In this document: piece by piece, positions 1 to 64,000 of the stretch
Layout: each line of letters begins with the position of its first letter
How positions within the stretch are numbered: position 1 is the stretch's first letter
DNA from: Bacteroides sp. AN502(2024)
GTDB lineage: Bacteria; Bacteroidota; Bacteroidia; Bacteroidales; Bacteroidaceae
Direction of reading: 5' to 3'
NCBI RefSeq assembly: GCF_041227145.1
Contig: NZ_JBGFSP010000003.1
Span: 2,108,001-2,172,000 of the forward strand
Length of the DNA: 64,000 bases
The notes under the pieces: generated by a model
Told to the model about the DNA's origin: nothing
The model's database searches: none
What the model saw: the letters and a program-made list of their open reading frames with translations, nothing else
Position numbers and translations under genes: made by a program

Positions 1-597
1 GAAGAGTTGCAGGGCTTGTATGCGGTTGAAGGAGAAGCGCTTTTCGGCAAGGGACTGATAAATCTGTACGGTAGTCAGCCCCTTTATCCATTTCACGGGC
101 AGGGGAACTTTCCGCTCCACCACTTTCTCGCCTCCGCGATAAAGCCCCACCTCCTTGGGACCGACCGACATCACCACATTCTCCCGTCTGCCTATTCCTC
201 CTAAGGCGGAAATCATTCCGGGGTTAAAATCGACATTCGTGGTCCCGTTTTCCGGGAACTCCCCGTCGTGCCCGTCGGGCAGTACGTCCACCCGGGCATA
301 TACACCCGCACAATTGGAAAACCCCTCAAAGCGCAGGCGATTATTTCCCGCCGTTACAATCGGGTCTTTCAGCAAGGAAAGCTGTGCGGGCGTCAGATTG
401 AAACCGGACTGCACAACGTTGGACAACGCGATGAGGCAACGCGCCGTTATATAAGGTTGCGTCAGCTTCCCCCAAAAGAAGCAGGGGGCTTCTTTCTTCT
501 CTATCTCGCTGTATTTGGCAAGAAACAGCTCATCTCCTCCGCCGGCTTGCCGCAGAACGGATGGGGCGGCATAGTGATAAGATAGTGTGTCGGTCAT
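1..597 (-). CDS. SWIM zinc-finger-like protein, 5' part only (runs off the window)
   Basis: An open frame of exactly 199 codons reads leftward from ATG at 597 to the window edge with no stop, so only the N-terminus is present. It begins MTDTLSYHYAAPSVLRQAG and later has DVLPDGHDGEFPENGTTNVD and KVVERKVPLPVKWIKGLTTV. From memory this resembles the N-terminal half of Bacteroides proteins annotated as SWIM zinc finger family, whose CxCx(n)CxH motif would lie outside the window, so the family call is tentative. There is no signal peptide, so it is probably cytoplasmic. A TATATTTG box at 631-638 on the same strand is a good promoter candidate. It is divergent from, and seems unrelated to, the polysaccharide loci. 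Confidence 0.6.
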   Translation of the reverse strand, partial: MTDTLSYHYAAPSVLRQAGGGDELFLAKYSEIEKKEAPCFFWGKLTQPYITARCLIALSNVVQSGFNLTPAQLSLLKDPIVTAGNNRLRFEGFSNCAGVYARVDVLPDGHDGEFPENGTTNVDFNPGMISALGGIGRRENVVMSVGPKEVGLYRGGEKVVERKVPLPVKWIKGLTTVQIYQSLAEKRFSFNRIQALQLF

Positions 598-630
598 GGA
601 TAACAAATTGGTATTTGGTTGTACATTGCC

Positions 631-638
631 CAAATATA
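631..638 (-). promoter_or_regulatory. Bacteroides -7 box for the SWIM-like gene
   Basis: On the minus strand the sequence reads TATATTTG, an exact match to the TAnnTTTG consensus, 33 bp upstream of the ATG at 597. I see no clear -33 TTTG box. Confidence 0.45.
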
Positions 639-854
639 GAAATTAATTCTTACGTGAAAAAAGAAGTAGGATAATTTACATCACTTTGGAGTGAGTGTGT
701 GAAATTATACAATATCGTCGAAAGACTAATTGATGCCTCTTATTATACTGGCTATGAGATATAACCTTTTATAGTCTGACACATTTTTTATGCACAAAAG
801 CGTTATTTTTTATAAATATTCTTAAATAGTATGTTCATTTTTTCCAGAAAATAA

Positions 855-1018
855 TACTTTTGTGCCCATGATTAGTATGTTTTAGCAACTAATCTAAATT
901 AAATCTTATGAATTTTTAAAGATGAAAAAGACAGCTGTTTGTGAAAATCGCTAATATTGTTTGTTTTGTTTGTGTTATCCCATTTTGAGTCAGGTGTGAC
1001 TTCAAAATGGGATTTTTT
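855..1018 (+). ncRNA. Candidate small RNA or leader with own promoter and terminator
   Basis: TACTTTTG at 855-862 matches the Bacteroides -7 consensus. A 7-bp hairpin (GATTAGT 870-876 with ACTAATC 888-894) falls at the predicted 5' end. A strong intrinsic terminator closes the unit: ATCCCATTTTGA at 977-988 pairs with TCAAAATGGGAT at 1002-1013, followed by a T run to 1018. The transcript would be about 150 nt. It contains one tiny ORF with start codon at 922 (MKKTAVCENR, stop 952-954). It may be a noncoding RNA, a small-protein mRNA, or the attenuated leader of a gene lost downstream when the insertion sequence arrived. I recognise no known RNA family. Confidence 0.45.
977..1018 (+). terminator. 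Intrinsic terminator
   Basis: A perfect 12-bp stem (977-988 with 1002-1013) with a 13-nt loop is followed by TTTTTT. It ends the short transcription unit upstream of the insertion sequence. Confidence 0.75.
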
Positions 1019-1132
1019 GCGTAATGGTTTCTTTTTATTGTTGAAAGTGTGCCAATGATCGGTTACGGTTCACCGGTAAAATCATGTGGTCTTCTTCTCT
1101 CCAATTCTTATCTTTGCCTTCAAAAAACTCTT

Positions 1133-1519
1133 ATGACTAGTTACGATACTCTTTTAGTTCTTGCTCGCTTCATACTCCCAGCTGACCTGTTGGAGTGTTT
1201 TGATATTGTTAAAATAGAGAACACCGCTGAAATGTTAACCATTCATTTAGATGAGCAAAATCTTCCTCCCTTGTCCTCTAGGGTTCACTCTTTAGAGTCC
1301 AAAGGTTTTCTTCCTCCGGTTTATATTCGTGATTTTCCTATCCGTGACCGTAAGGTAAGCTTATGTGTACGGCGTTGTAAATGGCTCGACAAGGAAACTG
1401 GTTCTATCATCTGTAACACTTTTGAGCTTACCGCTCAGGGAACGCGACATTCAAAAGAATTCGCGTCTTTTTTAAAAGGATTGCTTGGAGAAATACCCGA
1501 TTACGGCCCGCTCTCTTGA
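1133..1519 (+). CDS. IS transposase, N-terminal region (orfA, ISAon1 type)
   Basis: A 128-residue protein beginning MTSYDTLLVLARFILPADLL, with a later CVRRCKWLDKETG segment. It matches what I recall as the separately annotated N-terminal region of ISAon1-type transposases, which would bind the inverted repeats. I chose ATG 1133 because the in-frame extension upstream enters the left inverted repeat. It ends in a 44-bp overlap with the downstream catalytic frame, which lies in the +1 register, so orfA and orfB are probably joined by frameshifting or by coupled re-initiation. Confidence 0.7.
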   Translation: MTSYDTLLVLARFILPADLLECFDIVKIENTAEMLTIHLDEQNLPPLSSRVHSLESKGFLPPVYIRDFPIRDRKVSLCVRRCKWLDKETGSIICNTFELTAQGTRHSKEFASFLKGLLGEIPDYGPLS

Positions 1520-2468
1520 ACGTTATTATCATATTGACGGTGATCAGTTTGAGCGGCAATATAAAGAGTATCTAAGTGACTACCGCATGTGGGATCAACT
1601 GTCCCATGCCGCAAACTGGCTGCTGTTTTCCGAGAACCTGGGACCGTACTTGAGTATTGATGAAACTTCCCTTTCTAATGGTGAGTTATATACTATAATC
1701 ATCAACAGAGAGGCACACGGTGGTAAAGGTGCTATCGTGGCTATTGTCAAGGGTACCAAGGCTGACGATGTCATAGCTGTGCTAGAACAAATCCCTGAAG
1801 AAGCACTTCGGATGGTGCGGGAGGTCACTCTTGATTTGTCAGAAAGTATGCGCAAGATCGTTCGCAGATGTTTCACCTCGGCTATCCGTGTGATAGATCG
1901 CTTCCATATTCAAAAGCTGGCGTGTGATGCTGTACAGGAAATTAGAATCGGACACCGTTGGGAAGCTATACAAGAAGAGACTGATGTCAGGCAGGAAGCT
2001 AAAGGTCTGAAAAAGAAATATACCCCTTTTATCTTTGAGAATGGTGATACACGCAAGGAATTATTGGCAAGGAGCCGGTATCTGCTTTTTAAATCTGCTG
2101 AAAAATGGACTGAAGCACAGAAGCTCAGAGCTACAGTCTTATTCAGAGAATATCCGGATATTAAACGGGCATATTCACTTAGTCATTCTTTAAGAATGAT
2201 TTTTAATAAACGATCGATAAAGGCAGGAGCAAGAACCAATTTAGCGAAGTGGTATCAAGAAGTAGAGCAATCTGGATTTGACTCGTTTAACACAATAGCT
2301 GCTACATTATATGACAGAAGTGAGCAGATACTAAACTTCTATATTAATAGGGCATCAAATGCTGCTGCAGAATCATTTAATGCGAAAGTTAAACAGTTCA
2401 GAGCACAACTTAGAGGGGTTATAGACATACCCTTTTTCTTGTATAGACTAACTAAAATTTATGCATAA
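1485..2468 (+). CDS. IS transposase, catalytic DDE region (orfB, ISL3/ISAon1 type)
   Basis: A 327-residue frame counted from a TTG at 1485; the frame is open only from 1476, after TAA at 1473-1475. It carries a DDE_Tnp_ISL3-like layout: D59 in LSIDETSL, D138 in VIDRFHIQKL and E296 in AAESFNAKVKQFRAQLRG. The lack of an ATG near the start and the overlap with orfA (1476-1519) suggest it is made as an orfA-orfB fusion or by coupled re-initiation. Full length for the family, with no internal stop. Confidence 0.75.
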   Translation: MEKYPITARSLERYYHIDGDQFERQYKEYLSDYRMWDQLSHAANWLLFSENLGPYLSIDETSLSNGELYTIIINREAHGGKGAIVAIVKGTKADDVIAVLEQIPEEALRMVREVTLDLSESMRKIVRRCFTSAIRVIDRFHIQKLACDAVQEIRIGHRWEAIQEETDVRQEAKGLKKKYTPFIFENGDTRKELLARSRYLLFKSAEKWTEAQKLRATVLFREYPDIKRAYSLSHSLRMIFNKRSIKAGARTNLAKWYQEVEQSGFDSFNTIAATLYDRSEQILNFYINRASNAAAESFNAKVKQFRAQLRGVIDIPFFLYRLTKIYA

Positions 2469-2682
2469 AACCACAGGATTTTATCGATGACCCCACAAGA
2501 CTTTACCGGTGACCCCGGTTACAACTATCATTGGGCAAATAATAGCAGCATTGGGAGATTCTTTATCCCAAACAAAAGACGCAGACTTAATCTTTTTCTT
2601 TTTTATAGTCTGTTTCTATAAATCTTCTCTTTTTCTCATAAGAAAGAATATATTTGTATTCAAGTTAAACGAAAATTAAAAT

Positions 2683-2838
2683 ATGATAACAAGCCAGTTG
2701 CTTCGTTCTGAAATGATTGTCCGTTTGTCTACCTTGCTCCGGTTTGTAACGGATATCAAAGAAATGGATATCAATCCGCTTCTCGCAACGGAAAAGGCTG
2801 TTGTGCCCGTGAATGCACATATTAAAATAGAGAAATAA
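2683..2838 (+). pseudogene. Relic of ADP-forming acyl-CoA synthetase, C-terminal end only
   Basis: A 51-codon frame reads MITSQLLRSEMIVRLSTLLR, then DIKEMDINPLLATEKAVV and ends VNAHIKIEK. The ExDINPLL...GVVAxDAR pattern is the very C-terminus of the ATP-grasp (beta) part of NDP-forming acetate/acyl-CoA ligases, normally the last 40-50 residues of a roughly 690-residue protein. An in-frame TAA lies just upstream (2677-2679), and nothing else of the gene remains between the insertion sequence and this point. I read it as a gene fragment left by deletion, possibly linked to the adjacent element. Translation as a small protein is possible but unlikely to be functional. Confidence 0.6.
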
Positions 2839-2893
2839 GACTATTTTTTCATTCATTGGGACATATTTACTATCTTCCCGCTGTGATTTTGCG

Positions 2894-2901
2894 TACATTT
2901 G
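2894..2901 (+). promoter_or_regulatory. Bacteroides -7 box for HTCS-A
   Basis: TACATTTG is an exact TAnnTTTG match 36 bp upstream of the HTCS-A start codon. No copy of the operator motif found in front of operons A1 and A2 is present here, so HTCS-A is probably expressed at a steady low level. Confidence 0.4.
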
Positions 2902-2937
2902 GTAAGTTGAATAAAAGAAGTTTTATAAACCGAATAT

Positions 2938-5900
2938 ATGAAAAAAATTATAATAACGTTTATTTCTTTAATAATTGGAATTCTTAGTCGTGCACAAACG
3001 GTTAATGAACATTACTATTTTAAGAATCTTAGTAGTAAGAATGGGTTGTCACAAAATACTGTAAGTGCTATCTTGCAGGACTCGAAAGGTTTTATGTGGT
3101 TTGGTACGAAAGATGGATTAGATCGATATGATGGGGTGTCTTTTCGGCATTTTAGGTACGATAGAAACAATCCGAGGAGCCTGGGCAATAATTTTGTGAC
3201 TTCTCTTTATGAAGATATCGAAGGTAATATTTGGGTAGGAACTGATGTGGGAGTCTATATCTATTATCCGGAAAAAGATACTTTTCGTCATTTTGTAGAA
3301 CAGAGTGACAAAAACACGAGGGTGGAACGAGCCGTTGCTATGATTTCAGGAGATAGTCAGGGAAGGGTTTGGATAGCTGCAGAGGCGCAAAACTTGTTTT
3401 GTTATGATTTGAAAAAACAGACCTTGCGAAACTATGTTTTGACCGATCATCCATTGGTTTCTACCAATGTGAAATGCCTGACAGTTGATTATAGTGGTAC
3501 TATCTGGATTGGTTTCTACGGTGACGGATTGTTTTATTCGGAAGATGACTTGAAAACTCTTCATCCTTATTTATCACCTGTTGATAATGAGGAAACTTTC
3601 AATAATGACGTTGTGAGCGAAATACTCCTGGGAGCATACAATTGTTTATATATTGGTTCTTTAAAGGGAGGAGTGAAAGAATTGAATCTGACTTCGGGTA
3701 GATTACGGGATTTGTTGTTGAAAGATGAAGATAATGAATCCATTTATTGTCGGACATTGCTTTTTGCTACGGATAATGAGTTATGGATAGGTACAGAAAG
3801 CGGAGCCTATATTTATAATCTCCGTACGGGGAAGTATACGCATTTGCGTAGTTCTGAGTATGATCCCTACTCTTTATCTGATAACGCAATTTATTCGTTT
3901 TGTAAAGACCGTGAAGATGGCATATGGATCGGTTCGTATTTTGGCGGAGTAAACTATTATCCGCGTTTGTATACCCATTTTGAGAAATATTATCCCAAGG
4001 GAGAGGAAAAGAGTCTGCATGGTAAACGAGTACGTGAATTTTGTCGTGATAACTATGGTGTGTTATGGATTGGTACGGAAGATGGTGGGCTGAACCGTTT
4101 TAATTTGAATACAAAAGAGTTTTCTTTTTTTGCTCCTAGTGCAGGGTTTACCAATATACATGGACTATGCTTAGTGGATGATAAGCTTTGGGTTGGTACA
4201 TTCTCTAAAGGATTGAAGATTATAGATACTCGTACAGGGACTGTCTTAAAGAGCTATCAGAAGAACAGTTCTCCCCGTTCTTTGATTGATAATAGTATTT
4301 TTGCAATTTGTAGAACTGCTACAGGCGATATCTACTTAGGAACTATGTTCGGGCTGGTAAGATATAATAAACAATCGGATGATTTTGACCACATACCGGA
4401 ATTGAATGGAAAATTTGTATATGATATAAAAGAAGATTCTGGAGGTAATATCTGGTTGGCAACTTATGCTAATGGTGCCTATTGTTATGATGTAAACGAT
4501 CGGAAATGGAAAAACTATGTGCATGATGAAAAAGATACCACAAGTCTTCCATATAATAAGGTTTCGAGCATTTTTGAAGATTCCTATCACCGGATTTGGT
4601 TAACAACTCAGGGAGGAGGTTTTTGCTTATTTCATCCGGAGTCAGAGACGTTTACTAGTTATAATTCAACCGATGGCCTACCTAGTGATGTTGTTTATCA
4701 GATTGTGGAGGATAAAGATGGTCAGCTGTGGCTAACAACTAACAATGGGCTTGTCTATTTTCAGCCAAAAACTGAAACGATGAAAGTATATACTACCGCA
4801 AATGGTCTGTTGGGCGATCAGTTTAACTATCGGTCTAGTTTTGAAGATGAGAATGGAATGATTTATTTGGGTGGAATTGATGGCTTTATAGCTTTTAATC
4901 CTAAAAATTTCTCAGAAAATAAGAATCTTCCCACAGTAGTAATTACAGATTTCCTATTGTTTAATAAAGAGGTGTATGCAGGTGAACCTAATTCGCCTTT
5001 GGAAAAGAATATCACTTTTTCTGATAAGATAGTACTCCGGGCCGATCAGAATTCATTTTCTTTCCGTATCTCGGCTCTTGGTTATCAAGCTTCCGGAATG
5101 AATAAGCTGATGTATAAATTGGAAGGTTTTGATAATGAGTGGTTATCTATCGGTGAGAGTCCGTTGATAACCTATGCTAATCTGCATTATGGTGATTATG
5201 TATTCCGGGTGAAAGCTGCAAATGACAATGGTGTTTGGAATAATAATGAAAGTTTATTGAGTATCAGGATTTTGCCTCCTTTCTATCTGTCAATTTGGGC
5301 TTGTTGCATTTATATACTTTTGATTATTGGATGTTCCATTTATTTGATTCTTTATTTAAAACGCCGCAGTAATAGAAAGCATTATCGGCAAATGGAGAAA
5401 TTTGAGCAAGAGAAGGAACGTGAAATATATTATGCGAAAATAGATTTCTTTACGAATGTAGCTCATGAGATACGTACTCCTTTGACGTTGATTAATGGTC
5501 CTCTAGAGAATATTCTTCTGAAAAAGACTGTGGATCCTGCGATACGGGAGGATTTGAATATAATGAAACAAAATGCGGAACGGTTGTTAAGTCTGACGAA
5601 CCAGTTGCTGGATTTCCGTAAAACAGAAAGTCAGGGATTCCGCTTAAACTTTGCTGAATGTAATGTTACTGAGATACTGAAAGAGACTTATAACCGTTTT
5701 ACATCTTTGGCGAGGCAGAGAGAACTGGACTTTGTATTGAATGTAGTCGAACAGGATTTCTATGCGCATGTCAATAAGGAAGCATTTATTAAGATTGTTA
5801 GTAATTTGTTGAATAATGCTGTGAAATATGCAGAAACATATGTGTATGTGTTTTTGGAAATGAACGGGATAGGAGAAAAGAGTATGTTTTATATTCGTAC

Positions 5901-6954
5901 AGTGAATGATGGTGTTATCATCCCGAATGAAATGAAAGAGGAAATCTTTAAACCTTTTGTTCGTTTCAATGAAAAAGAAGATGGTAAGGTTACTACAGGA
6001 ACAGGAATTGGATTAGCTCTTTCGCGTTCATTAGCTGAATTGCATCAGGGAAGTTTGATGATGTTGGAAGGTGAAGAGGCAAATGTTTTCTGTCTGTCAC
6101 TTCCTGTAAAGCAGGATAGTGTAATAAAGCTGACTTCAGAACATAAATCTGTGGAGGAGGGTAATATAGTGGATCGGCGAATGGGAATAATAGAGAGTAG
6201 AGGGGACAGACCGATAGTACTAGTAGTGGATGATAATCCGGATATGTTGTCTTTTATCGTTCGTCAATTGGAAGGTAATTATGCAGTTTTGACTGCCAAT
6301 GATGGGGTGGAAGCGTTGAAAGTATTGGATAATCAGGAGGTCATGCTGATAGTAAGTGATGTTGTTATGCCTCGTATGGATGGATTTGAATTGTGTAAGA
6401 TGATAAAATCTAAACTGGATTATAGCCATATTCCAGTGATTTTATTAACTGCTAAAACGAATATTCAATCGAAGATAGAAGGGCTGGAATTAGGGGCAGA
6501 TGCATATATTGAGAAACCTTTCTCTGTTGAGTATTTGCAGGCTTGTATCACTAATCTGATTAATAGTCGTGAGAAGTTGCGACAAGCTTTTGCACAATCT
6601 CCTTTTGTTACAGCTAATACGATGGCTTTGACAAAAGCTGATGAGGAGTTTATGAAAAAGTTGAATGAAATCATTCAGAATAATTTGCATAATCCGGATT
6701 TTAGTATGGATGATATAGTGGATTCTTTAAATATGAGTCGTTCTAATTTTTATAGGAAAATTAAAGGTGTACTTGATTTGAGTCCGAATGAATATTTACG
6801 GTTGGAAAGATTGAAACGGGCTGCCCAGTTATTGAAAGAGGGAAATGGGCGAGTAAATGAAATTTGTTATATGGTAGGCTTTAATTCTCCTTCTTATTTC
6901 TCTAAATGTTTTCAGAAGCAATTTGGAGTGCTCCCTAAGGAGTTTGCCGGTTAA
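2938..6954 (+). CDS. HTCS-A, hybrid two-component system sensor-regulator
   Basis: A 1338-residue one-protein signalling system. After a signal peptide (about 1-20) comes a long periplasmic part made of Reg_prop beta-propeller blades (repeated WIGT/GGLNRF motifs) and a Y_Y_Y domain ending near 780. One membrane helix (about 784-807) follows, then a histidine kinase with H843 in NVAHEIRTPLTL, an ATPase with a GTGIGLALSRSL box, a receiver domain with acceptor D1141 and acidic pair D1098/D1099, and a C-terminal AraC-type DNA-binding domain (about 1210-1338). HTCS proteins bind oligosaccharides in the periplasm and activate neighbouring susCD operons. Its targets are probably operons A1 and A2, which share an operator-like motif. 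It is full length with all signalling residues present. Confidence 0.95.
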   Translation: MKKIIITFISLIIGILSRAQTVNEHYYFKNLSSKNGLSQNTVSAILQDSKGFMWFGTKDGLDRYDGVSFRHFRYDRNNPRSLGNNFVTSLYEDIEGNIWVGTDVGVYIYYPEKDTFRHFVEQSDKNTRVERAVAMISGDSQGRVWIAAEAQNLFCYDLKKQTLRNYVLTDHPLVSTNVKCLTVDYSGTIWIGFYGDGLFYSEDDLKTLHPYLSPVDNEETFNNDVVSEILLGAYNCLYIGSLKGGVKELNLTSGRLRDLLLKDEDNESIYCRTLLFATDNELWIGTESGAYIYNLRTGKYTHLRSSEYDPYSLSDNAIYSFCKDREDGIWIGSYFGGVNYYPRLYTHFEKYYPKGEEKSLHGKRVREFCRDNYGVLWIGTEDGGLNRFNLNTKEFSFFAPSAGFTNIHGLCLVDDKLWVGTFSKGLKIIDTRTGTVLKSYQKNSSPRSLIDNSIFAICRTATGDIYLGTMFGLVRYNKQSDDFDHIPELNGKFVYDIKEDSGGNIWLATYANGAYCYDVNDRKWKNYVHDEKDTTSLPYNKVSSIFEDSYHRIWLTTQGGGFCLFHPESETFTSYNSTDGLPSDVVYQIVEDKDGQLWLTTNNGLVYFQPKTETMKVYTTANGLLGDQFNYRSSFEDENGMIYLGGIDGFIAFNPKNFSENKNLPTVVITDFLLFNKEVYAGEPNSPLEKNITFSDKIVLRADQNSFSFRISALGYQASGMNKLMYKLEGFDNEWLSIGESPLITYANLHYGDYVFRVKAANDNGVWNNNESLLSIRILPPFYLSIWACCIYILLIIGCSIYLILYLKRRSNRKHYRQMEKFEQEKEREIYYAKIDFFTNVAHEIRTPLTLINGPLENILLKKTVDPAIREDLNIMKQNAERLLSLTNQLLDFRKTESQGFRLNFAECNVTEILKETYNRFTSLARQRELDFVLNVVEQDFYAHVNKEAFIKIVSNLLNNAVKYAETYVYVFLEMNGIGEKSMFYIRTVNDGVIIPNEMKEEIFKPFVRFNEKEDGKVTTGTGIGLALSRSLAELHQGSLMMLEGEEANVFCLSLPVKQDSVIKLTSEHKSVEEGNIVDRRMGIIESRGDRPIVLVVDDNPDMLSFIVRQLEGNYAVLTANDGVEALKVLDNQEVMLIVSDVVMPRMDGFELCKMIKSKLDYSHIPVILLTAKTNIQSKIEGLELGADAYIEKPFSVEYLQACITNLINSREKLRQAFAQSPFVTANTMALTKADEEFMKKLNEIIQNNLHNPDFSMDDIVDSLNMSRSNFYRKIKGVLDLSPNEYLRLERLKRAAQLLKEGNGRVNEICYMVGFNSPSYFSKCFQKQFGVLPKEFAG

Positions 6955-7123
6955 GCCTGCTACCTGGCTTTCACGAAAATCTTGGCGTTTTTTATAAGAT
7001 ATTTGTTGGGTACATATCCTGCAAATAGCATATTATATGCTTGACAAATAGAGAGATTTATATGTTTGAGGGGCTTATGTCTTTTTCTAGGAAAATAAGC
7101 TATAAGATAATCTATACAATATT
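6955..7123. other. Noncoding interval after HTCS-A
   Basis: AT-rich stretch between HTCS-A and the SusC1 control region. A T run at about 6988-6993 follows a GC-poor stretch, but I cannot draw a convincing terminator stem. I see no gene here. Confidence 0.4.
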
Positions 7124-7171
7124 TGTTTCATTTCTGTCTCATTTGAAACGAATTTGCTATTCTTTCTTTTG

Positions 7172-7239
7172 TTTGAGACTGTATTGCGATTTATTGGGAT
7201 ATTTATTTTATCAGGAAATTCTTTCATCCGTTAATTTTG
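7172..7239 (+). promoter_or_regulatory. Operator and promoter of operon A1 (probable HTCS-A site)
   Basis: TTTGAGAC (7172-7179), six bases, then GCGATTTATTGGGAT and ATTTAT (7186-7206). A perfect -7 box TAATTTTG lies at 7232-7239, 25 bp after the motif. The same arrangement with the same spacing occurs at 14687-14754. The predicted transcript start is near 7245, which places the motif at roughly -73 to -39, a usual place for an AraC-type activator. An additional upstream element TGTTTCATTT (7124-7133) is also present before the second site, but at a different distance. Confidence 0.7.
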
Positions 7240-7457
7240 CCAATGTTAATCAATAGAAAATAATATGATAAAACAATTGCATCAATGAAAAACTTTTTAT
7301 TCTTTTCTTAGTTACTGCTGAAACAGTGGAAACCTGCATGAAGTAAAATCATACATTCTTTTGATAGAAGAATGAATATGGAAAATGTTCTGTCGTGATC
7401 TTTTTATTGATTGATGCCGGGAATGTTTATAATGAAATAACCTTTTTATTAATAATT

Positions 7458-10400
7458 ATGAGAACAAAAATGAAAGATCTAAGCGCATGCTTAAAAAGGC
7501 GGTTGTGGATTGTAGGTGTATGTCTGACAACCTTTTCTTTTCTTTCTGTATCTGTTGCATATGCCATTAGTGATAACGTGGCTGTTCAACAGCAAAAAAA
7601 AGGAATGATGATTAAAGGTAAGGTTTTGGGTACAGATGGTGAACCTATTATCGGTGCATCTGTATTCGTAAAAGGCTCTACTACTGGAGTTGTGACTGAT
7701 TTGGACGGTAACTATACACTGGCTAACGTTTCTAAAGGAGCCATTTTGGAATTTAGTTATGTAGGTTATGTAAAGCTGACTAAAACCGTAGGAAATGAAA
7801 CAACCATAAATGCGATTCTGTATGAGGATTCTCAGATATTGGAGGGAGTTGAAGTTGTGGCTTTTGGTACACAGAAAAAGGAGAGTGTTATTGGGGCTAT
7901 TTCAACTGTGAAAGTCGCAGAATTGAAAACGCCGTCCAGTAATCTTACGAATGCACTTGCAGGGCGCATTGCAGGAGTGATTTCTTATCAAAGAACAGGT
8001 GAACCGGGAGTGGATGACGCCTCTTTTTTTGTTCGTGGTGTTACGACTTTTGGATATAAAAAAGATCCGTTGATTTTGATTGATGGCATTGAGTTAACTT
8101 CTACTGATCTGGCTCGTTTGCAACCAGATGACATCGCCAGTTTTTCTATTATGAAAGATGCTACTGCTACCGCTCTTTACGGTGCCCGTGGTGCAAATGG
8201 TGTGATTTTGGTAAAAACCAAAGAAGGTCAGAAGGGAAAAGCACGGTTAAGTTTAAGAGTTGAAAATTCAATATCCACTCCGACTCAAGAAATAGAATTG
8301 GCAGATCCAGTTACTTATATGCGTCTGCACAATGAGGCCTATTTAACTCGTAATCCGTTGGCACCGTTGATGTATTCTGAGGAAAAAATAGACAATACTG
8401 TACCAGGGATGGGATCTGTAATTTATCCGGCTACGGATTGGAGAAAGGAATTATTGAAAGATTTTACGATGAACCAGCGTATCAACTTGAATATTACAGG
8501 TGGTGGTGATATCGCACGTTATTATGTGGCAGCTTCGTATAGTCAAGACAATGGTATTCTGGAGGTTGATAAGAACAGTAATTTTAATAATAATATCAAA
8601 CAGAGAGTTTATACTCTTCGTTCTAATGTAAATATCAACGCTACCAAAACAACAGAATTGATTGTCCGTCTAAGTGGTGTGTTCGATGATTATAACGGAC
8701 CGTTATATGGTGGTTCGGCTATGTACAATCTGATTATGAAGAGTAATCCGGTATTGTTTCCCGCCAAATATCCCAAAGATGAAGCTCATGCATACACGAA
8801 ACATACTTTATTTGGTAATGCTGAAAATGGACAATATTTGAATCCGTATGCAGAAATGGTAAGAGGATATAAAGAATCCGGACGTTCTAATTTGAGTGCG
8901 CAGTTTGAAGTGAAACAGGATCTGAAATTCTTGACGGAAGGTTTATCGGCACGTTTGTTGTTTAATACTTCCCGTATCTCCAGTTATGATGTTTCACGGA
9001 AACTGAATCCGTATTATTATAAGATGACTAATTATGATTATCTGACCGGTGATTATGCTATTGATATCATTAATCCGGATGACGGTTCGGAATATCTGAT
9101 TTATGATCCGGGTGGTAAGAGTATTACGGCCAATATGTATATAGAGGCTGCATTGAATTATAATCGTGATTTCGGAAAACATGGAGTAGGCGGATTATTA
9201 GTCTATCAATTGAGAAATAACCTTCAGCCGAATGCAGGCTCGCTTCAAGCATCTCTTCCTTACCGCAATGTCGGTTTATCAGGGCGTTTCACTTATGCAT
9301 ATAATAATCGTTATTTTGCAGAGTTCAACTTTGGTTATAATGGTTCCGAACGCTTCCATAAAAGTAAACGGTTCGGTTTCTTCCCTTCTGCCGGTTTGGC
9401 ATGGGTTATTTCTAATGAATCTTTTTGGAATCCATTTAAAAATGTAGTATCCAAGTTGAAATTGAGAGCGTCTTATGGTATTGTCGGTAATGATGCTATC
9501 GGAAGCGGGCGTTTCCTATATTTGTCAGATATCAATATGAATGATAGTAAGTATGGGGCAAACTTCGGATATAATTATGATTATCATCGGGATGGTATTT
9601 CGGTAAAGCGTTATTCTGATCCTGAAATTACATGGGAAAAGTCTGCTAAAACGAATTTTGCACTCGAGTTTACTCTATTTAATGATTTGAATGTAACAGC
9701 AGAGTATTATACGGAACGCCGTAAGAGTATTTTGCAGCAACGAACTTCGATCCCGGCATCCATGGGACTTTGGGTACAACCTTATGCAAACTTAGGAGAG
9801 GCCAAAGGGAACGGAATTGACTTATCGTTAGATTATAATAAGTATTTCGCCAATAAATCATGGTTACAACTGAGAGGTAACTTTACTTATGCGACAAGTG
9901 AATATATGGTATATGAGGATTATGAATATCCGGGAGCATGGTGGAAACAGAAAGTGGGTTATCCAACCAATCAGACTTGGGGATATATAGCAGAAGGTCT
10001 ATTTGTTGACGACAATGAAGTGGCTAATTCTCCTGTGCAATTTGGAGAATATGGTGCAGGTGATATTAAGTATCGTGATGTGAACAAAGATGGTAAGATT
10101 ACTGATCTCGACCAAGTACCTATCGGATATCCGAAAGAACCGGAAATTGTATATGGTTTTGGTGCCTCTTATGGATATAAGAATTGGGATATATCAGTGT
10201 TTTTTCAAGGGTTGGACAGAGAATCATTTTGGATTGACTATAATAATGTATCTCCATTTTTTAACACGGTTGATACAAAAGTTGTAGGTAATAGAGTTGG
10301 GCATAATGCACTTGCAAAGTTTATTGCAGATAGTCATTGGTCGGAGGATAATAGAAATGCTTATGCGGTATGGCCGAGATTAAGCCCGACTTCTATTGAG

Positions 10401-10652
10401 AATAACAGTAAAACGAGTACTTGGTTTATGCGTGATGGTTCGTTCTTGCGTTTAAAACAATTGGAGATTGGTTATACTATTCCGGAGAAAGTGACTAATA
10501 AAGTAGGAATCAAAAACCTTCGATTCTATGTTACAGGAAACAACCTATTATGTTTTAGTAAATTTAAACTTTGGGATCCTGAGATGGCTGGTTCCGGTTT
10601 AGGTTATCCTGTACAGCGTGTGTATAATATAGGACTAAATTTAACTTTCTAA
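7458..10652 (+). CDS. SusC1, TonB-dependent outer-membrane glycan importer
   Basis: A 1064-residue SusC/RagA-type transporter. A long N-terminal signal region is followed by a carboxypeptidase-D regulatory-like domain (GKVLGTDGEPIIGASVFVKG), a TonB box (EGVEVVAFG), a plug with LYGARGANGVILVKTK, and a 22-strand barrel ending in the expected aromatic residue (GLNLTF). It imports oligosaccharides together with SusD1, which starts 12 bp downstream. ATG 7458 (MRTKMKDL) is preferred over a GTG at 7395, because the longer form adds an unlikely hydrophobic extension before the signal peptide. The leader from the predicted start site is about 210 nt and holds a small hairpin (7354-7374). Confidence 0.93.
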   Translation: MRTKMKDLSACLKRRLWIVGVCLTTFSFLSVSVAYAISDNVAVQQQKKGMMIKGKVLGTDGEPIIGASVFVKGSTTGVVTDLDGNYTLANVSKGAILEFSYVGYVKLTKTVGNETTINAILYEDSQILEGVEVVAFGTQKKESVIGAISTVKVAELKTPSSNLTNALAGRIAGVISYQRTGEPGVDDASFFVRGVTTFGYKKDPLILIDGIELTSTDLARLQPDDIASFSIMKDATATALYGARGANGVILVKTKEGQKGKARLSLRVENSISTPTQEIELADPVTYMRLHNEAYLTRNPLAPLMYSEEKIDNTVPGMGSVIYPATDWRKELLKDFTMNQRINLNITGGGDIARYYVAASYSQDNGILEVDKNSNFNNNIKQRVYTLRSNVNINATKTTELIVRLSGVFDDYNGPLYGGSAMYNLIMKSNPVLFPAKYPKDEAHAYTKHTLFGNAENGQYLNPYAEMVRGYKESGRSNLSAQFEVKQDLKFLTEGLSARLLFNTSRISSYDVSRKLNPYYYKMTNYDYLTGDYAIDIINPDDGSEYLIYDPGGKSITANMYIEAALNYNRDFGKHGVGGLLVYQLRNNLQPNAGSLQASLPYRNVGLSGRFTYAYNNRYFAEFNFGYNGSERFHKSKRFGFFPSAGLAWVISNESFWNPFKNVVSKLKLRASYGIVGNDAIGSGRFLYLSDINMNDSKYGANFGYNYDYHRDGISVKRYSDPEITWEKSAKTNFALEFTLFNDLNVTAEYYTERRKSILQQRTSIPASMGLWVQPYANLGEAKGNGIDLSLDYNKYFANKSWLQLRGNFTYATSEYMVYEDYEYPGAWWKQKVGYPTNQTWGYIAEGLFVDDNEVANSPVQFGEYGAGDIKYRDVNKDGKITDLDQVPIGYPKEPEIVYGFGASYGYKNWDISVFFQGLDRESFWIDYNNVSPFFNTVDTKVVGNRVGHNALAKFIADSHWSEDNRNAYAVWPRLSPTSIENNSKTSTWFMRDGSFLRLKQLEIGYTIPEKVTNKVGIKNLRFYVTGNNLLCFSKFKLWDPEMAGSGLGYPVQRVYNIGLNLTF

Positions 10653-10664
10653 ATTTGATATAAA

Positions 10665-12587
10665 ATGAAAAAGATACAACTGTTTATATTAAATTGTTTG
10701 ATTATCGCTTTATCTTCATGTGATTCATTCTTGGATATCGTTCCGGATGATATTGCTACAATCGATAATGCATTTACAATGAGGGCACAGGCGGAGAAAT
10801 ATTTGTTTACCTGTTATTATTACCTTCCGGCTCATGGTCTGTTGGAGGCAAATCCGGCAATTGCCGGTGGTGACGAACTGTATATTACGGAGTCTTTTCG
10901 TAGTGCAGCACATGTACATGCATGGTATATTTCACATAATATGCAGAGTTCGGCAAGACCACGCTGTGATTATTGGACCGGAGCCGATCAACAGAATAAT
11001 AAATCATTGTATCAAGGAATCAGTGACTGTAATATCTTTCTGGAAAATATTCAGAAGGTACCTGATATGACACAAGCAGAGAAAGACCGTTGGGCGGCAG
11101 AAGTTCGTTTTTTGAAAGTTTATTATCATTATTGGCTGATTAGAATGTATGGACCAATTCCTATTATGGATCGGAATATTCCGGTAAATGCGAGCGAGGA
11201 TGAAGTAAAGGTTTTTAGAAGTACTATAGACGAATGTTTTGATTATGTAATCAATTCTTTAACTGAGATTATCAACAGCAACCATTTGCCTGATAAGATA
11301 ATGAATGAGGCTGAAGAGCTGGGACGAATAACTCAAGGAATTGCAATGGCAATAAAAGCCGAAGTGATGGTAACTGCTGCCAGTCCTTTATTTAATGGGA
11401 ATGCTGATTATAAAGGATATACTGATTCCAGAGGTATTGAACTATTCAATCCGAATAAGTCGGAACAGGCTAAAAAACAGCGTTGGATAGATGCTGCGGA
11501 AGCTTGTAGGCAGGCTATTGATTTTCTGAAAGCTCAAGGACATGATTTATATAAATATACTTCTCTTGAATACACGATATCCGATCAGACCCGTGCGAAA
11601 ATGAATATTCGTAACATTGTGACGGAAAAGTGGAATCAAGAAATTATTTGGGCTAATTCAAATAGTATTATTGGGCAGTTACAGGACCATGCTATTCCAC
11701 GTGGACTAGAACCCGGAAAAGAAGGAAATGCGAGTGTTGGTGGCAATTTGGCTGTTCCTCTTAAAATAGCAGATTTATTTTATACAAAAAATGGAGTTCC
11801 TATTACAGAAGATAAGACATGGAATTATGATGGGCGTTTTGAATTGAGAAAAGCAACTGCTAATGATAAGTACTTTATCAAGGAAGGGTATACAACAGCT
11901 AATCTGAATTTTGATAGAGAAGTGCGCTATTACGCAAGTTTAGGATTTGATGGTGCAGTCTGGTTCGGGCAGGGAGTGACAGATGAGACGAAGCCGATTT
12001 ATGTGCAATGTAAACAAGGACAGTCTGCTGCCAATCAGATTGCGAACTCATGGAATGAAACAGGTATATGGCCTAAAAAACTGGTTCATTTTAAGAGTGT
12101 GGTAGGGCAGACTAGCGGTTTTACTAAGATTACATATCCGTTTCCGGTGATGAGATTAGGCAATTTATATCTGTTGTATGCTGAAGCTTTGAATGAAAGT
12201 GGTGCTACTAAAACTGATGTTCTGACTTGGGTCGATTTGATCAGGGAAAGAGCAGGATTGAAAGGCGTAGAAGAAAGCTGGGATACATATACGAATAATA
12301 AGAAATATGAAACAATAGATGGCCGACGTGAGATTATACAACAAGAACGTGGAATTGAACTAGCATTTGAAGCACAGAGATTTTGGGATTTGCGCAGATG
12401 GAAATTGGCATTTCAGGAACAGAATAAGCCGATAACCGGATGGAATACTCAGTATAGTACAAATGAAGATTACTATACAGAACAATTGATTTATACCCAA
12501 GAGTTCAGAATAAGAAACTATTTCTGGCCGATTTTAGATAAGGAATTATATTCGAATAAAAACCTGGTACAGAATTATGGTTGGTAA
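10665..12587 (+). CDS. SusD1, surface glycan-binding lipoprotein
   Basis: A 640-residue SusD/RagB protein with a lipoprotein signal (LIIALSSC), the tetratricopeptide-rich N-terminal half (AEVRFLKVYYHYWLIRMYGPIPI) and the C-terminal signature RGIELAFEAQRFWDLRRWK. It forms the lid of the SusC1 transporter on the cell surface and captures the glycan. It lies 12 bp after susC1 and 19 bp before the next lipoprotein gene, so it is surely co-transcribed. The substrate cannot be read from the sequence. Confidence 0.93.
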   Translation: MKKIQLFILNCLIIALSSCDSFLDIVPDDIATIDNAFTMRAQAEKYLFTCYYYLPAHGLLEANPAIAGGDELYITESFRSAAHVHAWYISHNMQSSARPRCDYWTGADQQNNKSLYQGISDCNIFLENIQKVPDMTQAEKDRWAAEVRFLKVYYHYWLIRMYGPIPIMDRNIPVNASEDEVKVFRSTIDECFDYVINSLTEIINSNHLPDKIMNEAEELGRITQGIAMAIKAEVMVTAASPLFNGNADYKGYTDSRGIELFNPNKSEQAKKQRWIDAAEACRQAIDFLKAQGHDLYKYTSLEYTISDQTRAKMNIRNIVTEKWNQEIIWANSNSIIGQLQDHAIPRGLEPGKEGNASVGGNLAVPLKIADLFYTKNGVPITEDKTWNYDGRFELRKATANDKYFIKEGYTTANLNFDREVRYYASLGFDGAVWFGQGVTDETKPIYVQCKQGQSAANQIANSWNETGIWPKKLVHFKSVVGQTSGFTKITYPFPVMRLGNLYLLYAEALNESGATKTDVLTWVDLIRERAGLKGVEESWDTYTNNKKYETIDGRREIIQQERGIELAFEAQRFWDLRRWKLAFQEQNKPITGWNTQYSTNEDYYTEQLIYTQEFRIRNYFWPILDKELYSNKNLVQNYGW

Positions 12588-12606
12588 ACTTTAAAATAAA
12601 AACGTT

Positions 12607-13821
12607 ATGAAGAATAAATTTTATAAATATGGGTTGTTTTATATAGGAGTTGCTTTGACTGCTTGTGCCGACAATGCTGATCTGAACGAACCTGCGGGAA
12701 GTATGACACCACCGTCACAGGTGTTGAATGCAACGGTAAAGAATCTGTCTGGTGCAGCAATTATCTATTATGATTTGCCGGATGATCAAAATTTAAAATA
12801 TGTTCGGGCTAGCTATAAGGTTGATAATATGATTCGTACAGTTAATGCTTCTTTCTATACAGATTCTTTGGTAGTAGAAGGATTCCCTACTAAGGGAGAG
12901 TATGACGTTGAACTTTATTCTGTTAGTTACGGTGAGGCTGTATCTGCTCCGCTTGTGGTAAAAGTAAGTCCGGATACTCCTCCTTATCAAAAAGTGCGTG
13001 GAACATTAATGTCAGCTGAAACATTTGGTGGTATTAAAGTGAATTTTGATAACCCAGAAAAGGCTAAACTGGGACTGGGGGTCATAAAAAAACAAGCAGA
13101 AGGTATTTGGACACAGGTATATATGTATTATACTGAGGCTAAGGGAGGTGATTTTTATGTACGTGGTTTGGATGCTGTTACTACAGATTTTGGTATTTTT
13201 GTTAGAGATAGATGGGGGCATCTTTCAGATACATTGTATGTCACCGAGACTCCTTTGTATGAAGAACAATGCGATAAGTCTTTGTTCAGGAAGATGGCTT
13301 TACCGACTGACTCTTATGAGTGTCATTCGTGGAATGCAGTAACGAAAGGGAATGATATGACGCGGCTTTGGGATGGTATTACAGATACAGATCCTTGTTT
13401 TCAAACCAAGACGACAACAGTAATGCCACAGTGGTTTACTTTTGATATGGGGGAAAGGTATAAATTGAGCCGATTTGTGATGGTTTCACGTTATTATCCG
13501 GGTAAGTATGGTAATACATTTAAAGCAGGACATCCGAAGCATTTTGAACTTTGGGGTAGCAATAATCCAAATTCGGATGGTAGCTTTGATGATTCTTGGG
13601 TATTACTTTCTGAATATGAATCGGTGAAGCCTTCAGGTGGTGGTGTAAATGATGCTCTTACAGCAGAGGATCAGGAAGCCGCAAAAAATGGTGAGAATTT
13701 TATTATTCCCGATAATGCCCCGGCTGTACGTTATATTCGTTTTAAAACGAATGACACATGGGGGAGAACACGTTATATGCATCTTCACGAACTTACTTTT
13801 TTCGGTGCAAGGCATAATTAG
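12607..13821 (+). CDS. Surface lipoprotein with C-terminal discoidin-like (DUF5000) domain
   Basis: A 404-residue lipoprotein (signal ending LTAC). From memory the architecture is DUF4959, DUF5126 and DUF5000: two beta-sandwich modules, then an F5/8 type C-like domain from about residue 230 (WDGITDTDPCF, TFDMGERYKLSRFVMVSRYY, AVRYIRFKTNDTWG). Genes of this type often follow susD and are thought to be surface glycan-binding proteins that help SusCD hold the polymer. Discoidin-like folds usually bind galactose or uronic acid residues. It has no catalytic motifs. It lies in operon A1 between susD1 and a DUF4998 gene. Confidence 0.8.
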   Translation: MKNKFYKYGLFYIGVALTACADNADLNEPAGSMTPPSQVLNATVKNLSGAAIIYYDLPDDQNLKYVRASYKVDNMIRTVNASFYTDSLVVEGFPTKGEYDVELYSVSYGEAVSAPLVVKVSPDTPPYQKVRGTLMSAETFGGIKVNFDNPEKAKLGLGVIKKQAEGIWTQVYMYYTEAKGGDFYVRGLDAVTTDFGIFVRDRWGHLSDTLYVTETPLYEEQCDKSLFRKMALPTDSYECHSWNAVTKGNDMTRLWDGITDTDPCFQTKTTTVMPQWFTFDMGERYKLSRFVMVSRYYPGKYGNTFKAGHPKHFELWGSNNPNSDGSFDDSWVLLSEYESVKPSGGGVNDALTAEDQEAAKNGENFIIPDNAPAVRYIRFKTNDTWGRTRYMHLHELTFFGARHN

Positions 13822-13842
13822 TAACAAGTAAAAAATAATGCT

Positions 13843-14517
13843 ATGAGACTATTTAAAAAACTGATTTTTATATTTTTAAGTATAGGTACCTTGATCTCTT
13901 GTGATGGTATGGATGCCACGTATAAAGAGTTTATAGAAGAAGGACCTATTGTATATATTGGAAAAGTAGATTCATTGAAAGCTTATGCAGGACGTAATAG
14001 GGTTATGCTCGAATGGCAGAAATTACTTGATCCTCGTGCTAAAACGGCAAAAATATTTTGGGAAAACAGAACGAAGTCTACCGAATTACCATTGACAGAT
14101 AAAGCTGCTCTTACTCAAGTTGTAGTAGAGGATTTAGCGGAAGGTTCGTATGTCTTTGAAGTCTGTACATACGATACATATGGTAATTCTTCTATTATGT
14201 CGGAGGTTCCCTGTGCAGTGTATGGTGATGTTTATGAGAAATTGTTGTTCAATACAAAGGTAAAGACGGCGGTTTTAAAGAATAGTATATTGACTGTTAC
14301 TTTTGCAGCTTCGCTTGAACCAACTTACTTCGCTTCTGAAATCACTTATATGAGTTCTGAGGGGAAAAATAAAACTGTGCTTTTGAAAGCTCCCGCAACA
14401 CAGATGAAGATAGATGATTTTGTAGGAGATCATATTACTTATCGTTCTGTTTATTTGCCGGAAGAAGCGGCTATAGATTATTTTTATAGTGAGTTGGATA
14501 AGCTTGAAATCAATTAA
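13843..14517 (+). CDS. DUF4998 surface lipoprotein
   Basis: A 224-residue lipoprotein (signal ending LISC, then DGMDATYKEFIEEGPIVYIG). The YKEFxxxGPIxYxGK start followed by a fibronectin-like domain (NRVMLEWQKLLDPRAKTAKIFW) is typical of DUF4998 proteins, which accompany SusCD and DUF5000 lipoproteins. It is probably an accessory surface glycan-binding or spacer protein; its function is unproven. It is the last gene of operon A1, with an intrinsic terminator about 65 bp downstream. Confidence 0.8.
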   Translation: MRLFKKLIFIFLSIGTLISCDGMDATYKEFIEEGPIVYIGKVDSLKAYAGRNRVMLEWQKLLDPRAKTAKIFWENRTKSTELPLTDKAALTQVVVEDLAEGSYVFEVCTYDTYGNSSIMSEVPCAVYGDVYEKLLFNTKVKTAVLKNSILTVTFAASLEPTYFASEITYMSSEGKNKTVLLKAPATQMKIDDFVGDHITYRSVYLPEEAAIDYFYSELDKLEIN

Positions 14518-14580
14518 AAGAAATAATAGAGATAACAAAATAAATTTATAAGGTTATTTTTCTCACAATAGAATTATATG

Positions 14581-14636
14581 AAAGTCTTGTATCTTTTGTA
14601 ATAAAACTAATACTATAGATGGTACAAGGCTTTTTT
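14581..14636 (+). terminator. Intrinsic terminator of operon A1
   Basis: AAAGTCTTGTATC (14581-14593) pairs with GGTACAAGGCTTT (14621-14633), with two G-U pairs, and a T run reaches 14636. It separates operon A1 from the operon A2 promoter. Confidence 0.7.
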
Positions 14637-14686
14637 ATGTTATATCAATTATCCCATTCATGTTTCATTTGTCTATATCATTTTAC

Positions 14687-14754
14687 TTTGAGACATTTTT
14701 GTGATTTATTGGGATGTTTATATCATTTATATATTGTACAAACTTCTAATTTTG
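14687..14754 (+). promoter_or_regulatory. Operator and promoter of operon A2 (probable HTCS-A site)
   Basis: TTTGAGAC (14687-14694), six bases, then GTGATTTATTGGGAT and GTTTAT (14701-14721). TAATTTTG (14747-14754) follows after 25 bp, the same geometry as at 7172-7239. The predicted transcript start is near 14760, giving a leader of only about 30 nt. The upstream box TGTTTCATTT lies at 14661-14670, 26 bp before TTTGAGAC; at the A1 promoter that distance is 48 bp. Confidence 0.7.
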
Positions 14755-14792
14755 TCTGTGTTGATTACTGCAAATGATAAAACTGGTTATAT

Positions 14793-16607
14793 ATGATAAA
14801 ACAATTATTTTCAATAGGAATAGCTCTGTCATTATTTTCTCAAATGTTATGGGCGCAATGGACTCCTGCAGGAGATAGGATCAAAACTTCTTGGGCGGAG
14901 CAGATAGATGTGAATAATGTATTGCCGGAATATCCACGTCCTATTATGGAGCGTTCTGAGTGGTCTAATTTGAATGGTTTATGGAAGTATGCTGTTTTAC
15001 CATTAGGAAAATCAATTCCGGATTCTTTTGAAGGTGATATATTAGTGCCGTTTGCTGTCGAATCCAGTCTTTCGGGAGTTGGAAGAACATTGGGAGAAGA
15101 TAAAGAATTATGGTATCAGCGTGAGTTTGTTATACCCTCTAAATGGAAAGGAAAAAGAATTTTGCTTCATTTTGGAGCTGTTGATTGGAAAACTGAGGTA
15201 TGGGTTAACAATATCAAAGTAGGAGAACATACAGGAGGATTTACTCCGTTTACATTTGATATAACCCAGGCTTTGAAGAACTCAGAAAATAATTTAGTCG
15301 TCAAAGTGTGGGACCCGACAGAAAAAGGTACGCAGCCACGCGGGAAGCAAGTGAGTAATCCTCATGGTATCTGGTATACACCGGTGAGTGGTATCTGGCA
15401 GACTGTATGGTTGGAACCGGTGTCTGAACATTATATTACAAATATAAAAACAACACCTGACATAGATTTGAATAAGGTTAAAGTAAAGGTTGATACAGAT
15501 GACAATAGATATTCAGATAAATTTGAGGTAAAAGTGTTTGAAGGAGGGTGCCTGGTGGCTGTGGGAACGTCAATTAATGGGTTACCTGTTGAGGTTTCTA
15601 TGCCGACTGATGTCAAACTTTGGTCACCGGATGAACCATTCTTATATCAGATGGAAGTTTCTTTATTTGAGGGAGGAAAGCGAGTAGACTGTGTAAGGAG
15701 CTATATGGCGATGCGTAAGTACTCTATGAAAAGAGATAAAAAAGGCATTGTGCGTTTGCAATTAAACAATAAAGATCTGTTTCAATTTGGCCCGTTAGAT
15801 CAGGGTTGGTGGCCGGATGGATTATATACAGCTCCTACGGATGAGGCATTGTGTTATGATATCAAGAAAACGAAGGATATGGGTTTTAATATGATAAGAA
15901 AACATGTAAAAGTAGAGCCTGCACGTTGGTATACATACTGTGATCAGATGGGAGTAATTGTTTGGCAAGATATGCCTAATGGTGATAAAACCTTGGAGTG
16001 GCAGAGAAAGAAGTATTTTGATGGAATGGAACTGGCACGTTCTCCTGAATCTGAAGCTACTTATCGTAAGGAATGGAAAGAAATTATTGATTATCTCTAT
16101 TCTTATCCTTGTATTGGGACTTGGGTGCCCTTTAATGAGGCTTGGGGACAATTTAAGACAAGTGAGATTGCAGAATGGACCAAACAATATGACCCTACAC
16201 GTTTGGTCAATCCAGCAAGTGGTGGAAATCATTATACTTGCGGTGATATGCTTGATTTACATAATTATCCAGGGCCGGAAATGTATTTGTATGATGCACA
16301 ACGTGCTACGGTACTAGGAGAATATGGGGGGATTGGTTTAGTTTTGAAGAATCATCTTTGGGAACCCAATCGGAATTGGGGATATATCCAGTTTAATACA
16401 TTTATGGAAGCTACTGCTGAATATCTGAAGTATGCAGAAACACTGAAAGAATTGATAAAGCAAGGCTTTTCTGCAGCTGTTTACACACAAACGACAGATG
16501 TAGAAGTAGAAGTGAATGGACTGATGACTTATGACCGTAAAGTAATAAAGCTGGATGAAGTAGTATTAAAGAAGATCAATAATGAGATTTGCGAAACATT
16601 AAAATAA
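14793..16607 (+). CDS. GH2 family glycoside hydrolase
   Basis: A 604-residue secreted enzyme (signal peptide ending MLWAQ). It shows the GH2 order: jelly-roll sugar-binding domain (about 35-205, WYQREFVIPSKWKGKRILLHF), Ig-like domain (about 210-300), and TIM barrel. The acid/base is E449 in VPFNEAWGQF and the nucleophile is E510 in VLGEYGG. GH2 enzymes are retaining exo-hydrolases of beta-galactosides, beta-glucuronides, beta-galacturonides or alpha-L-arabinopyranosides; I cannot choose between these. It is the first gene of operon A2, 25 bp before a GH105 gene, so it should trim a non-reducing terminal sugar in the periplasm. Confidence 0.88.
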   Translation: MIKQLFSIGIALSLFSQMLWAQWTPAGDRIKTSWAEQIDVNNVLPEYPRPIMERSEWSNLNGLWKYAVLPLGKSIPDSFEGDILVPFAVESSLSGVGRTLGEDKELWYQREFVIPSKWKGKRILLHFGAVDWKTEVWVNNIKVGEHTGGFTPFTFDITQALKNSENNLVVKVWDPTEKGTQPRGKQVSNPHGIWYTPVSGIWQTVWLEPVSEHYITNIKTTPDIDLNKVKVKVDTDDNRYSDKFEVKVFEGGCLVAVGTSINGLPVEVSMPTDVKLWSPDEPFLYQMEVSLFEGGKRVDCVRSYMAMRKYSMKRDKKGIVRLQLNNKDLFQFGPLDQGWWPDGLYTAPTDEALCYDIKKTKDMGFNMIRKHVKVEPARWYTYCDQMGVIVWQDMPNGDKTLEWQRKKYFDGMELARSPESEATYRKEWKEIIDYLYSYPCIGTWVPFNEAWGQFKTSEIAEWTKQYDPTRLVNPASGGNHYTCGDMLDLHNYPGPEMYLYDAQRATVLGEYGGIGLVLKNHLWEPNRNWGYIQFNTFMEATAEYLKYAETLKELIKQGFSAAVYTQTTDVEVEVNGLMTYDRKVIKLDEVVLKKINNEICETLK

Positions 16608-16632
16608 CAAATATAGAGATTTTATATTTACC

Positions 16633-17709
16633 ATGAGAAAAATACTTATTTTGGTTTTTAGTCTTTTTTCGATATATTCTACAGTAGAAGCGAAAAGTAG
16701 GAAGGAACAAGATCGTGTGCTAATTGACAAAGTTGCCATGTGGCAGGTAAATCATCAGTCAAAGGTTAAACATCATGATTTGGCGTGGACAAACGGAGTT
16801 TTGTTCCGGGGGATGGTAGAATGGGCAGATTATACTCAAGACTCCCGTTATTATGATTTTCTGATGCAAATAGGGGGGAAACATCATTGGGGGTTCTTGA
16901 AACGCCTCTATCATGCGGACGATCTTGTTATAGCACAGATGTATATTCGTATGTATGAGAAATACCATGATCCTGCAATGATTCAGCCTACAATTGCTCG
17001 TGTAGATTCTGTCGTTGCTAAACCTTCGAAAGCCCGTTTGTGGCTCGGAGCAAAGAATTGGTCGGAACGTTGGTCGTGGTGTGATGCGTTATTTATGGCT
17101 CCACCAGTATACGGGTTGTTGAATAAGCTTTATCCGGAGAAAAACTATTTGGCATTTATGGATAGGGAATTTAAAGAAGCTACAGATTCTTTATATGATT
17201 CGGATGCTAAGTTATACTATCGTGATAGAAGATATATTCCCAAAAGAGAGAAGAATGGTAAGAAAGTATTTTGGGGAAGAGGTAATGGTTGGGTGTTTGC
17301 AGGAATACCTTTGTTATTGCAAACTTTGCCTAAAGATCATCCTACCTATAATTATTATCTGAACATTTATAAAGAAATGGCTTCTGCTATAGTTCAGTGT
17401 CAGGATAAGAATGGTTCTTGGCATGCCAGCATGCTTGATCCGGATTCATATCCTTCCCCAGAAAATAGTGCTTCCGGATTTTTTGTTTATGGTTTGGGCT
17501 GGGGAGTGAATCAAGGAATTTTGAAAGATAGAAAATATAAAAAAGCTGCCCGTAAGGGTTGGAAGGCTTTGAAAAGCTATGTTCATGAAGATGGCATGCT
17601 TGGATATGTTCAACCGGTTAGTGCTGCTCCTGAACAAGTGACTCAGAATATGACTGAGGTATATGGGGTTGGAGCATTCTTGATGGCAGGAATTGAGATG
17701 CTAAAATAG
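16633..17709 (+). CDS. GH105 unsaturated uronyl hydrolase
   Basis: A 358-residue (alpha/alpha)6-barrel enzyme with signal peptide. The signature SWCDALFMAPPVYG carries the catalytic aspartate (D151, equivalent to D143 of YteR), with HADDLVIAQMYIRMYE upstream and GRGNGWVFAG downstream. GH105 enzymes hydrate and release the 4,5-unsaturated uronic acid that lyases leave at the non-reducing end of rhamnogalacturonan or ulvan fragments. Its presence implies that a lyase feeds this pathway, yet none is recognisable in PUL A. Ends 30 bp before the susC2 reading frame. Confidence 0.9.
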   Translation: MRKILILVFSLFSIYSTVEAKSRKEQDRVLIDKVAMWQVNHQSKVKHHDLAWTNGVLFRGMVEWADYTQDSRYYDFLMQIGGKHHWGFLKRLYHADDLVIAQMYIRMYEKYHDPAMIQPTIARVDSVVAKPSKARLWLGAKNWSERWSWCDALFMAPPVYGLLNKLYPEKNYLAFMDREFKEATDSLYDSDAKLYYRDRRYIPKREKNGKKVFWGRGNGWVFAGIPLLLQTLPKDHPTYNYYLNIYKEMASAIVQCQDKNGSWHASMLDPDSYPSPENSASGFFVYGLGWGVNQGILKDRKYKKAARKGWKALKSYVHEDGMLGYVQPVSAAPEQVTQNMTEVYGVGAFLMAGIEMLK

Positions 17710-17757
17710 CCTTTTAATAATAAATTAAACTTATACGAAATGGAAAGACATTGTTTT

Positions 17758-20700
17758 ATGAAAGTGAGAATTTTATGGTTAATCGCTTTTTTGTCGTTTA
17801 CCATTCAACTGTTTGCTCAACAAAAAGTAACAGTGAAAGGTAAGATAACTGATGAACATAATGAGCCTGTTATTGGGGCTAATATAATGGAGAAAGGTAC
17901 AACGAATGGAGTTATTTCTGATTTTGACGGATTTTTTACTTTAAATGTGTCTTCCGGAGCTACTCTTGTTGTATCATATATAGGATTTGTTCAGCAAGAA
18001 ATTCCTGTCAAAGACAAACGTGATTTTGTGATTCGTTTGGCAGAAGACTCGGAAATTTTGAATGAAGTCGTTGTGATTGGCTATGGTAGTGCTCGTAAAA
18101 GAGACTTGACTGGTGCGGTAATGCAAGTAAAATCTGCACAGCTGGAAAATGAAAGTCCTTCCTCTATGCAAGATTTATTAAGAGCGAATGTTCCAGGATT
18201 GAGTGTTGGCTTTAGTGCAGGTCCCAAACCGGGTGGAAGTCTTTTGATTCGTGGAAAGAACTCAATTAATGCTGGAACTAATCCGTTGATTGTATTGGAT
18301 GGAGTTATATATCCGGGTGACTTGGCCGATATTAATCCGAATGATATAGAACAAATCGATGTGTTGAAGGATGCTAGTTCTGCTGCTATTTACGGAGCGC
18401 GTTCTGCTAGTGGAGTTATTATCATAACTACAAAGATGGGTAAAAGTGAAAAACCGACAATTAGTTTTGATGTTTCTATAGGTGTAGCTACTCAGGCTAT
18501 AGTTCCCGAAGTATATCAGGGAGATGAATTTACTGCTTGGAGGACGGATGTCTTTAATAGTGCAAATCCGAACCATAGGCCTTATGAATTTAATGACCCT
18601 CGTAAATTGCCCGCAGATATTTCTATTGAAGATTGGATGAAATATGATAATTCGACGGGAGATCCTGTAGAGACTTGGTTGCGTCGAATTGGCTTTAAAA
18701 ACTTGGAAATACAGAATTATTTGGATGGTAAATCTGTAGATTGGGCCGATATGGTTTTTCAGAATGCTCTTCGTCAGGATTATAATGCAAGTATCTCAGG
18801 AAAGACAAAAGGGGTAAATTATTATTGGTCTATGGGATGGACAGATAATGAGGGCATTATTGTAAATAACGGATATAAATCATTTAAGACTCGTTTAAAC
18901 TTGGATGCCAAAATAAGTAAGTTTTTGACTGTGGGATTAAATGCGCAATTTGTACAACGTGATGCCAGTGCTATTGGAGCGGATTGGGTTCAGTTCCAAA
19001 AACTGACCCCTTATGGAAGTCCTACCAATGAAGATGGATCAATGAAACTGAATCCGGGAGATGATACATCAGCGAAACATCCTTTGATCGATTCTTATTA
19101 TACAGATAAGAGAAATGTGATAAATAATTTGAATGCTAATATTTATGCTAAGGTGTCTTTGCCCTTTAATATATCTTATCAGATGAATTTCTCTCCACGA
19201 TATGAGTGGGCTACAGATTATGTACATAAATCCTCGGAACATCCAAGTTGGAAAGATTTTAGAGGTTCTGCCTCACGAACTTTTAGAAATGATTTTCTAT
19301 GGCAACTTGACAACATAGTAAAGTGGAAACAAACTTTCGCTAAAGTACATGACGTGGATTTCACTTTTTTATTTAATGCGGAGAAGTTTCAAAGATGGAG
19401 TGATGACATGAATAATGAAGGGTTTGATCCTAATGATGATCTTGGATATCATTATATGAAAGGTGGAATATTGCCTACAATTAGTAGTAATGATGAATAT
19501 AGAACCGGTGATGCATTGATGGCTCGTTTGTTTTATTCGTATGACAACCATTATATGATTACCAGTACAGTTCGGAGAGATGGTTATTCTGCATTTGGAC
19601 AAAAAAATCCTCGGGCGGTATTCCCCTCAGTTGCTGTCGGATGGGTATTCTCTGATGAGTCCTTTTTGAAGAAGTTAAATTGGTTGGATTATGGAAAGTT
19701 AAGATTTTCATGGGGATTAAATGGTAACAGAGACATTGGGGTTTATAGGGCTTTAGCCAGAATGGGTAATAGTAAATATATGTATGTAAGTCCGGATGGA
19801 AAGGTTTATAATGGGTCCTATCTATATGTGAATTCTTTGGCTAATAAAGAATTAAAATGGGAACATACGGCTTCATTCAACTTAGGATTGGATTTTTCTA
19901 TATTTAATGAACGATTAAAAGGAAATATCGATATTTATAAAGCTAACACGAAAGACCTTCTTATTGAGCGTACACTACCCGACTTGATCGGATTCAGTTC
20001 AGTGATGTCCAATTTAGGTGAAGTGGAGAATAAAGGTATTGAACTAAGCCTGACATCGAAGAATATTGATACAAAAAATTTTGCATGGAGTTCAACATTC
20101 AATTTTACTTTGAACAAAAATAAGATTGTTCACCTATACGGAGATATGGTTGATGTTTTAGATGAGAATGGGAACGTAGTAGGACAGAAAGAGGCTGACG
20201 ATATTAAGAATAAATGGTTTATAGGTAAGTCTTTGGATGAAATATGGGGATTAGAAGTTATTGGAGTTTGGCAGCAGGATGAAACGGAAGAAGCAAAAAA
20301 GTATGGTGTGGCTCCTGGTGATTTTAAGTTGAGGGATGTTGATGGAAACGGACAGTATACAGATGAGGATAAAGTATTCCAAGGGACAACTAGCCCGAAA
20401 TTTACATGGACATTGCGCAATGATTTCAAGATATATAAGAATATAGATGTTTCTTTCATGTTGTATTCTCTTTGGGGACATAAAGGTACATATGATGTAG
20501 CTAAGCATAGTGGAACCACGGTATATAATGATAGACAGAATGCTTACAAGTTACCATACTGGACTCCGGAAAATCCGACCAATGAGTGGGCAAGAATTGA
20601 TTCTAGTACAGGAGGAAACAGTTTCTCTGTGTATCGAAAAAAATCATTTATTCGATTGGATAATATATCTATCGGATACAATGTTCCATCACGTTGGATT

Positions 20701-20844
20701 ACTAAATTGGGATTAGGCTCATTGAGAGTTTATGCTAATGTAAGAAATGTAGCGGTTTGGGCTCCAGATTTTAAACTTTGGGATCCGGAAAATAGTAGTC
20801 CTACTCCTCGTACGTATACTTTTGGTATTAATGTGACTATGTAA
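17758..20844 (+). CDS. SusC2, TonB-dependent outer-membrane glycan importer
   Basis: A SusC-type transporter of 1028 residues from ATG 17758 (MKVRILWLIAF); an in-frame ATG at 17740 adds six residues. It has a carboxypeptidase-D-like domain (GKITDEHNEPVIGANIMEKG), a TonB box (LNEVVVIGYG), a plug with IYGARSASGVIIITTKMG, and a barrel ending in FGINVTM. It pairs with SusD2, 22 bp downstream. Its placement inside operon A2 rather than at its head is less usual, and gives this locus a second import route besides SusC1D1. Confidence 0.93.
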   Translation: MKVRILWLIAFLSFTIQLFAQQKVTVKGKITDEHNEPVIGANIMEKGTTNGVISDFDGFFTLNVSSGATLVVSYIGFVQQEIPVKDKRDFVIRLAEDSEILNEVVVIGYGSARKRDLTGAVMQVKSAQLENESPSSMQDLLRANVPGLSVGFSAGPKPGGSLLIRGKNSINAGTNPLIVLDGVIYPGDLADINPNDIEQIDVLKDASSAAIYGARSASGVIIITTKMGKSEKPTISFDVSIGVATQAIVPEVYQGDEFTAWRTDVFNSANPNHRPYEFNDPRKLPADISIEDWMKYDNSTGDPVETWLRRIGFKNLEIQNYLDGKSVDWADMVFQNALRQDYNASISGKTKGVNYYWSMGWTDNEGIIVNNGYKSFKTRLNLDAKISKFLTVGLNAQFVQRDASAIGADWVQFQKLTPYGSPTNEDGSMKLNPGDDTSAKHPLIDSYYTDKRNVINNLNANIYAKVSLPFNISYQMNFSPRYEWATDYVHKSSEHPSWKDFRGSASRTFRNDFLWQLDNIVKWKQTFAKVHDVDFTFLFNAEKFQRWSDDMNNEGFDPNDDLGYHYMKGGILPTISSNDEYRTGDALMARLFYSYDNHYMITSTVRRDGYSAFGQKNPRAVFPSVAVGWVFSDESFLKKLNWLDYGKLRFSWGLNGNRDIGVYRALARMGNSKYMYVSPDGKVYNGSYLYVNSLANKELKWEHTASFNLGLDFSIFNERLKGNIDIYKANTKDLLIERTLPDLIGFSSVMSNLGEVENKGIELSLTSKNIDTKNFAWSSTFNFTLNKNKIVHLYGDMVDVLDENGNVVGQKEADDIKNKWFIGKSLDEIWGLEVIGVWQQDETEEAKKYGVAPGDFKLRDVDGNGQYTDEDKVFQGTTSPKFTWTLRNDFKIYKNIDVSFMLYSLWGHKGTYDVAKHSGTTVYNDRQNAYKLPYWTPENPTNEWARIDSSTGGNSFSVYRKKSFIRLDNISIGYNVPSRWITKLGLGSLRVYANVRNVAVWAPDFKLWDPENSSPTPRTYTFGINVTM

Positions 20845-20866
20845 TTAACTTTTAAGAATTAATGTT

Positions 20867-22717
20867 ATGAATAATATTTGCAAATTAGTGATAATAGGAT
20901 CTGTTGCGATAACTCTCTCGAGTTGTGAGGACAGCTGGTTGGAACCTAAACCTCTTTCGTTTTATTCTCCGGAAAATACTCTGGTGGATGCTAAAGGTAT
21001 GTGGGCTGCACTTGGTACTTGTGAGAAAAGGATTAAAGCGGAGTTTTATGGAGATGGACCTGCCATTATTACTGAACATATTTTTTCTGAGGTAGCTATT
21101 GAAGGAACTACGGACAAAACAAGTGTTGCCCAAGATCTAAATGCGGTTATTACGCCTGATAAAAATTTGAATAGTCCTAATGCCAATAGAGTAGGATGGT
21201 ATTGGAATGAAGCGTATGATAATATTAGGTATGCTAATACTGTGATTACACGTATTGATGAAGCAACTTACTCGTCTGAACAGGAGAAGAACGAGATATT
21301 GGCTACTGCTTATTTCTTTAGAGCTTATCACTATTACCGTTTGATAAATCAATTTGGTGATGTGCCTTTACTATTGAAAGAATTTACAGAAGCGAAACTC
21401 GACTTTTATACAACGAAGCGTGAGGTTATTTTAAATAAAATGATAGATGATATGAAGTTTGCTTGTCAATGGATGCCTGAGGTGGTCGATAGAGGAAAAG
21501 CTCCACGTGCAGCAGGCTATCATTTGTTGGCTAAGTTATATTTGGCTGCCGGTTTGTTTGATGAAGCCATAACAGTAGCTACGGCTGTAATAAGTGATCC
21601 GCGTTATGAATTGATGAAAAATAGATTCGGAGCAGAAAAGGCTGATGCTACTAAAAATGTGATTTGGGATTTACATCGCCCTGAAAATAAGGCATTGGTA
21701 GAAAATAAAGAGACTATTTTGTTGGTTATTGACAGATATCTTGTAGAAGGAAGCCAAGGCGATGGAATTAGAACGATGAGAAATGCAGTTCCTTATTATG
21801 GAAATACGAAGAATGCTATATTAACTCCTGATGGTAAACAGGGAGTAACAGATAAAAAAGATCCCAAAGGAACAGTCAAAATTTCACTAGTTAAAAAGTA
21901 TGGACGTGGAATCGGACGCTGTCGGGGAACTGCTTATTCTACCCAGTATATTTGGGATGATCCGAATGATTTACGTCATGCAAAAGGAAATTGGATGAAT
22001 ATGGAGGATTTAATATATAATGAACCTAAGTTGGAAGGGAAAAATAAATATTATGGTAAACCTTTGCAGCTTTATGGAGAGACTGGACAGCTGTTGTGTA
22101 AAGATACAATTCGTAGTTGGTTTGGCTGGCCGCATTACAAGTTGTTTATACCGGATCCGGACAGAGTAGAACAACCGGAAGGTGGTAATACAGACTGGTA
22201 TGTATATCGTTTGGCGGAAACTTATTTGTTGCGTGCAGAGGCTTATTGTTGGAAAGGCGATGCTGCCAGTTTGCAGAAAGCGGCAGATGATGTGAATGAA
22301 GTAAGAAATAGAGCGGGTGCGGGTGATTTGGCGGCATCTGATGTGAATATTGGAACAATCTTGGATGAACGTGCGAGAGAGTTATATTATGAAGAACCTA
22401 GAAAAACAGAGTTGACTCGTATTGCTTATATTTTTGCACAAACGGGAAAACCCTCTTATACAGGTAAGGTCTATAAGATGGATAATTTCTCAGAAGATAA
22501 TTTCTTTTATGATAGAATTATGGAGTCTACCGATTTTTATAATAAAGGAGTTAAAACTATCTCTAATGTGGAATTTACAATGAGTCCGTATCATGTCTTA
22601 TGGCCTATTCCTGCATCTACGATTAATTCTAATACCAAAGGGCATATTAATCAGAATAAGGGATATGCAGGATCTGAAAATAATATTCCTCCTTTGGAAA
22701 CAATAGAAGCTAATTAA
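20867..22717 (+). CDS. SusD2, surface glycan-binding lipoprotein
   Basis: A 616-residue SusD/RagB lipoprotein (signal VAITLSSC, then [18 protein letters not shown]). The N-terminal helical repeats ([24 protein letters not shown]) and the C-terminal [20 protein letters not shown] region, a variant of the usual RxxELxxEGxRxxDLxRW motif, are clear. It caps SusC2. A perfect stem-loop lies immediately after its stop codon (22732-22768) and may set the ratio of transporter to enzyme mRNA. Confidence 0.92.
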
Positions 22718-22731
22718 TTTATTTAGATAAA

Positions 22732-22768
22732 ATCTCAGTATCTTTGGTGTGACTGAAGATACTGAGAT
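22732..22768 (+). promoter_or_regulatory. Perfect stem-loop between susD2 and the enzyme genes
   Basis: ATCTCAGTATCT (22732-22743) pairs exactly with AGATACTGAGAT (22757-22768) across a 13-nt loop. No T run follows, so it is more likely an mRNA 3'-end stabiliser, processing or attenuation element than a full terminator. A similar element follows susD3 (50894-50934). Confidence 0.6.
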
Positions 22769-22785
22769 CTAATAATTATAAAATT

Positions 22786-24024
22786 ATGAATAATAGAAAT
22801 CATAGAATATTCCTCTTTTTTCTGGCATTTTCTCTTTGGGTAAATGAAGGTAATGCTTTTGCAAAGAAAAGTAAGGATCGTGAGTATTGGGTGCAAACAA
22901 TGATTAAGATCATTGATCCGCTATATACAAATTTAAGTCAGAATACTTTGAGGAAAAACATGCCTGTTGAAACTTTTGATGGATTAAACAATGGCAATAC
23001 AAGAAAGAATGTGACGCATTTGGAAGCTTTAGGACGTTCTTTTAATGGTATTTCTGCATGGTTGAATTTACCTCCTGATGATACGGAAGAAGGTCAGCTT
23101 CGTGCTAAATATACCAATTTAGTAGTGAAATCTATAGCTAATGCTGTAAACCCAGAATCACCTGATTATATGCGTTTTGATGGGCCTGGAGGACAGCCGT
23201 TGGTTGATGCTGCGTTTTTTGCACAAGGCTTGTTACGTTCTAAGGATCAGATTTGGCCGAAGTTAGATAAAATGACCCAAGAGAGAATTATTAAGGAATT
23301 GAAAGCTTCGCGTAGAATCAAGGCTTCAGAGTCTAATTGGTTGATGTTCTCTGCTACTATTGAGGCGGCCTTATTGGAGTTTACGGGTGAATGTGAATTG
23401 AAACCAATTCATTATGCGTTAAAAAGACATAAAGAATGGTATAAAGGAGATGGCTGGTATGGTGACGGGCGTAATTTTCATTTGGATTATTACAACAGTT
23501 ATGTGATTCAACCCATGTTGATAGATGTACTGGCGGTCATGAAAAAACATAAAGTGGAAGGGGCTGATTTTTATGATGTACAGTTACAACGACTGATCCG
23601 TTATGCTGATCAACAAGAAAAGATGATATCTCCGGAAGGAACTTATCCTGTATTGGGAAGATCAATGGGGTATCGTTTTGGGGCTTTTCAGGTATTAGCT
23701 CAGGTGTCTTGGATGAAATTATTGCCTGAACATATCAAACCGGCACAAGTGCGTTGCGCTCTAACTAAGGTTATGAAAAGACAATTAGCCAGAGGTACAT
23801 TTGATAAGGATGGATGGCTGAATTTGGGATTCTGTGGGCATCAGCCCGAGATTGCCGACAGATATGTATCTACTGGCAGTAATTATTTGTGTACTTTTAT
23901 TTTCTTGCCTTTGGGTTTACAGGTGGATGATGAATTCTGGACAGCCAAGCCTGAGAAATGGTCTTCGGTTAAAATATGGAGCGGAAGTCGTGATATAAAG
24001 AAAGATGGTTCTATTAGAAACTAG
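22786..24024 (+). CDS. DUF2264 protein, probable exo-glycosidase of the alpha/alpha-barrel type
   Basis: A 412-residue secreted protein (signal peptide ending about EGNAFA). Conserved stretches THLEALGRSFNGISAWL, YKGDGWYGDGRNFHLDYYNS and SNWLMFSATIEAALLEF are typical of the DUF2264 family. From memory some members have been placed in a recent CAZy family as beta-glucuronidases (GH154), so removal of a terminal uronic acid is plausible here, next to GH105, GH88 and a sulfatase. The catalytic residues are not established; D and E residues in the GDGW...GDGRNFHLD stretch are candidates. It lies between two stem-loops. Confidence 0.7.
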   Translation: MNNRNHRIFLFFLAFSLWVNEGNAFAKKSKDREYWVQTMIKIIDPLYTNLSQNTLRKNMPVETFDGLNNGNTRKNVTHLEALGRSFNGISAWLNLPPDDTEEGQLRAKYTNLVVKSIANAVNPESPDYMRFDGPGGQPLVDAAFFAQGLLRSKDQIWPKLDKMTQERIIKELKASRRIKASESNWLMFSATIEAALLEFTGECELKPIHYALKRHKEWYKGDGWYGDGRNFHLDYYNSYVIQPMLIDVLAVMKKHKVEGADFYDVQLQRLIRYADQQEKMISPEGTYPVLGRSMGYRFGAFQVLAQVSWMKLLPEHIKPAQVRCALTKVMKRQLARGTFDKDGWLNLGFCGHQPEIADRYVSTGSNYLCTFIFLPLGLQVDDEFWTAKPEKWSSVKIWSGSRDIKKDGSIRN

Positions 24025-24035
24025 AATTAAATCTC

Positions 24036-24078
24036 GAAGGTATGTTCTATTTAAGCAAAAATAGCGCGACATACCTTC
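24036..24078 (+). promoter_or_regulatory. Intergenic stem-loop in operon A2
   Basis: GAAGGTATGT (24036-24045) pairs exactly with ACATACCTTC (24069-24078), and an inner CTATTT/AAATAG stem can form within the loop. There is no downstream T run. It lies 16 bp before the metallophosphoesterase start and could regulate mRNA stability or translation. Confidence 0.5.
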
Positions 24079-24094
24079 AAATGAGTTGAATATT

Positions 24095-25069
24095 ATGAGA
24101 AAACATTTGAGATTGACAGCTTTATTGGTTACAACAATTCTGGTATTGTCAAGTTGCAGTACACAGAAACAGGTCAGATTGGTTTTATTGCCGGATATAC
24201 AAACTTATTCACGACTTTATCCGGACATTCTGAGGTCGCAGATCCAGTGGGCGGTGGAACATGCAGATAGTATTGATTTTGTTTTGCAGCAAGGGGATAT
24301 GACGGATCACAATATTGATAAAGAGTGGACGGTGGCAGCTTCTACCTTGAATATGATGGATGATAAAGTTCCTTATGTTTTTGTTATGGGAAATCACGAT
24401 TTGGGAAAAAATTCGAATAAAAGAGATTCCCAGCTGTTTAATAAATATTTCCCTTATGCAAAATACAGTAAGATGAAGAATTTTGGAGGTGCATTTGAAG
24501 AAGGGAAAATGGATAATGTATGGTATACTTTCAAGGCTGCCGGAATAAAATGGTTAATTCTTTGTTTGGAGTTTGGACCTCGTAATAATGTACTTGATTG
24601 GGCCGGAGAGGTTGCGAAGAAACATCCGCACCATAAGGTGATTATTAATACGCATGCGTATATGTATTCAGACGATACACGTATGGGAGAAGGAGACCGT
24701 TGGTTGCCTCAGAAATATGGTTTGGGAAAGGATATCGGTGAGAATGCGGTGAATAATGGTGAGCAAATGTGGGATAAGTTGGTGAGTAAATATCCCAATA
24801 TTCTCTTTGTCTTTAGTGGACATGTTTTGAATAGCGGTGTTGGAACGTTGGTTAGTATAGGTGAACAAGGTAATAAGGTATATCAGATGTTGGCTAACTT
24901 TCAGGATGGAGTGAAAGGAACGAATAGAGGACAAACCGGTTTTTTACGTATTGTAGATATAGATGTGAAAAAGAAACAGGTAAAAGTGGACACTTATTCT
25001 CCTTATTTGAAAGAATATAAGACTGATGCTAAGAATAGATTCTCATTTGAGAGAGTTGATTTTAAATAA
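24095..25069 (+). CDS. Calcineurin-like metallophosphoesterase lipoprotein
   Basis: A 324-residue lipoprotein (signal LVLSSC) with the metal-binding motifs of the family in order: LLPDIQTYS, QQGDMTDH, VMGNHDLG, INTHAYMYSDD and FSGHVL. ATG 24095 is chosen over the in-frame TTG at 24086. Such enzymes cleave phosphomonoesters or diesters using two metal ions. Located in the periplasm or outer membrane within a glycan locus, it could remove a phosphate substituent from the glycan or act on a phosphorylated product; this is inference. It lies directly upstream of a sulfatase gene (29 bp). Confidence 0.82.
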   Translation: MRKHLRLTALLVTTILVLSSCSTQKQVRLVLLPDIQTYSRLYPDILRSQIQWAVEHADSIDFVLQQGDMTDHNIDKEWTVAASTLNMMDDKVPYVFVMGNHDLGKNSNKRDSQLFNKYFPYAKYSKMKNFGGAFEEGKMDNVWYTFKAAGIKWLILCLEFGPRNNVLDWAGEVAKKHPHHKVIINTHAYMYSDDTRMGEGDRWLPQKYGLGKDIGENAVNNGEQMWDKLVSKYPNILFVFSGHVLNSGVGTLVSIGEQGNKVYQMLANFQDGVKGTNRGQTGFLRIVDIDVKKKQVKVDTYSPYLKEYKTDAKNRFSFERVDFK

Positions 25070-25098
25070 TCTGGTTTTACATTCCAAAGGATATAGCC

Positions 25099-26529
25099 AT
25101 GAGCAGCATTCAATCATTTTATTTTGTATGTGTGATTACTTTGCTTTCTTCTGCCCGTGTTTATGGACAGAAGAAGGGCAAGATGAATGTTTTATTTATC
25201 ATTGCTGATGATATGCGGCCTGAATTGGGGTGTTACGGAATAGAGGATATTGTGACTCCTCACATTGATAGATTGGCAGAGCAGGCTACGGTCTTTCAAA
25301 ATGCATATTGTAATATTCCTGTGAGCGGGGCTTCCAGAGCGAGTCTATTTACAGGAGTATATCCTTGTTATCCGGAACGTTTTACTGCTTTCGATGCTAA
25401 TGCAGAGAAAGATTGTCCAAATGCACTTTCGCTTCCGGAGTGTTTTAAGAAAAGTGGATATTATGTTATTTCTAATGGAAAAGTTTTCCATAATATAACC
25501 GATCATGCCCGTAGTTGGTCAGAATATCCGTGGAGAGTATATCCTGATGGTTACGGTAAGGATTGGGCTGAATATAATAAGTGGGAATTGTGGCAGAACG
25601 AAGAGTCTTCCCGTTATATCCACCCTAAGACTTTGCGAGGACCGTTCTGTGAATTGGCTGATGTTTCGGATACAACTTATATTGATGGTAGAGTAGCGCA
25701 GAAGACGATTGCAGATTTAAGGAGATTGAAAGAGATGAAAGTACCTTTCTTCTTGGCATGTGGTTTCTGGAAGCCACATTTGCCGTTCAATGCTCCTAAG
25801 AAATATTGGGATTTATATCAAAGGGAGAAGATTCAGTTGGCATCGAATTCTTATCGATCGAAAGCATTGCCGAAGCAGGTTACTTCCTCCGGTGAGATTC
25901 GTGGATATGGGAAATTTACGACAACAAAGGATGAGGCTTTTCAGCGAGAGGCAAAGCACGGTTATTATGCATGTGTGAGTTACATAGATGCGCAGATCGG
26001 TTTAGTACTTGATGAACTTGAACGTTTGGGATTGGCAGAGAGTACGATATTAGTGATATTAGGAGATCATGGCTGGCATTTGGGTGAACATGGTTTCTGG
26101 GGAAAACATAACCTGATGAATCATGCGACCCGTGCTCCATTGATTGTCCGTGTGCCTCATTGTAAAGGTGGAAAAGCTGGGGGAGTTGTAGAATTTGTGG
26201 ATATTTATCCCACATTGTGTGAGTTGTGTAAAGTTCCGGTTCCTGAGGGGCAATTACAGGGAAAAAGCTTTGTTCCTATTCTGCAGGATAGTGAGAAGAG
26301 GATAAAAGAATACGCTTTTGTTCAATGGCAAGGTGGGTATAATATTGTTTCGGAGCGATATAGCAGTGCTATATGGTTGAAAGGTGATTCTGTTGTAGGC
26401 CGGATGGTGTTTGAACGCCAATCGGATGTTGCAGAGAATGAAAACAAAGTGGGTTCTGCCCCATTAAGTGAAGAGATAAAAGAACTGGAAACTCAGATAA
26501 GAATAAAAAAACGTCAATTAGAAAAATAA
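25099..26529 (+). CDS. Ser-type S1 family sulfatase (iduronate-sulfatase-like)
   Basis: A 476-residue exported sulfatase. The formylglycine site is the serine version, S76 in PVSGASRASLFTG, so it needs an anaerobic sulfatase-maturating enzyme that is not encoded in this window. Other family marks are LFIIADDMRPELGCYG (metal-binding DD), FWKPHLPFNAPKKY and LGDHGWHLGEHGFWGKH. The WKPHLPF and HGWHLGEHG patterns resemble iduronate-2-sulfatase-like members (S1_7), which act on sulfated uronates or on rhamnose in ulvan-type glycans. The C-terminus ends in a charged helix (EEIKELETQIRIKKRQLEK). Part of operon A2. Confidence 0.88.
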   Translation: MSSIQSFYFVCVITLLSSARVYGQKKGKMNVLFIIADDMRPELGCYGIEDIVTPHIDRLAEQATVFQNAYCNIPVSGASRASLFTGVYPCYPERFTAFDANAEKDCPNALSLPECFKKSGYYVISNGKVFHNITDHARSWSEYPWRVYPDGYGKDWAEYNKWELWQNEESSRYIHPKTLRGPFCELADVSDTTYIDGRVAQKTIADLRRLKEMKVPFFLACGFWKPHLPFNAPKKYWDLYQREKIQLASNSYRSKALPKQVTSSGEIRGYGKFTTTKDEAFQREAKHGYYACVSYIDAQIGLVLDELERLGLAESTILVILGDHGWHLGEHGFWGKHNLMNHATRAPLIVRVPHCKGGKAGGVVEFVDIYPTLCELCKVPVPEGQLQGKSFVPILQDSEKRIKEYAFVQWQGGYNIVSERYSSAIWLKGDSVVGRMVFERQSDVAENENKVGSAPLSEEIKELETQIRIKKRQLEK

Positions 26530-26546
26530 TTTTAAAGAATATATAA

Positions 26547-27755
26547 ATGAAAGTAGGTTCATCTATTATTGCATTTGGGGGACTGATGGCAGTTTGTAGT
26601 TGTTCGATTCCCAAAAGCGAAATGAGTACTCTTGTGAATAATAGTTTGCAAATAGCGACTGTTCAATCAAAGTTTATGGCTGAGAATTTATTGAATGAAG
26701 AGGAGAAACTGCCACGTACTATTGGTAAGGATGGTAAACTGATGACTTCAAAGGCCAAATGGTGGACAAGTGGTTTTTTCCCTGGGGTATTATGGTATTT
26801 GTATGAGGTGAATCAAGATAATTCCTTGAAAATGTATGCAGAAAACTATACCAAAAGGATAGAAAATGAGAAATACACAACAGATAATCACGATGTGGGA
26901 TTTATGTTGTATTGCAGTTTTGGTAATGGATTGCGTCTGACAAGCAATGATGAGTATAAACAGGTATTGTTGCAAGGAGCGGAATCATTGAGTACTCGTT
27001 TTCGTCCACAAGTCGGTTGCATACGTTCATGGGACTGGAATCAGAAAGTGTGGGAATATCCGGTAATTATTGATAATATGATGAATTTAGAGATGCTGAT
27101 GTGGGCTTCCAAGAATTCCGATAATCCGAAATTTGCGGAAATAGCCAAGTCACATGCAGATGTGACGATGAAGCATCATTTCCGTCCGGATTATAGCTCA
27201 TACCATGTGATTTCTTATGATACGATCTCGGGACAGCCTGAAAAGAAAAACACTTGTCAGGGATATGCTCATGAATCATGTTGGGCACGTGGTCAGGGCT
27301 GGGCATTATATGGCTATACAATGATGTATCGTGAGACCGGGGAAGAGAAATATCTGCAACATGCTACCAATGTGGCTAAATTTATTATGAATCATCCCCG
27401 TTTGCCTGAAGATAAAATTCCATATTGGGATTTTGATGCTCCTGATATTCCCAATGAACTTCGTGATGCTTCTGCAGGAGCATTAATGGCTTCGGCTTTC
27501 ATCGAACTTAGCCAGTATACTGAAGGTGACTTCTCAAAACAATGCCTTTCTGTAGCCGAAATGCAGTTGAAGACTTTATCATCACCGGAATATTTGGCTG
27601 AGCCTGGTACAAATTGTAATTTTATTCTGAAACATTCAGTAGGTAATAATCCGGGTAAGGCAGAGGTTGATGTACCGTTAACTTACGCTGATTATTATTA
27701 TGTTGAAGCTTTAGTACGTTATAAAAGAGATATTTTAAAAGAAAAACTTCATTAA
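26547..27755 (+). CDS. GH88 unsaturated glucuronyl hydrolase (PUL A copy)
   Basis: A 402-residue lipoprotein (signal ending about AVCSC). The two catalytic aspartates of the family are visible: D116 in DNHDVGFMLY and D176 in VIIDNMMNLEML, with SCWARGQGWALYGYTMMYRET and YADYYYVEALVRY. GH88 hydrates and removes 4,5-unsaturated glucuronate from lyase products. It is a paralogue of the GH88 at 49549-50838 in PUL B, with the same layout but clearly diverged. GH88 together with GH105 suggests a substrate with two kinds of uronate linkage. Confidence 0.92.
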   Translation: MKVGSSIIAFGGLMAVCSCSIPKSEMSTLVNNSLQIATVQSKFMAENLLNEEEKLPRTIGKDGKLMTSKAKWWTSGFFPGVLWYLYEVNQDNSLKMYAENYTKRIENEKYTTDNHDVGFMLYCSFGNGLRLTSNDEYKQVLLQGAESLSTRFRPQVGCIRSWDWNQKVWEYPVIIDNMMNLEMLMWASKNSDNPKFAEIAKSHADVTMKHHFRPDYSSYHVISYDTISGQPEKKNTCQGYAHESCWARGQGWALYGYTMMYRETGEEKYLQHATNVAKFIMNHPRLPEDKIPYWDFDAPDIPNELRDASAGALMASAFIELSQYTEGDFSKQCLSVAEMQLKTLSSPEYLAEPGTNCNFILKHSVGNNPGKAEVDVPLTYADYYYVEALVRYKRDILKEKLH

Positions 27756-27769
27756 AAACTTCATTTTAA

Positions 27770-30700
27770 ATGATACAAAGATTATCTTTCTGGATAATGA
27801 TGATTGTCTGTTCGGTGATGGTGAGTGGGCAAGAATATGACGGATATTACACAAATCCTATCCTGCCTTCGGGTGCTGATCCTTGGGTTGTAAAACATGA
27901 AGGATGGTATTATTATTGCTGCGGAGTGCCGGGTGGCATCGGAGTTTCCCGCTCTCGTGATTTGCATAAGATAAATCCTCCTGTACGTGTTTGGAAGGCA
28001 CCGGAAAAAGGACAATGGAATTCGACTTGCATTTGGGCGCCCGAACTTCATTTCTGGAAAGGTAAATGGTATATTTTTTATGCGGGCGGATATAGCGGTC
28101 CTCCTTTTATTCACCAAAAGACAGGCGTGTTGGAGTCTGTTACATCAGACGCAATGGGCGAGTATATCGACAAAGGAATGCTGTTTACGGGGGATGTTTT
28201 GGGAGACTGGAAAAACAATCGCTGGGCGATTGATATGACTTTGTTGGAGCATAAAGGACAATTGTATGCTGTCTGGTCCGGTTGGGAGAATAGTGAACCG
28301 ACTGACAAAACTCAGCAACATCTTTATATCGCAAAAATGGAGAATCCTTGGACAATGGCTTCCGGAAGAGTAAAAATATCGTCACCGGACCGCTATTATG
28401 AACAAGGAGAGTTGCCATTGAATGAGGGACCGCAGATTTTAAAACACGAGAAAGATGTATTTGTTGTTTATTCCTGCGGGCAATCATGGCTGGATACATA
28501 TAAACTTTCTTATTTGCGTCTGAAGGATCCGAACGCAGATTTGTTAGATCCGAAAAGCTGGATTAAAAGTGATAAACCTGTATTTGAAGGTACCGATCAA
28601 GTATTTGGGGTAGGGCATGCCAGTTTTACAACTTCTCATGATGACAAGGAACATTATATTTATTACCATACAAAAAAAGAGAGAAAACCCGGTTGGCAAC
28701 GGGATATTCGTCTTCAGAAGTTTACTTTTGATGCATCTGGCGTTCCATGTTTTGGGAAACCGCTTCCGGTAAGCGAGAAACTTCCTTTACCTTCGGGCAC
28801 TGCTCATCCTGTAAAAGTTAGGCCGATGAGTGAGCTGGAAAAAGACTTTACCCAATTGTCTTCGACTGCCCGGCCTTATACATATTGGTTCTGGATGAAT
28901 GGAAATATCACAAAGGAAGGCATTACAAAGGATCTGGAGGCGATGCATCGTATTGGGATAGGTGGTGTTTTCAATCTGGAAGGGGGAACTGGAATTCCGA
29001 AGGGGCCTGTTACTTACTTAAGTCCGGAGTGGTCGGAATTAAAAGCGCATGCTATAAAAGAAGCAGCTCGTTTAGGTATTGATTATGTGATGCATAATTG
29101 TCCGGGTTGGTCGTCAAGTGGTGGTCCTTGGATTACTCCTGAGTATTCAATGCAAAAGTTGACTTGGAGTGAGACTGAGGTGGCAGGTGGTAAACGGGTG
29201 GATACTTTATTACTTCGGCCGGCAACGGAATTAGGATATTATAGAGATATAGCTGTGTTAGCTTTCCCCTCTTTCAAGAATGGCAAACCTGTGGGTTTTT
29301 CTGATTGGCAGTTATTGAATAACAGTGTTTTTAATCATAGAGGGAAGATCTGTATACAAACGTATGACAAAGAACAAGTTATTTGCTTGGAAGATATTAT
29401 TAACTTGACGAATCAGGTTGATTCTTTGGGACATCTGAATTGGGAGGCACCTTTGGGAGACTGGACAGTCATCCGTTTGGGACATACTTCTACCGGAAGA
29501 AAAAACTGTGCAGCTCCGGATACAGGCGTGGGGCTTGAATGCGATAAGTTTAGCAAACAGGCGATTCAGCTTCATTTTAATAAAATGATGGATTTATTGT
29601 ATCCACTAATCAAACCTTATGTTCATCAGATTCAGATAGGTCTGGAGATAGATAGCTGGGAAGTCGGTATGCAAAACTGGACATCCGGATTTGAAGGTGA
29701 GTTTTGTGAAAGGACCGGATATGATTTAATTAAATATTTGCCGGCTATGACAGGTAAGATTGTAGGAAGTAAAGAAATGACAGAACGTTTCTTATGGGAT
29801 ATTCGTCGTGTACAGGCTGATTTGCTGGCAGATAATTATTATGGTGAATTTCGGAATTTATGTAATCAATATGGGCTGGTATCATATTGCGAACCTTATG
29901 ATCGAGGGCCAATGGAAGAATTACAAATAGGTTCACGGGTAGATGGGGTTATGGGAGAGTTTTGGAATGGGTTATCTGCTATTTTCCAGAACAATTTGAT
30001 GATGCGGCGTACTACAAAATTGGCGTCTTCGATAGCTCATATCAACGGTCAGAAAGTGGTGGGTGCCGAGGCATATACTTCTGAACCTGAGTCGGGAAGA
30101 TGGCAGGAATATCCATTTTCTTTGAAGGCTGTTGGTGATAAGGCGTTTACAGAGGGGATTAATCGGATGGTGATTCATCGTTATGCAATGCAACCTCATC
30201 CGAATGCTGTCCCCGCTATGACTTTAGGTCCTTGGGGGATACATTTTGACAGAACTAATACCTGGTGGGAGCCGGGGCGTGCCTGGATAGATTATCTAAA
30301 CCGTTGTCAAACTCTATTGCAAGAGGGATTATTCGTAGCTGATCTTGCATACTTTACAGGTGATAAGATTATAGGATACACGAAGGTGCATAGAAGAGAT
30401 TTGAATCCGATACCACCGGAAGGATATGATTACGATTTGATAAATACGGAAACGTTATTGAATAGAGCTTGGGTAGAACGTGGGCATTTAAGGCTTCCGG
30501 ACGGAATGAATTATCGTGTATTAGTTTTACAGGAACAATCACATATTACGTTGAGTTTATTGAGGAAACTGCGGGATATGGTGGAACAGGGATTGATAAT
30601 TGTCGGTGCCCGTCCGCAACAGACTGTGGGGTTGCAATCTTATTCTGTTGTTGAAGAAAAAGAGTTTGAGCAACTTTGTGACGAACTGTGGGGAAAGGCT

Positions 30701-32404
30701 GTAACCACAGTGGTGGATCATAGCGTAGGGAAAGGTCGAATTTTTTGGGAAACCTCTTTAAACTTGAAACAAGTACTTGAGAAGATTCAGTTAAGACCTG
30801 ACTTTGAAGTGAGTACAGATCCAATTAGTGCCCCAATACGCTATATTCATAGGCAGGTAGGAGAGTCGGATATTTATTTTGTTGCTAACCAGCAACGGAC
30901 TTCGAAAGAGGTTATTTGTAACTTTCGTGTGAAAGGAAAGATTCCTGAGTTTTGGAATCCTATATCAGGTGAAAGAACACGGGCTATGGTATATCAAACG
31001 AATGAAGAAACCATATCGGTGCCTATTCAACTGGAAGCGTATGGTTCTGTGTTCGTTGTCTTTCGTTCTGATCTTCCTGAACAGGAGGCTATTCGTTCTA
31101 TTCATAAAGATGGGAAGTGTCTGATAGATGCTTCTGCTATATCAACCGAAGAATGGAATCAGGCGGCATATCCTGATATAAGAGACAATTTCTCAATCTC
31201 ATTGTGGGTGAAACCGGAATCAGATGCCATGTTGAATATAGATAACCCTATGGGATATATACCATACCCTTGGACGGAATATTATGCAATCTATCCGTCG
31301 GGCGGTGAACTGTTATATGGCGTAGGACATGCCACTTGTGGACTGGCTGTAGGTAGAAATGGAGTTGCGGTATGGGAGAATGAGAAAGGATACCCTGAGT
31401 TTAAAATGGGAGTGGAAAAACCTATTTCCGGTTGGAGTCATATTTGTCTGGTTTATAGGGAAGGGGCTCCGCATATTTATATCAATGGAGAGCATATAGC
31501 TTATAAGACGAAGTCTTTGCAAACAATTCATCCTGGATTGAATTTCACTACTTTAAAAGAAGGAGCTTCCTATTATAATGGGGATATGTCTGTTCCGGTA
31601 TTGTTTTCTAGAGTATTGTCAGATAAGGAGATTTCTCAATTGGTAGCCAAAGGATATACAAGAAATACTGATGAGCGTATATTGGACTGGATACCTTATG
31701 CGGATACCCGCGTTCTGTTGGCATGGAGTGATGGAAATTATGAGTTTGTTACATCGGACGGTATAAAAAGAGAGGTGAAGATTGAAAAAACAGGAAGTCC
31801 GGTGATCATAAATCAGAAATGGGAGGTTAGTTTCCCGAAAGGGTTGGGAGCACCGGAAAAAATAAGTTTGCCCCAATTGTGCTCTTTGCATAAACACGAA
31901 GATGAAGGCGTTAAATATTTTTCTGGTACAGCTACTTATAAGACTAACTTTGTCGTGAAGCCTTCTATGTTGTCCGAGGATAGAGTTATTTCCCTTGATT
32001 TGGGCGCAGTAGAGGTGATGGCGGAGGTGATTGTTAATGGAGTAAATAAAGGAATCCTTTGGTCTCGTCCGTATTTAATTGATGTCACTGATGTGCTGAA
32101 ACAGGGTGAAAATATATTGGAAATTAAGGTGACTAATCAATGGACGAATCGTCTGATTGGAGATGAACAGTTGCTAGAGGAGAATGAGTATGTGCCTGGA
32201 GGTGGAGTAAATGGAATTGCTGCCTTGAGCCGTGGAGCTATCAGAAAGCTACCGGAATGGTATAAAAATGGAGTAAATAAACCGGAAGTCGGAAGAGTAG
32301 CATTCACTACTTGGAAACACTACCGGAAAGACTCGCCATTGATAGAATCGGGTTTGATAGGACCTGTCCGGCTGATTCCAGCGAAAAAAATAGAATTTAA
32401 ATAG
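27770..32404 (+). CDS. GH43-GH106 fusion enzyme with inserted LamG-like domain
   Basis: A 1544-residue secreted multidomain enzyme. Residues about 22-335 form a GH43 five-bladed propeller with the full triad D37 (SGADPWVV), D155 (WAIDMTLL) and E219 (LNEGPQIL). These enzymes are arabinofuranosidases or xylosidases. From about 350 a GH106-type alpha-L-rhamnosidase follows (YTYWFWMNGNITKEGITKDL, MHNCPGWSSSGGPWI, LNRAWVERGHLRLPDGMNYR). A LamG-like lectin domain (about 1110-1290, FSISLWVKPES, VLFSRVLSDKEISQLV) comes next, then the C-terminal galactose-binding-like sandwich (IVNGVNKGILWSRPYLIDVTDV). The fusion suggests that the rhamnose and the pentose are neighbours in the glycan. No frameshift or stop separates the parts. 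Confidence 0.88.
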   Translation: MIQRLSFWIMMIVCSVMVSGQEYDGYYTNPILPSGADPWVVKHEGWYYYCCGVPGGIGVSRSRDLHKINPPVRVWKAPEKGQWNSTCIWAPELHFWKGKWYIFYAGGYSGPPFIHQKTGVLESVTSDAMGEYIDKGMLFTGDVLGDWKNNRWAIDMTLLEHKGQLYAVWSGWENSEPTDKTQQHLYIAKMENPWTMASGRVKISSPDRYYEQGELPLNEGPQILKHEKDVFVVYSCGQSWLDTYKLSYLRLKDPNADLLDPKSWIKSDKPVFEGTDQVFGVGHASFTTSHDDKEHYIYYHTKKERKPGWQRDIRLQKFTFDASGVPCFGKPLPVSEKLPLPSGTAHPVKVRPMSELEKDFTQLSSTARPYTYWFWMNGNITKEGITKDLEAMHRIGIGGVFNLEGGTGIPKGPVTYLSPEWSELKAHAIKEAARLGIDYVMHNCPGWSSSGGPWITPEYSMQKLTWSETEVAGGKRVDTLLLRPATELGYYRDIAVLAFPSFKNGKPVGFSDWQLLNNSVFNHRGKICIQTYDKEQVICLEDIINLTNQVDSLGHLNWEAPLGDWTVIRLGHTSTGRKNCAAPDTGVGLECDKFSKQAIQLHFNKMMDLLYPLIKPYVHQIQIGLEIDSWEVGMQNWTSGFEGEFCERTGYDLIKYLPAMTGKIVGSKEMTERFLWDIRRVQADLLADNYYGEFRNLCNQYGLVSYCEPYDRGPMEELQIGSRVDGVMGEFWNGLSAIFQNNLMMRRTTKLASSIAHINGQKVVGAEAYTSEPESGRWQEYPFSLKAVGDKAFTEGINRMVIHRYAMQPHPNAVPAMTLGPWGIHFDRTNTWWEPGRAWIDYLNRCQTLLQEGLFVADLAYFTGDKIIGYTKVHRRDLNPIPPEGYDYDLINTETLLNRAWVERGHLRLPDGMNYRVLVLQEQSHITLSLLRKLRDMVEQGLIIVGARPQQTVGLQSYSVVEEKEFEQLCDELWGKAVTTVVDHSVGKGRIFWETSLNLKQVLEKIQLRPDFEVSTDPISAPIRYIHRQVGESDIYFVANQQRTSKEVICNFRVKGKIPEFWNPISGERTRAMVYQTNEETISVPIQLEAYGSVFVVFRSDLPEQEAIRSIHKDGKCLIDASAISTEEWNQAAYPDIRDNFSISLWVKPESDAMLNIDNPMGYIPYPWTEYYAIYPSGGELLYGVGHATCGLAVGRNGVAVWENEKGYPEFKMGVEKPISGWSHICLVYREGAPHIYINGEHIAYKTKSLQTIHPGLNFTTLKEGASYYNGDMSVPVLFSRVLSDKEISQLVAKGYTRNTDERILDWIPYADTRVLLAWSDGNYEFVTSDGIKREVKIEKTGSPVIINQKWEVSFPKGLGAPEKISLPQLCSLHKHEDEGVKYFSGTATYKTNFVVKPSMLSEDRVISLDLGAVEVMAEVIVNGVNKGILWSRPYLIDVTDVLKQGENILEIKVTNQWTNRLIGDEQLLEENEYVPGGGVNGIAALSRGAIRKLPEWYKNGVNKPEVGRVAFTTWKHYRKDSPLIESGLIGPVRLIPAKKIEFK

Positions 32405-32409
32405 TAGAT

Positions 32410-34383
32410 ATGATGGTGTGTGAGCGTATAGTGGTCAAGACATCCGTAAGAATGCTATTGAGCTTATTGCTAATCTTTGGCTCAGTGAATCCTGCTATGT
32501 CTGTGTTACGAAAAGGGAATACATTGATTGGTACGTCTTTTGAAAGTTATTTTCCATTGAAAGAAATACGTTTATTGGATGGTCCTTTTCTTGATTTGCA
32601 ACAGAAAGGCAAAGAATATCTTCTTTGGTTGAATCCTGACTCTTTGCTTCATTTTTATCGGATTGAATCGGGGTTGTCATCGAAAGCTGGACCTTATGCC
32701 GGCTGGGAGTCGCAAGACGTATGGGGAGCAGGACCACTTCGGGGTGGATTTCTCGGGTTCTATCTTTCTTCTGTATCGATGATGTATCAATCTACGAGCG
32801 ATAGAGAATTGCTGAGACGATTGAAATATGTGCTGAAAGAATTGAAGCTATGTCAGGAAGCCGGTAAAGATGGATTTTTGTTAGGAGTGAAAGGGGGCAG
32901 AAAACTATTCCGGGAAGTGACCTCAGGAAAGATTAAAACGGATAATCCTACGGTCAATGGTGTCTGGGCACCTGTTTATCTGATTAATAAAATGCTACTC
33001 GGGCTTTCTGCTGCTTATACACAGTGTGACTTGAAAGAAGCGTTGCCGATATTAGTTCGGTTGGCCGATTGGTTTGGTTATCAGGTATTGGATAAGCTGA
33101 CTGATGAACAGATTCAGCAATTATTGATTTGTGAACATGGTTCGATTAATGAATCTTACGTTGAGGCTTATGAGTTGACGGGACAAAAGCGTTTCCTTGA
33201 CTGGGCTCGCCGTTTAAATGATCGGGCTATGTGGGTTCCTCTGTCCGAGGGAAAAGATATTTTATTTGGTTGGCACGCCAATACGCAGATTCCGAAATTT
33301 ACAGGTTTTCATAAGTACTATATGTTTACCGATGATCAACGTTTTCTTACCGCAGCTACTAATTTTTGGGATATTGTGATGCAAAACCATACTTGGGTGA
33401 TAGGGGGAAACAGTACTGGAGAGCATTTCTTTTCTAAGAAAGAATTTATAGAGAGAATGTTCCATATTAGCGGGCCGGAAACATGCAATTCTGTGAATAT
33501 GTTGCGTTTGACCGAATCTCTGTTCAGTTTGCAGCCGAATGCGACTAAAGCGGCATACTATGAAAGAACTTTGTTCAATCATATTTTGTCGGCGTATGAT
33601 CCAGTGAAAGGTATGTGCTGTTATTTTACTTCCATGCGACCGGGGCATTATCGTATCTATGCTTCACGAGACAGTTCTTTTTGGTGTTGTGGACATACCG
33701 GTCTGGAAAGTCCAGCGAAATTGGGTAAGTTTATTTACAGTCATAAAGTGACGAATACTCATGAAGAAAGAGAGATCAGGGTGAATTTGTTCATTCCTTC
33801 GGTTCTCTTCTGGAAGGAAGGTGGAGTTGAACTCATTCAGCGAAACCGGATTCCGGAGTCCGAAAAGGTCGACTTTGCGTTGAATTTAAAGAAAAAACAG
33901 AAGCTAGTTCTCCGCGTTCGCAAGCCGGGTTGGACTGATAAAGCTACTTTCATAATTAATGGAAAAGAAGAACAGCCCCTGCTTGGCAGTGATGGATATT
34001 GGATTATAGACAGAATGTGGGAGCGGAAGAATGTGATTACACTACGACTTCCGATGCATATATATACAGAGAACTTAACAGGTACCGACCGTTATGTCGC
34101 ATTGCTATATGGACCTTACGTACTTGCCGGGCGTATGGGAAAGGAAAATCTTCCTACTACTTTTTGGGGGAAGATGAACAATACAGCTATGAATAAGATG
34201 GACGTGGCAAAAGTTCCAGTATTCAGAGAGCTTGTAGAACAGATTCCAACTCACGTGGAGGCTGTTTCAGGAGAACCATTGAAGTTTGGCATAAACTTAA
34301 AAGGTTTTGAGCATATAGTGCTGGAACCTTTTTATAAAGTTCATTTTGAACGTTATGCGGTATATTGGCCGATAATTCATTAG
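32410..34383 (+). CDS. GH127-type beta-L-arabinofuranosidase (DUF1680)
   Basis: A 657-residue enzyme of the DUF1680 family. The zinc/cysteine catalytic site is clear: E357 and C359 in GPETCNSVNMLRL and the pair C426-C427 in FWCCGHTGLES, matching E338, C340, C417 and C418 of the Bifidobacterium enzyme HypBA1. PLKEIRLLDGPF at the start is also typical. It removes beta-linked L-arabinofuranose, with C427 or C426 as nucleophile. The start codon lies 5 bp after the previous stop. A later methionine (MLLSLLLIFG, residue 15) may be the true start of the signal peptide. GH146 is a close relative and cannot be ruled out. Confidence 0.87.
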   Translation: MMVCERIVVKTSVRMLLSLLLIFGSVNPAMSVLRKGNTLIGTSFESYFPLKEIRLLDGPFLDLQQKGKEYLLWLNPDSLLHFYRIESGLSSKAGPYAGWESQDVWGAGPLRGGFLGFYLSSVSMMYQSTSDRELLRRLKYVLKELKLCQEAGKDGFLLGVKGGRKLFREVTSGKIKTDNPTVNGVWAPVYLINKMLLGLSAAYTQCDLKEALPILVRLADWFGYQVLDKLTDEQIQQLLICEHGSINESYVEAYELTGQKRFLDWARRLNDRAMWVPLSEGKDILFGWHANTQIPKFTGFHKYYMFTDDQRFLTAATNFWDIVMQNHTWVIGGNSTGEHFFSKKEFIERMFHISGPETCNSVNMLRLTESLFSLQPNATKAAYYERTLFNHILSAYDPVKGMCCYFTSMRPGHYRIYASRDSSFWCCGHTGLESPAKLGKFIYSHKVTNTHEEREIRVNLFIPSVLFWKEGGVELIQRNRIPESEKVDFALNLKKKQKLVLRVRKPGWTDKATFIINGKEEQPLLGSDGYWIIDRMWERKNVITLRLPMHIYTENLTGTDRYVALLYGPYVLAGRMGKENLPTTFWGKMNNTAMNKMDVAKVPVFRELVEQIPTHVEAVSGEPLKFGINLKGFEHIVLEPFYKVHFERYAVYWPIIH

Positions 34384-34427
34384 ATTTTGAATGGAAATGA
34401 AGGTATAATAGGACATAGATAAGAAGT

Positions 34428-36467
34428 ATGGGAACGATATTAAGGACATTTATGGGTTGTACAGCGATTTTATTTGGTACAACTTGTATGGGAGCAGTGA
34501 AGTATATTCCTGAGAATATGAAGGTAGAACTATCTTTAAAGGTTCCAGGTAATAATGCTGTGAATTATAAGCTACATCCGAATAAGTTGGAGAATAGCTA
34601 TTTTGATTATGCGTGGTATTCGGATAATAAATTGCCGATAACGGTTTTTCATAAAGTTGAAGAACGAGATAGTTGTATACGATTGACTGTACAGCTTATC
34701 GCTGCACAGGATGTTTACTTCAACTATCGTCAATTGTTGAGTACGGGTTATTGCCATGATAACTGTCAGTTTTACATGCCGGGATTTTGGTATCGGCGTA
34801 ATCTGCGTTCGCCCAAAGAAGCACCTTCGTTCCATACATCGGATAGTTGGATTGTTAGCGAAGACAGGTTGAGTGCGCCTCTCACAGGGATTTACTGTGA
34901 GAAGAAACAACAGTTTATGACTGTCTGCAGGCTGGATAAGTTTGTAAACAATGCATTGGCTACGCATCGCGAAGGGGAGATAATTCTTTCTGATAAGACT
35001 TCTTTGGGACATACCGGATTTGAAAATAAAAGCGGTGTCGCCACTCTTTCTTTCGGTTTCCCTTATCGGGAAGCTCCTAAAAGCTATATTCGTAAGTTGA
35101 CATTAGCTCCGGCTGTAACGGCTTATCAACATTTGAAAAAGGGAGAAACGATTTTGTTGACTTGGCAAATTACCGAAGGTGAGGCTAAGGAGTATTCTGA
35201 TTTTGTTCGCCATACTTGGGAATATTGTTATGATACATATTCGCCCGAACCTCTTGACACTTCTTATTCAATTGAATATATGAAGCAGACTCTTAGCCAA
35301 TTCTTTGTAAGTAGTTTGGTGGATAAATATCCGTTGGTATACAATTCGGGTATACATCTTAGAACGGATGCATGTACAAGTAATGGACAGGCTGAGGTAG
35401 GTTTTATTGGACGTGTTCTTCTTAATGCATTCAATGCCTGGGAATATGGTTGGCAATGTAATCGGGAGGATTTGAAAGCTAACAGTACTAAAATATTTGA
35501 TAGTTATCTGAAGAATGGCTTCACGGAAGCGGGCTTTTTCAAGGAATCGGTAAATTTTGATAGGAATTTTGAAGATCCTGTTCATAGTATCCGCCGCCAG
35601 TCGGAAGGGCTTTATGCAATTTTCCATTTTCTGGCTTATGAAAAAGAGAGGGGTCGCAAACATCCGGAATGGGAACAACGGTTGAGAAAAATGTTGGACA
35701 TGTTCCTGCAACTGCAAAATGCCGACGGTAGTTTCCCGCGGAAGTTCCGTGATGATTTCTCCATCGTCGATAAAAGTGGAGGAAGCACACCTTCTGCTAC
35801 ATTGCCTTTGGTAATGGGATATAAGTACTTTAAAGATAAACGTTATCTGGATAGTGCCAAGCGGACTGCGGATTATCTGGAGAAAGAACTGATTTCTAAA
35901 GCAGATTATTTTTCATCTACTCTTGACGCGAATTGTGAGGATAAGGAAGCGTCGCTTTATGCCGCAACTGCCACTTATTATCTTTCATTGGTTACTAAAG
36001 GGGAGGAACATAAGCATTATGCTGATCTGACAAAGCAAGCCTCTTATTTTGCACTATCATGGTATTATTTGTGGGATGTTCCTTTTGCACCCGGACAAAT
36101 GTTGGGTGATATTGGTCTGAAAACGCGTGGCTGGGGAAATGTTTCAGTAGAAAACAACCATATCGATGTATTTGTGTTTGAATTTGCTGATGTACTTCGC
36201 TGGTTGTCAAACCAATATAAAGAATCCCGTTTTTCGAATTTCGCAGAAGTGATTTCAACTTCAATGAGACAGTTGTTGCCTTACGAAGGTCACATGTGTG
36301 GTGTTGCCAAGGTCGGTTATTATCCGGAAGTTGTTCAACATGCTTGTTGGGATTACGGAAAGAACGGTAAAGGATACTACAACGATATTTTTGCACCCGG
36401 ATGGACTGTCGCTTCTTTATGGGAACTGTTTACACCAGGACGCGCGGAAAGATTTATGGAAAAGTAA
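34428..36467 (+). CDS. Unrecognised secreted protein, probable alpha/alpha-toroid enzyme
   Basis: A 679-residue exported protein (hydrophobic start, possible lipobox FGTTC). I do not recognise the family. The N-terminal third is beta-rich (CIRLTVQLIAAQDVYFNYRQ, GVATLSFGFPY). From about residue 280 it looks like an alpha/alpha toroid with repeated helical hairpins: GQAEVGFIGRVLLNAFNAWEYG, FLQLQNADGSFPRKFRDD, ATATYYLSLVTKG. QNADGSFPRKF resembles the loops of glycosidases and lyases of that fold. By position between GH127 and an FAD oxidoreductase in operon A2 it should act on the same glycan, and could be the missing lyase or a uronidase. Catalytic residues are unknown. Confidence 0.6.
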   Translation: MGTILRTFMGCTAILFGTTCMGAVKYIPENMKVELSLKVPGNNAVNYKLHPNKLENSYFDYAWYSDNKLPITVFHKVEERDSCIRLTVQLIAAQDVYFNYRQLLSTGYCHDNCQFYMPGFWYRRNLRSPKEAPSFHTSDSWIVSEDRLSAPLTGIYCEKKQQFMTVCRLDKFVNNALATHREGEIILSDKTSLGHTGFENKSGVATLSFGFPYREAPKSYIRKLTLAPAVTAYQHLKKGETILLTWQITEGEAKEYSDFVRHTWEYCYDTYSPEPLDTSYSIEYMKQTLSQFFVSSLVDKYPLVYNSGIHLRTDACTSNGQAEVGFIGRVLLNAFNAWEYGWQCNREDLKANSTKIFDSYLKNGFTEAGFFKESVNFDRNFEDPVHSIRRQSEGLYAIFHFLAYEKERGRKHPEWEQRLRKMLDMFLQLQNADGSFPRKFRDDFSIVDKSGGSTPSATLPLVMGYKYFKDKRYLDSAKRTADYLEKELISKADYFSSTLDANCEDKEASLYAATATYYLSLVTKGEEHKHYADLTKQASYFALSWYYLWDVPFAPGQMLGDIGLKTRGWGNVSVENNHIDVFVFEFADVLRWLSNQYKESRFSNFAEVISTSMRQLLPYEGHMCGVAKVGYYPEVVQHACWDYGKNGKGYYNDIFAPGWTVASLWELFTPGRAERFMEK

Positions 36468-36487
36468 CTATAATAAATGAATTTGTA

Positions 36488-37879
36488 ATGACGTCTAGAA
36501 GAGATTTCCTCAAAAAAGCGGGGTTGCTTAGTGCTGCTTTTGCAGTTCCTGCTCTTAATGTGAATGGCGATACTCCACAGTCTAAAATACGGCTGAAGAA
36601 TGCTAAGATTGCGGTAGACGATCGATGGGATGTTATTGTAATCGGTGGCGGTCCTGGCGGATGTACCGCTGCAATTTCTGCAGCTAGGGAAGGTGCCAAG
36701 ACTTTACTGATTGAGGCCATGGGGCAACTTGGCGGTATGGGAACTGCAGGTATGGTTCCCGCATGGTGCCCGTTTTCGGATGGTGAGAAAATCATTTATA
36801 GGGGATTGGCGGAAAAGATATTCGAGGCATCGAAAAAAGGAGTGCCTCATGAGAGAAAACAGAAGTTGAACTGGGTGAACATAAATCCTGAATACCTGAT
36901 GCAGGTTTATGATCAAATGGTCGCTGATTCGGGAGCTCAAGTTCTTTTCTTTTCGAGGGTTGCAGCCGTTGAAATGTCAGCTAATGATACAATAGACGCT
37001 ATCATCGTGGCAAATAAATCCGGACTTGTCGCATTTAAAGCGAAAGTCTTTATTGATGCGACAGGGGATGGAGATGTGGCTGCTTGGGCAGGTGCTTCAT
37101 TTAAAAAGGGGGGTGAGGATGGTATGCTGCAAAGTTCTACTTTGTGTTTCTCGTTTGCCAATGTCGATAGCTATAATTACAATCTCATAGGTCCTTCATT
37201 ACATACGAGTAACAAGAATAGTCCTATTTATGATGTGATTAAGTCCGGAAAATATCCATTGATAGATAAGCATTTCAATAGTAACCTGATTGGTCCGGAC
37301 GTGGTACAGTTTAACGCCGGACATATTGATAATGTTGATTCGACCAATCCATGGGCCACTACGCGGGCAATGGCTACTGGCAGGCAAATCGCAGAGCAAT
37401 ATTTGGAAGCACTGAAAGAAGTGCAGCCTAAGGCTTTTGGTAGTGCTTTTGTGGTAAAGACTGCCTCCTTGTTGGGAGTCAGAGATAGTCGTCGGATTGA
37501 AGGGGATTATACGTTTACTTTTCAGGACTGGTTGGATCGCAAAACGTTTGAAGATGAAATTGGACGTAACTGTTACTATATTGATGTCCATAAGCCGGGG
37601 CATAAAGAGACGCGTTATAAAAAAGGGGAGTCACATGGAATTCCTTATCGTTGCCTGACACCGAAAGGATTAAAGAATCTGTTAACTGCGGGTCGTTGCA
37701 TTTCTACAGATGAAGAGGCTTTCGGAAGTTTGCGGGTAATGCCTCCTTGTCTGGTGACGGGTGAAGCTGCCGGAATGGCTGCGGTGCATGCCATCAAACA
37801 GACAAAGAATGATGTCCATAAAATTGATACTGTTCTTTTGCGTAAAAGATTAAAAGAAGAGGGACAATACTTTTTATAA
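36488..37879 (+). CDS. Tat-type FAD-dependent oxidoreductase
   Basis: A 463-residue flavoprotein of the FAD_oxidored group. ATG 36488 gives the twin-arginine signal SRRDFLKKAG, followed by a hydrophobic stretch ending about NVNGD. A Rossmann motif lies at residues 52-58 (IGGGPGG) and a second FAD contact in FIDATGDGDVAAWAG, with LLTAGRCISTDEEAFGSLRVMPPC near the end. Proteins of this group are found in polysaccharide loci but have no settled reaction; oxidation or reduction of a sugar or uronate is possible. A Tat signal implies export after flavin loading. Last gene of operon A2; a large hairpin follows 47 bp downstream. Confidence 0.8.
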   Translation: MTSRRDFLKKAGLLSAAFAVPALNVNGDTPQSKIRLKNAKIAVDDRWDVIVIGGGPGGCTAAISAAREGAKTLLIEAMGQLGGMGTAGMVPAWCPFSDGEKIIYRGLAEKIFEASKKGVPHERKQKLNWVNINPEYLMQVYDQMVADSGAQVLFFSRVAAVEMSANDTIDAIIVANKSGLVAFKAKVFIDATGDGDVAAWAGASFKKGGEDGMLQSSTLCFSFANVDSYNYNLIGPSLHTSNKNSPIYDVIKSGKYPLIDKHFNSNLIGPDVVQFNAGHIDNVDSTNPWATTRAMATGRQIAEQYLEALKEVQPKAFGSAFVVKTASLLGVRDSRRIEGDYTFTFQDWLDRKTFEDEIGRNCYYIDVHKPGHKETRYKKGESHGIPYRCLTPKGLKNLLTAGRCISTDEEAFGSLRVMPPCLVTGEAAGMAAVHAIKQTKNDVHKIDTVLLRKRLKEEGQYFL

Positions 37880-37926
37880 ATGTATAAAGGAAGGTTTTAT
37901 TGGGTATGCCTATTGAGCCCCTCTTC

Positions 37927-37990
37927 TGTGCCATGCCTATGGCACAACTATGCCACTTCGTTGGCACAACTGTGCCATAGGCATGGCACA
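37927..37990. terminator. Large double palindrome between the convergent PULs
   Basis: The 20-bp arm TGTGCCATGCCTATGGCACA (37927-37946) is repeated as its exact reverse complement at 37971-37990. Each arm is itself a hairpin (TGTGCCAT, 4 nt, ATGGCACA), and a third small stem TGCCA/TGGCA lies between them (37951-37966). A T-rich tract (AATTTTTAGTTTTTT) follows on the plus strand, fitting termination of operon A2. The minus-strand sulfatase gene runs through most of it before its stop codon. It may be a repeat family. Confidence 0.7.
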
Positions 37991-39364
37991 AATTTTTAGT
38001 TTTTTCCCAGGAACATCATGCAGTTTGGGACGAGTCGGACGAATATTATTGGCATTCATCCAATTCTCAAGTATATCACGCAGTTTTTGCAATTCCTGGT
38101 TGTATTTATTTTCCATTACCAGGTTTCTTGTTTCCCCTCTGTCATTCTGTATGTCAAACAGTTGTTCACGATACCTTCCTTTATCGTAGAGCACATATTT
38201 ATAACGTTCGTTGCGCACCGCCCAACCTCTTGTCCTGCTGCCGTCAAACCGCGTTTCGGTGATGATGTATTCTTGGTGCAAAGCTTGCGGATTTCCTTCC
38301 TCTGCAATTTCCCGGAAAGACTTTCCGGCTGCCCCTTTCGGCAACTCGATGCCTGCCCAGGCGCATACGGAAGCAAAGAAATCCACCCCATTGCTGATGA
38401 GTTGGGGCAATACCTTGCCCGCATGTTTTTTTCCGGGTAAAGTCACGATAAGAGGAATGTTGATAACCTCTTCATATAAGGCTGATTTCTGATTCCAATG
38501 ATGAGCGCCTATCCCATCGCCGTGGTCGCTGGAAAAGATTACTACAGTATTTTCCCAAAGGTTATTCTGGTCGATGGCATCAATAATTTTTCCTATTTCC
38601 CTGTCTACTTTTTCTACCAGTCGATAATAAGTATAGCGGTACATACGCCAGTTTTCGGGAGTAAAATCGGCGGTTGGATATACATTGTAGTTATGAACTC
38701 TTTCGCTTTCAATGACATCGGCATCGTACGGGTTTTTGGCAAAATTGGCAGGCAATCCCGGACAATCCCGTATATCGGGGGTGTCCATATTTCCATAGGG
38801 TAAGTTCTGGCTACGCACATATTCGCAGATATTATGCGGGTTGTCATAGGAAGCTACCAGGAAAAACGGCTTTTTATGTTTACGCGAGAGATATTCGGCA
38901 CAAGCTTCTGCCAGTCCGTCGTCACTATGCTTATGTATGTTATCGAAACCATATTCTTTGTCGGGGACATCGAGTAGGGGAAGGTGCCATTTACCTCCAT
39001 AGGCACAATCATATCCGGCATTTTTCATTAAAGTGCCCAGTGTCTGTGTTTTAAGAGAGTCGGGCATCGGTGAACCGTTGACAGACAATCCTACTGCATC
39101 CGGATAGTGGCCTGTGAACATGGCTCCACGTGAAGGGCCACTGAGTGGAGCTGTGCAATAAGCGTTATTGAACAGTATACCAGCCGCTGCCAGGCGGTCG
39201 AGATTGGGAGTATGCAGATCTGTATTTCCGGTGCAACTCATGGCACTGGCCGTATGTTGGTCGGTGAAGATATAGATGATGTTGGGACGTTCGGTGGCAG
39301 AGGCCATCGAAGAGCATAGCAACGAAAAACATGCCAGATGCCTCATTGAGATTTCTTTTGCCAT
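37937..39364 (-). CDS. Ser-type S1 family sulfatase, last gene of the PUL B operon
   Basis: A 475-residue exported sulfatase. S75 in TAPLSGPSRGAMFTG is the residue converted to formylglycine; IYIFTDQHTASAMSC and VIFSSDHGDGIGAHH are the metal-site segments. ATG 39364 (MAKEISMRHLACF) is preferred to the upstream in-frame codons, which run into the PL15 gene. The last roughly 17 codons (from about KICAMPMAQLCQ) are encoded by the palindrome at 37937-37990, so the native tail may have been replaced. In a heparan sulfate pathway it could be a 2-O, 6-O or 3-O sulfatase; the specificity is not readable from the sequence. Confidence 0.85.
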   Translation of the reverse strand: MAKEISMRHLACFSLLCSSMASATERPNIIYIFTDQHTASAMSCTGNTDLHTPNLDRLAAAGILFNNAYCTAPLSGPSRGAMFTGHYPDAVGLSVNGSPMPDSLKTQTLGTLMKNAGYDCAYGGKWHLPLLDVPDKEYGFDNIHKHSDDGLAEACAEYLSRKHKKPFFLVASYDNPHNICEYVRSQNLPYGNMDTPDIRDCPGLPANFAKNPYDADVIESERVHNYNVYPTADFTPENWRMYRYTYYRLVEKVDREIGKIIDAIDQNNLWENTVVIFSSDHGDGIGAHHWNQKSALYEEVINIPLIVTLPGKKHAGKVLPQLISNGVDFFASVCAWAGIELPKGAAGKSFREIAEEGNPQALHQEYIITETRFDGSRTRGWAVRNERYKYVLYDKGRYREQLFDIQNDRGETRNLVMENKYNQELQKLRDILENWMNANNIRPTRPKLHDVPGKKLKICAMPMAQLCQRSGIVVP

Positions 39365-39404
39365 ATTACTAGTTTTAATAATTTGATTTTGCTTTAAAAT
39401 GACA

Positions 39405-42011
39405 TTATATTTCAAGTTCCGGTAAGGAATCAACCAGCTTTTTCTTTATTATTTTTCCGTCTACCCGATCTATAATGGTTGTGGCACCTTTGTTCGAGTC
39501 ATAATTGAAGTCCAGCGAAACTCCGCTTTGTTCATTCTTTATATGCAGGAATGCATCACCTTCACTTTCCAGATTACATTCGATAATCCATCCTTCTACT
39601 GTTATGCGGTTCCCTTCATGATTAACCATAGCATCGGCACGGTTGTTTCCATGCACATCAATCACATTGAGAAAACATACCTTGCTGCAAGGAGTTGTTG
39701 TTGCTGTGAAATGATAATGATTGGAGAGAGTTTTGCCAAGTCGTTTTTTCCAATCGACAGCAGCTACGAAAAAGGTGTCTGTTTGCGCATAAGTCATTTT
39801 TTGTGAAGAGAACAGATGAGCTATGGATATTCCGTCTGCTTTGTTCTTTCCTAAAATGCGCAATCCGCCTTTCTCCTCAGTGACTTCCATAGGTAGCTCT
39901 ACCGTATGCAGCAGGTAATCCCATTTCACCGGCTCTTTACCAACCATTTCATCGTAAACGACAAACAATCCCGAACGTCCCAGCTGAACAATATGCCTTC
40001 GGAAGAAATCCAGTTTATTCTCATCCCAGCCTTTTTCCGGTGTATACTGAGTACCGGACAAAAGTCCGCGTTTCAGCCACAACGGAGAAACCACTTTTCC
40101 ATAAGCATTGGAAGCATCGCCTACGACGTAGGAGATTTCTTCTCCTTCATAATAACGAGGAATCCATCCATAACCTTCCGTTCCTATTTTTTGTCCCATA
40201 CCATTCATCAATATGGAATTATGGGCGCGGGTATTCCGATAGGCATACATACAATGGTCATCTGTAAATCCGGTACGATGTCCACTGCTATAGAAAATCG
40301 CCTTTCCGCCAAAGAAGGTATTGAAGGCGTTTTGATTAGCTAAAGCATGGGAAGTGCTACCATAGGGACTGCTACGGAAAGAGAGCATGGCATTGTTGAC
40401 GTGATGCCCTATGTCGGTGTGCATCAGTGCAGTGCCTGTCTGGCTGAAAACTTTGGATTGAGGCAGTTCCGACAGATGAGCGCTATAAGCAGGTCTTTCC
40501 TTCTTTGTTGTACAACGATACCAAGTCAAATCCGCAGGTTTAGCTTCGAATGCTTTCGACAGAATGTCAGGGTCTTCCTGCATAATTTCGTGCACATAAG
40601 CTGCCGCCCACGGATTGTTGCATTCGCGTGCCAGCGCATCGGCATATCCCACGCGACCTCCATTTGGAGTGCGCTGCCCCTCATGTGAGTTACCATGTCC
40701 TCCGGATTTAGAGAAGGGAGGTTGTTGGTAAATGACGTATAAAACATTGTTGTTATACCACGGATCGGCAAAGAAGTTGAAGCCGGATATGCGTGAGAAA
40801 AAGGCCGGTATCTCTATCAGTGTGCGTATATTTACGTGAAAATAAGAGTCTCCATTATGCCAGGCGCCATCCTCATTCAGTCCTGGAAGACGGGAAATCC
40901 ATTCATTATAGCAATAATCCGTCCACACGGATGCTTCCGGAATTTCACCGACTGTGGCGAAGGCTGCCATTGTCAGAATACGGAAAGTCATTTGCCATAC
41001 ATGGTTATCTGCAATACGGTTCTCCAGATGATTAACGTATTCATGATAGAATTTATTTCCAATATTCCGGATGTTGTCTAATAGTAATTGTTTTTCTGAC
41101 GGAGACAGCAGGTTGTAGAACCCGTCGTACGCTGATGTACTCATAGACAGTAAGGTGGATAGATTGAAGTCACCTGCAAAGTATTTGCTTGTTTGCCAAG
41201 AAAGAATTTTACTCAACCGATTGATGCCTTCCCGATAATACTTTTCATCTTTTGTCAGCAGATAGGCACGTACCAATGCTTCCACATTGGCTTCTTCTCT
41301 GTCCACAATCTTACGGCTCTCGCGGATAAGGGCTGATTTACGTTGTACGGCATTGGTTAATGTAACTACATTTGTTGTATCTATCTCCTCCTGAAGATGC
41401 TTCAATGGATGAGAAATGCACCGGGAAGCCATGTTCATATAGGCCTGAGCTTCCGGATTATTCTTATTCTTCGTTATAATTTCCTCCCAGTCATTCGCAT
41501 CCAATAATACGCGTGGGTGGTGAGAAGGGTATTTTGCCAGGACTTTTTCTAATGCGGGGGGATTAAATTCCGGTGTGTCTTTACCTATATAAAATTGATA
41601 AACCGGTGACCATTCTTCTTTGCCTTCAGGAGTGACGTAAGCATGTTGCCAGTACCATTTTCCCTGAGCCAGGCACTGGAAGGGATTGAAAAAGGCCCAG
41701 GGGCGTTCCCCGGTCAACACTTCTTTTTGAAAGTTCTTGTCCTGGGAGATACGAATCCGATAGACTACCTTCGGCTTTTTATCCACTTGTCCCGGAACTC
41801 CATCCAATACCGGACCTAAATGCGGGAACTTGTCTGGCCACATAAAACGCGGCGGATTTACCTTGACGTAGGTACCATTTGCGGGAGAGGGAGTTGCACG
41901 AACTTCGTGCATCAATGTTTCATCAGAAGTTTTTATGACGGCAGATTGATTAGAACTACCGCATGCCATCAACAGGTAAAAGGCTGGTAAGCCCAATAAT
42001 ATCTTTTTCAT
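39405..42011 (-). CDS. PL15-like exolytic lyase (DUF4962 plus heparinase II/III domain)
   Basis: An 868-residue lipoprotein (signal LLMAC). The N-terminal DUF4962 part (about 30-150, VNPPRFMWPDKFPHLGPV, WYWQHAYVTPEG) is followed by an alpha/alpha toroid (ADNHVWQMTFRILTMAAFATVGE, DGAWHNGDSYFHVN) and a heparinase II/III beta-sandwich (STSHALANQNAFNTFFGGKAIF, RNTRAHNSILMNGMGQ). From memory this matches BT4652 of B. thetaiotaomicron, an exolytic heparin/heparan lyase of PL15; PL33 has a similar layout. It would cleave oligosaccharides in the periplasm, leaving unsaturated uronates for GH88. Its start overlaps the MFS stop by 4 bp (ATGA). Confidence 0.8.
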   Translation of the reverse strand: MKKILLGLPAFYLLMACGSSNQSAVIKTSDETLMHEVRATPSPANGTYVKVNPPRFMWPDKFPHLGPVLDGVPGQVDKKPKVVYRIRISQDKNFQKEVLTGERPWAFFNPFQCLAQGKWYWQHAYVTPEGKEEWSPVYQFYIGKDTPEFNPPALEKVLAKYPSHHPRVLLDANDWEEIITKNKNNPEAQAYMNMASRCISHPLKHLQEEIDTTNVVTLTNAVQRKSALIRESRKIVDREEANVEALVRAYLLTKDEKYYREGINRLSKILSWQTSKYFAGDFNLSTLLSMSTSAYDGFYNLLSPSEKQLLLDNIRNIGNKFYHEYVNHLENRIADNHVWQMTFRILTMAAFATVGEIPEASVWTDYCYNEWISRLPGLNEDGAWHNGDSYFHVNIRTLIEIPAFFSRISGFNFFADPWYNNNVLYVIYQQPPFSKSGGHGNSHEGQRTPNGGRVGYADALARECNNPWAAAYVHEIMQEDPDILSKAFEAKPADLTWYRCTTKKERPAYSAHLSELPQSKVFSQTGTALMHTDIGHHVNNAMLSFRSSPYGSTSHALANQNAFNTFFGGKAIFYSSGHRTGFTDDHCMYAYRNTRAHNSILMNGMGQKIGTEGYGWIPRYYEGEEISYVVGDASNAYGKVVSPLWLKRGLLSGTQYTPEKGWDENKLDFFRRHIVQLGRSGLFVVYDEMVGKEPVKWDYLLHTVELPMEVTEEKGGLRILGKNKADGISIAHLFSSQKMTYAQTDTFFVAAVDWKKRLGKTLSNHYHFTATTTPCSKVCFLNVIDVHGNNRADAMVNHEGNRITVEGWIIECNLESEGDAFLHIKNEQSGVSLDFNYDSNKGATTIIDRVDGKIIKKKLVDSLPELEI

Positions 42012-43303
42012 TTCAGTCTTTTATTTTTGTTTTTGAAACCAATCAGTTCTTTCAGGCTGACTGTTTTATTGTTAACCAGCGGGTGTGCCCAAAAGCCGAT
42101 AAACGTAATATATCCCATGAAAACTAGAATAAGGAGCATTCCCGTGTGTAATGAAGTGGCATCGGATACCAGGCTGACAAGTAGCGGGCCGCCTGCACCT
42201 CCCACAATTCCAGAGCAAAGAATACCGGCAAAAGAACCGTGATTCTGGGTTACTGTATTCAGAGCTAATGAGAATACAATGGAGTACATCATTGAAATGC
42301 AGAAACCGATTGCCGGAAATGCCCATATCGCAACTTTTGCAGGACCGAACAATGCCATCAACAGTAAACTCATGGAAAGTAGTCCTGATATTTGCAGGAG
42401 ACGTTTACTGTCTATCAGCTTCAGCAAGAACATGCCAAACAGGCAACCAACAGTCATCGACCCCCAGAAATAGCTAATGCTTTGTGCACCGACAGTCTTT
42501 GGATCAATGTCATGATACTGTTCCAAGAATGTGCTCATAAAAATAGAGACACTCTGTTCTGTACTGACATAGCAGAAGATTCCCAAAAAGAAAAGCCATA
42601 CGTATTTTTGATGGAACAATTGCTTATAGGAGGAAGAGGAACTGCTACGTTCATCATCTTTCAGTTCAATGTGCGGAAAATGAACGAATAATACAATGAG
42701 TAACATAGCCAGCAGCAGTGCTGTAAATATCCAATACAGGGAAACCCAGGGGAGAGTGACCGGAGTAATTTTTGCCAGGATATCCAGTAAGAAATTCTGT
42801 CCCTGCTGATAAACTTCCGGTTTTAGTGCATGTATCAGCCAGGTGTAAACCAAAGGACTGATAAAAGAGGCTACTCCGAAAACAAACTGTGCCAACTCTG
42901 CTATAAATGCATAATTCTCTTCTCCGCCGACAACACGTTGCAGAGGATTGATTACAGTCTGCAACATGGCCATTCCCAAACCAATGATAAAGGAAGACAG
43001 AAGCAGTATCGGATAAAAAGGAAAACATGCAAACAGGATAGTACCTATAAATGGTATTAGGAAGCCGGTAAATAGCACGGGTTTTTCTCCATATTTATCG
43101 ATTAATACGCCTGCAGGTATCGACATGATGGCATAAGCCAGGAAAAAAGAGGTCGGTATAAACCCTGCCATTGCCAGATTTTTCAGTTCAAAGTTATGGA
43201 TAATCTCAGGGATTAGCGGCCCGAGAATATTCGTAATGAATGAAATGGTAAACCAGAACATCATGATTGATGTCAGCATACCCCATTTCTTGTTATTTTT
43301 CAT
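42008..43303 (-). CDS. MFS sugar permease
   Basis: A 431-residue major facilitator protein with 12 predicted membrane helices and the loop motif GVLIDKYGEKPVLFTG between helices 2 and 3. It resembles the fucose/hexose proton symporters of Bacteroides (HNFELKNLAMAGFIPTSFFLAYAIMSIPAG). In this operon, between a periplasmic lyase and a sugar kinase, it most likely imports the monosaccharide left after desulfation (N-acetylglucosamine or glucosamine), or a uronate. It overlaps the PL15 gene by 4 bp, so the two are translationally coupled. Confidence 0.88.
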   Translation of the reverse strand: MKNNKKWGMLTSIMMFWFTISFITNILGPLIPEIIHNFELKNLAMAGFIPTSFFLAYAIMSIPAGVLIDKYGEKPVLFTGFLIPFIGTILFACFPFYPILLLSSFIIGLGMAMLQTVINPLQRVVGGEENYAFIAELAQFVFGVASFISPLVYTWLIHALKPEVYQQGQNFLLDILAKITPVTLPWVSLYWIFTALLLAMLLIVLFVHFPHIELKDDERSSSSSSYKQLFHQKYVWLFFLGIFCYVSTEQSVSIFMSTFLEQYHDIDPKTVGAQSISYFWGSMTVGCLFGMFLLKLIDSKRLLQISGLLSMSLLLMALFGPAKVAIWAFPAIGFCISMMYSIVFSLALNTVTQNHGSFAGILCSGIVGGAGGPLLVSLVSDATSLHTGMLLILVFMGYITFIGFWAHPLVNNKTVSLKELIGFKNKNKRLK

Positions 43304-43317
43304 GATATATCGTTCGT

Positions 43318-44247
43318 TTATAGAATTAATGATGCGGCTCCGATAAGTCCGGCTTTATTACCTAATGATGCGGCTACAATTTCTGTATGTAAGGCACAAT
43401 CTGTTATAACATGTTCCCGAACCACTTCCCTTATCTTCTCTAAGTAAAAAGTGCCGGATTCTGCAACACCTCCTCCTATTACGAACCGTTGGGGGCTGAA
43501 TATGTTGACAAATCCAGCGATTCCTCTTCCCAGATAGTAGAAGTGTTCATTCATGCATTTAACAGCTATCGGAAAATCTTCATGATACAGGCGGACAATT
43601 AGTTCTCCGTTTATTTCCGTATCAAAGCTCAGGTTCTGCTCTTTAGCCAACGTGCTGAAACGTCTTACCAAAGCGGAAGTCGAGGCATAATGTTCCAGAC
43701 AGCCAACCGCTCCGCAAGCACAACGTTCACCGTTGGCTATCAACGGCACGTGTCCCAGCTCCGTTCCCCGGTTGGCATAACCGTTGAATAATTTGCCATC
43801 AATAATGACGGCTCCGCCAATACCGGTTCCTACAGTCAGAAACACCACGTGGGTATAACCTCTTCCTGCACCATATTTCGTTTCTCCCAACCCCATCAGG
43901 TTGGCATCATTTCCAACGACTACCGGTATTTTCATCTGTTCTTCCAGAAGAGATGCCACATCTATGTTTTCCCAACCAATAATATTTTCCGCACCTCCCA
44001 GTACGATACGGTTCGTCTCATCTACAATCCCAGGTGTACCAATTCCGATGCCGAGTATAGTCCAGTTTTGTTTGACAGCTTCATCTTTTAACAACATGGC
44101 AGCTTTTGTCAACTGTTCGATTACTTTTGCAGCTGAAACAGAAGCAAAAGAGGGTAATTTTCCCTCAAAGAAAGAATTACCCGTTTTATCTACCAAAGCA
44201 TATTTTATAGATGTGCCACCTAAGTCAATACCAATCGCATATTCCAT
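43318..44247 (-). CDS. ROK family sugar kinase
   Basis: A 309-residue cytoplasmic kinase. It shows the ATP site IGIDLGGTSIKYAL, the catalytic aspartate in VVGNDANLMGLGE, and the ROK zinc motif in HVPLIANGERCACGAVGCLEHYAS. ATG 44247 gives the usual MEYAIGIDLGG start; a longer form from 44274 would overlap the preceding TAA by one base (TAATG) and is also possible. In a heparan sulfate locus its likely substrate is N-acetylglucosamine or glucosamine. It lies 14 bp upstream of the MFS permease gene. Confidence 0.88.
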   Translation of the reverse strand: MEYAIGIDLGGTSIKYALVDKTGNSFFEGKLPSFASVSAAKVIEQLTKAAMLLKDEAVKQNWTILGIGIGTPGIVDETNRIVLGGAENIIGWENIDVASLLEEQMKIPVVVGNDANLMGLGETKYGAGRGYTHVVFLTVGTGIGGAVIIDGKLFNGYANRGTELGHVPLIANGERCACGAVGCLEHYASTSALVRRFSTLAKEQNLSFDTEINGELIVRLYHEDFPIAVKCMNEHFYYLGRGIAGFVNIFSPQRFVIGGGVAESGTFYLEKIREVVREHVITDCALHTEIVAASLGNKAGLIGAASLIL

Positions 44248-44273
44248 AGTTTGCTGTATCAAATAAGGAAACA

Positions 44274-45902
44274 TTATGTTCTTTCTACCCATATAGGAGA
44301 ACTCCATGCCCATTGCTGGTCACGTTGGCGGACTCTGACATAGTAATAGTCTGTATCTCTTTCGGGTTGGGTATCTTCCATATAATGTTCAACCGTAAAG
44401 CAACTTTCCGGCATTGCACGGTTGAAGAGAATAGCTTCGCTGAGCCATCCTATCATGAAATGTGAATGGGAACCTTCCAAAAGTTCACCCAACGAATGTT
44501 CAAATTTCTTGCCATTGAATTCGGCTGTAATCATGCCGTCTTTAGGCATAGTCACATCCAAAATGACAGCTTGCATGGCAGGAGTGGTTGTGTTTGGGTT
44601 CTTGGAACTGTACATATCCAACTCTGTATCTTTGTCCGTAACAGACACAATACGGTTTACTTTTGTTTCGAACTCAGCTTCTCCAGGTTGCGGAGAGGTG
44701 AAGGCAGCGCCACGGAAGCAAGGTTCCACGGCATTGATATTCCCTTTATTTATGGACAGCTTTCCTTGCCAATGTACATACTGCTCTTCACGATTCCACC
44801 CAAAATCAATCTTTACCTTGCAACGTACCATATCTCCTTCCGGTATTTCGGGCAACAACGGGCCGCTTAAACGGGCAATGCACTTTCTATTTTTGATGAT
44901 GTCAATATAATCAATACAGCTGCCTCCCTCCACATTCAGATAAATACGGCGGCTGTTTCCCCGTACTACATCACCCGGAAACGCGTCATTCAGACGGAAA
45001 TCTATATTGATCTTATCACCTGTGGCACAGCAGACGTGACGGTTCTTCATGGCATCCCAGATTTTATCACGAGTCAATGACTCTGCAAGGATACCTATGC
45101 GACCGTCACCGTAGCTGCCTGGATAACCAGCATGTTGGTCGGTCGAACCCATAATGCCGAATTTCTTACCTTGTTCCAATCCGTATTGAATGGTACCTTC
45201 CCATTGGCGAGGACCCATATCATGCAGATAATTATAGTCTCCCTGATCGCTCTCTGCCAATCCATGACGGGAATACATCTCTACAAATGGAGTCTGGTCT
45301 CCTTCAGTAAAGAAATTCCAGTTATATCCGCGATACCCGGTCTGATAACCCATGTGATGCGGTGTGATAAAAACCTTATGTCCGCGTGCTTTCTGCTTCC
45401 AATCTTCAATGGATGTACACTCCACCAGCGGAGCATCCAAATCGTAATTCAAAGCTACATGATCGCCATGTTCCATGCTATGGGCTTCGTAGCCGACAAA
45501 GGTCAGGAATTCTCCCTCCTTGTTGTATTCATTGGTCATAGCTACGTACTTCTCATACCCGCCTTCGCGCAACCGCTTGAAAGCACCGGTATGGTAATCA
45601 ATCACCCATTTCAGGCGAGGATCGTCCGAGCCCGGAATATCGGGCCACATGGCATGAGGAGTGACGGATACAAAATCCAATTGTTCCTTGGCTGCTTCAA
45701 ATGCAGAACGCATGTCGCCATGACCATAGGTTATATTACAATGGTTGTGCAAATCTCCCCAGAAATACTTCAGATTACTGGCAGAGGGCATGACTTTCTT
45801 TCCTGCGGCAGTTCCTTGCTGACATGCAGATAATAAATTGCTGGAAGCGGCCAATCCGATAAGGGACCAGCCTGTATGCTTTAAAAATTTTCTTCTATCC
45901 AT
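44274..45902 (-). CDS. DUF3604 protein with PHP-like metal motif
   Basis: A 542-residue protein whose start (DRRKFLKHTG...LLSACQQ) combines a Tat-like twin arginine with a lipobox. The YFWGDLHNHCNITYGHG segment is the first metal motif of a PHP-type amidohydrolase fold; VFITPHHMGY and GSTDQHAGYPGSYGDGR supply further histidines and aspartates. This is the DUF3604 family. The C-terminal 200 residues are beta-rich (FEHSLGELLEGSHSHFMIGW). PHP-like enzymes hydrolyse phosphoesters or similar groups. I do not know its reaction here, but it sits mid-operon between a sulfatase and a kinase, so removal of a substituent from the glycan is plausible. Confidence 0.75.
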   Translation of the reverse strand: MDRRKFLKHTGWSLIGLAASSNLLSACQQGTAAGKKVMPSASNLKYFWGDLHNHCNITYGHGDMRSAFEAAKEQLDFVSVTPHAMWPDIPGSDDPRLKWVIDYHTGAFKRLREGGYEKYVAMTNEYNKEGEFLTFVGYEAHSMEHGDHVALNYDLDAPLVECTSIEDWKQKARGHKVFITPHHMGYQTGYRGYNWNFFTEGDQTPFVEMYSRHGLAESDQGDYNYLHDMGPRQWEGTIQYGLEQGKKFGIMGSTDQHAGYPGSYGDGRIGILAESLTRDKIWDAMKNRHVCCATGDKINIDFRLNDAFPGDVVRGNSRRIYLNVEGGSCIDYIDIIKNRKCIARLSGPLLPEIPEGDMVRCKVKIDFGWNREEQYVHWQGKLSINKGNINAVEPCFRGAAFTSPQPGEAEFETKVNRIVSVTDKDTELDMYSSKNPNTTTPAMQAVILDVTMPKDGMITAEFNGKKFEHSLGELLEGSHSHFMIGWLSEAILFNRAMPESCFTVEHYMEDTQPERDTDYYYVRVRQRDQQWAWSSPIWVERT

Positions 45903-45916
45903 GGTATTTATTTAGA

Positions 45917-47521
45917 TTATCTATTTTTCATTAACCGCCTGTCGCCTTTGAACAGTTCGTTTACCTTTTCATCAGGGTCATCATCCTTATACTGTTGCTG
46001 GGTTTCTTTCAGCAGTGATATAAGTTCCGCTCGTTTGTCGGCATATTCCGGTTTGTCAAACACATTAGTTAGTTCACTCGGATCGTTCTTTAAGTCGTAC
46101 ATTTCCCACTCGTCCACATCATTATAGAAGTGAATCAGCTTGAAGTCTGTGGTGCGAATGCCATAATGCCTTTTGACCGAATGCTCTGCCGGATATTCAT
46201 AATAGTGGTAATAGGCAGCTTTCCTCCAGTCTGCCGGAGTTTTCCCCTCATTGTTCAAAATTGGTTTGAGAGACTTTCCTTGAATATCTGCCGGTATATC
46301 TACTCCCGCAAAATCCAACAATGTAGGAGCGAAATCCACATTCATGGCAATGGCACTCGATACACTACCCGCCTTGATTGCTTTCGGATAGCGGATAACC
46401 AGTGGCATACGCTGGCATTCTTCATACATAAAGCGTTTGTCAAACCAGCCATGTTCGCCCAAGAAGAATCCTTGATCCGAAGTATAGATAATGATCGTAT
46501 TGTCCAGCTCACCGTTTTTTTCCAGATAACTGAGTAGTCTTCCTATGTTTTCGTCCACGGCTACAATAGTTGCCAGATAATCGCGCATATATTGCTGGTA
46601 CTTCCAACTAATCAGTTCTTTTCCTTTTAAGTTGTCGTTGCGGTATTCTGAAATACGTTGGGCGTATGCTGAATCCCACTTATCCTGTACATCAGCCGGC
46701 ATACGCTTGTAAACTTGATAGAGGCGATTCGTTGTATCCTTCAGCATTTCTTCACGGGTCAGCAGTTTCAAATCCCAGTCATTGGTCAGTGTATGTTCAA
46801 TGGACATATCCTGTTCTCTGGCAGCAGAACCTCTGCCTTCGTATGTATCGAAAAGTGTGACAGGTTCGGGGAATACCGTGTTGTTGAACATTCCCAAATG
46901 GCGGGGGGCAGGCATCCAGTTACGGTGCGGGGCTTTCTGGTGATACATCATACAGAAAGGTTTGCTTTTATCTCGATGTTCCAGATATTCGATGGCCTTG
47001 TCTGTGATAATATCGGTTGTATATCCCTGCTCTACAATTTGCTTCCCGTTCTCATTAAAATCGGGGTTGTAATAATCGCCTTGTTCATGCTGTCCTGTCA
47101 GGATGCACCAGTAGTCAAACCCTTGCGGTTCGGTAATCAGATGCCATTTACCGATAATGGAAGTCTGGTAACCGGCAGCTTGCAACAATTTGGGGAAGGT
47201 TTGTTGACTGCCGTCAAAAGTGCTGGCATTGTCTGTGAATCCGTTGATATGGCTGAATTTGCCCGTCAAGATACAAGCCCTTGACGGACCGGATAAAGCA
47301 TTGACCGCATAACAATTGTCCATACGAATACCTTCATTGGCAATCCTGTCCATGTTGGGAGTCTGAAGAAGACGTCCACCGTAACATGAAATGGCTTGCG
47401 TAGTATGGTCGTCCGTCATCATAAAGATTATATTCGGACGTTTCGCTTCCTCTTTGCCGGAACTGCAAGCGGACATCCCGATGGCAGTCAAAGGCAGAAA
47501 TATGTATGATAAACGATTCAT
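45917..47521 (-). CDS. Ser-type sulfatase, GlcNAc-6-sulfatase-like (S1_11)
   Basis: A 534-residue lipoprotein (signal ending GMSAC) from ATG 47521. S77 in NALSGPSRACILTGKF is the formylglycine precursor; IIFMMTDDHTTQAISCYGG and YTSDQGFFLGEHGWFDKRFMYEE hold the metal site. The overall sequence and its place next to PL12 match my memory of BT4656, the N-acetylglucosamine-6-O-sulfatase of the B. thetaiotaomicron heparan sulfate locus. It would act in the periplasm after the disaccharide has been cut. It lies 13 bp downstream of the PL12 gene. Confidence 0.87.
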   Translation of the reverse strand: MNRLSYIFLPLTAIGMSACSSGKEEAKRPNIIFMMTDDHTTQAISCYGGRLLQTPNMDRIANEGIRMDNCYAVNALSGPSRACILTGKFSHINGFTDNASTFDGSQQTFPKLLQAAGYQTSIIGKWHLITEPQGFDYWCILTGQHEQGDYYNPDFNENGKQIVEQGYTTDIITDKAIEYLEHRDKSKPFCMMYHQKAPHRNWMPAPRHLGMFNNTVFPEPVTLFDTYEGRGSAAREQDMSIEHTLTNDWDLKLLTREEMLKDTTNRLYQVYKRMPADVQDKWDSAYAQRISEYRNDNLKGKELISWKYQQYMRDYLATIVAVDENIGRLLSYLEKNGELDNTIIIYTSDQGFFLGEHGWFDKRFMYEECQRMPLVIRYPKAIKAGSVSSAIAMNVDFAPTLLDFAGVDIPADIQGKSLKPILNNEGKTPADWRKAAYYHYYEYPAEHSVKRHYGIRTTDFKLIHFYNDVDEWEMYDLKNDPSELTNVFDKPEYADKRAELISLLKETQQQYKDDDPDEKVNELFKGDRRLMKNR

Positions 47522-47534
47522 TATAAAAGTTTTC

Positions 47535-49532
47535 TTATAATTTATATTCCAATTGACGTTTCTTTCCATCAACAGAAACTTCTATTCTCACCCCATTTTC
47601 GTCAAATGCCTTGTTCAGGAACGTAGCTTTGAGTACAGGGAAGGAAGCTGCATTTTTCGACGGATAAAGAATGGTTATGTAGCGTACGGCATCTGAATCT
47701 TTTTTATCTATATCAAAAGAAACGGCTGTACGAGGTACACGCACACGATAGGCCGTTGAACGCCAGCCTTCTTTCTCTTTCATTGAAACTTTCTTTTCGG
47801 CAAAGCATTGCAGTTTCACGTTGCTTGGTCCTTCATAGGCTGTAGTCAGCATATTATTCTTTCTGTCTATGTTTACAGTACCTTCACACAAATGATAGTT
47901 TAGGTTCACTGTCCCTTTCGCATTTCCTACGGCTTCATCTACAATTACAAAATAAGATTGGTCTACAAAGAAGACGGAGCGTCTGTGTTTCAAACCATCA
48001 TAATGCGGATTCTCAGTCACCAGGATTTGCTCATTGCCTTCGGGCTTCCAAAGTTTAGTGACAGATTGGGTTGTTTGCAGATTTTTTTCATCCAATGTCA
48101 ACGTATTGTGAGAACTTGTCCGGCGGAACCAGTTACGAAGTTTCATAACTTCATCATCACCGGCATAAACGTAGGAACCGCTATCCGGGAAGAGATTCCG
48201 GCCATTGAACCAAAATTCAAAAGTTCCATTATCCGGTTGGCAGTGCCATTCCCCTTTAGGACCAGCCTTTACAACCATGACGGTAGCATCTTGCTTCCAA
48301 CCGTTTCTGAAAGTGAAGAAACCGGAAGTCAGCGCACCATGAGATAGGTTGGGCAAGGGAACGCCTTCACGGCCTTCTGTGGCATAATAACGAATCCATT
48401 CACAATCCGGAAATAATTTGAGCCAATCTTTGTAATTACGGATTTCTGACGGACGGCTTCCTAACTTGGCATCACTGAAGCAGGGATTGCTGTAATCCGG
48501 GAAACAGATATTAGTATAAAATTCAATCATATTCTTGATTGTATTTACGTATTCGACAGGGAATTCCTGACGGAAACCATTGACATCCGCCATGCGCAAG
48601 GCTTTGCAAAAAATATTGATTGCCGCCAGATGATAATGTGGGTCCAGTTCATATTGGCCACCATCCGGATAAACTTGTTTCTTTATTTCGCGGTTCAATA
48701 TGTTTATACCGCTTTTTCTCCATCCGGCTGCTTCCCTGAATTCGGGAAAAAATGCACCTGCATATACCATTCGTTGAGCTTCAAACAGTAAATGATTACC
48801 CTGATCTGAGTAATTACCAAGAATGTGCAAGGCATGCCGATGATAATTAATCAGAAATTCAGTCAGAAACTCCGGACTGAAAGCCTTTGAAGGAATGAAC
48901 AACAGGAATTGCAGCGTTTGATCCTGTAAACGGTTACTCACCTCCAGAGGACGCCATGCAAAGCGTACATTTTCCGCTTTTCCTTTTACTTCACCTGCGC
49001 TGACCAGTTCGTATTCTTCTTTCTCTACTGCTGTCAAAGGATTCTTTTTAATCCAATCCATATACTGAAATGCCCATTCTTTGGCATATTTTTCATCTCC
49101 GGAGATTCGGTACGCCTTGCCCATTGGCGTGAACCATTTGTGGCGGTGCAATTGCCAGCGCAACTCATTATCCTGTACTGGCCAATATTGCCAGTTGATA
49201 TCTTTGCCATAATTATAGGAAGGCTGATATCCCTTGTGTACAAAAAATGTATGTTCCAAGGCATCATCTGCCCATTTCTGTTCTTCTTTGGAGATTTTGA
49301 TATTTTTCATATCGATATCGGGATGCCCTATACCAGTACGTTGACGGTAATAGTCCAATAAAGCTTTGGCTGCTTCGTCCCATTGTTGTTGGTCACATGC
49401 AGCTTTTACCTTTTCCAATCCCGGATAATCCAGATTCAACAAGCTAAAAGCTTCTTTCCTCAGTTGCTGTGCTTCCGTGCATAGGGCAACCAGCAAAAAA
49501 GTAAAACTAAGAATATACTTTGTTATTTTCAT
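47535..49532 (-). CDS. PL12 heparan-sulfate lyase (heparinase III-like)
   Basis: A 665-residue secreted lyase (signal LLVALCTEAQQ), the usual length for PL12. The N-terminal alpha/alpha toroid carries NYSDQGNHLLFEAQRMVYAG and YPDGGQYELDPHYHLAAINIF. The C-terminal beta-sandwich carries GEWHCQPDNGTFEFWFNGR and RRTSSHNTLTLDEKNLQT. The asparagine and histidine residues in NHLLFE, DPHYH and WHCQPDNG fit the known active site. It cleaves glucosamine-uronate bonds in low-sulfated heparan sulfate by beta-elimination. It resembles BT4657, which has the same neighbours. The downstream sulfatase follows after 13 bp. Confidence 0.9.
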   Translation of the reverse strand: MKITKYILSFTFLLVALCTEAQQLRKEAFSLLNLDYPGLEKVKAACDQQQWDEAAKALLDYYRQRTGIGHPDIDMKNIKISKEEQKWADDALEHTFFVHKGYQPSYNYGKDINWQYWPVQDNELRWQLHRHKWFTPMGKAYRISGDEKYAKEWAFQYMDWIKKNPLTAVEKEEYELVSAGEVKGKAENVRFAWRPLEVSNRLQDQTLQFLLFIPSKAFSPEFLTEFLINYHRHALHILGNYSDQGNHLLFEAQRMVYAGAFFPEFREAAGWRKSGINILNREIKKQVYPDGGQYELDPHYHLAAINIFCKALRMADVNGFRQEFPVEYVNTIKNMIEFYTNICFPDYSNPCFSDAKLGSRPSEIRNYKDWLKLFPDCEWIRYYATEGREGVPLPNLSHGALTSGFFTFRNGWKQDATVMVVKAGPKGEWHCQPDNGTFEFWFNGRNLFPDSGSYVYAGDDEVMKLRNWFRRTSSHNTLTLDEKNLQTTQSVTKLWKPEGNEQILVTENPHYDGLKHRRSVFFVDQSYFVIVDEAVGNAKGTVNLNYHLCEGTVNIDRKNNMLTTAYEGPSNVKLQCFAEKKVSMKEKEGWRSTAYRVRVPRTAVSFDIDKKDSDAVRYITILYPSKNAASFPVLKATFLNKAFDENGVRIEVSVDGKKRQLEYKL

Positions 49533-49548
49533 GGTATATTAATATCCT

Positions 49549-50838
49549 TTAGAGTGATTTGTAGTCAAGTTTTTTAACTTTCATATATCGGGCTAAAGCT
49601 TCCAAATAATAATAATCGGCATAATTGATAGGCGTATCAATTTCAGAACCATTAGGCAATGAGCCTGTAGAATGCATCAGGATAAATCCTTGGTTAGTGC
49701 CGACCTTTGCCAAGTAAGCATTGGAGGAGAGAGACTTGAGCAGTTTCTCGGCATAATCGAAATATATCTGTCCATCCTCTACCAAAGTGCTGAGTTCTAT
49801 CAAAGCAGAAGCTGTGATAGAGGCAGCTGATGCATCACGAGGCGTTTCCGGTGTAACCGGGGCATCATAGTCCCATGAAGGAATCGCATCGTCAGTCTTT
49901 ACACGTGCCATGATCAACGCTGCAATATTTTGGGCTTGCTGTAAGAAAGCTGTATCTTTTGATTCACGATAGCAGGATGTATATCCATATACTCCCCAGG
50001 CTTGTCCACGCGCCCATGAGGAATCATCATTTTTCCCCTGATGCGTACATTTTATCTCTACACTGCCATCGTTGTTGTAGCTTACTACGTGATAAGATGA
50101 ATGATCGTTTCTGAAATGGTTCTTCATTGTTGTCTCAGCATGTTTCAGTGCGATTTCTTTATACTTCGGATTATGGGTCAAGTGATTGACGTAAAATAAT
50201 AGATCCAGATTCATCATATTATCAATAATCACAGGAAAATTCCATTTCCCGAAATCCCAAGAACGAATACAGCCTATGATCGAATCAAAACGGCTACACA
50301 AATTATCAGCAGTCTGTACCAATATTTGACGGATAGAATCAGCAGGGGCCAAGCGATATGCATTGCCATAACTGCAATTCATCATGAAGCCGATGTCGTG
50401 TGTACCTTTATAATCTTTCACCGGGTACAGGTAATTCGTAAATTTCACAGCATCTTTTTTCAACTCTTCAATGCCGGTCAGCTGGTATGCGTACCACAAG
50501 TTTCCGGGGAAAAAACCACTTGTCCAATCATAAATGGAATTGCAATATCTACGGCTTCCCAGAGCATCTTTCATAGGTTTTACCCGCAAGGAGTCTTTGA
50601 ACGTTGCAGGATCTCTTTGTAGCTGACTACAGAGAAAATCCATATCGTATCCCGTCCAAATGGAACGGGGTAACAAGACTGAATCTCCTATATCGGCCAC
50701 TGTTTCTTCCAGTTGTTGCACAGAAGTATCTATTGCGTTTTTCAACCAGCTGTAATCTTCTTTGGATCGACTGGGTGAACAGCTGGAGAGCCCTTGTAGT
50801 GTAGCAACTGCGTAACAAAATAGTAGAAATTTTTTCAT
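49549..50838 (-). CDS. GH88 unsaturated glucuronyl hydrolase (PUL B copy)
   Basis: A 429-residue lipoprotein (signal GLSSC). The catalytic aspartates are D148 in THDIGFMMN and D206 in VIIDNMMNLDLL; SSWARGQAWGVYGYTSCYRES and YADYYYLEALARYM are the other family segments. It removes the unsaturated uronate from heparan disaccharides released by the PL12 and PL15 enzymes. It is the first enzyme gene after susD3, separated by 120 bp that contain a perfect stem-loop (50894-50934). Confidence 0.93.
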   Translation of the reverse strand: MKKFLLFCYAVATLQGLSSCSPSRSKEDYSWLKNAIDTSVQQLEETVADIGDSVLLPRSIWTGYDMDFLCSQLQRDPATFKDSLRVKPMKDALGSRRYCNSIYDWTSGFFPGNLWYAYQLTGIEELKKDAVKFTNYLYPVKDYKGTHDIGFMMNCSYGNAYRLAPADSIRQILVQTADNLCSRFDSIIGCIRSWDFGKWNFPVIIDNMMNLDLLFYVNHLTHNPKYKEIALKHAETTMKNHFRNDHSSYHVVSYNNDGSVEIKCTHQGKNDDSSWARGQAWGVYGYTSCYRESKDTAFLQQAQNIAALIMARVKTDDAIPSWDYDAPVTPETPRDASAASITASALIELSTLVEDGQIYFDYAEKLLKSLSSNAYLAKVGTNQGFILMHSTGSLPNGSEIDTPINYADYYYLEALARYMKVKKLDYKSL

Positions 50839-50893
50839 ATATGTGTCTATTCTATTGGTTATATCTGCTCAAATTATCATCCTTGCATTATGA

Positions 50894-50934
50894 GGATGGA
50901 GAAATAATAAGAGTTTATACTTATTTCTCCATCC
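50894..50934 (-). promoter_or_regulatory. Perfect stem-loop between susD3 and GH88
   Basis: GGATGGAGAAATAA (50894-50907) pairs exactly with TTATTTCTCCATCC (50921-50934) across a 13-nt loop. The transcribed strand shows no T run after it. It is like the element after susD2 and probably limits or processes the mRNA between transporter and enzyme genes. Confidence 0.6.
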
Positions 50935-50958
50935 ATTGTCAGTTCATACAAAATGAAA

Positions 50959-52725
50959 TTACTCAAATCCCGGATTGTTTTCTCCGTTCAAAGCTGCATT
51001 CGATTGGATTTCGGCCAATGGAATGGGATAGAGTTCATGCTTGCCTTTGGTAAAGTTGTGGCCAGCTACGTAGTTGGACTTAGCCCATTTCACCGGATTC
51101 CAATCATTACGTGCAGCATTCGTTATATATTCATCCGGTCCTGGAATCCATGATTCCATATAGTTCTGAGCAGCTTCTAAAGATTCTTTCAAGATACCCC
51201 AGCGTAGTAGATCATATTTACGTTGACCTTCGTAGCAAAGTTCAAAAGCGCGTTCCCAATACAAGGCTGTACGGAATTTGCCGGCATCGTCACCATCCGG
51301 AATGAATGGTAAATCATACAATTTCGGAGCCTTCAACAAGCTTGAATAATTGCTGGCGCTTATAGGAGTAGCACCGGCACGGACACGGACGTCATTTAAT
51401 AATTTCCATGCTTCAGTGGTATTATCGGTTTCGTTATAAGCTTCAGCTGCCATCAGAACAGCATCGGCATAACGCAACGGAGCATAGTTGACGCCTGTAT
51501 TGTTGGGGTCCACAAAACCCGGAGCCATCCATTCTCTACGCCATTTACCCGGATATCTGTACAGATTTTTGCTGATTTCGTTAGAAGTATACTTTTTTTC
51601 CTGGATTTCTTTATTCTTGTTCCACTTGATAGCATAGTCCACAAAATTCACGTCACGACGTATATCTTTTATGCTTCCATCTTCATTTGATTCATAGAAA
51701 GACTTCCAATATGGCAATACCAGAAAGAAAGCATTGGCGCGTCCCATATAACTGCTTGTACCGGGGTACTTTCCCGGAGCATCTACAAGTGGTCCGTTGT
51801 AAGTAGCCCATACACCGGCATTGTCTTTCTGACCCTGGTTGGGTTCAAAAGCAATTTCCCAAAGAGATTCTTGATTGTTCAATATCAGTTGAGAATAGTT
51901 TTTGAACAGTTGCTCATAACCCTCTGCGTAAAAATTATGATAGCCTTCAGCCTTCAGAGCTTCCCATTCCTTAATCACTGCTTTAAAATATTCCTTTCGG
52001 GTAGTATCGTCCGGACGGGTCAATTGACGTGATGAACGGTTCAGACTATAGCCGGCGCGTTGCAAATAGACACGCATCAGTAACGTACGGGCAGCACCGC
52101 TACAAGGTATTTCAGAAGAGGCTACTTCACGACCGGATTTCAAATGTGTTTTTGCATAGTTCAAATCTTCGATGATTTGGTCATAAATCAGTTCACGGTC
52201 GGTACGAGGTTTGGATGTATTGCCAAAGCTATTCGTATATTCCGTGCTAAACGGTACGTCACCAAAGAATTTCACCAGGTCAAAAGCTATGTAAGCACGG
52301 AGGAATCGAGCTTGCCCGTCAATTTCCTGCAGGTTTTTGTTTTCTGCAAAACCTGACATAGCTTCGATGCCGGCAATAGCTACGTTGGCACGGTCGAGAG
52401 CTTGATAAGCACATCTCCATACACTGGCAATCCAGGTATTGGAAGAGTTGTACAGATAGTGGGATATGTCACGGCGAGTTCCGTCCGAACCGGTTCCACG
52501 TACCATGAACATATCGTCCGATCCAAAGAACGGCATGATATTTTGTCCATAATAGTCTGTAGTTTCAAGACAGTCATAGATTCCGACTACAGCCATCTGG
52601 GCTTTTTCTTCTGTCACAAAATAAGTATCTTTATCGTAGAATGAGCTGGGCTTTTCAGTCAGGTCACAGGAAGTAACCCCTACAAGCATCATTGCGCCAA
52701 GCGCATATATCATTTTATTTTTCAT
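50959..52725 (-). CDS. SusD3, surface glycan-binding lipoprotein
   Basis: A 588-residue SusD/RagB lipoprotein (signal MLVGVTSC, then DLTEKPSSFYDKDTYF). The helical half contains DGQARFLRAYIAFDLVKFFGDVPF and the C-terminal signature is YWERAFELCYEGQRKYDLLRWG. It lids SusC3 and should capture heparan sulfate chains if the PUL assignment is right. It lies 24 bp after susC3. Confidence 0.93.
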   Translation of the reverse strand: MKNKMIYALGAMMLVGVTSCDLTEKPSSFYDKDTYFVTEEKAQMAVVGIYDCLETTDYYGQNIMPFFGSDDMFMVRGTGSDGTRRDISHYLYNSSNTWIASVWRCAYQALDRANVAIAGIEAMSGFAENKNLQEIDGQARFLRAYIAFDLVKFFGDVPFSTEYTNSFGNTSKPRTDRELIYDQIIEDLNYAKTHLKSGREVASSEIPCSGAARTLLMRVYLQRAGYSLNRSSRQLTRPDDTTRKEYFKAVIKEWEALKAEGYHNFYAEGYEQLFKNYSQLILNNQESLWEIAFEPNQGQKDNAGVWATYNGPLVDAPGKYPGTSSYMGRANAFFLVLPYWKSFYESNEDGSIKDIRRDVNFVDYAIKWNKNKEIQEKKYTSNEISKNLYRYPGKWRREWMAPGFVDPNNTGVNYAPLRYADAVLMAAEAYNETDNTTEAWKLLNDVRVRAGATPISASNYSSLLKAPKLYDLPFIPDGDDAGKFRTALYWERAFELCYEGQRKYDLLRWGILKESLEAAQNYMESWIPGPDEYITNAARNDWNPVKWAKSNYVAGHNFTKGKHELYPIPLAEIQSNAALNGENNPGFE

Positions 52726-52749
52726 TTTATTTTTCCTTTTAAATTCTAA

Positions 52750-55700
52750 TTAAAATGCTACGTTCACACCAAAAACGAAAGAGCGACTTCTGGGGTAAGC
52801 ACCGAAATCAACACCAGGAGTTAATGAGCTGCTCATGGTAGATACTTCCGGATCGAAACCGGTATAAGGGGTCCATGTGAATAAGTTATTACCCGTTGCA
52901 TACAAGCGTAGTTTAGTCAGACCGATTTTATTGATCACTTTCTTGGGGAAGGTATATCCTAAAGTGATATTACTCAACTTCAAATAAGAAGCATCTTCAA
53001 TGGCCCAGGAGTGAATGTAGGTGTTGTTTGAACCGTTGTCACCGAAATGAGCTACGGTTTTGCCTTGGTTCACTGCTGCCAGTTCTTCAGGATTCGTAAT
53101 CAATTCTCCATTGGCATTGATGGTCACCCAACGATGGGCTTCATCGGCCACCGATAAAACGTTTTTGTTGGTAAGGGCGGTTTTGGTATTGGTCAACTTG
53201 GTAGCATTCAGTACTTCTGCACCATAGCTATAAGTAAAGAAGATGCTCAGGTCGAAATTCTTCCAATTAAAAGTATTGTTGATACCGCCATAGAAATCAG
53301 GCAGGGCATTACCGATAATGGTCTTATCGCTTTCGGTAATTTGGTTGTCTTCACTACCGTCTACGTTCTTAAATTTCCAGTAACCCGGTTGGATATTTTT
53401 CTTGTCGCCATGATAAGGTATACCATCTTTCAATGTATACGTTTTGGTGGTAGCATCATAATTGAAGTCTTCCACCTGATACAATCCGTCAGTCACATAA
53501 CCGTAGAATTGTCCCAACGGTTGGTCTACCCCAATCTGGTGAGATGCCCCTGCACCGTTATAACCAAAGTTAGCCAGATACAACTGTACTTTTTCACCTG
53601 TCAGTTTCTTCACCTTGTTTTTGTTGTGGGAGAAAGTAACTGAAGTGTTCCAAGTAAAATCTTTGGATACAATGTTTGCCGTATTGATAGTCAAATCCAC
53701 ACCCATGTTTTCAGTTTCGCCTGCGTTGATAACCATACTGGTGTAACCGGAAGAGTTCGGTAATTTGGCATTCAGCAGCAGGTTGCTACTGCGATTGATG
53801 TAGAATTCAGGAGTGAATGTGATACGCTGGTTCAAGAAACCAAAATCCATTCCTACGTTAAATGTCTTGTTTGCCTCCCATTTCAGATCGGAATTAGTTA
53901 TTTGGCTGGAAGCATAACCGGCCTGTGCACCATTGCCATTGGCAGCAGTAACAGACCCCATAAGAGCAAGACTTTGATAACTGTCAATACGGTTGTTACC
54001 TGCCAGACCATAACCGATACGGAATTTTAAGTCGGAGAAGATTCCCAAATCCTTGATAAATGCTTCTTCGCCTATACGCCATGCAGCTGAGAAAGCCGGG
54101 AAGTAACCCCACTTGTTGTTCTTACCGAACTTGGAAGAACCGTCGGCACGAATCGAAGCAGTGAAGAGATATTTCTCCATTAGGTTGTAGTTTATACGTC
54201 CGAAGAAGGAGAGCAATTTGTCATCGTAGTTTTCAGTGGAAGTGGGAACTCCCGGAATACCCAGTGAGAGGTCTCCCAAACCTATTTCATCATTCGGGAA
54301 CTGGTTGGCACTTGCAGAAAAACTGCGTGACCATCTTTCCACATATTCATGTCCGGCAATGGCTGTAAAGTCATGAATTTTGTTTTTCCAAGAATAGGTC
54401 AAAACATTGGAAGTCTGGAAACTGCTATTTTCCAGATTGGTAATTGAACCTTGAATACTGGAACGCTTACCTGTAATAGACTCATCTCCATAGAATATAT
54501 CATTGCGACGAGTCTGATAGCGCATACCTACCGTACTACGGAAAGAGAGTCCTTTCAGCAGTTTGATGGTAGCACCACCATTGGCTTGGAAAGTGCGCCA
54601 TTCTTTGTTTTTAAGTTCTTCTGCTGCCGAAATCAGCGGATTCTGCATCACATTGCCATTATCATCTGCCAACAGCGGGTCTTCACCGTGTAGTAAATCT
54701 TCATCTACCCCTATAATACCTACTGTAGGGCGGTACTGCAAGATGTGCTGCATTTTGTTGAAGCGGTCACCGCCTTCCGATGTACCCATGCCTTCCACGC
54801 GCATTTGGTCGTAGCTGATACGTGAATTTACTGTCAACCATTTATTTATCTCATGGTTCATGTTGAATGAGATGTTATGTTTTTTGCTACCGCTGTATAC
54901 CATAGCACCCTCTTCGTTGTAGTATGAATAAGCCAGACTGTAACTCATTTTCTCCGTCTTTCCGGATACACCTACCCGATAGTTCTGGGTAATGGCATTG
55001 CGCCCTAAGGCTTCATCTTGCCAATCGATACCCTTGCGACCGTTATATATGGAAGCAAAATCGCTGAACTTGCCATATCTTTCTTCCCATTTGGTTATAC
55101 CATCCGCACCGGAATCTCCCGTACCCATTCTCCACAATGTACGTTCGTAATCCAGTCTGGCAAATTCACCGGCATTAAGTACATCCAACTTGTTTGCAAT
55201 CTTTTTGACACCTACATAACTGTCGAAAGTCACTGTAGCCTTGCCACCTGATTTACTGCCATTCTTTGTCGTAATAACAACTACACCATTAGCGCCACGA
55301 GCACCATAGATGGCAGTGGCCGAAGCATCCTTCAACACGTCGATGGTTTCAATTTCAGCGGGGTCGAGGGTAGACATACCGTCTTCACTGGGGAAACCGT
55401 CAATAATGTAAAGGGGTTCGTTACTTTGTGTGATAGAGATACCTCCACGTACACGTACGGAAATAGCGGCACCCGGAGTTCCTTCACTTTGTTGCACCAT
55501 CACACCTGCCATGCGCCCGGTTAAAGCTTGTGTCACATCACTTACCGGTACTTTAGCAAGTTCTTTGCTGCTAACAGAGGTTACCGAGCTGGTCAAATCT
55601 CTACGAGGAACAGCGGCATAACCGATAATTACAATGTCTTCCAGTAATACGGCATCAGCTTGTAGAGTCACGTTTATTACACTTCGATTATTGACTTTCA

Positions 55701-55956
55701 CTTCTTGCGAAGTCATGCCTACATAAGAGAAAACCAATACATCTTTGGATGCATTATTCACTTTCAGAGTGTAGTTACCATTTGCATCGGTAACTGTTCC
55801 AACACCGGTAACTCCTTTAATAGTTACGCTACCTCCAATTACTTCATATCCTTCGCTATCAACCACCTTACCGGTTACTGTCAAACTCTGTGCGTATGTA
55901 AGCATGTTGACAAAAGCGAGAATAAACATTAAAATACATTTTTTTAACCTGTACAT
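52750..55956 (-). CDS. SusC3, TonB-dependent outer-membrane glycan importer
   Basis: A 1068-residue SusC transporter: signal peptide (MLTYAQ), carboxypeptidase-D-like domain (GKVVDSEGYEVIGGSVTIKG), TonB box (LLEDIVIIGYA), plug (IYGARGANGVVVITTKNG) and a barrel that ends VFGVNVAF. It heads the PUL B operon, which extends through at least ten genes to 37937. Its promoter region carries a perfect 13-bp inverted repeat and an AATATTGTT box that are candidate HTCS-B sites. Confidence 0.93.
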   Translation of the reverse strand: MYRLKKCILMFILAFVNMLTYAQSLTVTGKVVDSEGYEVIGGSVTIKGVTGVGTVTDANGNYTLKVNNASKDVLVFSYVGMTSQEVKVNNRSVINVTLQADAVLLEDIVIIGYAAVPRRDLTSSVTSVSSKELAKVPVSDVTQALTGRMAGVMVQQSEGTPGAAISVRVRGGISITQSNEPLYIIDGFPSEDGMSTLDPAEIETIDVLKDASATAIYGARGANGVVVITTKNGSKSGGKATVTFDSYVGVKKIANKLDVLNAGEFARLDYERTLWRMGTGDSGADGITKWEERYGKFSDFASIYNGRKGIDWQDEALGRNAITQNYRVGVSGKTEKMSYSLAYSYYNEEGAMVYSGSKKHNISFNMNHEINKWLTVNSRISYDQMRVEGMGTSEGGDRFNKMQHILQYRPTVGIIGVDEDLLHGEDPLLADDNGNVMQNPLISAAEELKNKEWRTFQANGGATIKLLKGLSFRSTVGMRYQTRRNDIFYGDESITGKRSSIQGSITNLENSSFQTSNVLTYSWKNKIHDFTAIAGHEYVERWSRSFSASANQFPNDEIGLGDLSLGIPGVPTSTENYDDKLLSFFGRINYNLMEKYLFTASIRADGSSKFGKNNKWGYFPAFSAAWRIGEEAFIKDLGIFSDLKFRIGYGLAGNNRIDSYQSLALMGSVTAANGNGAQAGYASSQITNSDLKWEANKTFNVGMDFGFLNQRITFTPEFYINRSSNLLLNAKLPNSSGYTSMVINAGETENMGVDLTINTANIVSKDFTWNTSVTFSHNKNKVKKLTGEKVQLYLANFGYNGAGASHQIGVDQPLGQFYGYVTDGLYQVEDFNYDATTKTYTLKDGIPYHGDKKNIQPGYWKFKNVDGSEDNQITESDKTIIGNALPDFYGGINNTFNWKNFDLSIFFTYSYGAEVLNATKLTNTKTALTNKNVLSVADEAHRWVTINANGELITNPEELAAVNQGKTVAHFGDNGSNNTYIHSWAIEDASYLKLSNITLGYTFPKKVINKIGLTKLRLYATGNNLFTWTPYTGFDPEVSTMSSSLTPGVDFGAYPRSRSFVFGVNVAF

Positions 55957-55999
55957 AATAAATAAATCTAAGGTTTAATTTTAGAATTTTTTCAGAAGG

Positions 56000-56084
56000 C
56001 AAACATACGACAAGGAATAAAAAAAGTGTAAAAGAATTGTTTTTGTTACTCTTACTTTTACACTTTTCCCATACTAATATTGTT
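56000..56084 (-). promoter_or_regulatory. Promoter and candidate operator of the susC3 operon
   Basis: On the minus strand TATGTTTG (56000-56007) is a consensus -7 box, 44 bp upstream of the susC3 start. A perfect inverted repeat, AAAAGTGTAAAAG (56022-56034) with CTTTTACACTTTT (56055-56067), lies just upstream, and AATATTGTT (56076-56084) beyond it. AATATTGTT also occurs 69 bp from the -7 box of the 63802 promoter. Confidence 0.55.
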
Positions 56085-56094
56085 CACTACACAT

Positions 56095-56201
56095 CGTTTT
56101 TGTGCAAAAATGACTTTACGGATGGCTGGAAGCGGGTGATTACCCGATTAAGCAGTAGTTTTTATTAGCTTGGATTGCACAAAAAACGGATTGTACAAAG
56201 C
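56095..56201. repeat. Inverted and direct repeats between cupin gene and susC3 promoter
   Basis: CGTTTTTGTGCAA (56095-56107) has a near-exact reverse complement TTGCACAAAAAACG (56177-56190). GGATTGCACAAA (56174-56185) is repeated as GGATTGTACAAA (56190-56201), 16 bp apart. A small perfect hairpin CGGGT/ACCCG lies at 56133-56146. These may form the 3' end of the cupin operon or binding sites for a regulator. Confidence 0.4.
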
Positions 56202-56214
56202 CTCTTTTCAGAAT

Positions 56215-56658
56215 TTATTTTAAAAAATCTGCTCTCATCGGTGCAAAACAGTCGATCAAGACTCCGGCTTCCAGGCAAACACATCCATGCAAAATGTCCG
56301 GTTCGATATAAATACCGTCTCCGGCTTTCACGATTTTCTTCTCATTGCCTACCGTAAATTCAAATTTACCGCTTGCCACGTAAGTGGTCTGCGTATGATA
56401 GTGCGTGTGTGAAGTTCCTACAGCTCCCTTTTCAAACTTCACTTTCACTAACATCACCTGTCCGTCGTAGCCCATGATTTGTCGGGTCACCCCTTCACCG
56501 GCAGGTTCCCACGCTTTATCTTTCTCACAAATAAAAGTGGTGCTTCTGGTCTTTTTTACAGGATTATCATTCATTTTGGTTTGGGCATTTAAATTTGTTA
56601 CAGCAAAAAGAGCTACTCCGATCATACATACACATCTTTTCCATGTTTTCATTTTCAT
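56215..56658 (-). CDS. KdgF-like cupin with signal peptide
   Basis: A 147-residue protein with a signal peptide (ending TNLNAQ) and one cupin barrel. The metal-binding histidines are in GTSHTHYHTQTTYVASGKFEF, the glycine turn in VKAGDGIYIEPDILHGCVCLE, and the ending VLIDCFAPMRADFL is that of KdgF proteins. KdgF speeds conversion of 4,5-unsaturated uronates to the linear keto form after lyase and GH88/GH105 action. Being exported, it should act in the periplasm on the sugar released there by GH88. Last gene of the HTCS-B unit, 29 bp after the epimerase. Confidence 0.8.
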   Translation of the reverse strand: MKMKTWKRCVCMIGVALFAVTNLNAQTKMNDNPVKKTRSTTFICEKDKAWEPAGEGVTRQIMGYDGQVMLVKVKFEKGAVGTSHTHYHTQTTYVASGKFEFTVGNEKKIVKAGDGIYIEPDILHGCVCLEAGVLIDCFAPMRADFLK

Positions 56659-56687
56659 AATTCATAAATTTTAGTTGGTTTAATACA

Positions 56688-57809
56688 TTATTCTGATATT
56701 GTTTCAAATTTATACATCGTAACCTGCCGATATGTTTCTCCCGGGAACAGACTTGTAGCAGGAAATTGAGGATGATTGGGCGCATCGGGGAAATGCTGCA
56801 TTTCAAGGCAGAAGCCATAATATCGGCCGTATTTTCTGCTGTCGTGGCCATTCAGGTAACCCATGTTCGAATGCGGAATATAAAATTGCATACCCGGTTC
56901 GGTGGTATATGCCTTCAGGAGTCTGCCTGAAACAGAATCTGCAACCACTGCTGCCAGCTTCAAAGTATCGGGAGACCCATTCAGCTTATAATTAATATCA
57001 TACCCTTTGCCCATTTCTCGTACTCTTTTTTCCACCGGTTGTGGAGAAGTATAATCATATACGGTACCCGTCACTGACATTAACTCTCCAGTAGGAATAC
57101 CCGTAGAGTCTACAGGAGTTATGGAATCCGAGTAAATCCTATAAATATGATTCAATACGTCTCTTTTGCAGCCTGTCAGATTAAAATAACTATGATTTGT
57201 AAGGTTAACCACCGTGGGTTTATCCGTAGTAGCTGTATATTCCAGAACAACCTCATTATGATTAGTCAGTTTATAAGCCATTGAAAGTTCCAGATTGCCG
57301 GGAAATCCGCCTTCTAAGTGAGCACTTTTGTATTTGAAAACCACGATAGCTGTATCTTTTACAGCATAAAATGTGTCTGTTTTAAAGACCTGACGATTGA
57401 ACCCGTTTGTCCCACCATGAATGGAATGTCCTTTATTATTTTTCTCCAAATGATAAGTGTGTCCATCCAGACTGAACTCTGCATTTCTAATGCGATTGGC
57501 AAACCTTCCTACGGTGGCTCCAAACTTAGGATGTCTTCCCAGATAAGATTTCAGACTGTCAAATCCTAAAACTACATGCTCAAACCGTCCTTGTCTGTCT
57601 GGGACGAAAACGTCAGTCAGCGAAGCGGCATAATTCGTCACTTTGACAGACATTCCGTTCCCATTGGTCAAGGTGAACCTCTCTATCACATCACTTCCGT
57701 TCCGGATGCTATCATCTTTAAACACAGATGGGCGGCATAAATCCGTTTGCTTGCACGAGACTGACAACCCCAGGATGGCTATCAATGCTCCAATCATACG
57801 CATCTTCAT
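56688..57809 (-). CDS. Aldose 1-epimerase lipoprotein (GalM-like)
   Basis: A 373-residue mutarotase. ATG 57809 (MKMRMIGALIAILGLSVSC) gives a clean lipoprotein signal; longer frames run into the HTCS-B gene. Family segments are VTNYAASLTDVFVPDRQG, GRFANRIRNAEFSLDGHTY, KGHSIHGGTNGFN, VNLTNHSYFNLTG and GMQFYIPHSNMGYLNGHD. It interconverts alpha and beta anomers of free sugars in the periplasm. It lies 16 bp after HTCS-B and just before a KdgF-like cupin, so it probably prepares released sugars for uptake. Confidence 0.9.
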   Translation of the reverse strand: MKMRMIGALIAILGLSVSCKQTDLCRPSVFKDDSIRNGSDVIERFTLTNGNGMSVKVTNYAASLTDVFVPDRQGRFEHVVLGFDSLKSYLGRHPKFGATVGRFANRIRNAEFSLDGHTYHLEKNNKGHSIHGGTNGFNRQVFKTDTFYAVKDTAIVVFKYKSAHLEGGFPGNLELSMAYKLTNHNEVVLEYTATTDKPTVVNLTNHSYFNLTGCKRDVLNHIYRIYSDSITPVDSTGIPTGELMSVTGTVYDYTSPQPVEKRVREMGKGYDINYKLNGSPDTLKLAAVVADSVSGRLLKAYTTEPGMQFYIPHSNMGYLNGHDSRKYGRYYGFCLEMQHFPDAPNHPQFPATSLFPGETYRQVTMYKFETISE

Positions 57810-57825
57810 AACCTGATGATTTATA

Positions 57826-60800
57826 CTATTTTTTTCCATATTCTGTAGGCAAACAACCGATATACTTCTTGAAACGTGCTGCAAAATAAGAAGGGGTGTT
57901 ATATCCCACCATAAAACTGATTTCTGAAACAGTATACTTCCCTTCTTTCAATAACTGGCATGCCCGGTTAAACCGTATTTTATGGATAAAATCAATAGCC
58001 GATTTTCCCGTTATCGCTTTTAATTTCAAATGAAGATTTGAACGGCTCATATTCATTTCACGCGCAAACTGCTCGGTGGAAAATTCAACATTGTCCATAT
58101 TCCTTTCAACAACAGCAATGGCTTTCCGTAACAATTCCTCGTCCATCGTATTGTTCGTAAGCTTTTCCGGTTCTATTTTCGTCATTTGGGAATATCGCTC
58201 AAAAATACGATAACGCGTACGCAACATATTCAAAATTTTAGCTCTCAATACTTCCATCGAAAAAGGCTTGGCTATGTAATCGTCTGCTCCGACCTGTAAA
58301 CCTTCCAGCTGGTTCTTTACATCTGTTTTTGCAGATAACATATAGACCGGGATGTGGCAAGTACGGAGGTTCTGTTTTAACAATTTGCACAATTTCACAC
58401 CGTCCATTACGGGCATCATGACATCCGTAATAATCAGGTCGGCTTCCTGAACTTTCAATATTTCCAACGCCCTTTGACCGTTCTCAGCCTCCAGCAGGTT
58501 GCAGAAAGCAGAAAGACCTTTTACCATGTATTGCCTCAACTCCCGATTATCCTCTACCACCAAGACAGTGCCGCGTTTGCCTCTTTCATCCTCTGTATCC
58601 TCTTCCTCCTTCAGTTCTTCCTCATCACCGATATAAACATCATTGGCGTTGGTAGAATATACCCGTTGTTCTACGGCATCTCCACTACTTCCAAGCAACT
58701 CTTCCTGTGTATATACAGATTCATCTTGCGGTAGATAAATCGTAAAGGTCGAACCCTTACCGACTTCACTCTGCAGGACAATTCGCCCATGATGTAATTC
58801 CACCAGACGTTGAACCAATGAAAGTCCGATGCCACTCCCCTCATGTCCATTTTCCACTTGGTAGAAACGTTCGAAAATCTTTTCCTGTTTTTCCGGCGGG
58901 ATGCCGATTCCTGTATCGATCACTTGCAAAACCAGGTTAAGGTCTTCTATGTAAAGTTTCACAGTGATGCTTTCGCCTACTTCGGTGTATTTAAAGGCAT
59001 TCGAGAGCAGATTATTTACAATGAGATCCAGATAGTTTTCATCGAAAAGCACATTTTTATCCTGTAGCTCCGTGTAGAAGTTATAGTCTATATCCTTTCT
59101 TTTAGACAAGCTTTCATAATTCATAAAGCAATTCAGCACCTGTTTGTAAGCATTGGAGTACACTGCTCTCAACTCAAATATCCCCAGCTCAGCACGCCGG
59201 AAATCCATCAACTGATTGACCAAATGCAACAGGCGGTTGGTATTCCGCTGCACATAAAGCAACTGTTCATGCTCCCAATGCCCGCTGACACGGCTAAGTA
59301 ACTCCTGCAAAGGCGCGACAATCAGAGTCAATGGAGTTCGTAACTCGTGCGAGATGTTCACATAAAAACGGATTTTCATCTGATTGATTTCTTCCCGTTT
59401 TTCTTTATCAAGCCGCTCCATACGAATTTCAGCCTGCATGCTCTTGCGCAACCAGAAGAACCGTACGATACCGAACACCAGCAAGGCAAACGACAAAGCA
59501 AATAAAGAAAGCGCCCACCAAGTAGCATACCAAACCGGCAATATGCGTATGTGAAGCATGGCAGGCTCCTCATTCCATTTGCCATCATTGTTCGCTGCTT
59601 TTACACAGAAGGTATAATCCCCTGCCGGCAAATTAGAGTAAGAGACAAGGCTGATATCATTTTGCCTGTACCATACGTCGTTATACCCTTCCAGTTTGTA
59701 AGCAAATGTATTATGTTTACCCGCGATATAATTGGAAACGACAAAAGAAATGGCGAATGAATTCTGAGAAGAGGATAAGGTTATATGATCTACATAAGCA
59801 ATGCTTTCCTTCAAAATACCGGTTTCATCATCCGGCAATACCTCTTTGTTATAAACAAACAGTTTATTGATAATAGGTTTAGGGGTATAAGGATTATCAA
59901 CCAGCGTTTCAGGACGGAATGAAGTCATACCGTTAACTCCGCCAAACAACATGTAGCCGTTTTCTTTCCGGCAATAAGCTCCGGCATTGAACTGATTGCC
60001 CTGCAGTCCGTCCATGATGGTGAAATTACGGAATTTGCCGCTCTCCGGATTCAGGCAACTCAGCCCTTGGTTCGTACTGATCCATAGTCGCTTGTAAGCA
60101 TCTTCCAAAATCCCATAGATGACATTGCTGGGCAGACCGTTTGCTGTGGTATACTGCAGAAACTGCTTGTCATTCTCTTTTAAGGCAAACAATCCGTTGC
60201 GTGTACCAATCCACATATATCCGGAGGTTTCATAGAAACAGTTTACAAACGCTTGCTTCAATGCAGGAGTGATTTGAAAATCCGTATTGGCGAGCAAAGA
60301 GGTACCTGTCTGATTGAAAACGGAAATTCCCATTTCTCCTCCGGCCCATATACGTTGCTTGGAGTCGCGGAACAGCAAGCGGTTGTATTGCTTTAATTGA
60401 TCTCCGTCTTTATCTTCATTCACAATCGTAAAACTATGGCTGTTCGCATCAAAATGTAACAGATATTCCAGCGAGGCCACCCAGAGCCCTCCATTACCGT
60501 CTGAAATAATAGAATAGATGTTATTGCTTGGCAAGTTGCTGTTATGACGATTGTAATATTCGATACGACCGGATTTACGGTGCAAAGCCATCATCCCTTC
60601 GGCGTGTGCTCCCACATATACTTTGTCTTGTGCCTCATCCACATACACTGTCTTGATATCTTTGAAAGGCACATGCTGGTTGTCCGGATCGGACAGGTAA
60701 TTTTTATATAGTTGGGAGGCATTATCATAGTAATTCAAACCGCCATTGCTTGTGCCAATCCACAAATTATGCTTATTATCCTCCACAATACAACTGACCA

Positions 60801-61866
60801 CATTATCGCTGAGTGAATTCAGAAACGGAACATGTTTGATTCGCTGGAAACGGTTACACAAAGGATGGTAATAGTTCAGTCCACCCCAATAAGTGCCCAG
60901 CCACATGCCACCTTGCGAATCTCTAAAGATGCTCCGAACCGAATTCTGCGACAAACTGCCTTCCTGAATCTCCGAACTTTTAAAGGATAGAAAGTTGTCC
61001 GTTCCCTCTTTATAGATATTCAGTCCGCCATAGGTACCTACCCATAGGCGATTTTCCGTATCTAACGCCAAAGAACGCACATAGTTTGAGTTTAATCCGG
61101 ATTTGCCATCTTCATAATGATAATTTTTCAGTTCTTTTGTCTTCACGTTGTACAAATAAAGTCCATCTCCTTCCGTAGCCAGCCATATTCGATTAAACAT
61201 CTGGCACAGGATGGAATGTACTTTAATCCCTGCCGGTATATCCACCAGTTTCTCCAAAATACCGTTCGACAAAGTATAGATATATACACCTCCCTCAGCA
61301 CCTATATAGATACAATCGTCCTGACGTACCAGCACAATCGGTTGCAATCCATGTAAAGAAGAGGATAAGGTATCTGAAAGGAAACACTCTTTCTGTACGT
61401 CAAAAAGCAAGATTCCTTCGGAAGTCCCCAACATCAACCAGTCTTTCTTTATCGGGACGATACTGGTCACGGCTACGTTCAAACCGTTTTTCTTATAATA
61501 GTAATTGGAGAACATATCCTTATGATGATTATAAAGAGACAACCCCTCGCGGGTGCCTACCCAGATTCTGTCCGAATCATCTACCGTGATGCAACGGGAT
61601 ATGTCGCTGGCAATGCTATTGGGATTGGTATATTGATGGCGATATACAGTAAAGTTATAACCGTCATATTTATTCACACCATCGTACGTCGCAAACCATA
61701 AATTCCCCTCTTTATCCTGATTGATTGAGAAAATCGTGCTATGCGACAATCCTTCTTCCAAGCCTATGTGGGAAAAGTGAATATCTTCTGTTACATCGGC
61801 ATGCAGCATGTAACATGTAGGAAATAATGCTCCTAAAAACACTAACAAATATTGCAATATTTTCAT
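57826..61866 (-). CDS. HTCS-B, hybrid two-component system sensor-regulator
   Basis: A 1346-residue HTCS: signal peptide (about 1-24), periplasmic beta-propeller blades (GNLWFATYDGVNKYDG, RLWVGTYGGLNIYKEG), Y_Y_Y domain, one membrane helix (about 780-805), histidine kinase with H840 in NISHELRTPLTLI, ATPase box GHEGSGIGLSLVQRL, receiver with D1148 in IITDVMMPVMDG, and an AraC-type domain ending PTEYGKK. An acidic linker (GDEEELKEEEDTEDERGKRG) precedes the receiver. By position and by similarity to BT4663 as I recall it, it senses heparan-derived oligosaccharides and drives the susC3 operon. It lies 38 bp downstream of the 61904-63802 gene and is probably transcribed with it. Confidence 0.94.
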   Translation of the reverse strand: MKILQYLLVFLGALFPTCYMLHADVTEDIHFSHIGLEEGLSHSTIFSINQDKEGNLWFATYDGVNKYDGYNFTVYRHQYTNPNSIASDISRCITVDDSDRIWVGTREGLSLYNHHKDMFSNYYYKKNGLNVAVTSIVPIKKDWLMLGTSEGILLFDVQKECFLSDTLSSSLHGLQPIVLVRQDDCIYIGAEGGVYIYTLSNGILEKLVDIPAGIKVHSILCQMFNRIWLATEGDGLYLYNVKTKELKNYHYEDGKSGLNSNYVRSLALDTENRLWVGTYGGLNIYKEGTDNFLSFKSSEIQEGSLSQNSVRSIFRDSQGGMWLGTYWGGLNYYHPLCNRFQRIKHVPFLNSLSDNVVSCIVEDNKHNLWIGTSNGGLNYYDNASQLYKNYLSDPDNQHVPFKDIKTVYVDEAQDKVYVGAHAEGMMALHRKSGRIEYYNRHNSNLPSNNIYSIISDGNGGLWVASLEYLLHFDANSHSFTIVNEDKDGDQLKQYNRLLFRDSKQRIWAGGEMGISVFNQTGTSLLANTDFQITPALKQAFVNCFYETSGYMWIGTRNGLFALKENDKQFLQYTTANGLPSNVIYGILEDAYKRLWISTNQGLSCLNPESGKFRNFTIMDGLQGNQFNAGAYCRKENGYMLFGGVNGMTSFRPETLVDNPYTPKPIINKLFVYNKEVLPDDETGILKESIAYVDHITLSSSQNSFAISFVVSNYIAGKHNTFAYKLEGYNDVWYRQNDISLVSYSNLPAGDYTFCVKAANNDGKWNEEPAMLHIRILPVWYATWWALSLFALSFALLVFGIVRFFWLRKSMQAEIRMERLDKEKREEINQMKIRFYVNISHELRTPLTLIVAPLQELLSRVSGHWEHEQLLYVQRNTNRLLHLVNQLMDFRRAELGIFELRAVYSNAYKQVLNCFMNYESLSKRKDIDYNFYTELQDKNVLFDENYLDLIVNNLLSNAFKYTEVGESITVKLYIEDLNLVLQVIDTGIGIPPEKQEKIFERFYQVENGHEGSGIGLSLVQRLVELHHGRIVLQSEVGKGSTFTIYLPQDESVYTQEELLGSSGDAVEQRVYSTNANDVYIGDEEELKEEEDTEDERGKRGTVLVVEDNRELRQYMVKGLSAFCNLLEAENGQRALEILKVQEADLIITDVMMPVMDGVKLCKLLKQNLRTCHIPVYMLSAKTDVKNQLEGLQVGADDYIAKPFSMEVLRAKILNMLRTRYRIFERYSQMTKIEPEKLTNNTMDEELLRKAIAVVERNMDNVEFSTEQFAREMNMSRSNLHLKLKAITGKSAIDFIHKIRFNRACQLLKEGKYTVSEISFMVGYNTPSYFAARFKKYIGCLPTEYGKK

Positions 61867-61870
61867 TGTC

Positions 61871-61882
61871 GTAATCGATTAC
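61871..61882. promoter_or_regulatory. 12-bp palindrome at the HTCS-B start
   Basis: GTAATCGATTAC is a perfect palindrome ending 4 bp before the HTCS-B start codon, where a ribosome binding site would be. It may be an operator for autoregulation or a chance palindrome. Confidence 0.35.
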
Positions 61883-61903
61883 AATGCAAATTAACAAAAT
61901 ATA

Positions 61904-63802
61904 TTAGCGGAAATAAATAGCAACTTGTATTTTTTTGCCTATACCTTCTGGTATGATTTGCAAAGGTAGCAAAGAAAACCCGGGAACCGGATTAAAGATC
62001 CGTCCATCGCTGTCTGTGGGTGCAACATTTATACGTCCTGCTTCGCAAGCGATGTACAATGTTCCTTTGTCTTTCTTGATGCAAGCTTCTCGTTCACTTA
62101 TCTTCACCACTTCTTCAGGCGACGAGATAATCGGTAGCATAAGGCAGGCTGATTCATGGCAACGTTCCACGGTGATGCTCACTCCTTGTTCCGAAAAGGT
62201 ATAATTCATCTCTACAGGTACTTCTCCCTGCTTGGGAGCGTGTTGATTGACATCCACCAAATGGGTGTTCACATTGAACCGACAGCATCCGTTTTCCATA
62301 AGACAAGTAATGTCTGTATCCAAATCATCCAGATTGCTATACACAACGTCCTCCTGAGACCATTCGACTCGGGGAGTTCCTCCCATCAAATAGTTACGGG
62401 CATTGCTCTGCATATTGGGAGCCTCAATCAGTTGATACCGGTTCATCGTCGCAGCAAATACAGGTCCTGCCTGAGCATGCCACAACAACGAAAGGGCGCC
62501 TCCCATAGGATGAGTTCCTTTCACTTTATATTCAGCGTCATATCCGGTAAATGTGGCACGCCAATCCCCTTGGGATAAAAGCCACGTACGAATATCCTTA
62601 AAATGCTTCACGCCGTAAACCGAGTCACGGGGAAGCTTCTTCAAAGCATTCGTTTTGACAGGAGGTTGTTCCAAAAAAGAGGCCAATGCTTTGGCATGCC
62701 CAAACGTATGATGAATACAGGGAGGGACACCGGATACGAAATAGTGCATTCCCCCATGAAGAAGCCCATCGTGGGTAGCCCTACGCAGCAAACGGATATT
62801 GCGGCGAATGGCTTCCGGATAGTTCGGATGATGAGCGCTCATCAGATAGTAACCTCCCATGAAACCATCACTCGTACGTCCGCCCCAATAGGTCCATTTA
62901 AAGCTTCGTGTTCCCCAACTGTTGTCCCAAGCGCCATCGGGCAACATAAACTCAAGATGGGTTTCCATGGAACGTTCTACAAGTGAGAGCAGTGTCGTGT
63001 CGTTTGCCATCACTGCATAGTAGGCCATATTGGGTAGCGATTCTTCTACGTTGTAGAGCAAATCCACCGGACGACAGCCATTTTTGGTTTCGGTGGTGAT
63101 ATTAGGTCCCTCGCCATACAGGAAACAGTCATTCGCGGTAAAATATTTCTTTAATCCGGCAGCAATCTCTCCGGCTTCCTTTTTAAACTCAGGGCGGTTG
63201 CACATTTCACCGATAGCGTATAGCGCATAGGTTGCCGAAGCGGAGTAGTTTACATTCATATTTCTCATGCCTTCCCGCTTCCGGCTATAAATGAAAGGGT
63301 TGTTCATCATAAATTCACCGGCCTCCACCAATCGCCGTTTCCAATGATTACGGGTTGAATCATCCAATAGATGTCCGTGATAATGCAAAGCTTCGTAAAG
63401 GGCAATCGCCGCAAATACCGTCGTACCGTTCCAATCCGAGACGTGTACATCGTTCATCCATGAACCATCCGGACGATGCACATTTTCCATCCACGCCATC
63501 AGTCGCTTGGCTCCAAGCAGATACTTGGGGTTTCCGGTCTTTTCAGCCAAGTACATCAATGGAAGTACGGCATCTCCTATACGTCCGTGCATACGGGCAC
63601 ATGCAGGGCACAAGACACCTCCGTCAAGTGCGGGATCGGAATAGGTACACTGATGAGCCAGAAAAGCATCCATCCATTCGGTCAACAACTTATTCGCTTC
63701 ATTGCGTAATGAATCATTCGAAGAGTTATCACTTACCTTCCGTACTTGTCCTGACAAAGATGATACGCAAAACAGTACCATCATAAACAACCAGTTTTTC
63801 AT
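61904..63802 (-). CDS. Unrecognised secreted alpha/alpha-toroid protein, candidate lyase or hydrolase
   Basis: A 632-residue exported protein (signal ending SSLSGQ). I do not recognise the family. The first two thirds are helical hairpins typical of an alpha/alpha toroid: PACARMHGRIGDAVLPLMYLAE, TVFAAIALYEALHYHG, VNYSASATYALYAIGE, YNVEESLPNMAYYAVM, LPDGAWDNSWGTRSFKW. The last third is beta-rich (VPVEMNYTFSEQGVSITVER), giving the layout of heparinase-like polysaccharide lyases. H, Y and N residues in WGGRTSDGFMGGYY and PPCIHHTFGHAKAL could form a site. It heads the HTCS-B unit. It may replace the surface PL12 that is missing from PUL B. Confidence 0.6.
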   Translation of the reverse strand: MKNWLFMMVLFCVSSLSGQVRKVSDNSSNDSLRNEANKLLTEWMDAFLAHQCTYSDPALDGGVLCPACARMHGRIGDAVLPLMYLAEKTGNPKYLLGAKRLMAWMENVHRPDGSWMNDVHVSDWNGTTVFAAIALYEALHYHGHLLDDSTRNHWKRRLVEAGEFMMNNPFIYSRKREGMRNMNVNYSASATYALYAIGEMCNRPEFKKEAGEIAAGLKKYFTANDCFLYGEGPNITTETKNGCRPVDLLYNVEESLPNMAYYAVMANDTTLLSLVERSMETHLEFMLPDGAWDNSWGTRSFKWTYWGGRTSDGFMGGYYLMSAHHPNYPEAIRRNIRLLRRATHDGLLHGGMHYFVSGVPPCIHHTFGHAKALASFLEQPPVKTNALKKLPRDSVYGVKHFKDIRTWLLSQGDWRATFTGYDAEYKVKGTHPMGGALSLLWHAQAGPVFAATMNRYQLIEAPNMQSNARNYLMGGTPRVEWSQEDVVYSNLDDLDTDITCLMENGCCRFNVNTHLVDVNQHAPKQGEVPVEMNYTFSEQGVSITVERCHESACLMLPIISSPEEVVKISEREACIKKDKGTLYIACEAGRINVAPTDSDGRIFNPVPGFSLLPLQIIPEGIGKKIQVAIYFR

Positions 63803-63830
63803 ATTTCTCTATATGGTTAATTTTAATAGT

Positions 63831-63838
63831 CAAAATTA
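63831..63838 (-). promoter_or_regulatory. Bacteroides -7 box for the 63802 operon
   Basis: TAATTTTG on the minus strand, 29 bp upstream of the start at 63802, matches the TAnnTTTG consensus. Confidence 0.5.
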
Positions 63839-63906
63839 GTCCTTTATTGTCGGTATTTTATTCTTTTTTATTCAATATCATGTCAATGAGCGTTTAAGCC
63901 TCTCGT

Positions 63907-63976
63907 AATATTGTTGAATCGATGCCAATATTGTTGAAAACTTACTTATTAAAACAATATTGGCACACTTTTACAC
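63907..63976. promoter_or_regulatory. Candidate regulator-binding repeats upstream of the 63802 operon
   Basis: AATATTGTTGAA occurs at 63907-63918 and again at 63927-63938, exactly 20 bp apart. TGCCAATATTGTT (63923-63935) and AACAATATTGGCA (63953-63965) form a perfect 13-bp inverted repeat. ACTTTTACAC (63967-63976) matches a segment of the susC3 inverted repeat. Confidence 0.55.
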
Positions 63977-64000
63977 ATAAGAAAGTCGCTGTTAAGCACA

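Follow-up and report, generated by a model that had tools for sequence, protein, structure and literature searches.

Two operons that lie one behind the other in the genome of Bacteroides sp. AN502(2024) carry the same 35-bp element in front of them, and the question is which regulator this element serves and what that regulator switches on. We analysed it in a stretch of 64,000 nucleotides (the window, whose numbering is used below). A preliminary description had placed the element at 7172-7206 and 14687-14721, and sequence reading and a pattern search both return exactly these coordinates. The identical TAATTTTG does follow exactly 25 bp after the element at both copies (7232-7239, 14747-14754), and the gene next to the first copy does encode a hybrid two-component regulator (HTCS); this gene, HTCS-A (2938-6954), ends 217 bp 5' of copy 1. 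The features concerned are as follows.

2834..2868, plus strand: putative operator copy 3, half-sites 2834-2847 and 2855-2868, from a scan for operator-like sequence before TAnnTTTG
2894..2901, plus strand: TACATTTG, predicted -7 promoter box of HTCS-A, 25 bp 3' of the operator and 36 bp before the ATG
2938..6954, plus strand: HTCS-A, hybrid two-component regulator of 1338 aa with the Pfam domains Reg_prop, Y_Y_Y, HisKA, HATPase_c, Response_reg and HTH_18
7172..7206, plus strand: putative operator copy 1, half-sites 7172-7185 and 7193-7206, 21 bp apart
7232..7239, plus strand: TAATTTTG, -7 promoter box of the susC1 operon, predicted from sequence
7263..7308, plus strand: leader stretch resembling the GH2 gene start (14791-14840) by local alignment
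7395..14517, plus strand: susC1 operon, a probable operon by its close gene spacing
7395 onwards, plus strand: SusC1, susC1 operon; the reading frame opens with GTG at 7395, and the likely start is the ATG at 7458
10665-12587, plus strand: SusD1, susC1 operon
12607-13821, plus strand: DUF4959/5126/5000 protein, susC1 operon
13843-14517, plus strand: DUF4998 protein, susC1 operon
14572..14640, plus strand: terminator-like hairpin followed by a T-run, just 5' of operator copy 2
14687..14721, plus strand: putative operator copy 2, half-sites 14687-14700 and 14708-14721
14747..14754, plus strand: TAATTTTG, -7 promoter box of the enzyme operon, predicted from sequence
14793..37879, plus strand: enzyme operon of 23 kb, a probable operon by its close gene spacing

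The genes around these elements are a Bacteroides polysaccharide utilisation locus (PUL). By Pfam, the enzyme operon encodes a GH2 protein (14793-16607), a GH88/105-type protein, SusC2/SusD2, a DUF2264 protein, a metallophosphoesterase, a sulfatase, a second GH88-type protein, a GH43-GH106 fusion, a GH127 protein, an unclassified 679-aa protein (34428-36467) and an FAD oxidoreductase. Because GH127, GH43-GH106, GH2, two GH88-type proteins, DUF2264 and a sulfatase are among the products, the gene content weakly suggests that the substrate is a plant glycan containing arabinose, rhamnose and uronic acid. The hairpin at 14572-14640 is strong (-21.1 kcal/mol, z -6.1; equal stability in 0 of 200 shuffles), and its position between the operons together with the T-run fits two separate transcripts. 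Searches with Rfam (gathering scores) and for tRNAs gave no match within the window. An ISL3-type transposase is encoded at 1485-2468, upstream of HTCS-A. In the promoter region of a second PUL (56000-56065, minus strand), TATGTTTG is preceded by an inverted repeat of 11 bp, AAGTGTAAAAG..CTTTTACACTT; this repeat is unlike the HTCS-A operator, and the control of the second PUL may differ from the HTCS-A type.

The preliminary description had read the 35-bp element as two boxes. Both boxes are present, but rather than being separate they are better read as a direct repeat with a 21-bp period. Sites from relatives were collapsed to 18 non-redundant ones (less than 80% identical over 35 bp), and in this set the self-match of the operator at lag 21 averages 8.33/14, compared with at most 5.11/14 at every other lag from 14 to 35. 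The lag-21 peak is seen in the 63 unique sites as well as in the 18 non-redundant ones, in keeping with the direct repeats reported for HTCS operators (16 motifs, average 21 bp; PMC3878776). The half-sites, roughly TTTGAGACnnnnnT and ATTGGGATrTTTAT, are 14 bp each and lie 21 bp (about two helical turns) apart, with 15.0 and 17.2 bits of conservation per 14 columns in the 18 sites. The 7-bp stretch between them is conserved like the half-sites (8.5 bits over 7 columns), which a simple picture of two half-sites leaves unexplained. The 25-bp linker from the operator to the -7 box shows little conservation in the same 18 sites (9.9 bits over 25 columns), although its contrast with the half-sites is partly one of construction, as the search demanded the letters of both operator and -7 box.

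Judged by its letters, the TAATTTTG box is a Bacteroides -7 promoter element and not a separate operator box: TAnnTTTG is the -7 element of primary sigma factor promoters in Bacteroides (PMC7366714), and all three window sites carry it. The canonical TTTG around -33 is absent from the same three sites. In its place, directly after the operator, stand TTTATC, ATCATT and ACTATC, a partly conserved TnTATC-like sequence, and these promoters may well depend on an activator.

In its own genome (4,805,165 bases, 15 contigs) the 35-bp pattern has two exact matches (reversed control, 0) and, with up to 3 mismatches and without the -7 box, no further match. With the -7 box required and up to 3 mismatches allowed, exactly 3 sites are found, all in this PUL (reversed control, 0). 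Many copies at genes unrelated to PULs, which the preliminary description had named as evidence that would speak against its proposal, were thus searched for and did not appear. Across the genus, sites occur in 33 of 149 genomes and number 70 (up to 2 mismatches; no match in the reversed control). A protein search of the same genomes gave an orthologue of HTCS-A in 36 (identity no lower than 59%), among the matches listed and with at most 4 candidates scored per genome, so that short orthologue fragments could be missed; two of the 36 have fragments only. Among these listed matches, site and orthologue occur together in 31 genomes, the orthologue alone in 5, the site alone in 2 (G095 and G120) and neither in 111 (Fisher P 1.9e-24, ignoring relatedness). 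Two of the genomes with the orthologue alone have a related site, at 26 bp in G054 and a weaker one by matrix in G043, and a matrix scan found none at HTCS-A in G026, G100 and G108. As many as 66 of the 70 sites share a contig with an HTCS-A orthologue and lie within 49,227 bp of it, the other 4 being on contigs that lack one. All three promoters are also found in G146, the nearest relative, and outside the genus there is 1 site, in 1 of 279 genomes (family-wide sample of 301, up to 1 mismatch). The putative operator therefore stands before PUL operons and is conserved together with its HTCS orthologue, as would be expected of an HTCS operator.

The third copy, which the preliminary description had missed, lies in front of HTCS-A itself; 25 bp 3' of it comes TACATTTG, and then 36 bp to the start codon. 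Its letters differ from those of the two PUL sites. It is found at the same place in 9 of 9 Bacteroides orthologous loci (L003-L011, out of 11 loci) and is absent from both Prevotella loci (L012, L013). Six of the nine loci were not used in building the scoring matrix, and the weakest scores among the nine are 16.9 (L010) and 30.8 (L009). When ten upstream regions are aligned, the best conserved block runs from the operator through the -7 box; directly upstream, the sequence of L008, L009 and L010 is unrelated and the operator is still kept, and that of L006 diverges only about 70 bp further up. In L003, L004, L005, L007 and L011 the first bases of the operator contain the stop codon of an open frame some 700 codons long, and in the window the same stop, inside the HTCS-A operator, ends a 52-codon frame. 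This stop codon may explain why the self copy has AATARGAC instead of TTTGAGAC. The sequence at about 2705-2838 matches the 3' end of a gene that several relatives carry upstream of HTCS-A. Across 34 orthologue entries (31 distinct proteins), 27 have an operator at their own gene, with upstream matrix scores of at least 30 in 24 and 17.6 to 27.7 in 3, positive scores being partly circular, as many of those sites built the matrix. The other 7 have no site at HTCS-A itself (G003, G050, G026, G100, G108, G041 and the second copy in G127), so that feedback through this site would not be universal.

We re-tested the spacing with a search of the 149 genomes for the operator alone (at most 1 mismatch, -7 box not required). 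This gave 51 sites in 23 genomes (reversed control, 2), and TAnnTTTG follows at 25 bp in 48 of them, at 24 bp in one and at 26 bp in another; a site in G110 has no TAnnTTTG within 60 bp. The 51 sites are not independent, because many are the same promoter in related species. A general rule of a 21-bp repeat plus 25 bp was not seen in this genome: in 20 regions that surround its other HTCSs, the 65 TAnnTTTG boxes between genes show no excess of 21-bp repeats at that distance. Among 218 same-region promoter pairs, drawn from these 20 regions and the window, 5 reach 18/35 in register, and every other offset gives between 0 and 2. Three of these 5 come from the sites of the window itself, one is in L228, and one, in L223, resembles two opposed, overlapping promoters. 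The L228 pair lies beside another HTCS, with its -7 boxes near 11882 and 13536; the two promoters have another operator sequence in common (22/35), set in the same register to TATCTTTG. L141 and L142 (HTCSs of 54% identity) have a direct repeat, TTTGACTnATAmGT / TTTGACyTTATTGT, of 21 bp and about 25 bp before TATTTTTG; with such repeats of other letters, the rule may hold for some HTCSs.

An HTCS-A orthologue lies downstream of 26 of the 70 sites, a GH2 orthologue (75-100% identity to 14793-16607) of 6, an orthologue of the reading frame at 34428 of 8, a SusC (35-100% identity) of 5 and weakly GH2-like proteins (20-22%) of another 5; the remaining 20 precede other genes, 15 of which match none of the 20 window proteins compared. 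The frame at 34428 lies deep within the second operon in the window, and in eight other promoters an operator stands before its orthologue, which marks it as a recurrent member of the predicted HTCS-A regulon. That the operator tracks PUL members despite changed operon order is the best evidence that it is itself kept by selection. The 679-aa protein encoded at 34428-36467 has many relatives (6517 matches among 7995 scored) and no Pfam, NCBIfam or PDB match; named relatives are few among the 120 listed and are called hypothetical, and the protein is a candidate for an unclassified enzyme family. In G106 (L117), an operator of the self-regulatory type precedes, in place of an HTCS, an open frame of 292 aa that encodes an AraC-type domain.

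A further box, TGTTTCATTT, had been noted upstream of both PUL copies. It does occur at 7124-7133 and 14661-14670, and its gaps to the operator, 38 and 16 bp, differ by 22 bp as claimed, but its reading as a conserved element with helical-turn spacing does not hold across species: in 67 of the 70 operator sites the 120 bp upstream lack it, and the 3 sites that bear it are the two in the window and one in G146, where the susC1 copy of the box has one base changed. A third TGTTTCATTT lies on the minus strand inside susC1 (7793-7802), and the 3 occurrences in the window compare with 0.49 expected (0 of 100 shuffles reach 3).

The flanks of the two PUL sites were described as otherwise different. 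This is so for the 150-bp 5' flanks, which match no better than chance (P 0.076), but not for the leaders: 7263-7308 and 14791-14840 align with a local score of 35 against a mean of 17.3 in 500 two-base-block shuffles, none of which reaches it, and the match (about 50 bp, including the GH2 gene start) contains 16 identical bases, ATATGATAAAACAATT. The leader at 7263..7308 is a possible relic of promoter duplication, and with leaders so alike the two promoters may share descent in this way. The likeness of the two operators, which had been taken as a sign of selection, is on its own no proof of it; conservation across species is the stronger argument.

HTCS-A carries a propeller, a histidine kinase, a receiver and an AraC-type DNA-binding domain in a single chain by Pfam, with periplasmic and membrane placement predicted, and so has the domains of an HTCS. 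It retains the kinase His motif, the receiver Asp region and the SHIP motif. S/CHIP marks inhibition relieved by phosphorylation, and HTCS receiver-DNA-binding fragments show phosphorylation-dependent binding to PUL promoters (PMC11253607). Of the 34 orthologue entries, 33 have RSNFYRK or RSSFYRK as their first recognition helix. A set of 20 HTCSs with 50-54% identity has RSSLNRK there in 15 members and the site in none (best matrix score -1.9 in the 322 to 400 bp upstream), and as NFYRK is kept in 3 of them, the first helix alone does not predict the operator.

Taken together, we hold with high confidence that the element would be the operator of HTCS-A, from which a phosphorylated dimer would activate its own gene and the two operons of the PUL. 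The dimer would sense an oligosaccharide through its periplasmic propeller, and the kinase would phosphorylate the fused receiver domain, freeing the two AraC-type DNA-binding domains to dock next to each other, one on each half-site. The end of the operator, 25 bp before TAnnTTTG, would abut the place of the -33 element, and the docked domains would recruit the primary sigma factor at a promoter with a poor -33 element. HTCS-A could thus turn on the susC1 operon, the 23-kb enzyme operon and, via the third site, itself, as positive feedback; one sensor would probably switch on the whole sugar-degrading locus together with its own gene. As the preliminary description had proposed, shared control of the two operons by HTCS-A is, on the sequence evidence, the best-supported reading. 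The sequence itself, the repeat geometry, the nearly fixed spacing, the uniqueness in the genome, the conservation and the linkage to HTCS-A orthologues are its observed basis, and from them we infer that HTCS-A binds the sites, that it is phosphorylated, that it activates and does not repress, and what the feedback sign and the ligand would be. A more far-reaching version, to which we give only tentative weight, is a lineage-conserved self-amplifying switch in which contact between the tethered HTCS dimer and RNA polymerase would hold the 25 bp and feedback would give an all-or-none PUL response.

Another regulator of the genome, whether a different HTCS or an AraC-type protein, might bind the sites and have HTCS-A merely as a target. 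Candidates exist, as the genome has 22 places with a Y_Y_Y domain (the one in L230 gave no alignment), the HTCS in L211 shares 11/12 first-recognition-helix residues with HTCS-A, and the self-type operator in G106 precedes a frame with an AraC-type domain. However, the sites track HTCS-A orthologues across the genus, 66 of 70 within 50 kb, and 0 of 20 other HTCSs of the genome share both HTCS-A recognition helices (L212 being compared in the first only), which makes this improbable. Still less credible, to the point that we give it hardly any weight, is that the two PUL promoters are alike through copying only and the operator is non-functional. The matching leaders 3' of the -7 boxes would fit a copy, as would the same three promoters in G146, yet the operator recurs before unrelated genes in many species at a nearly fixed distance of 25 bp, across a linker that is little conserved.

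The self site raises a different doubt, namely that HTCS-A may repress its own gene and hold its level constant by negative feedback. HTCS genes are typically constitutive with low expression (PMC6874557), and the letters of the self site differ from those of the PUL sites. Nevertheless, the self site is positioned relative to its -7 box as the PUL sites are, which fits activation, and results with BT0366 suggest that this HTCS raises its own transcription (PMC5061871). We therefore consider self-repression unlikely, though the least so of these three alternatives, and prefer activation of the PUL operons and of HTCS-A by HTCS-A itself.

If this activation reading is correct, the predicted operator is letter-precise for one HTCS clade of the genus Bacteroides, and its motif is a ready test of the gene set under one sensor. 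It would also offer a clean case for measuring where a membrane-tethered regulator is placed relative to a Bacteroides promoter. From the conserved self site one would predict that positive feedback exists here naturally; in B. thetaiotaomicron others have engineered such a circuit for higher output (PMC6874557). A self-amplifying switch, if true, would be unlike the usual HTCS genes, which are constitutive at a low level. In the accessible literature on HTCS binding sites, autoregulation and promoter spacing, including PMC12125979, we found no report of the HTCS-A operator.

The shared element is real, and its reading as the HTCS-A operator is well supported and fits a type of control that is already known. 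At E. coli araBAD, the direct half-sites I1-I2 of AraC lie 21 bp apart and abut the -35 region, and AraC is a soluble arabinose sensor acting at a sigma-70 promoter. The HTCS-A half-sites have the same 21-bp direct arrangement, whereas HTCS-A is a predicted membrane-bound kinase working with a Bacteroides sigma factor. Closer at hand, the HTCS operators of B. thetaiotaomicron (Ravcheev et al., 2013; PMC3878776) are the same kind of direct repeat, of about 21 bp, before PUL operons adjoining the HTCS gene. The HTCS-A system differs in that the distance to the -7 box was measured over 51 sites and is nearly fixed, a spacing that the accessible passage of that paper does not give, and in that the HTCS-A gene itself bears a site; the likeness is one of architecture. 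In the arabinan regulon of BT0366 (HTCS_Ara-1), one HTCS activates two operons of its PUL (PMC5061871; PMC3878776). BT0366 is a regulator other than HTCS-A, and the likeness is one of regulon; activation of its own gene, which its authors suggest from a 15-fold rise in mRNA (PMC5061871), provides a precedent for a self-regulating HTCS.
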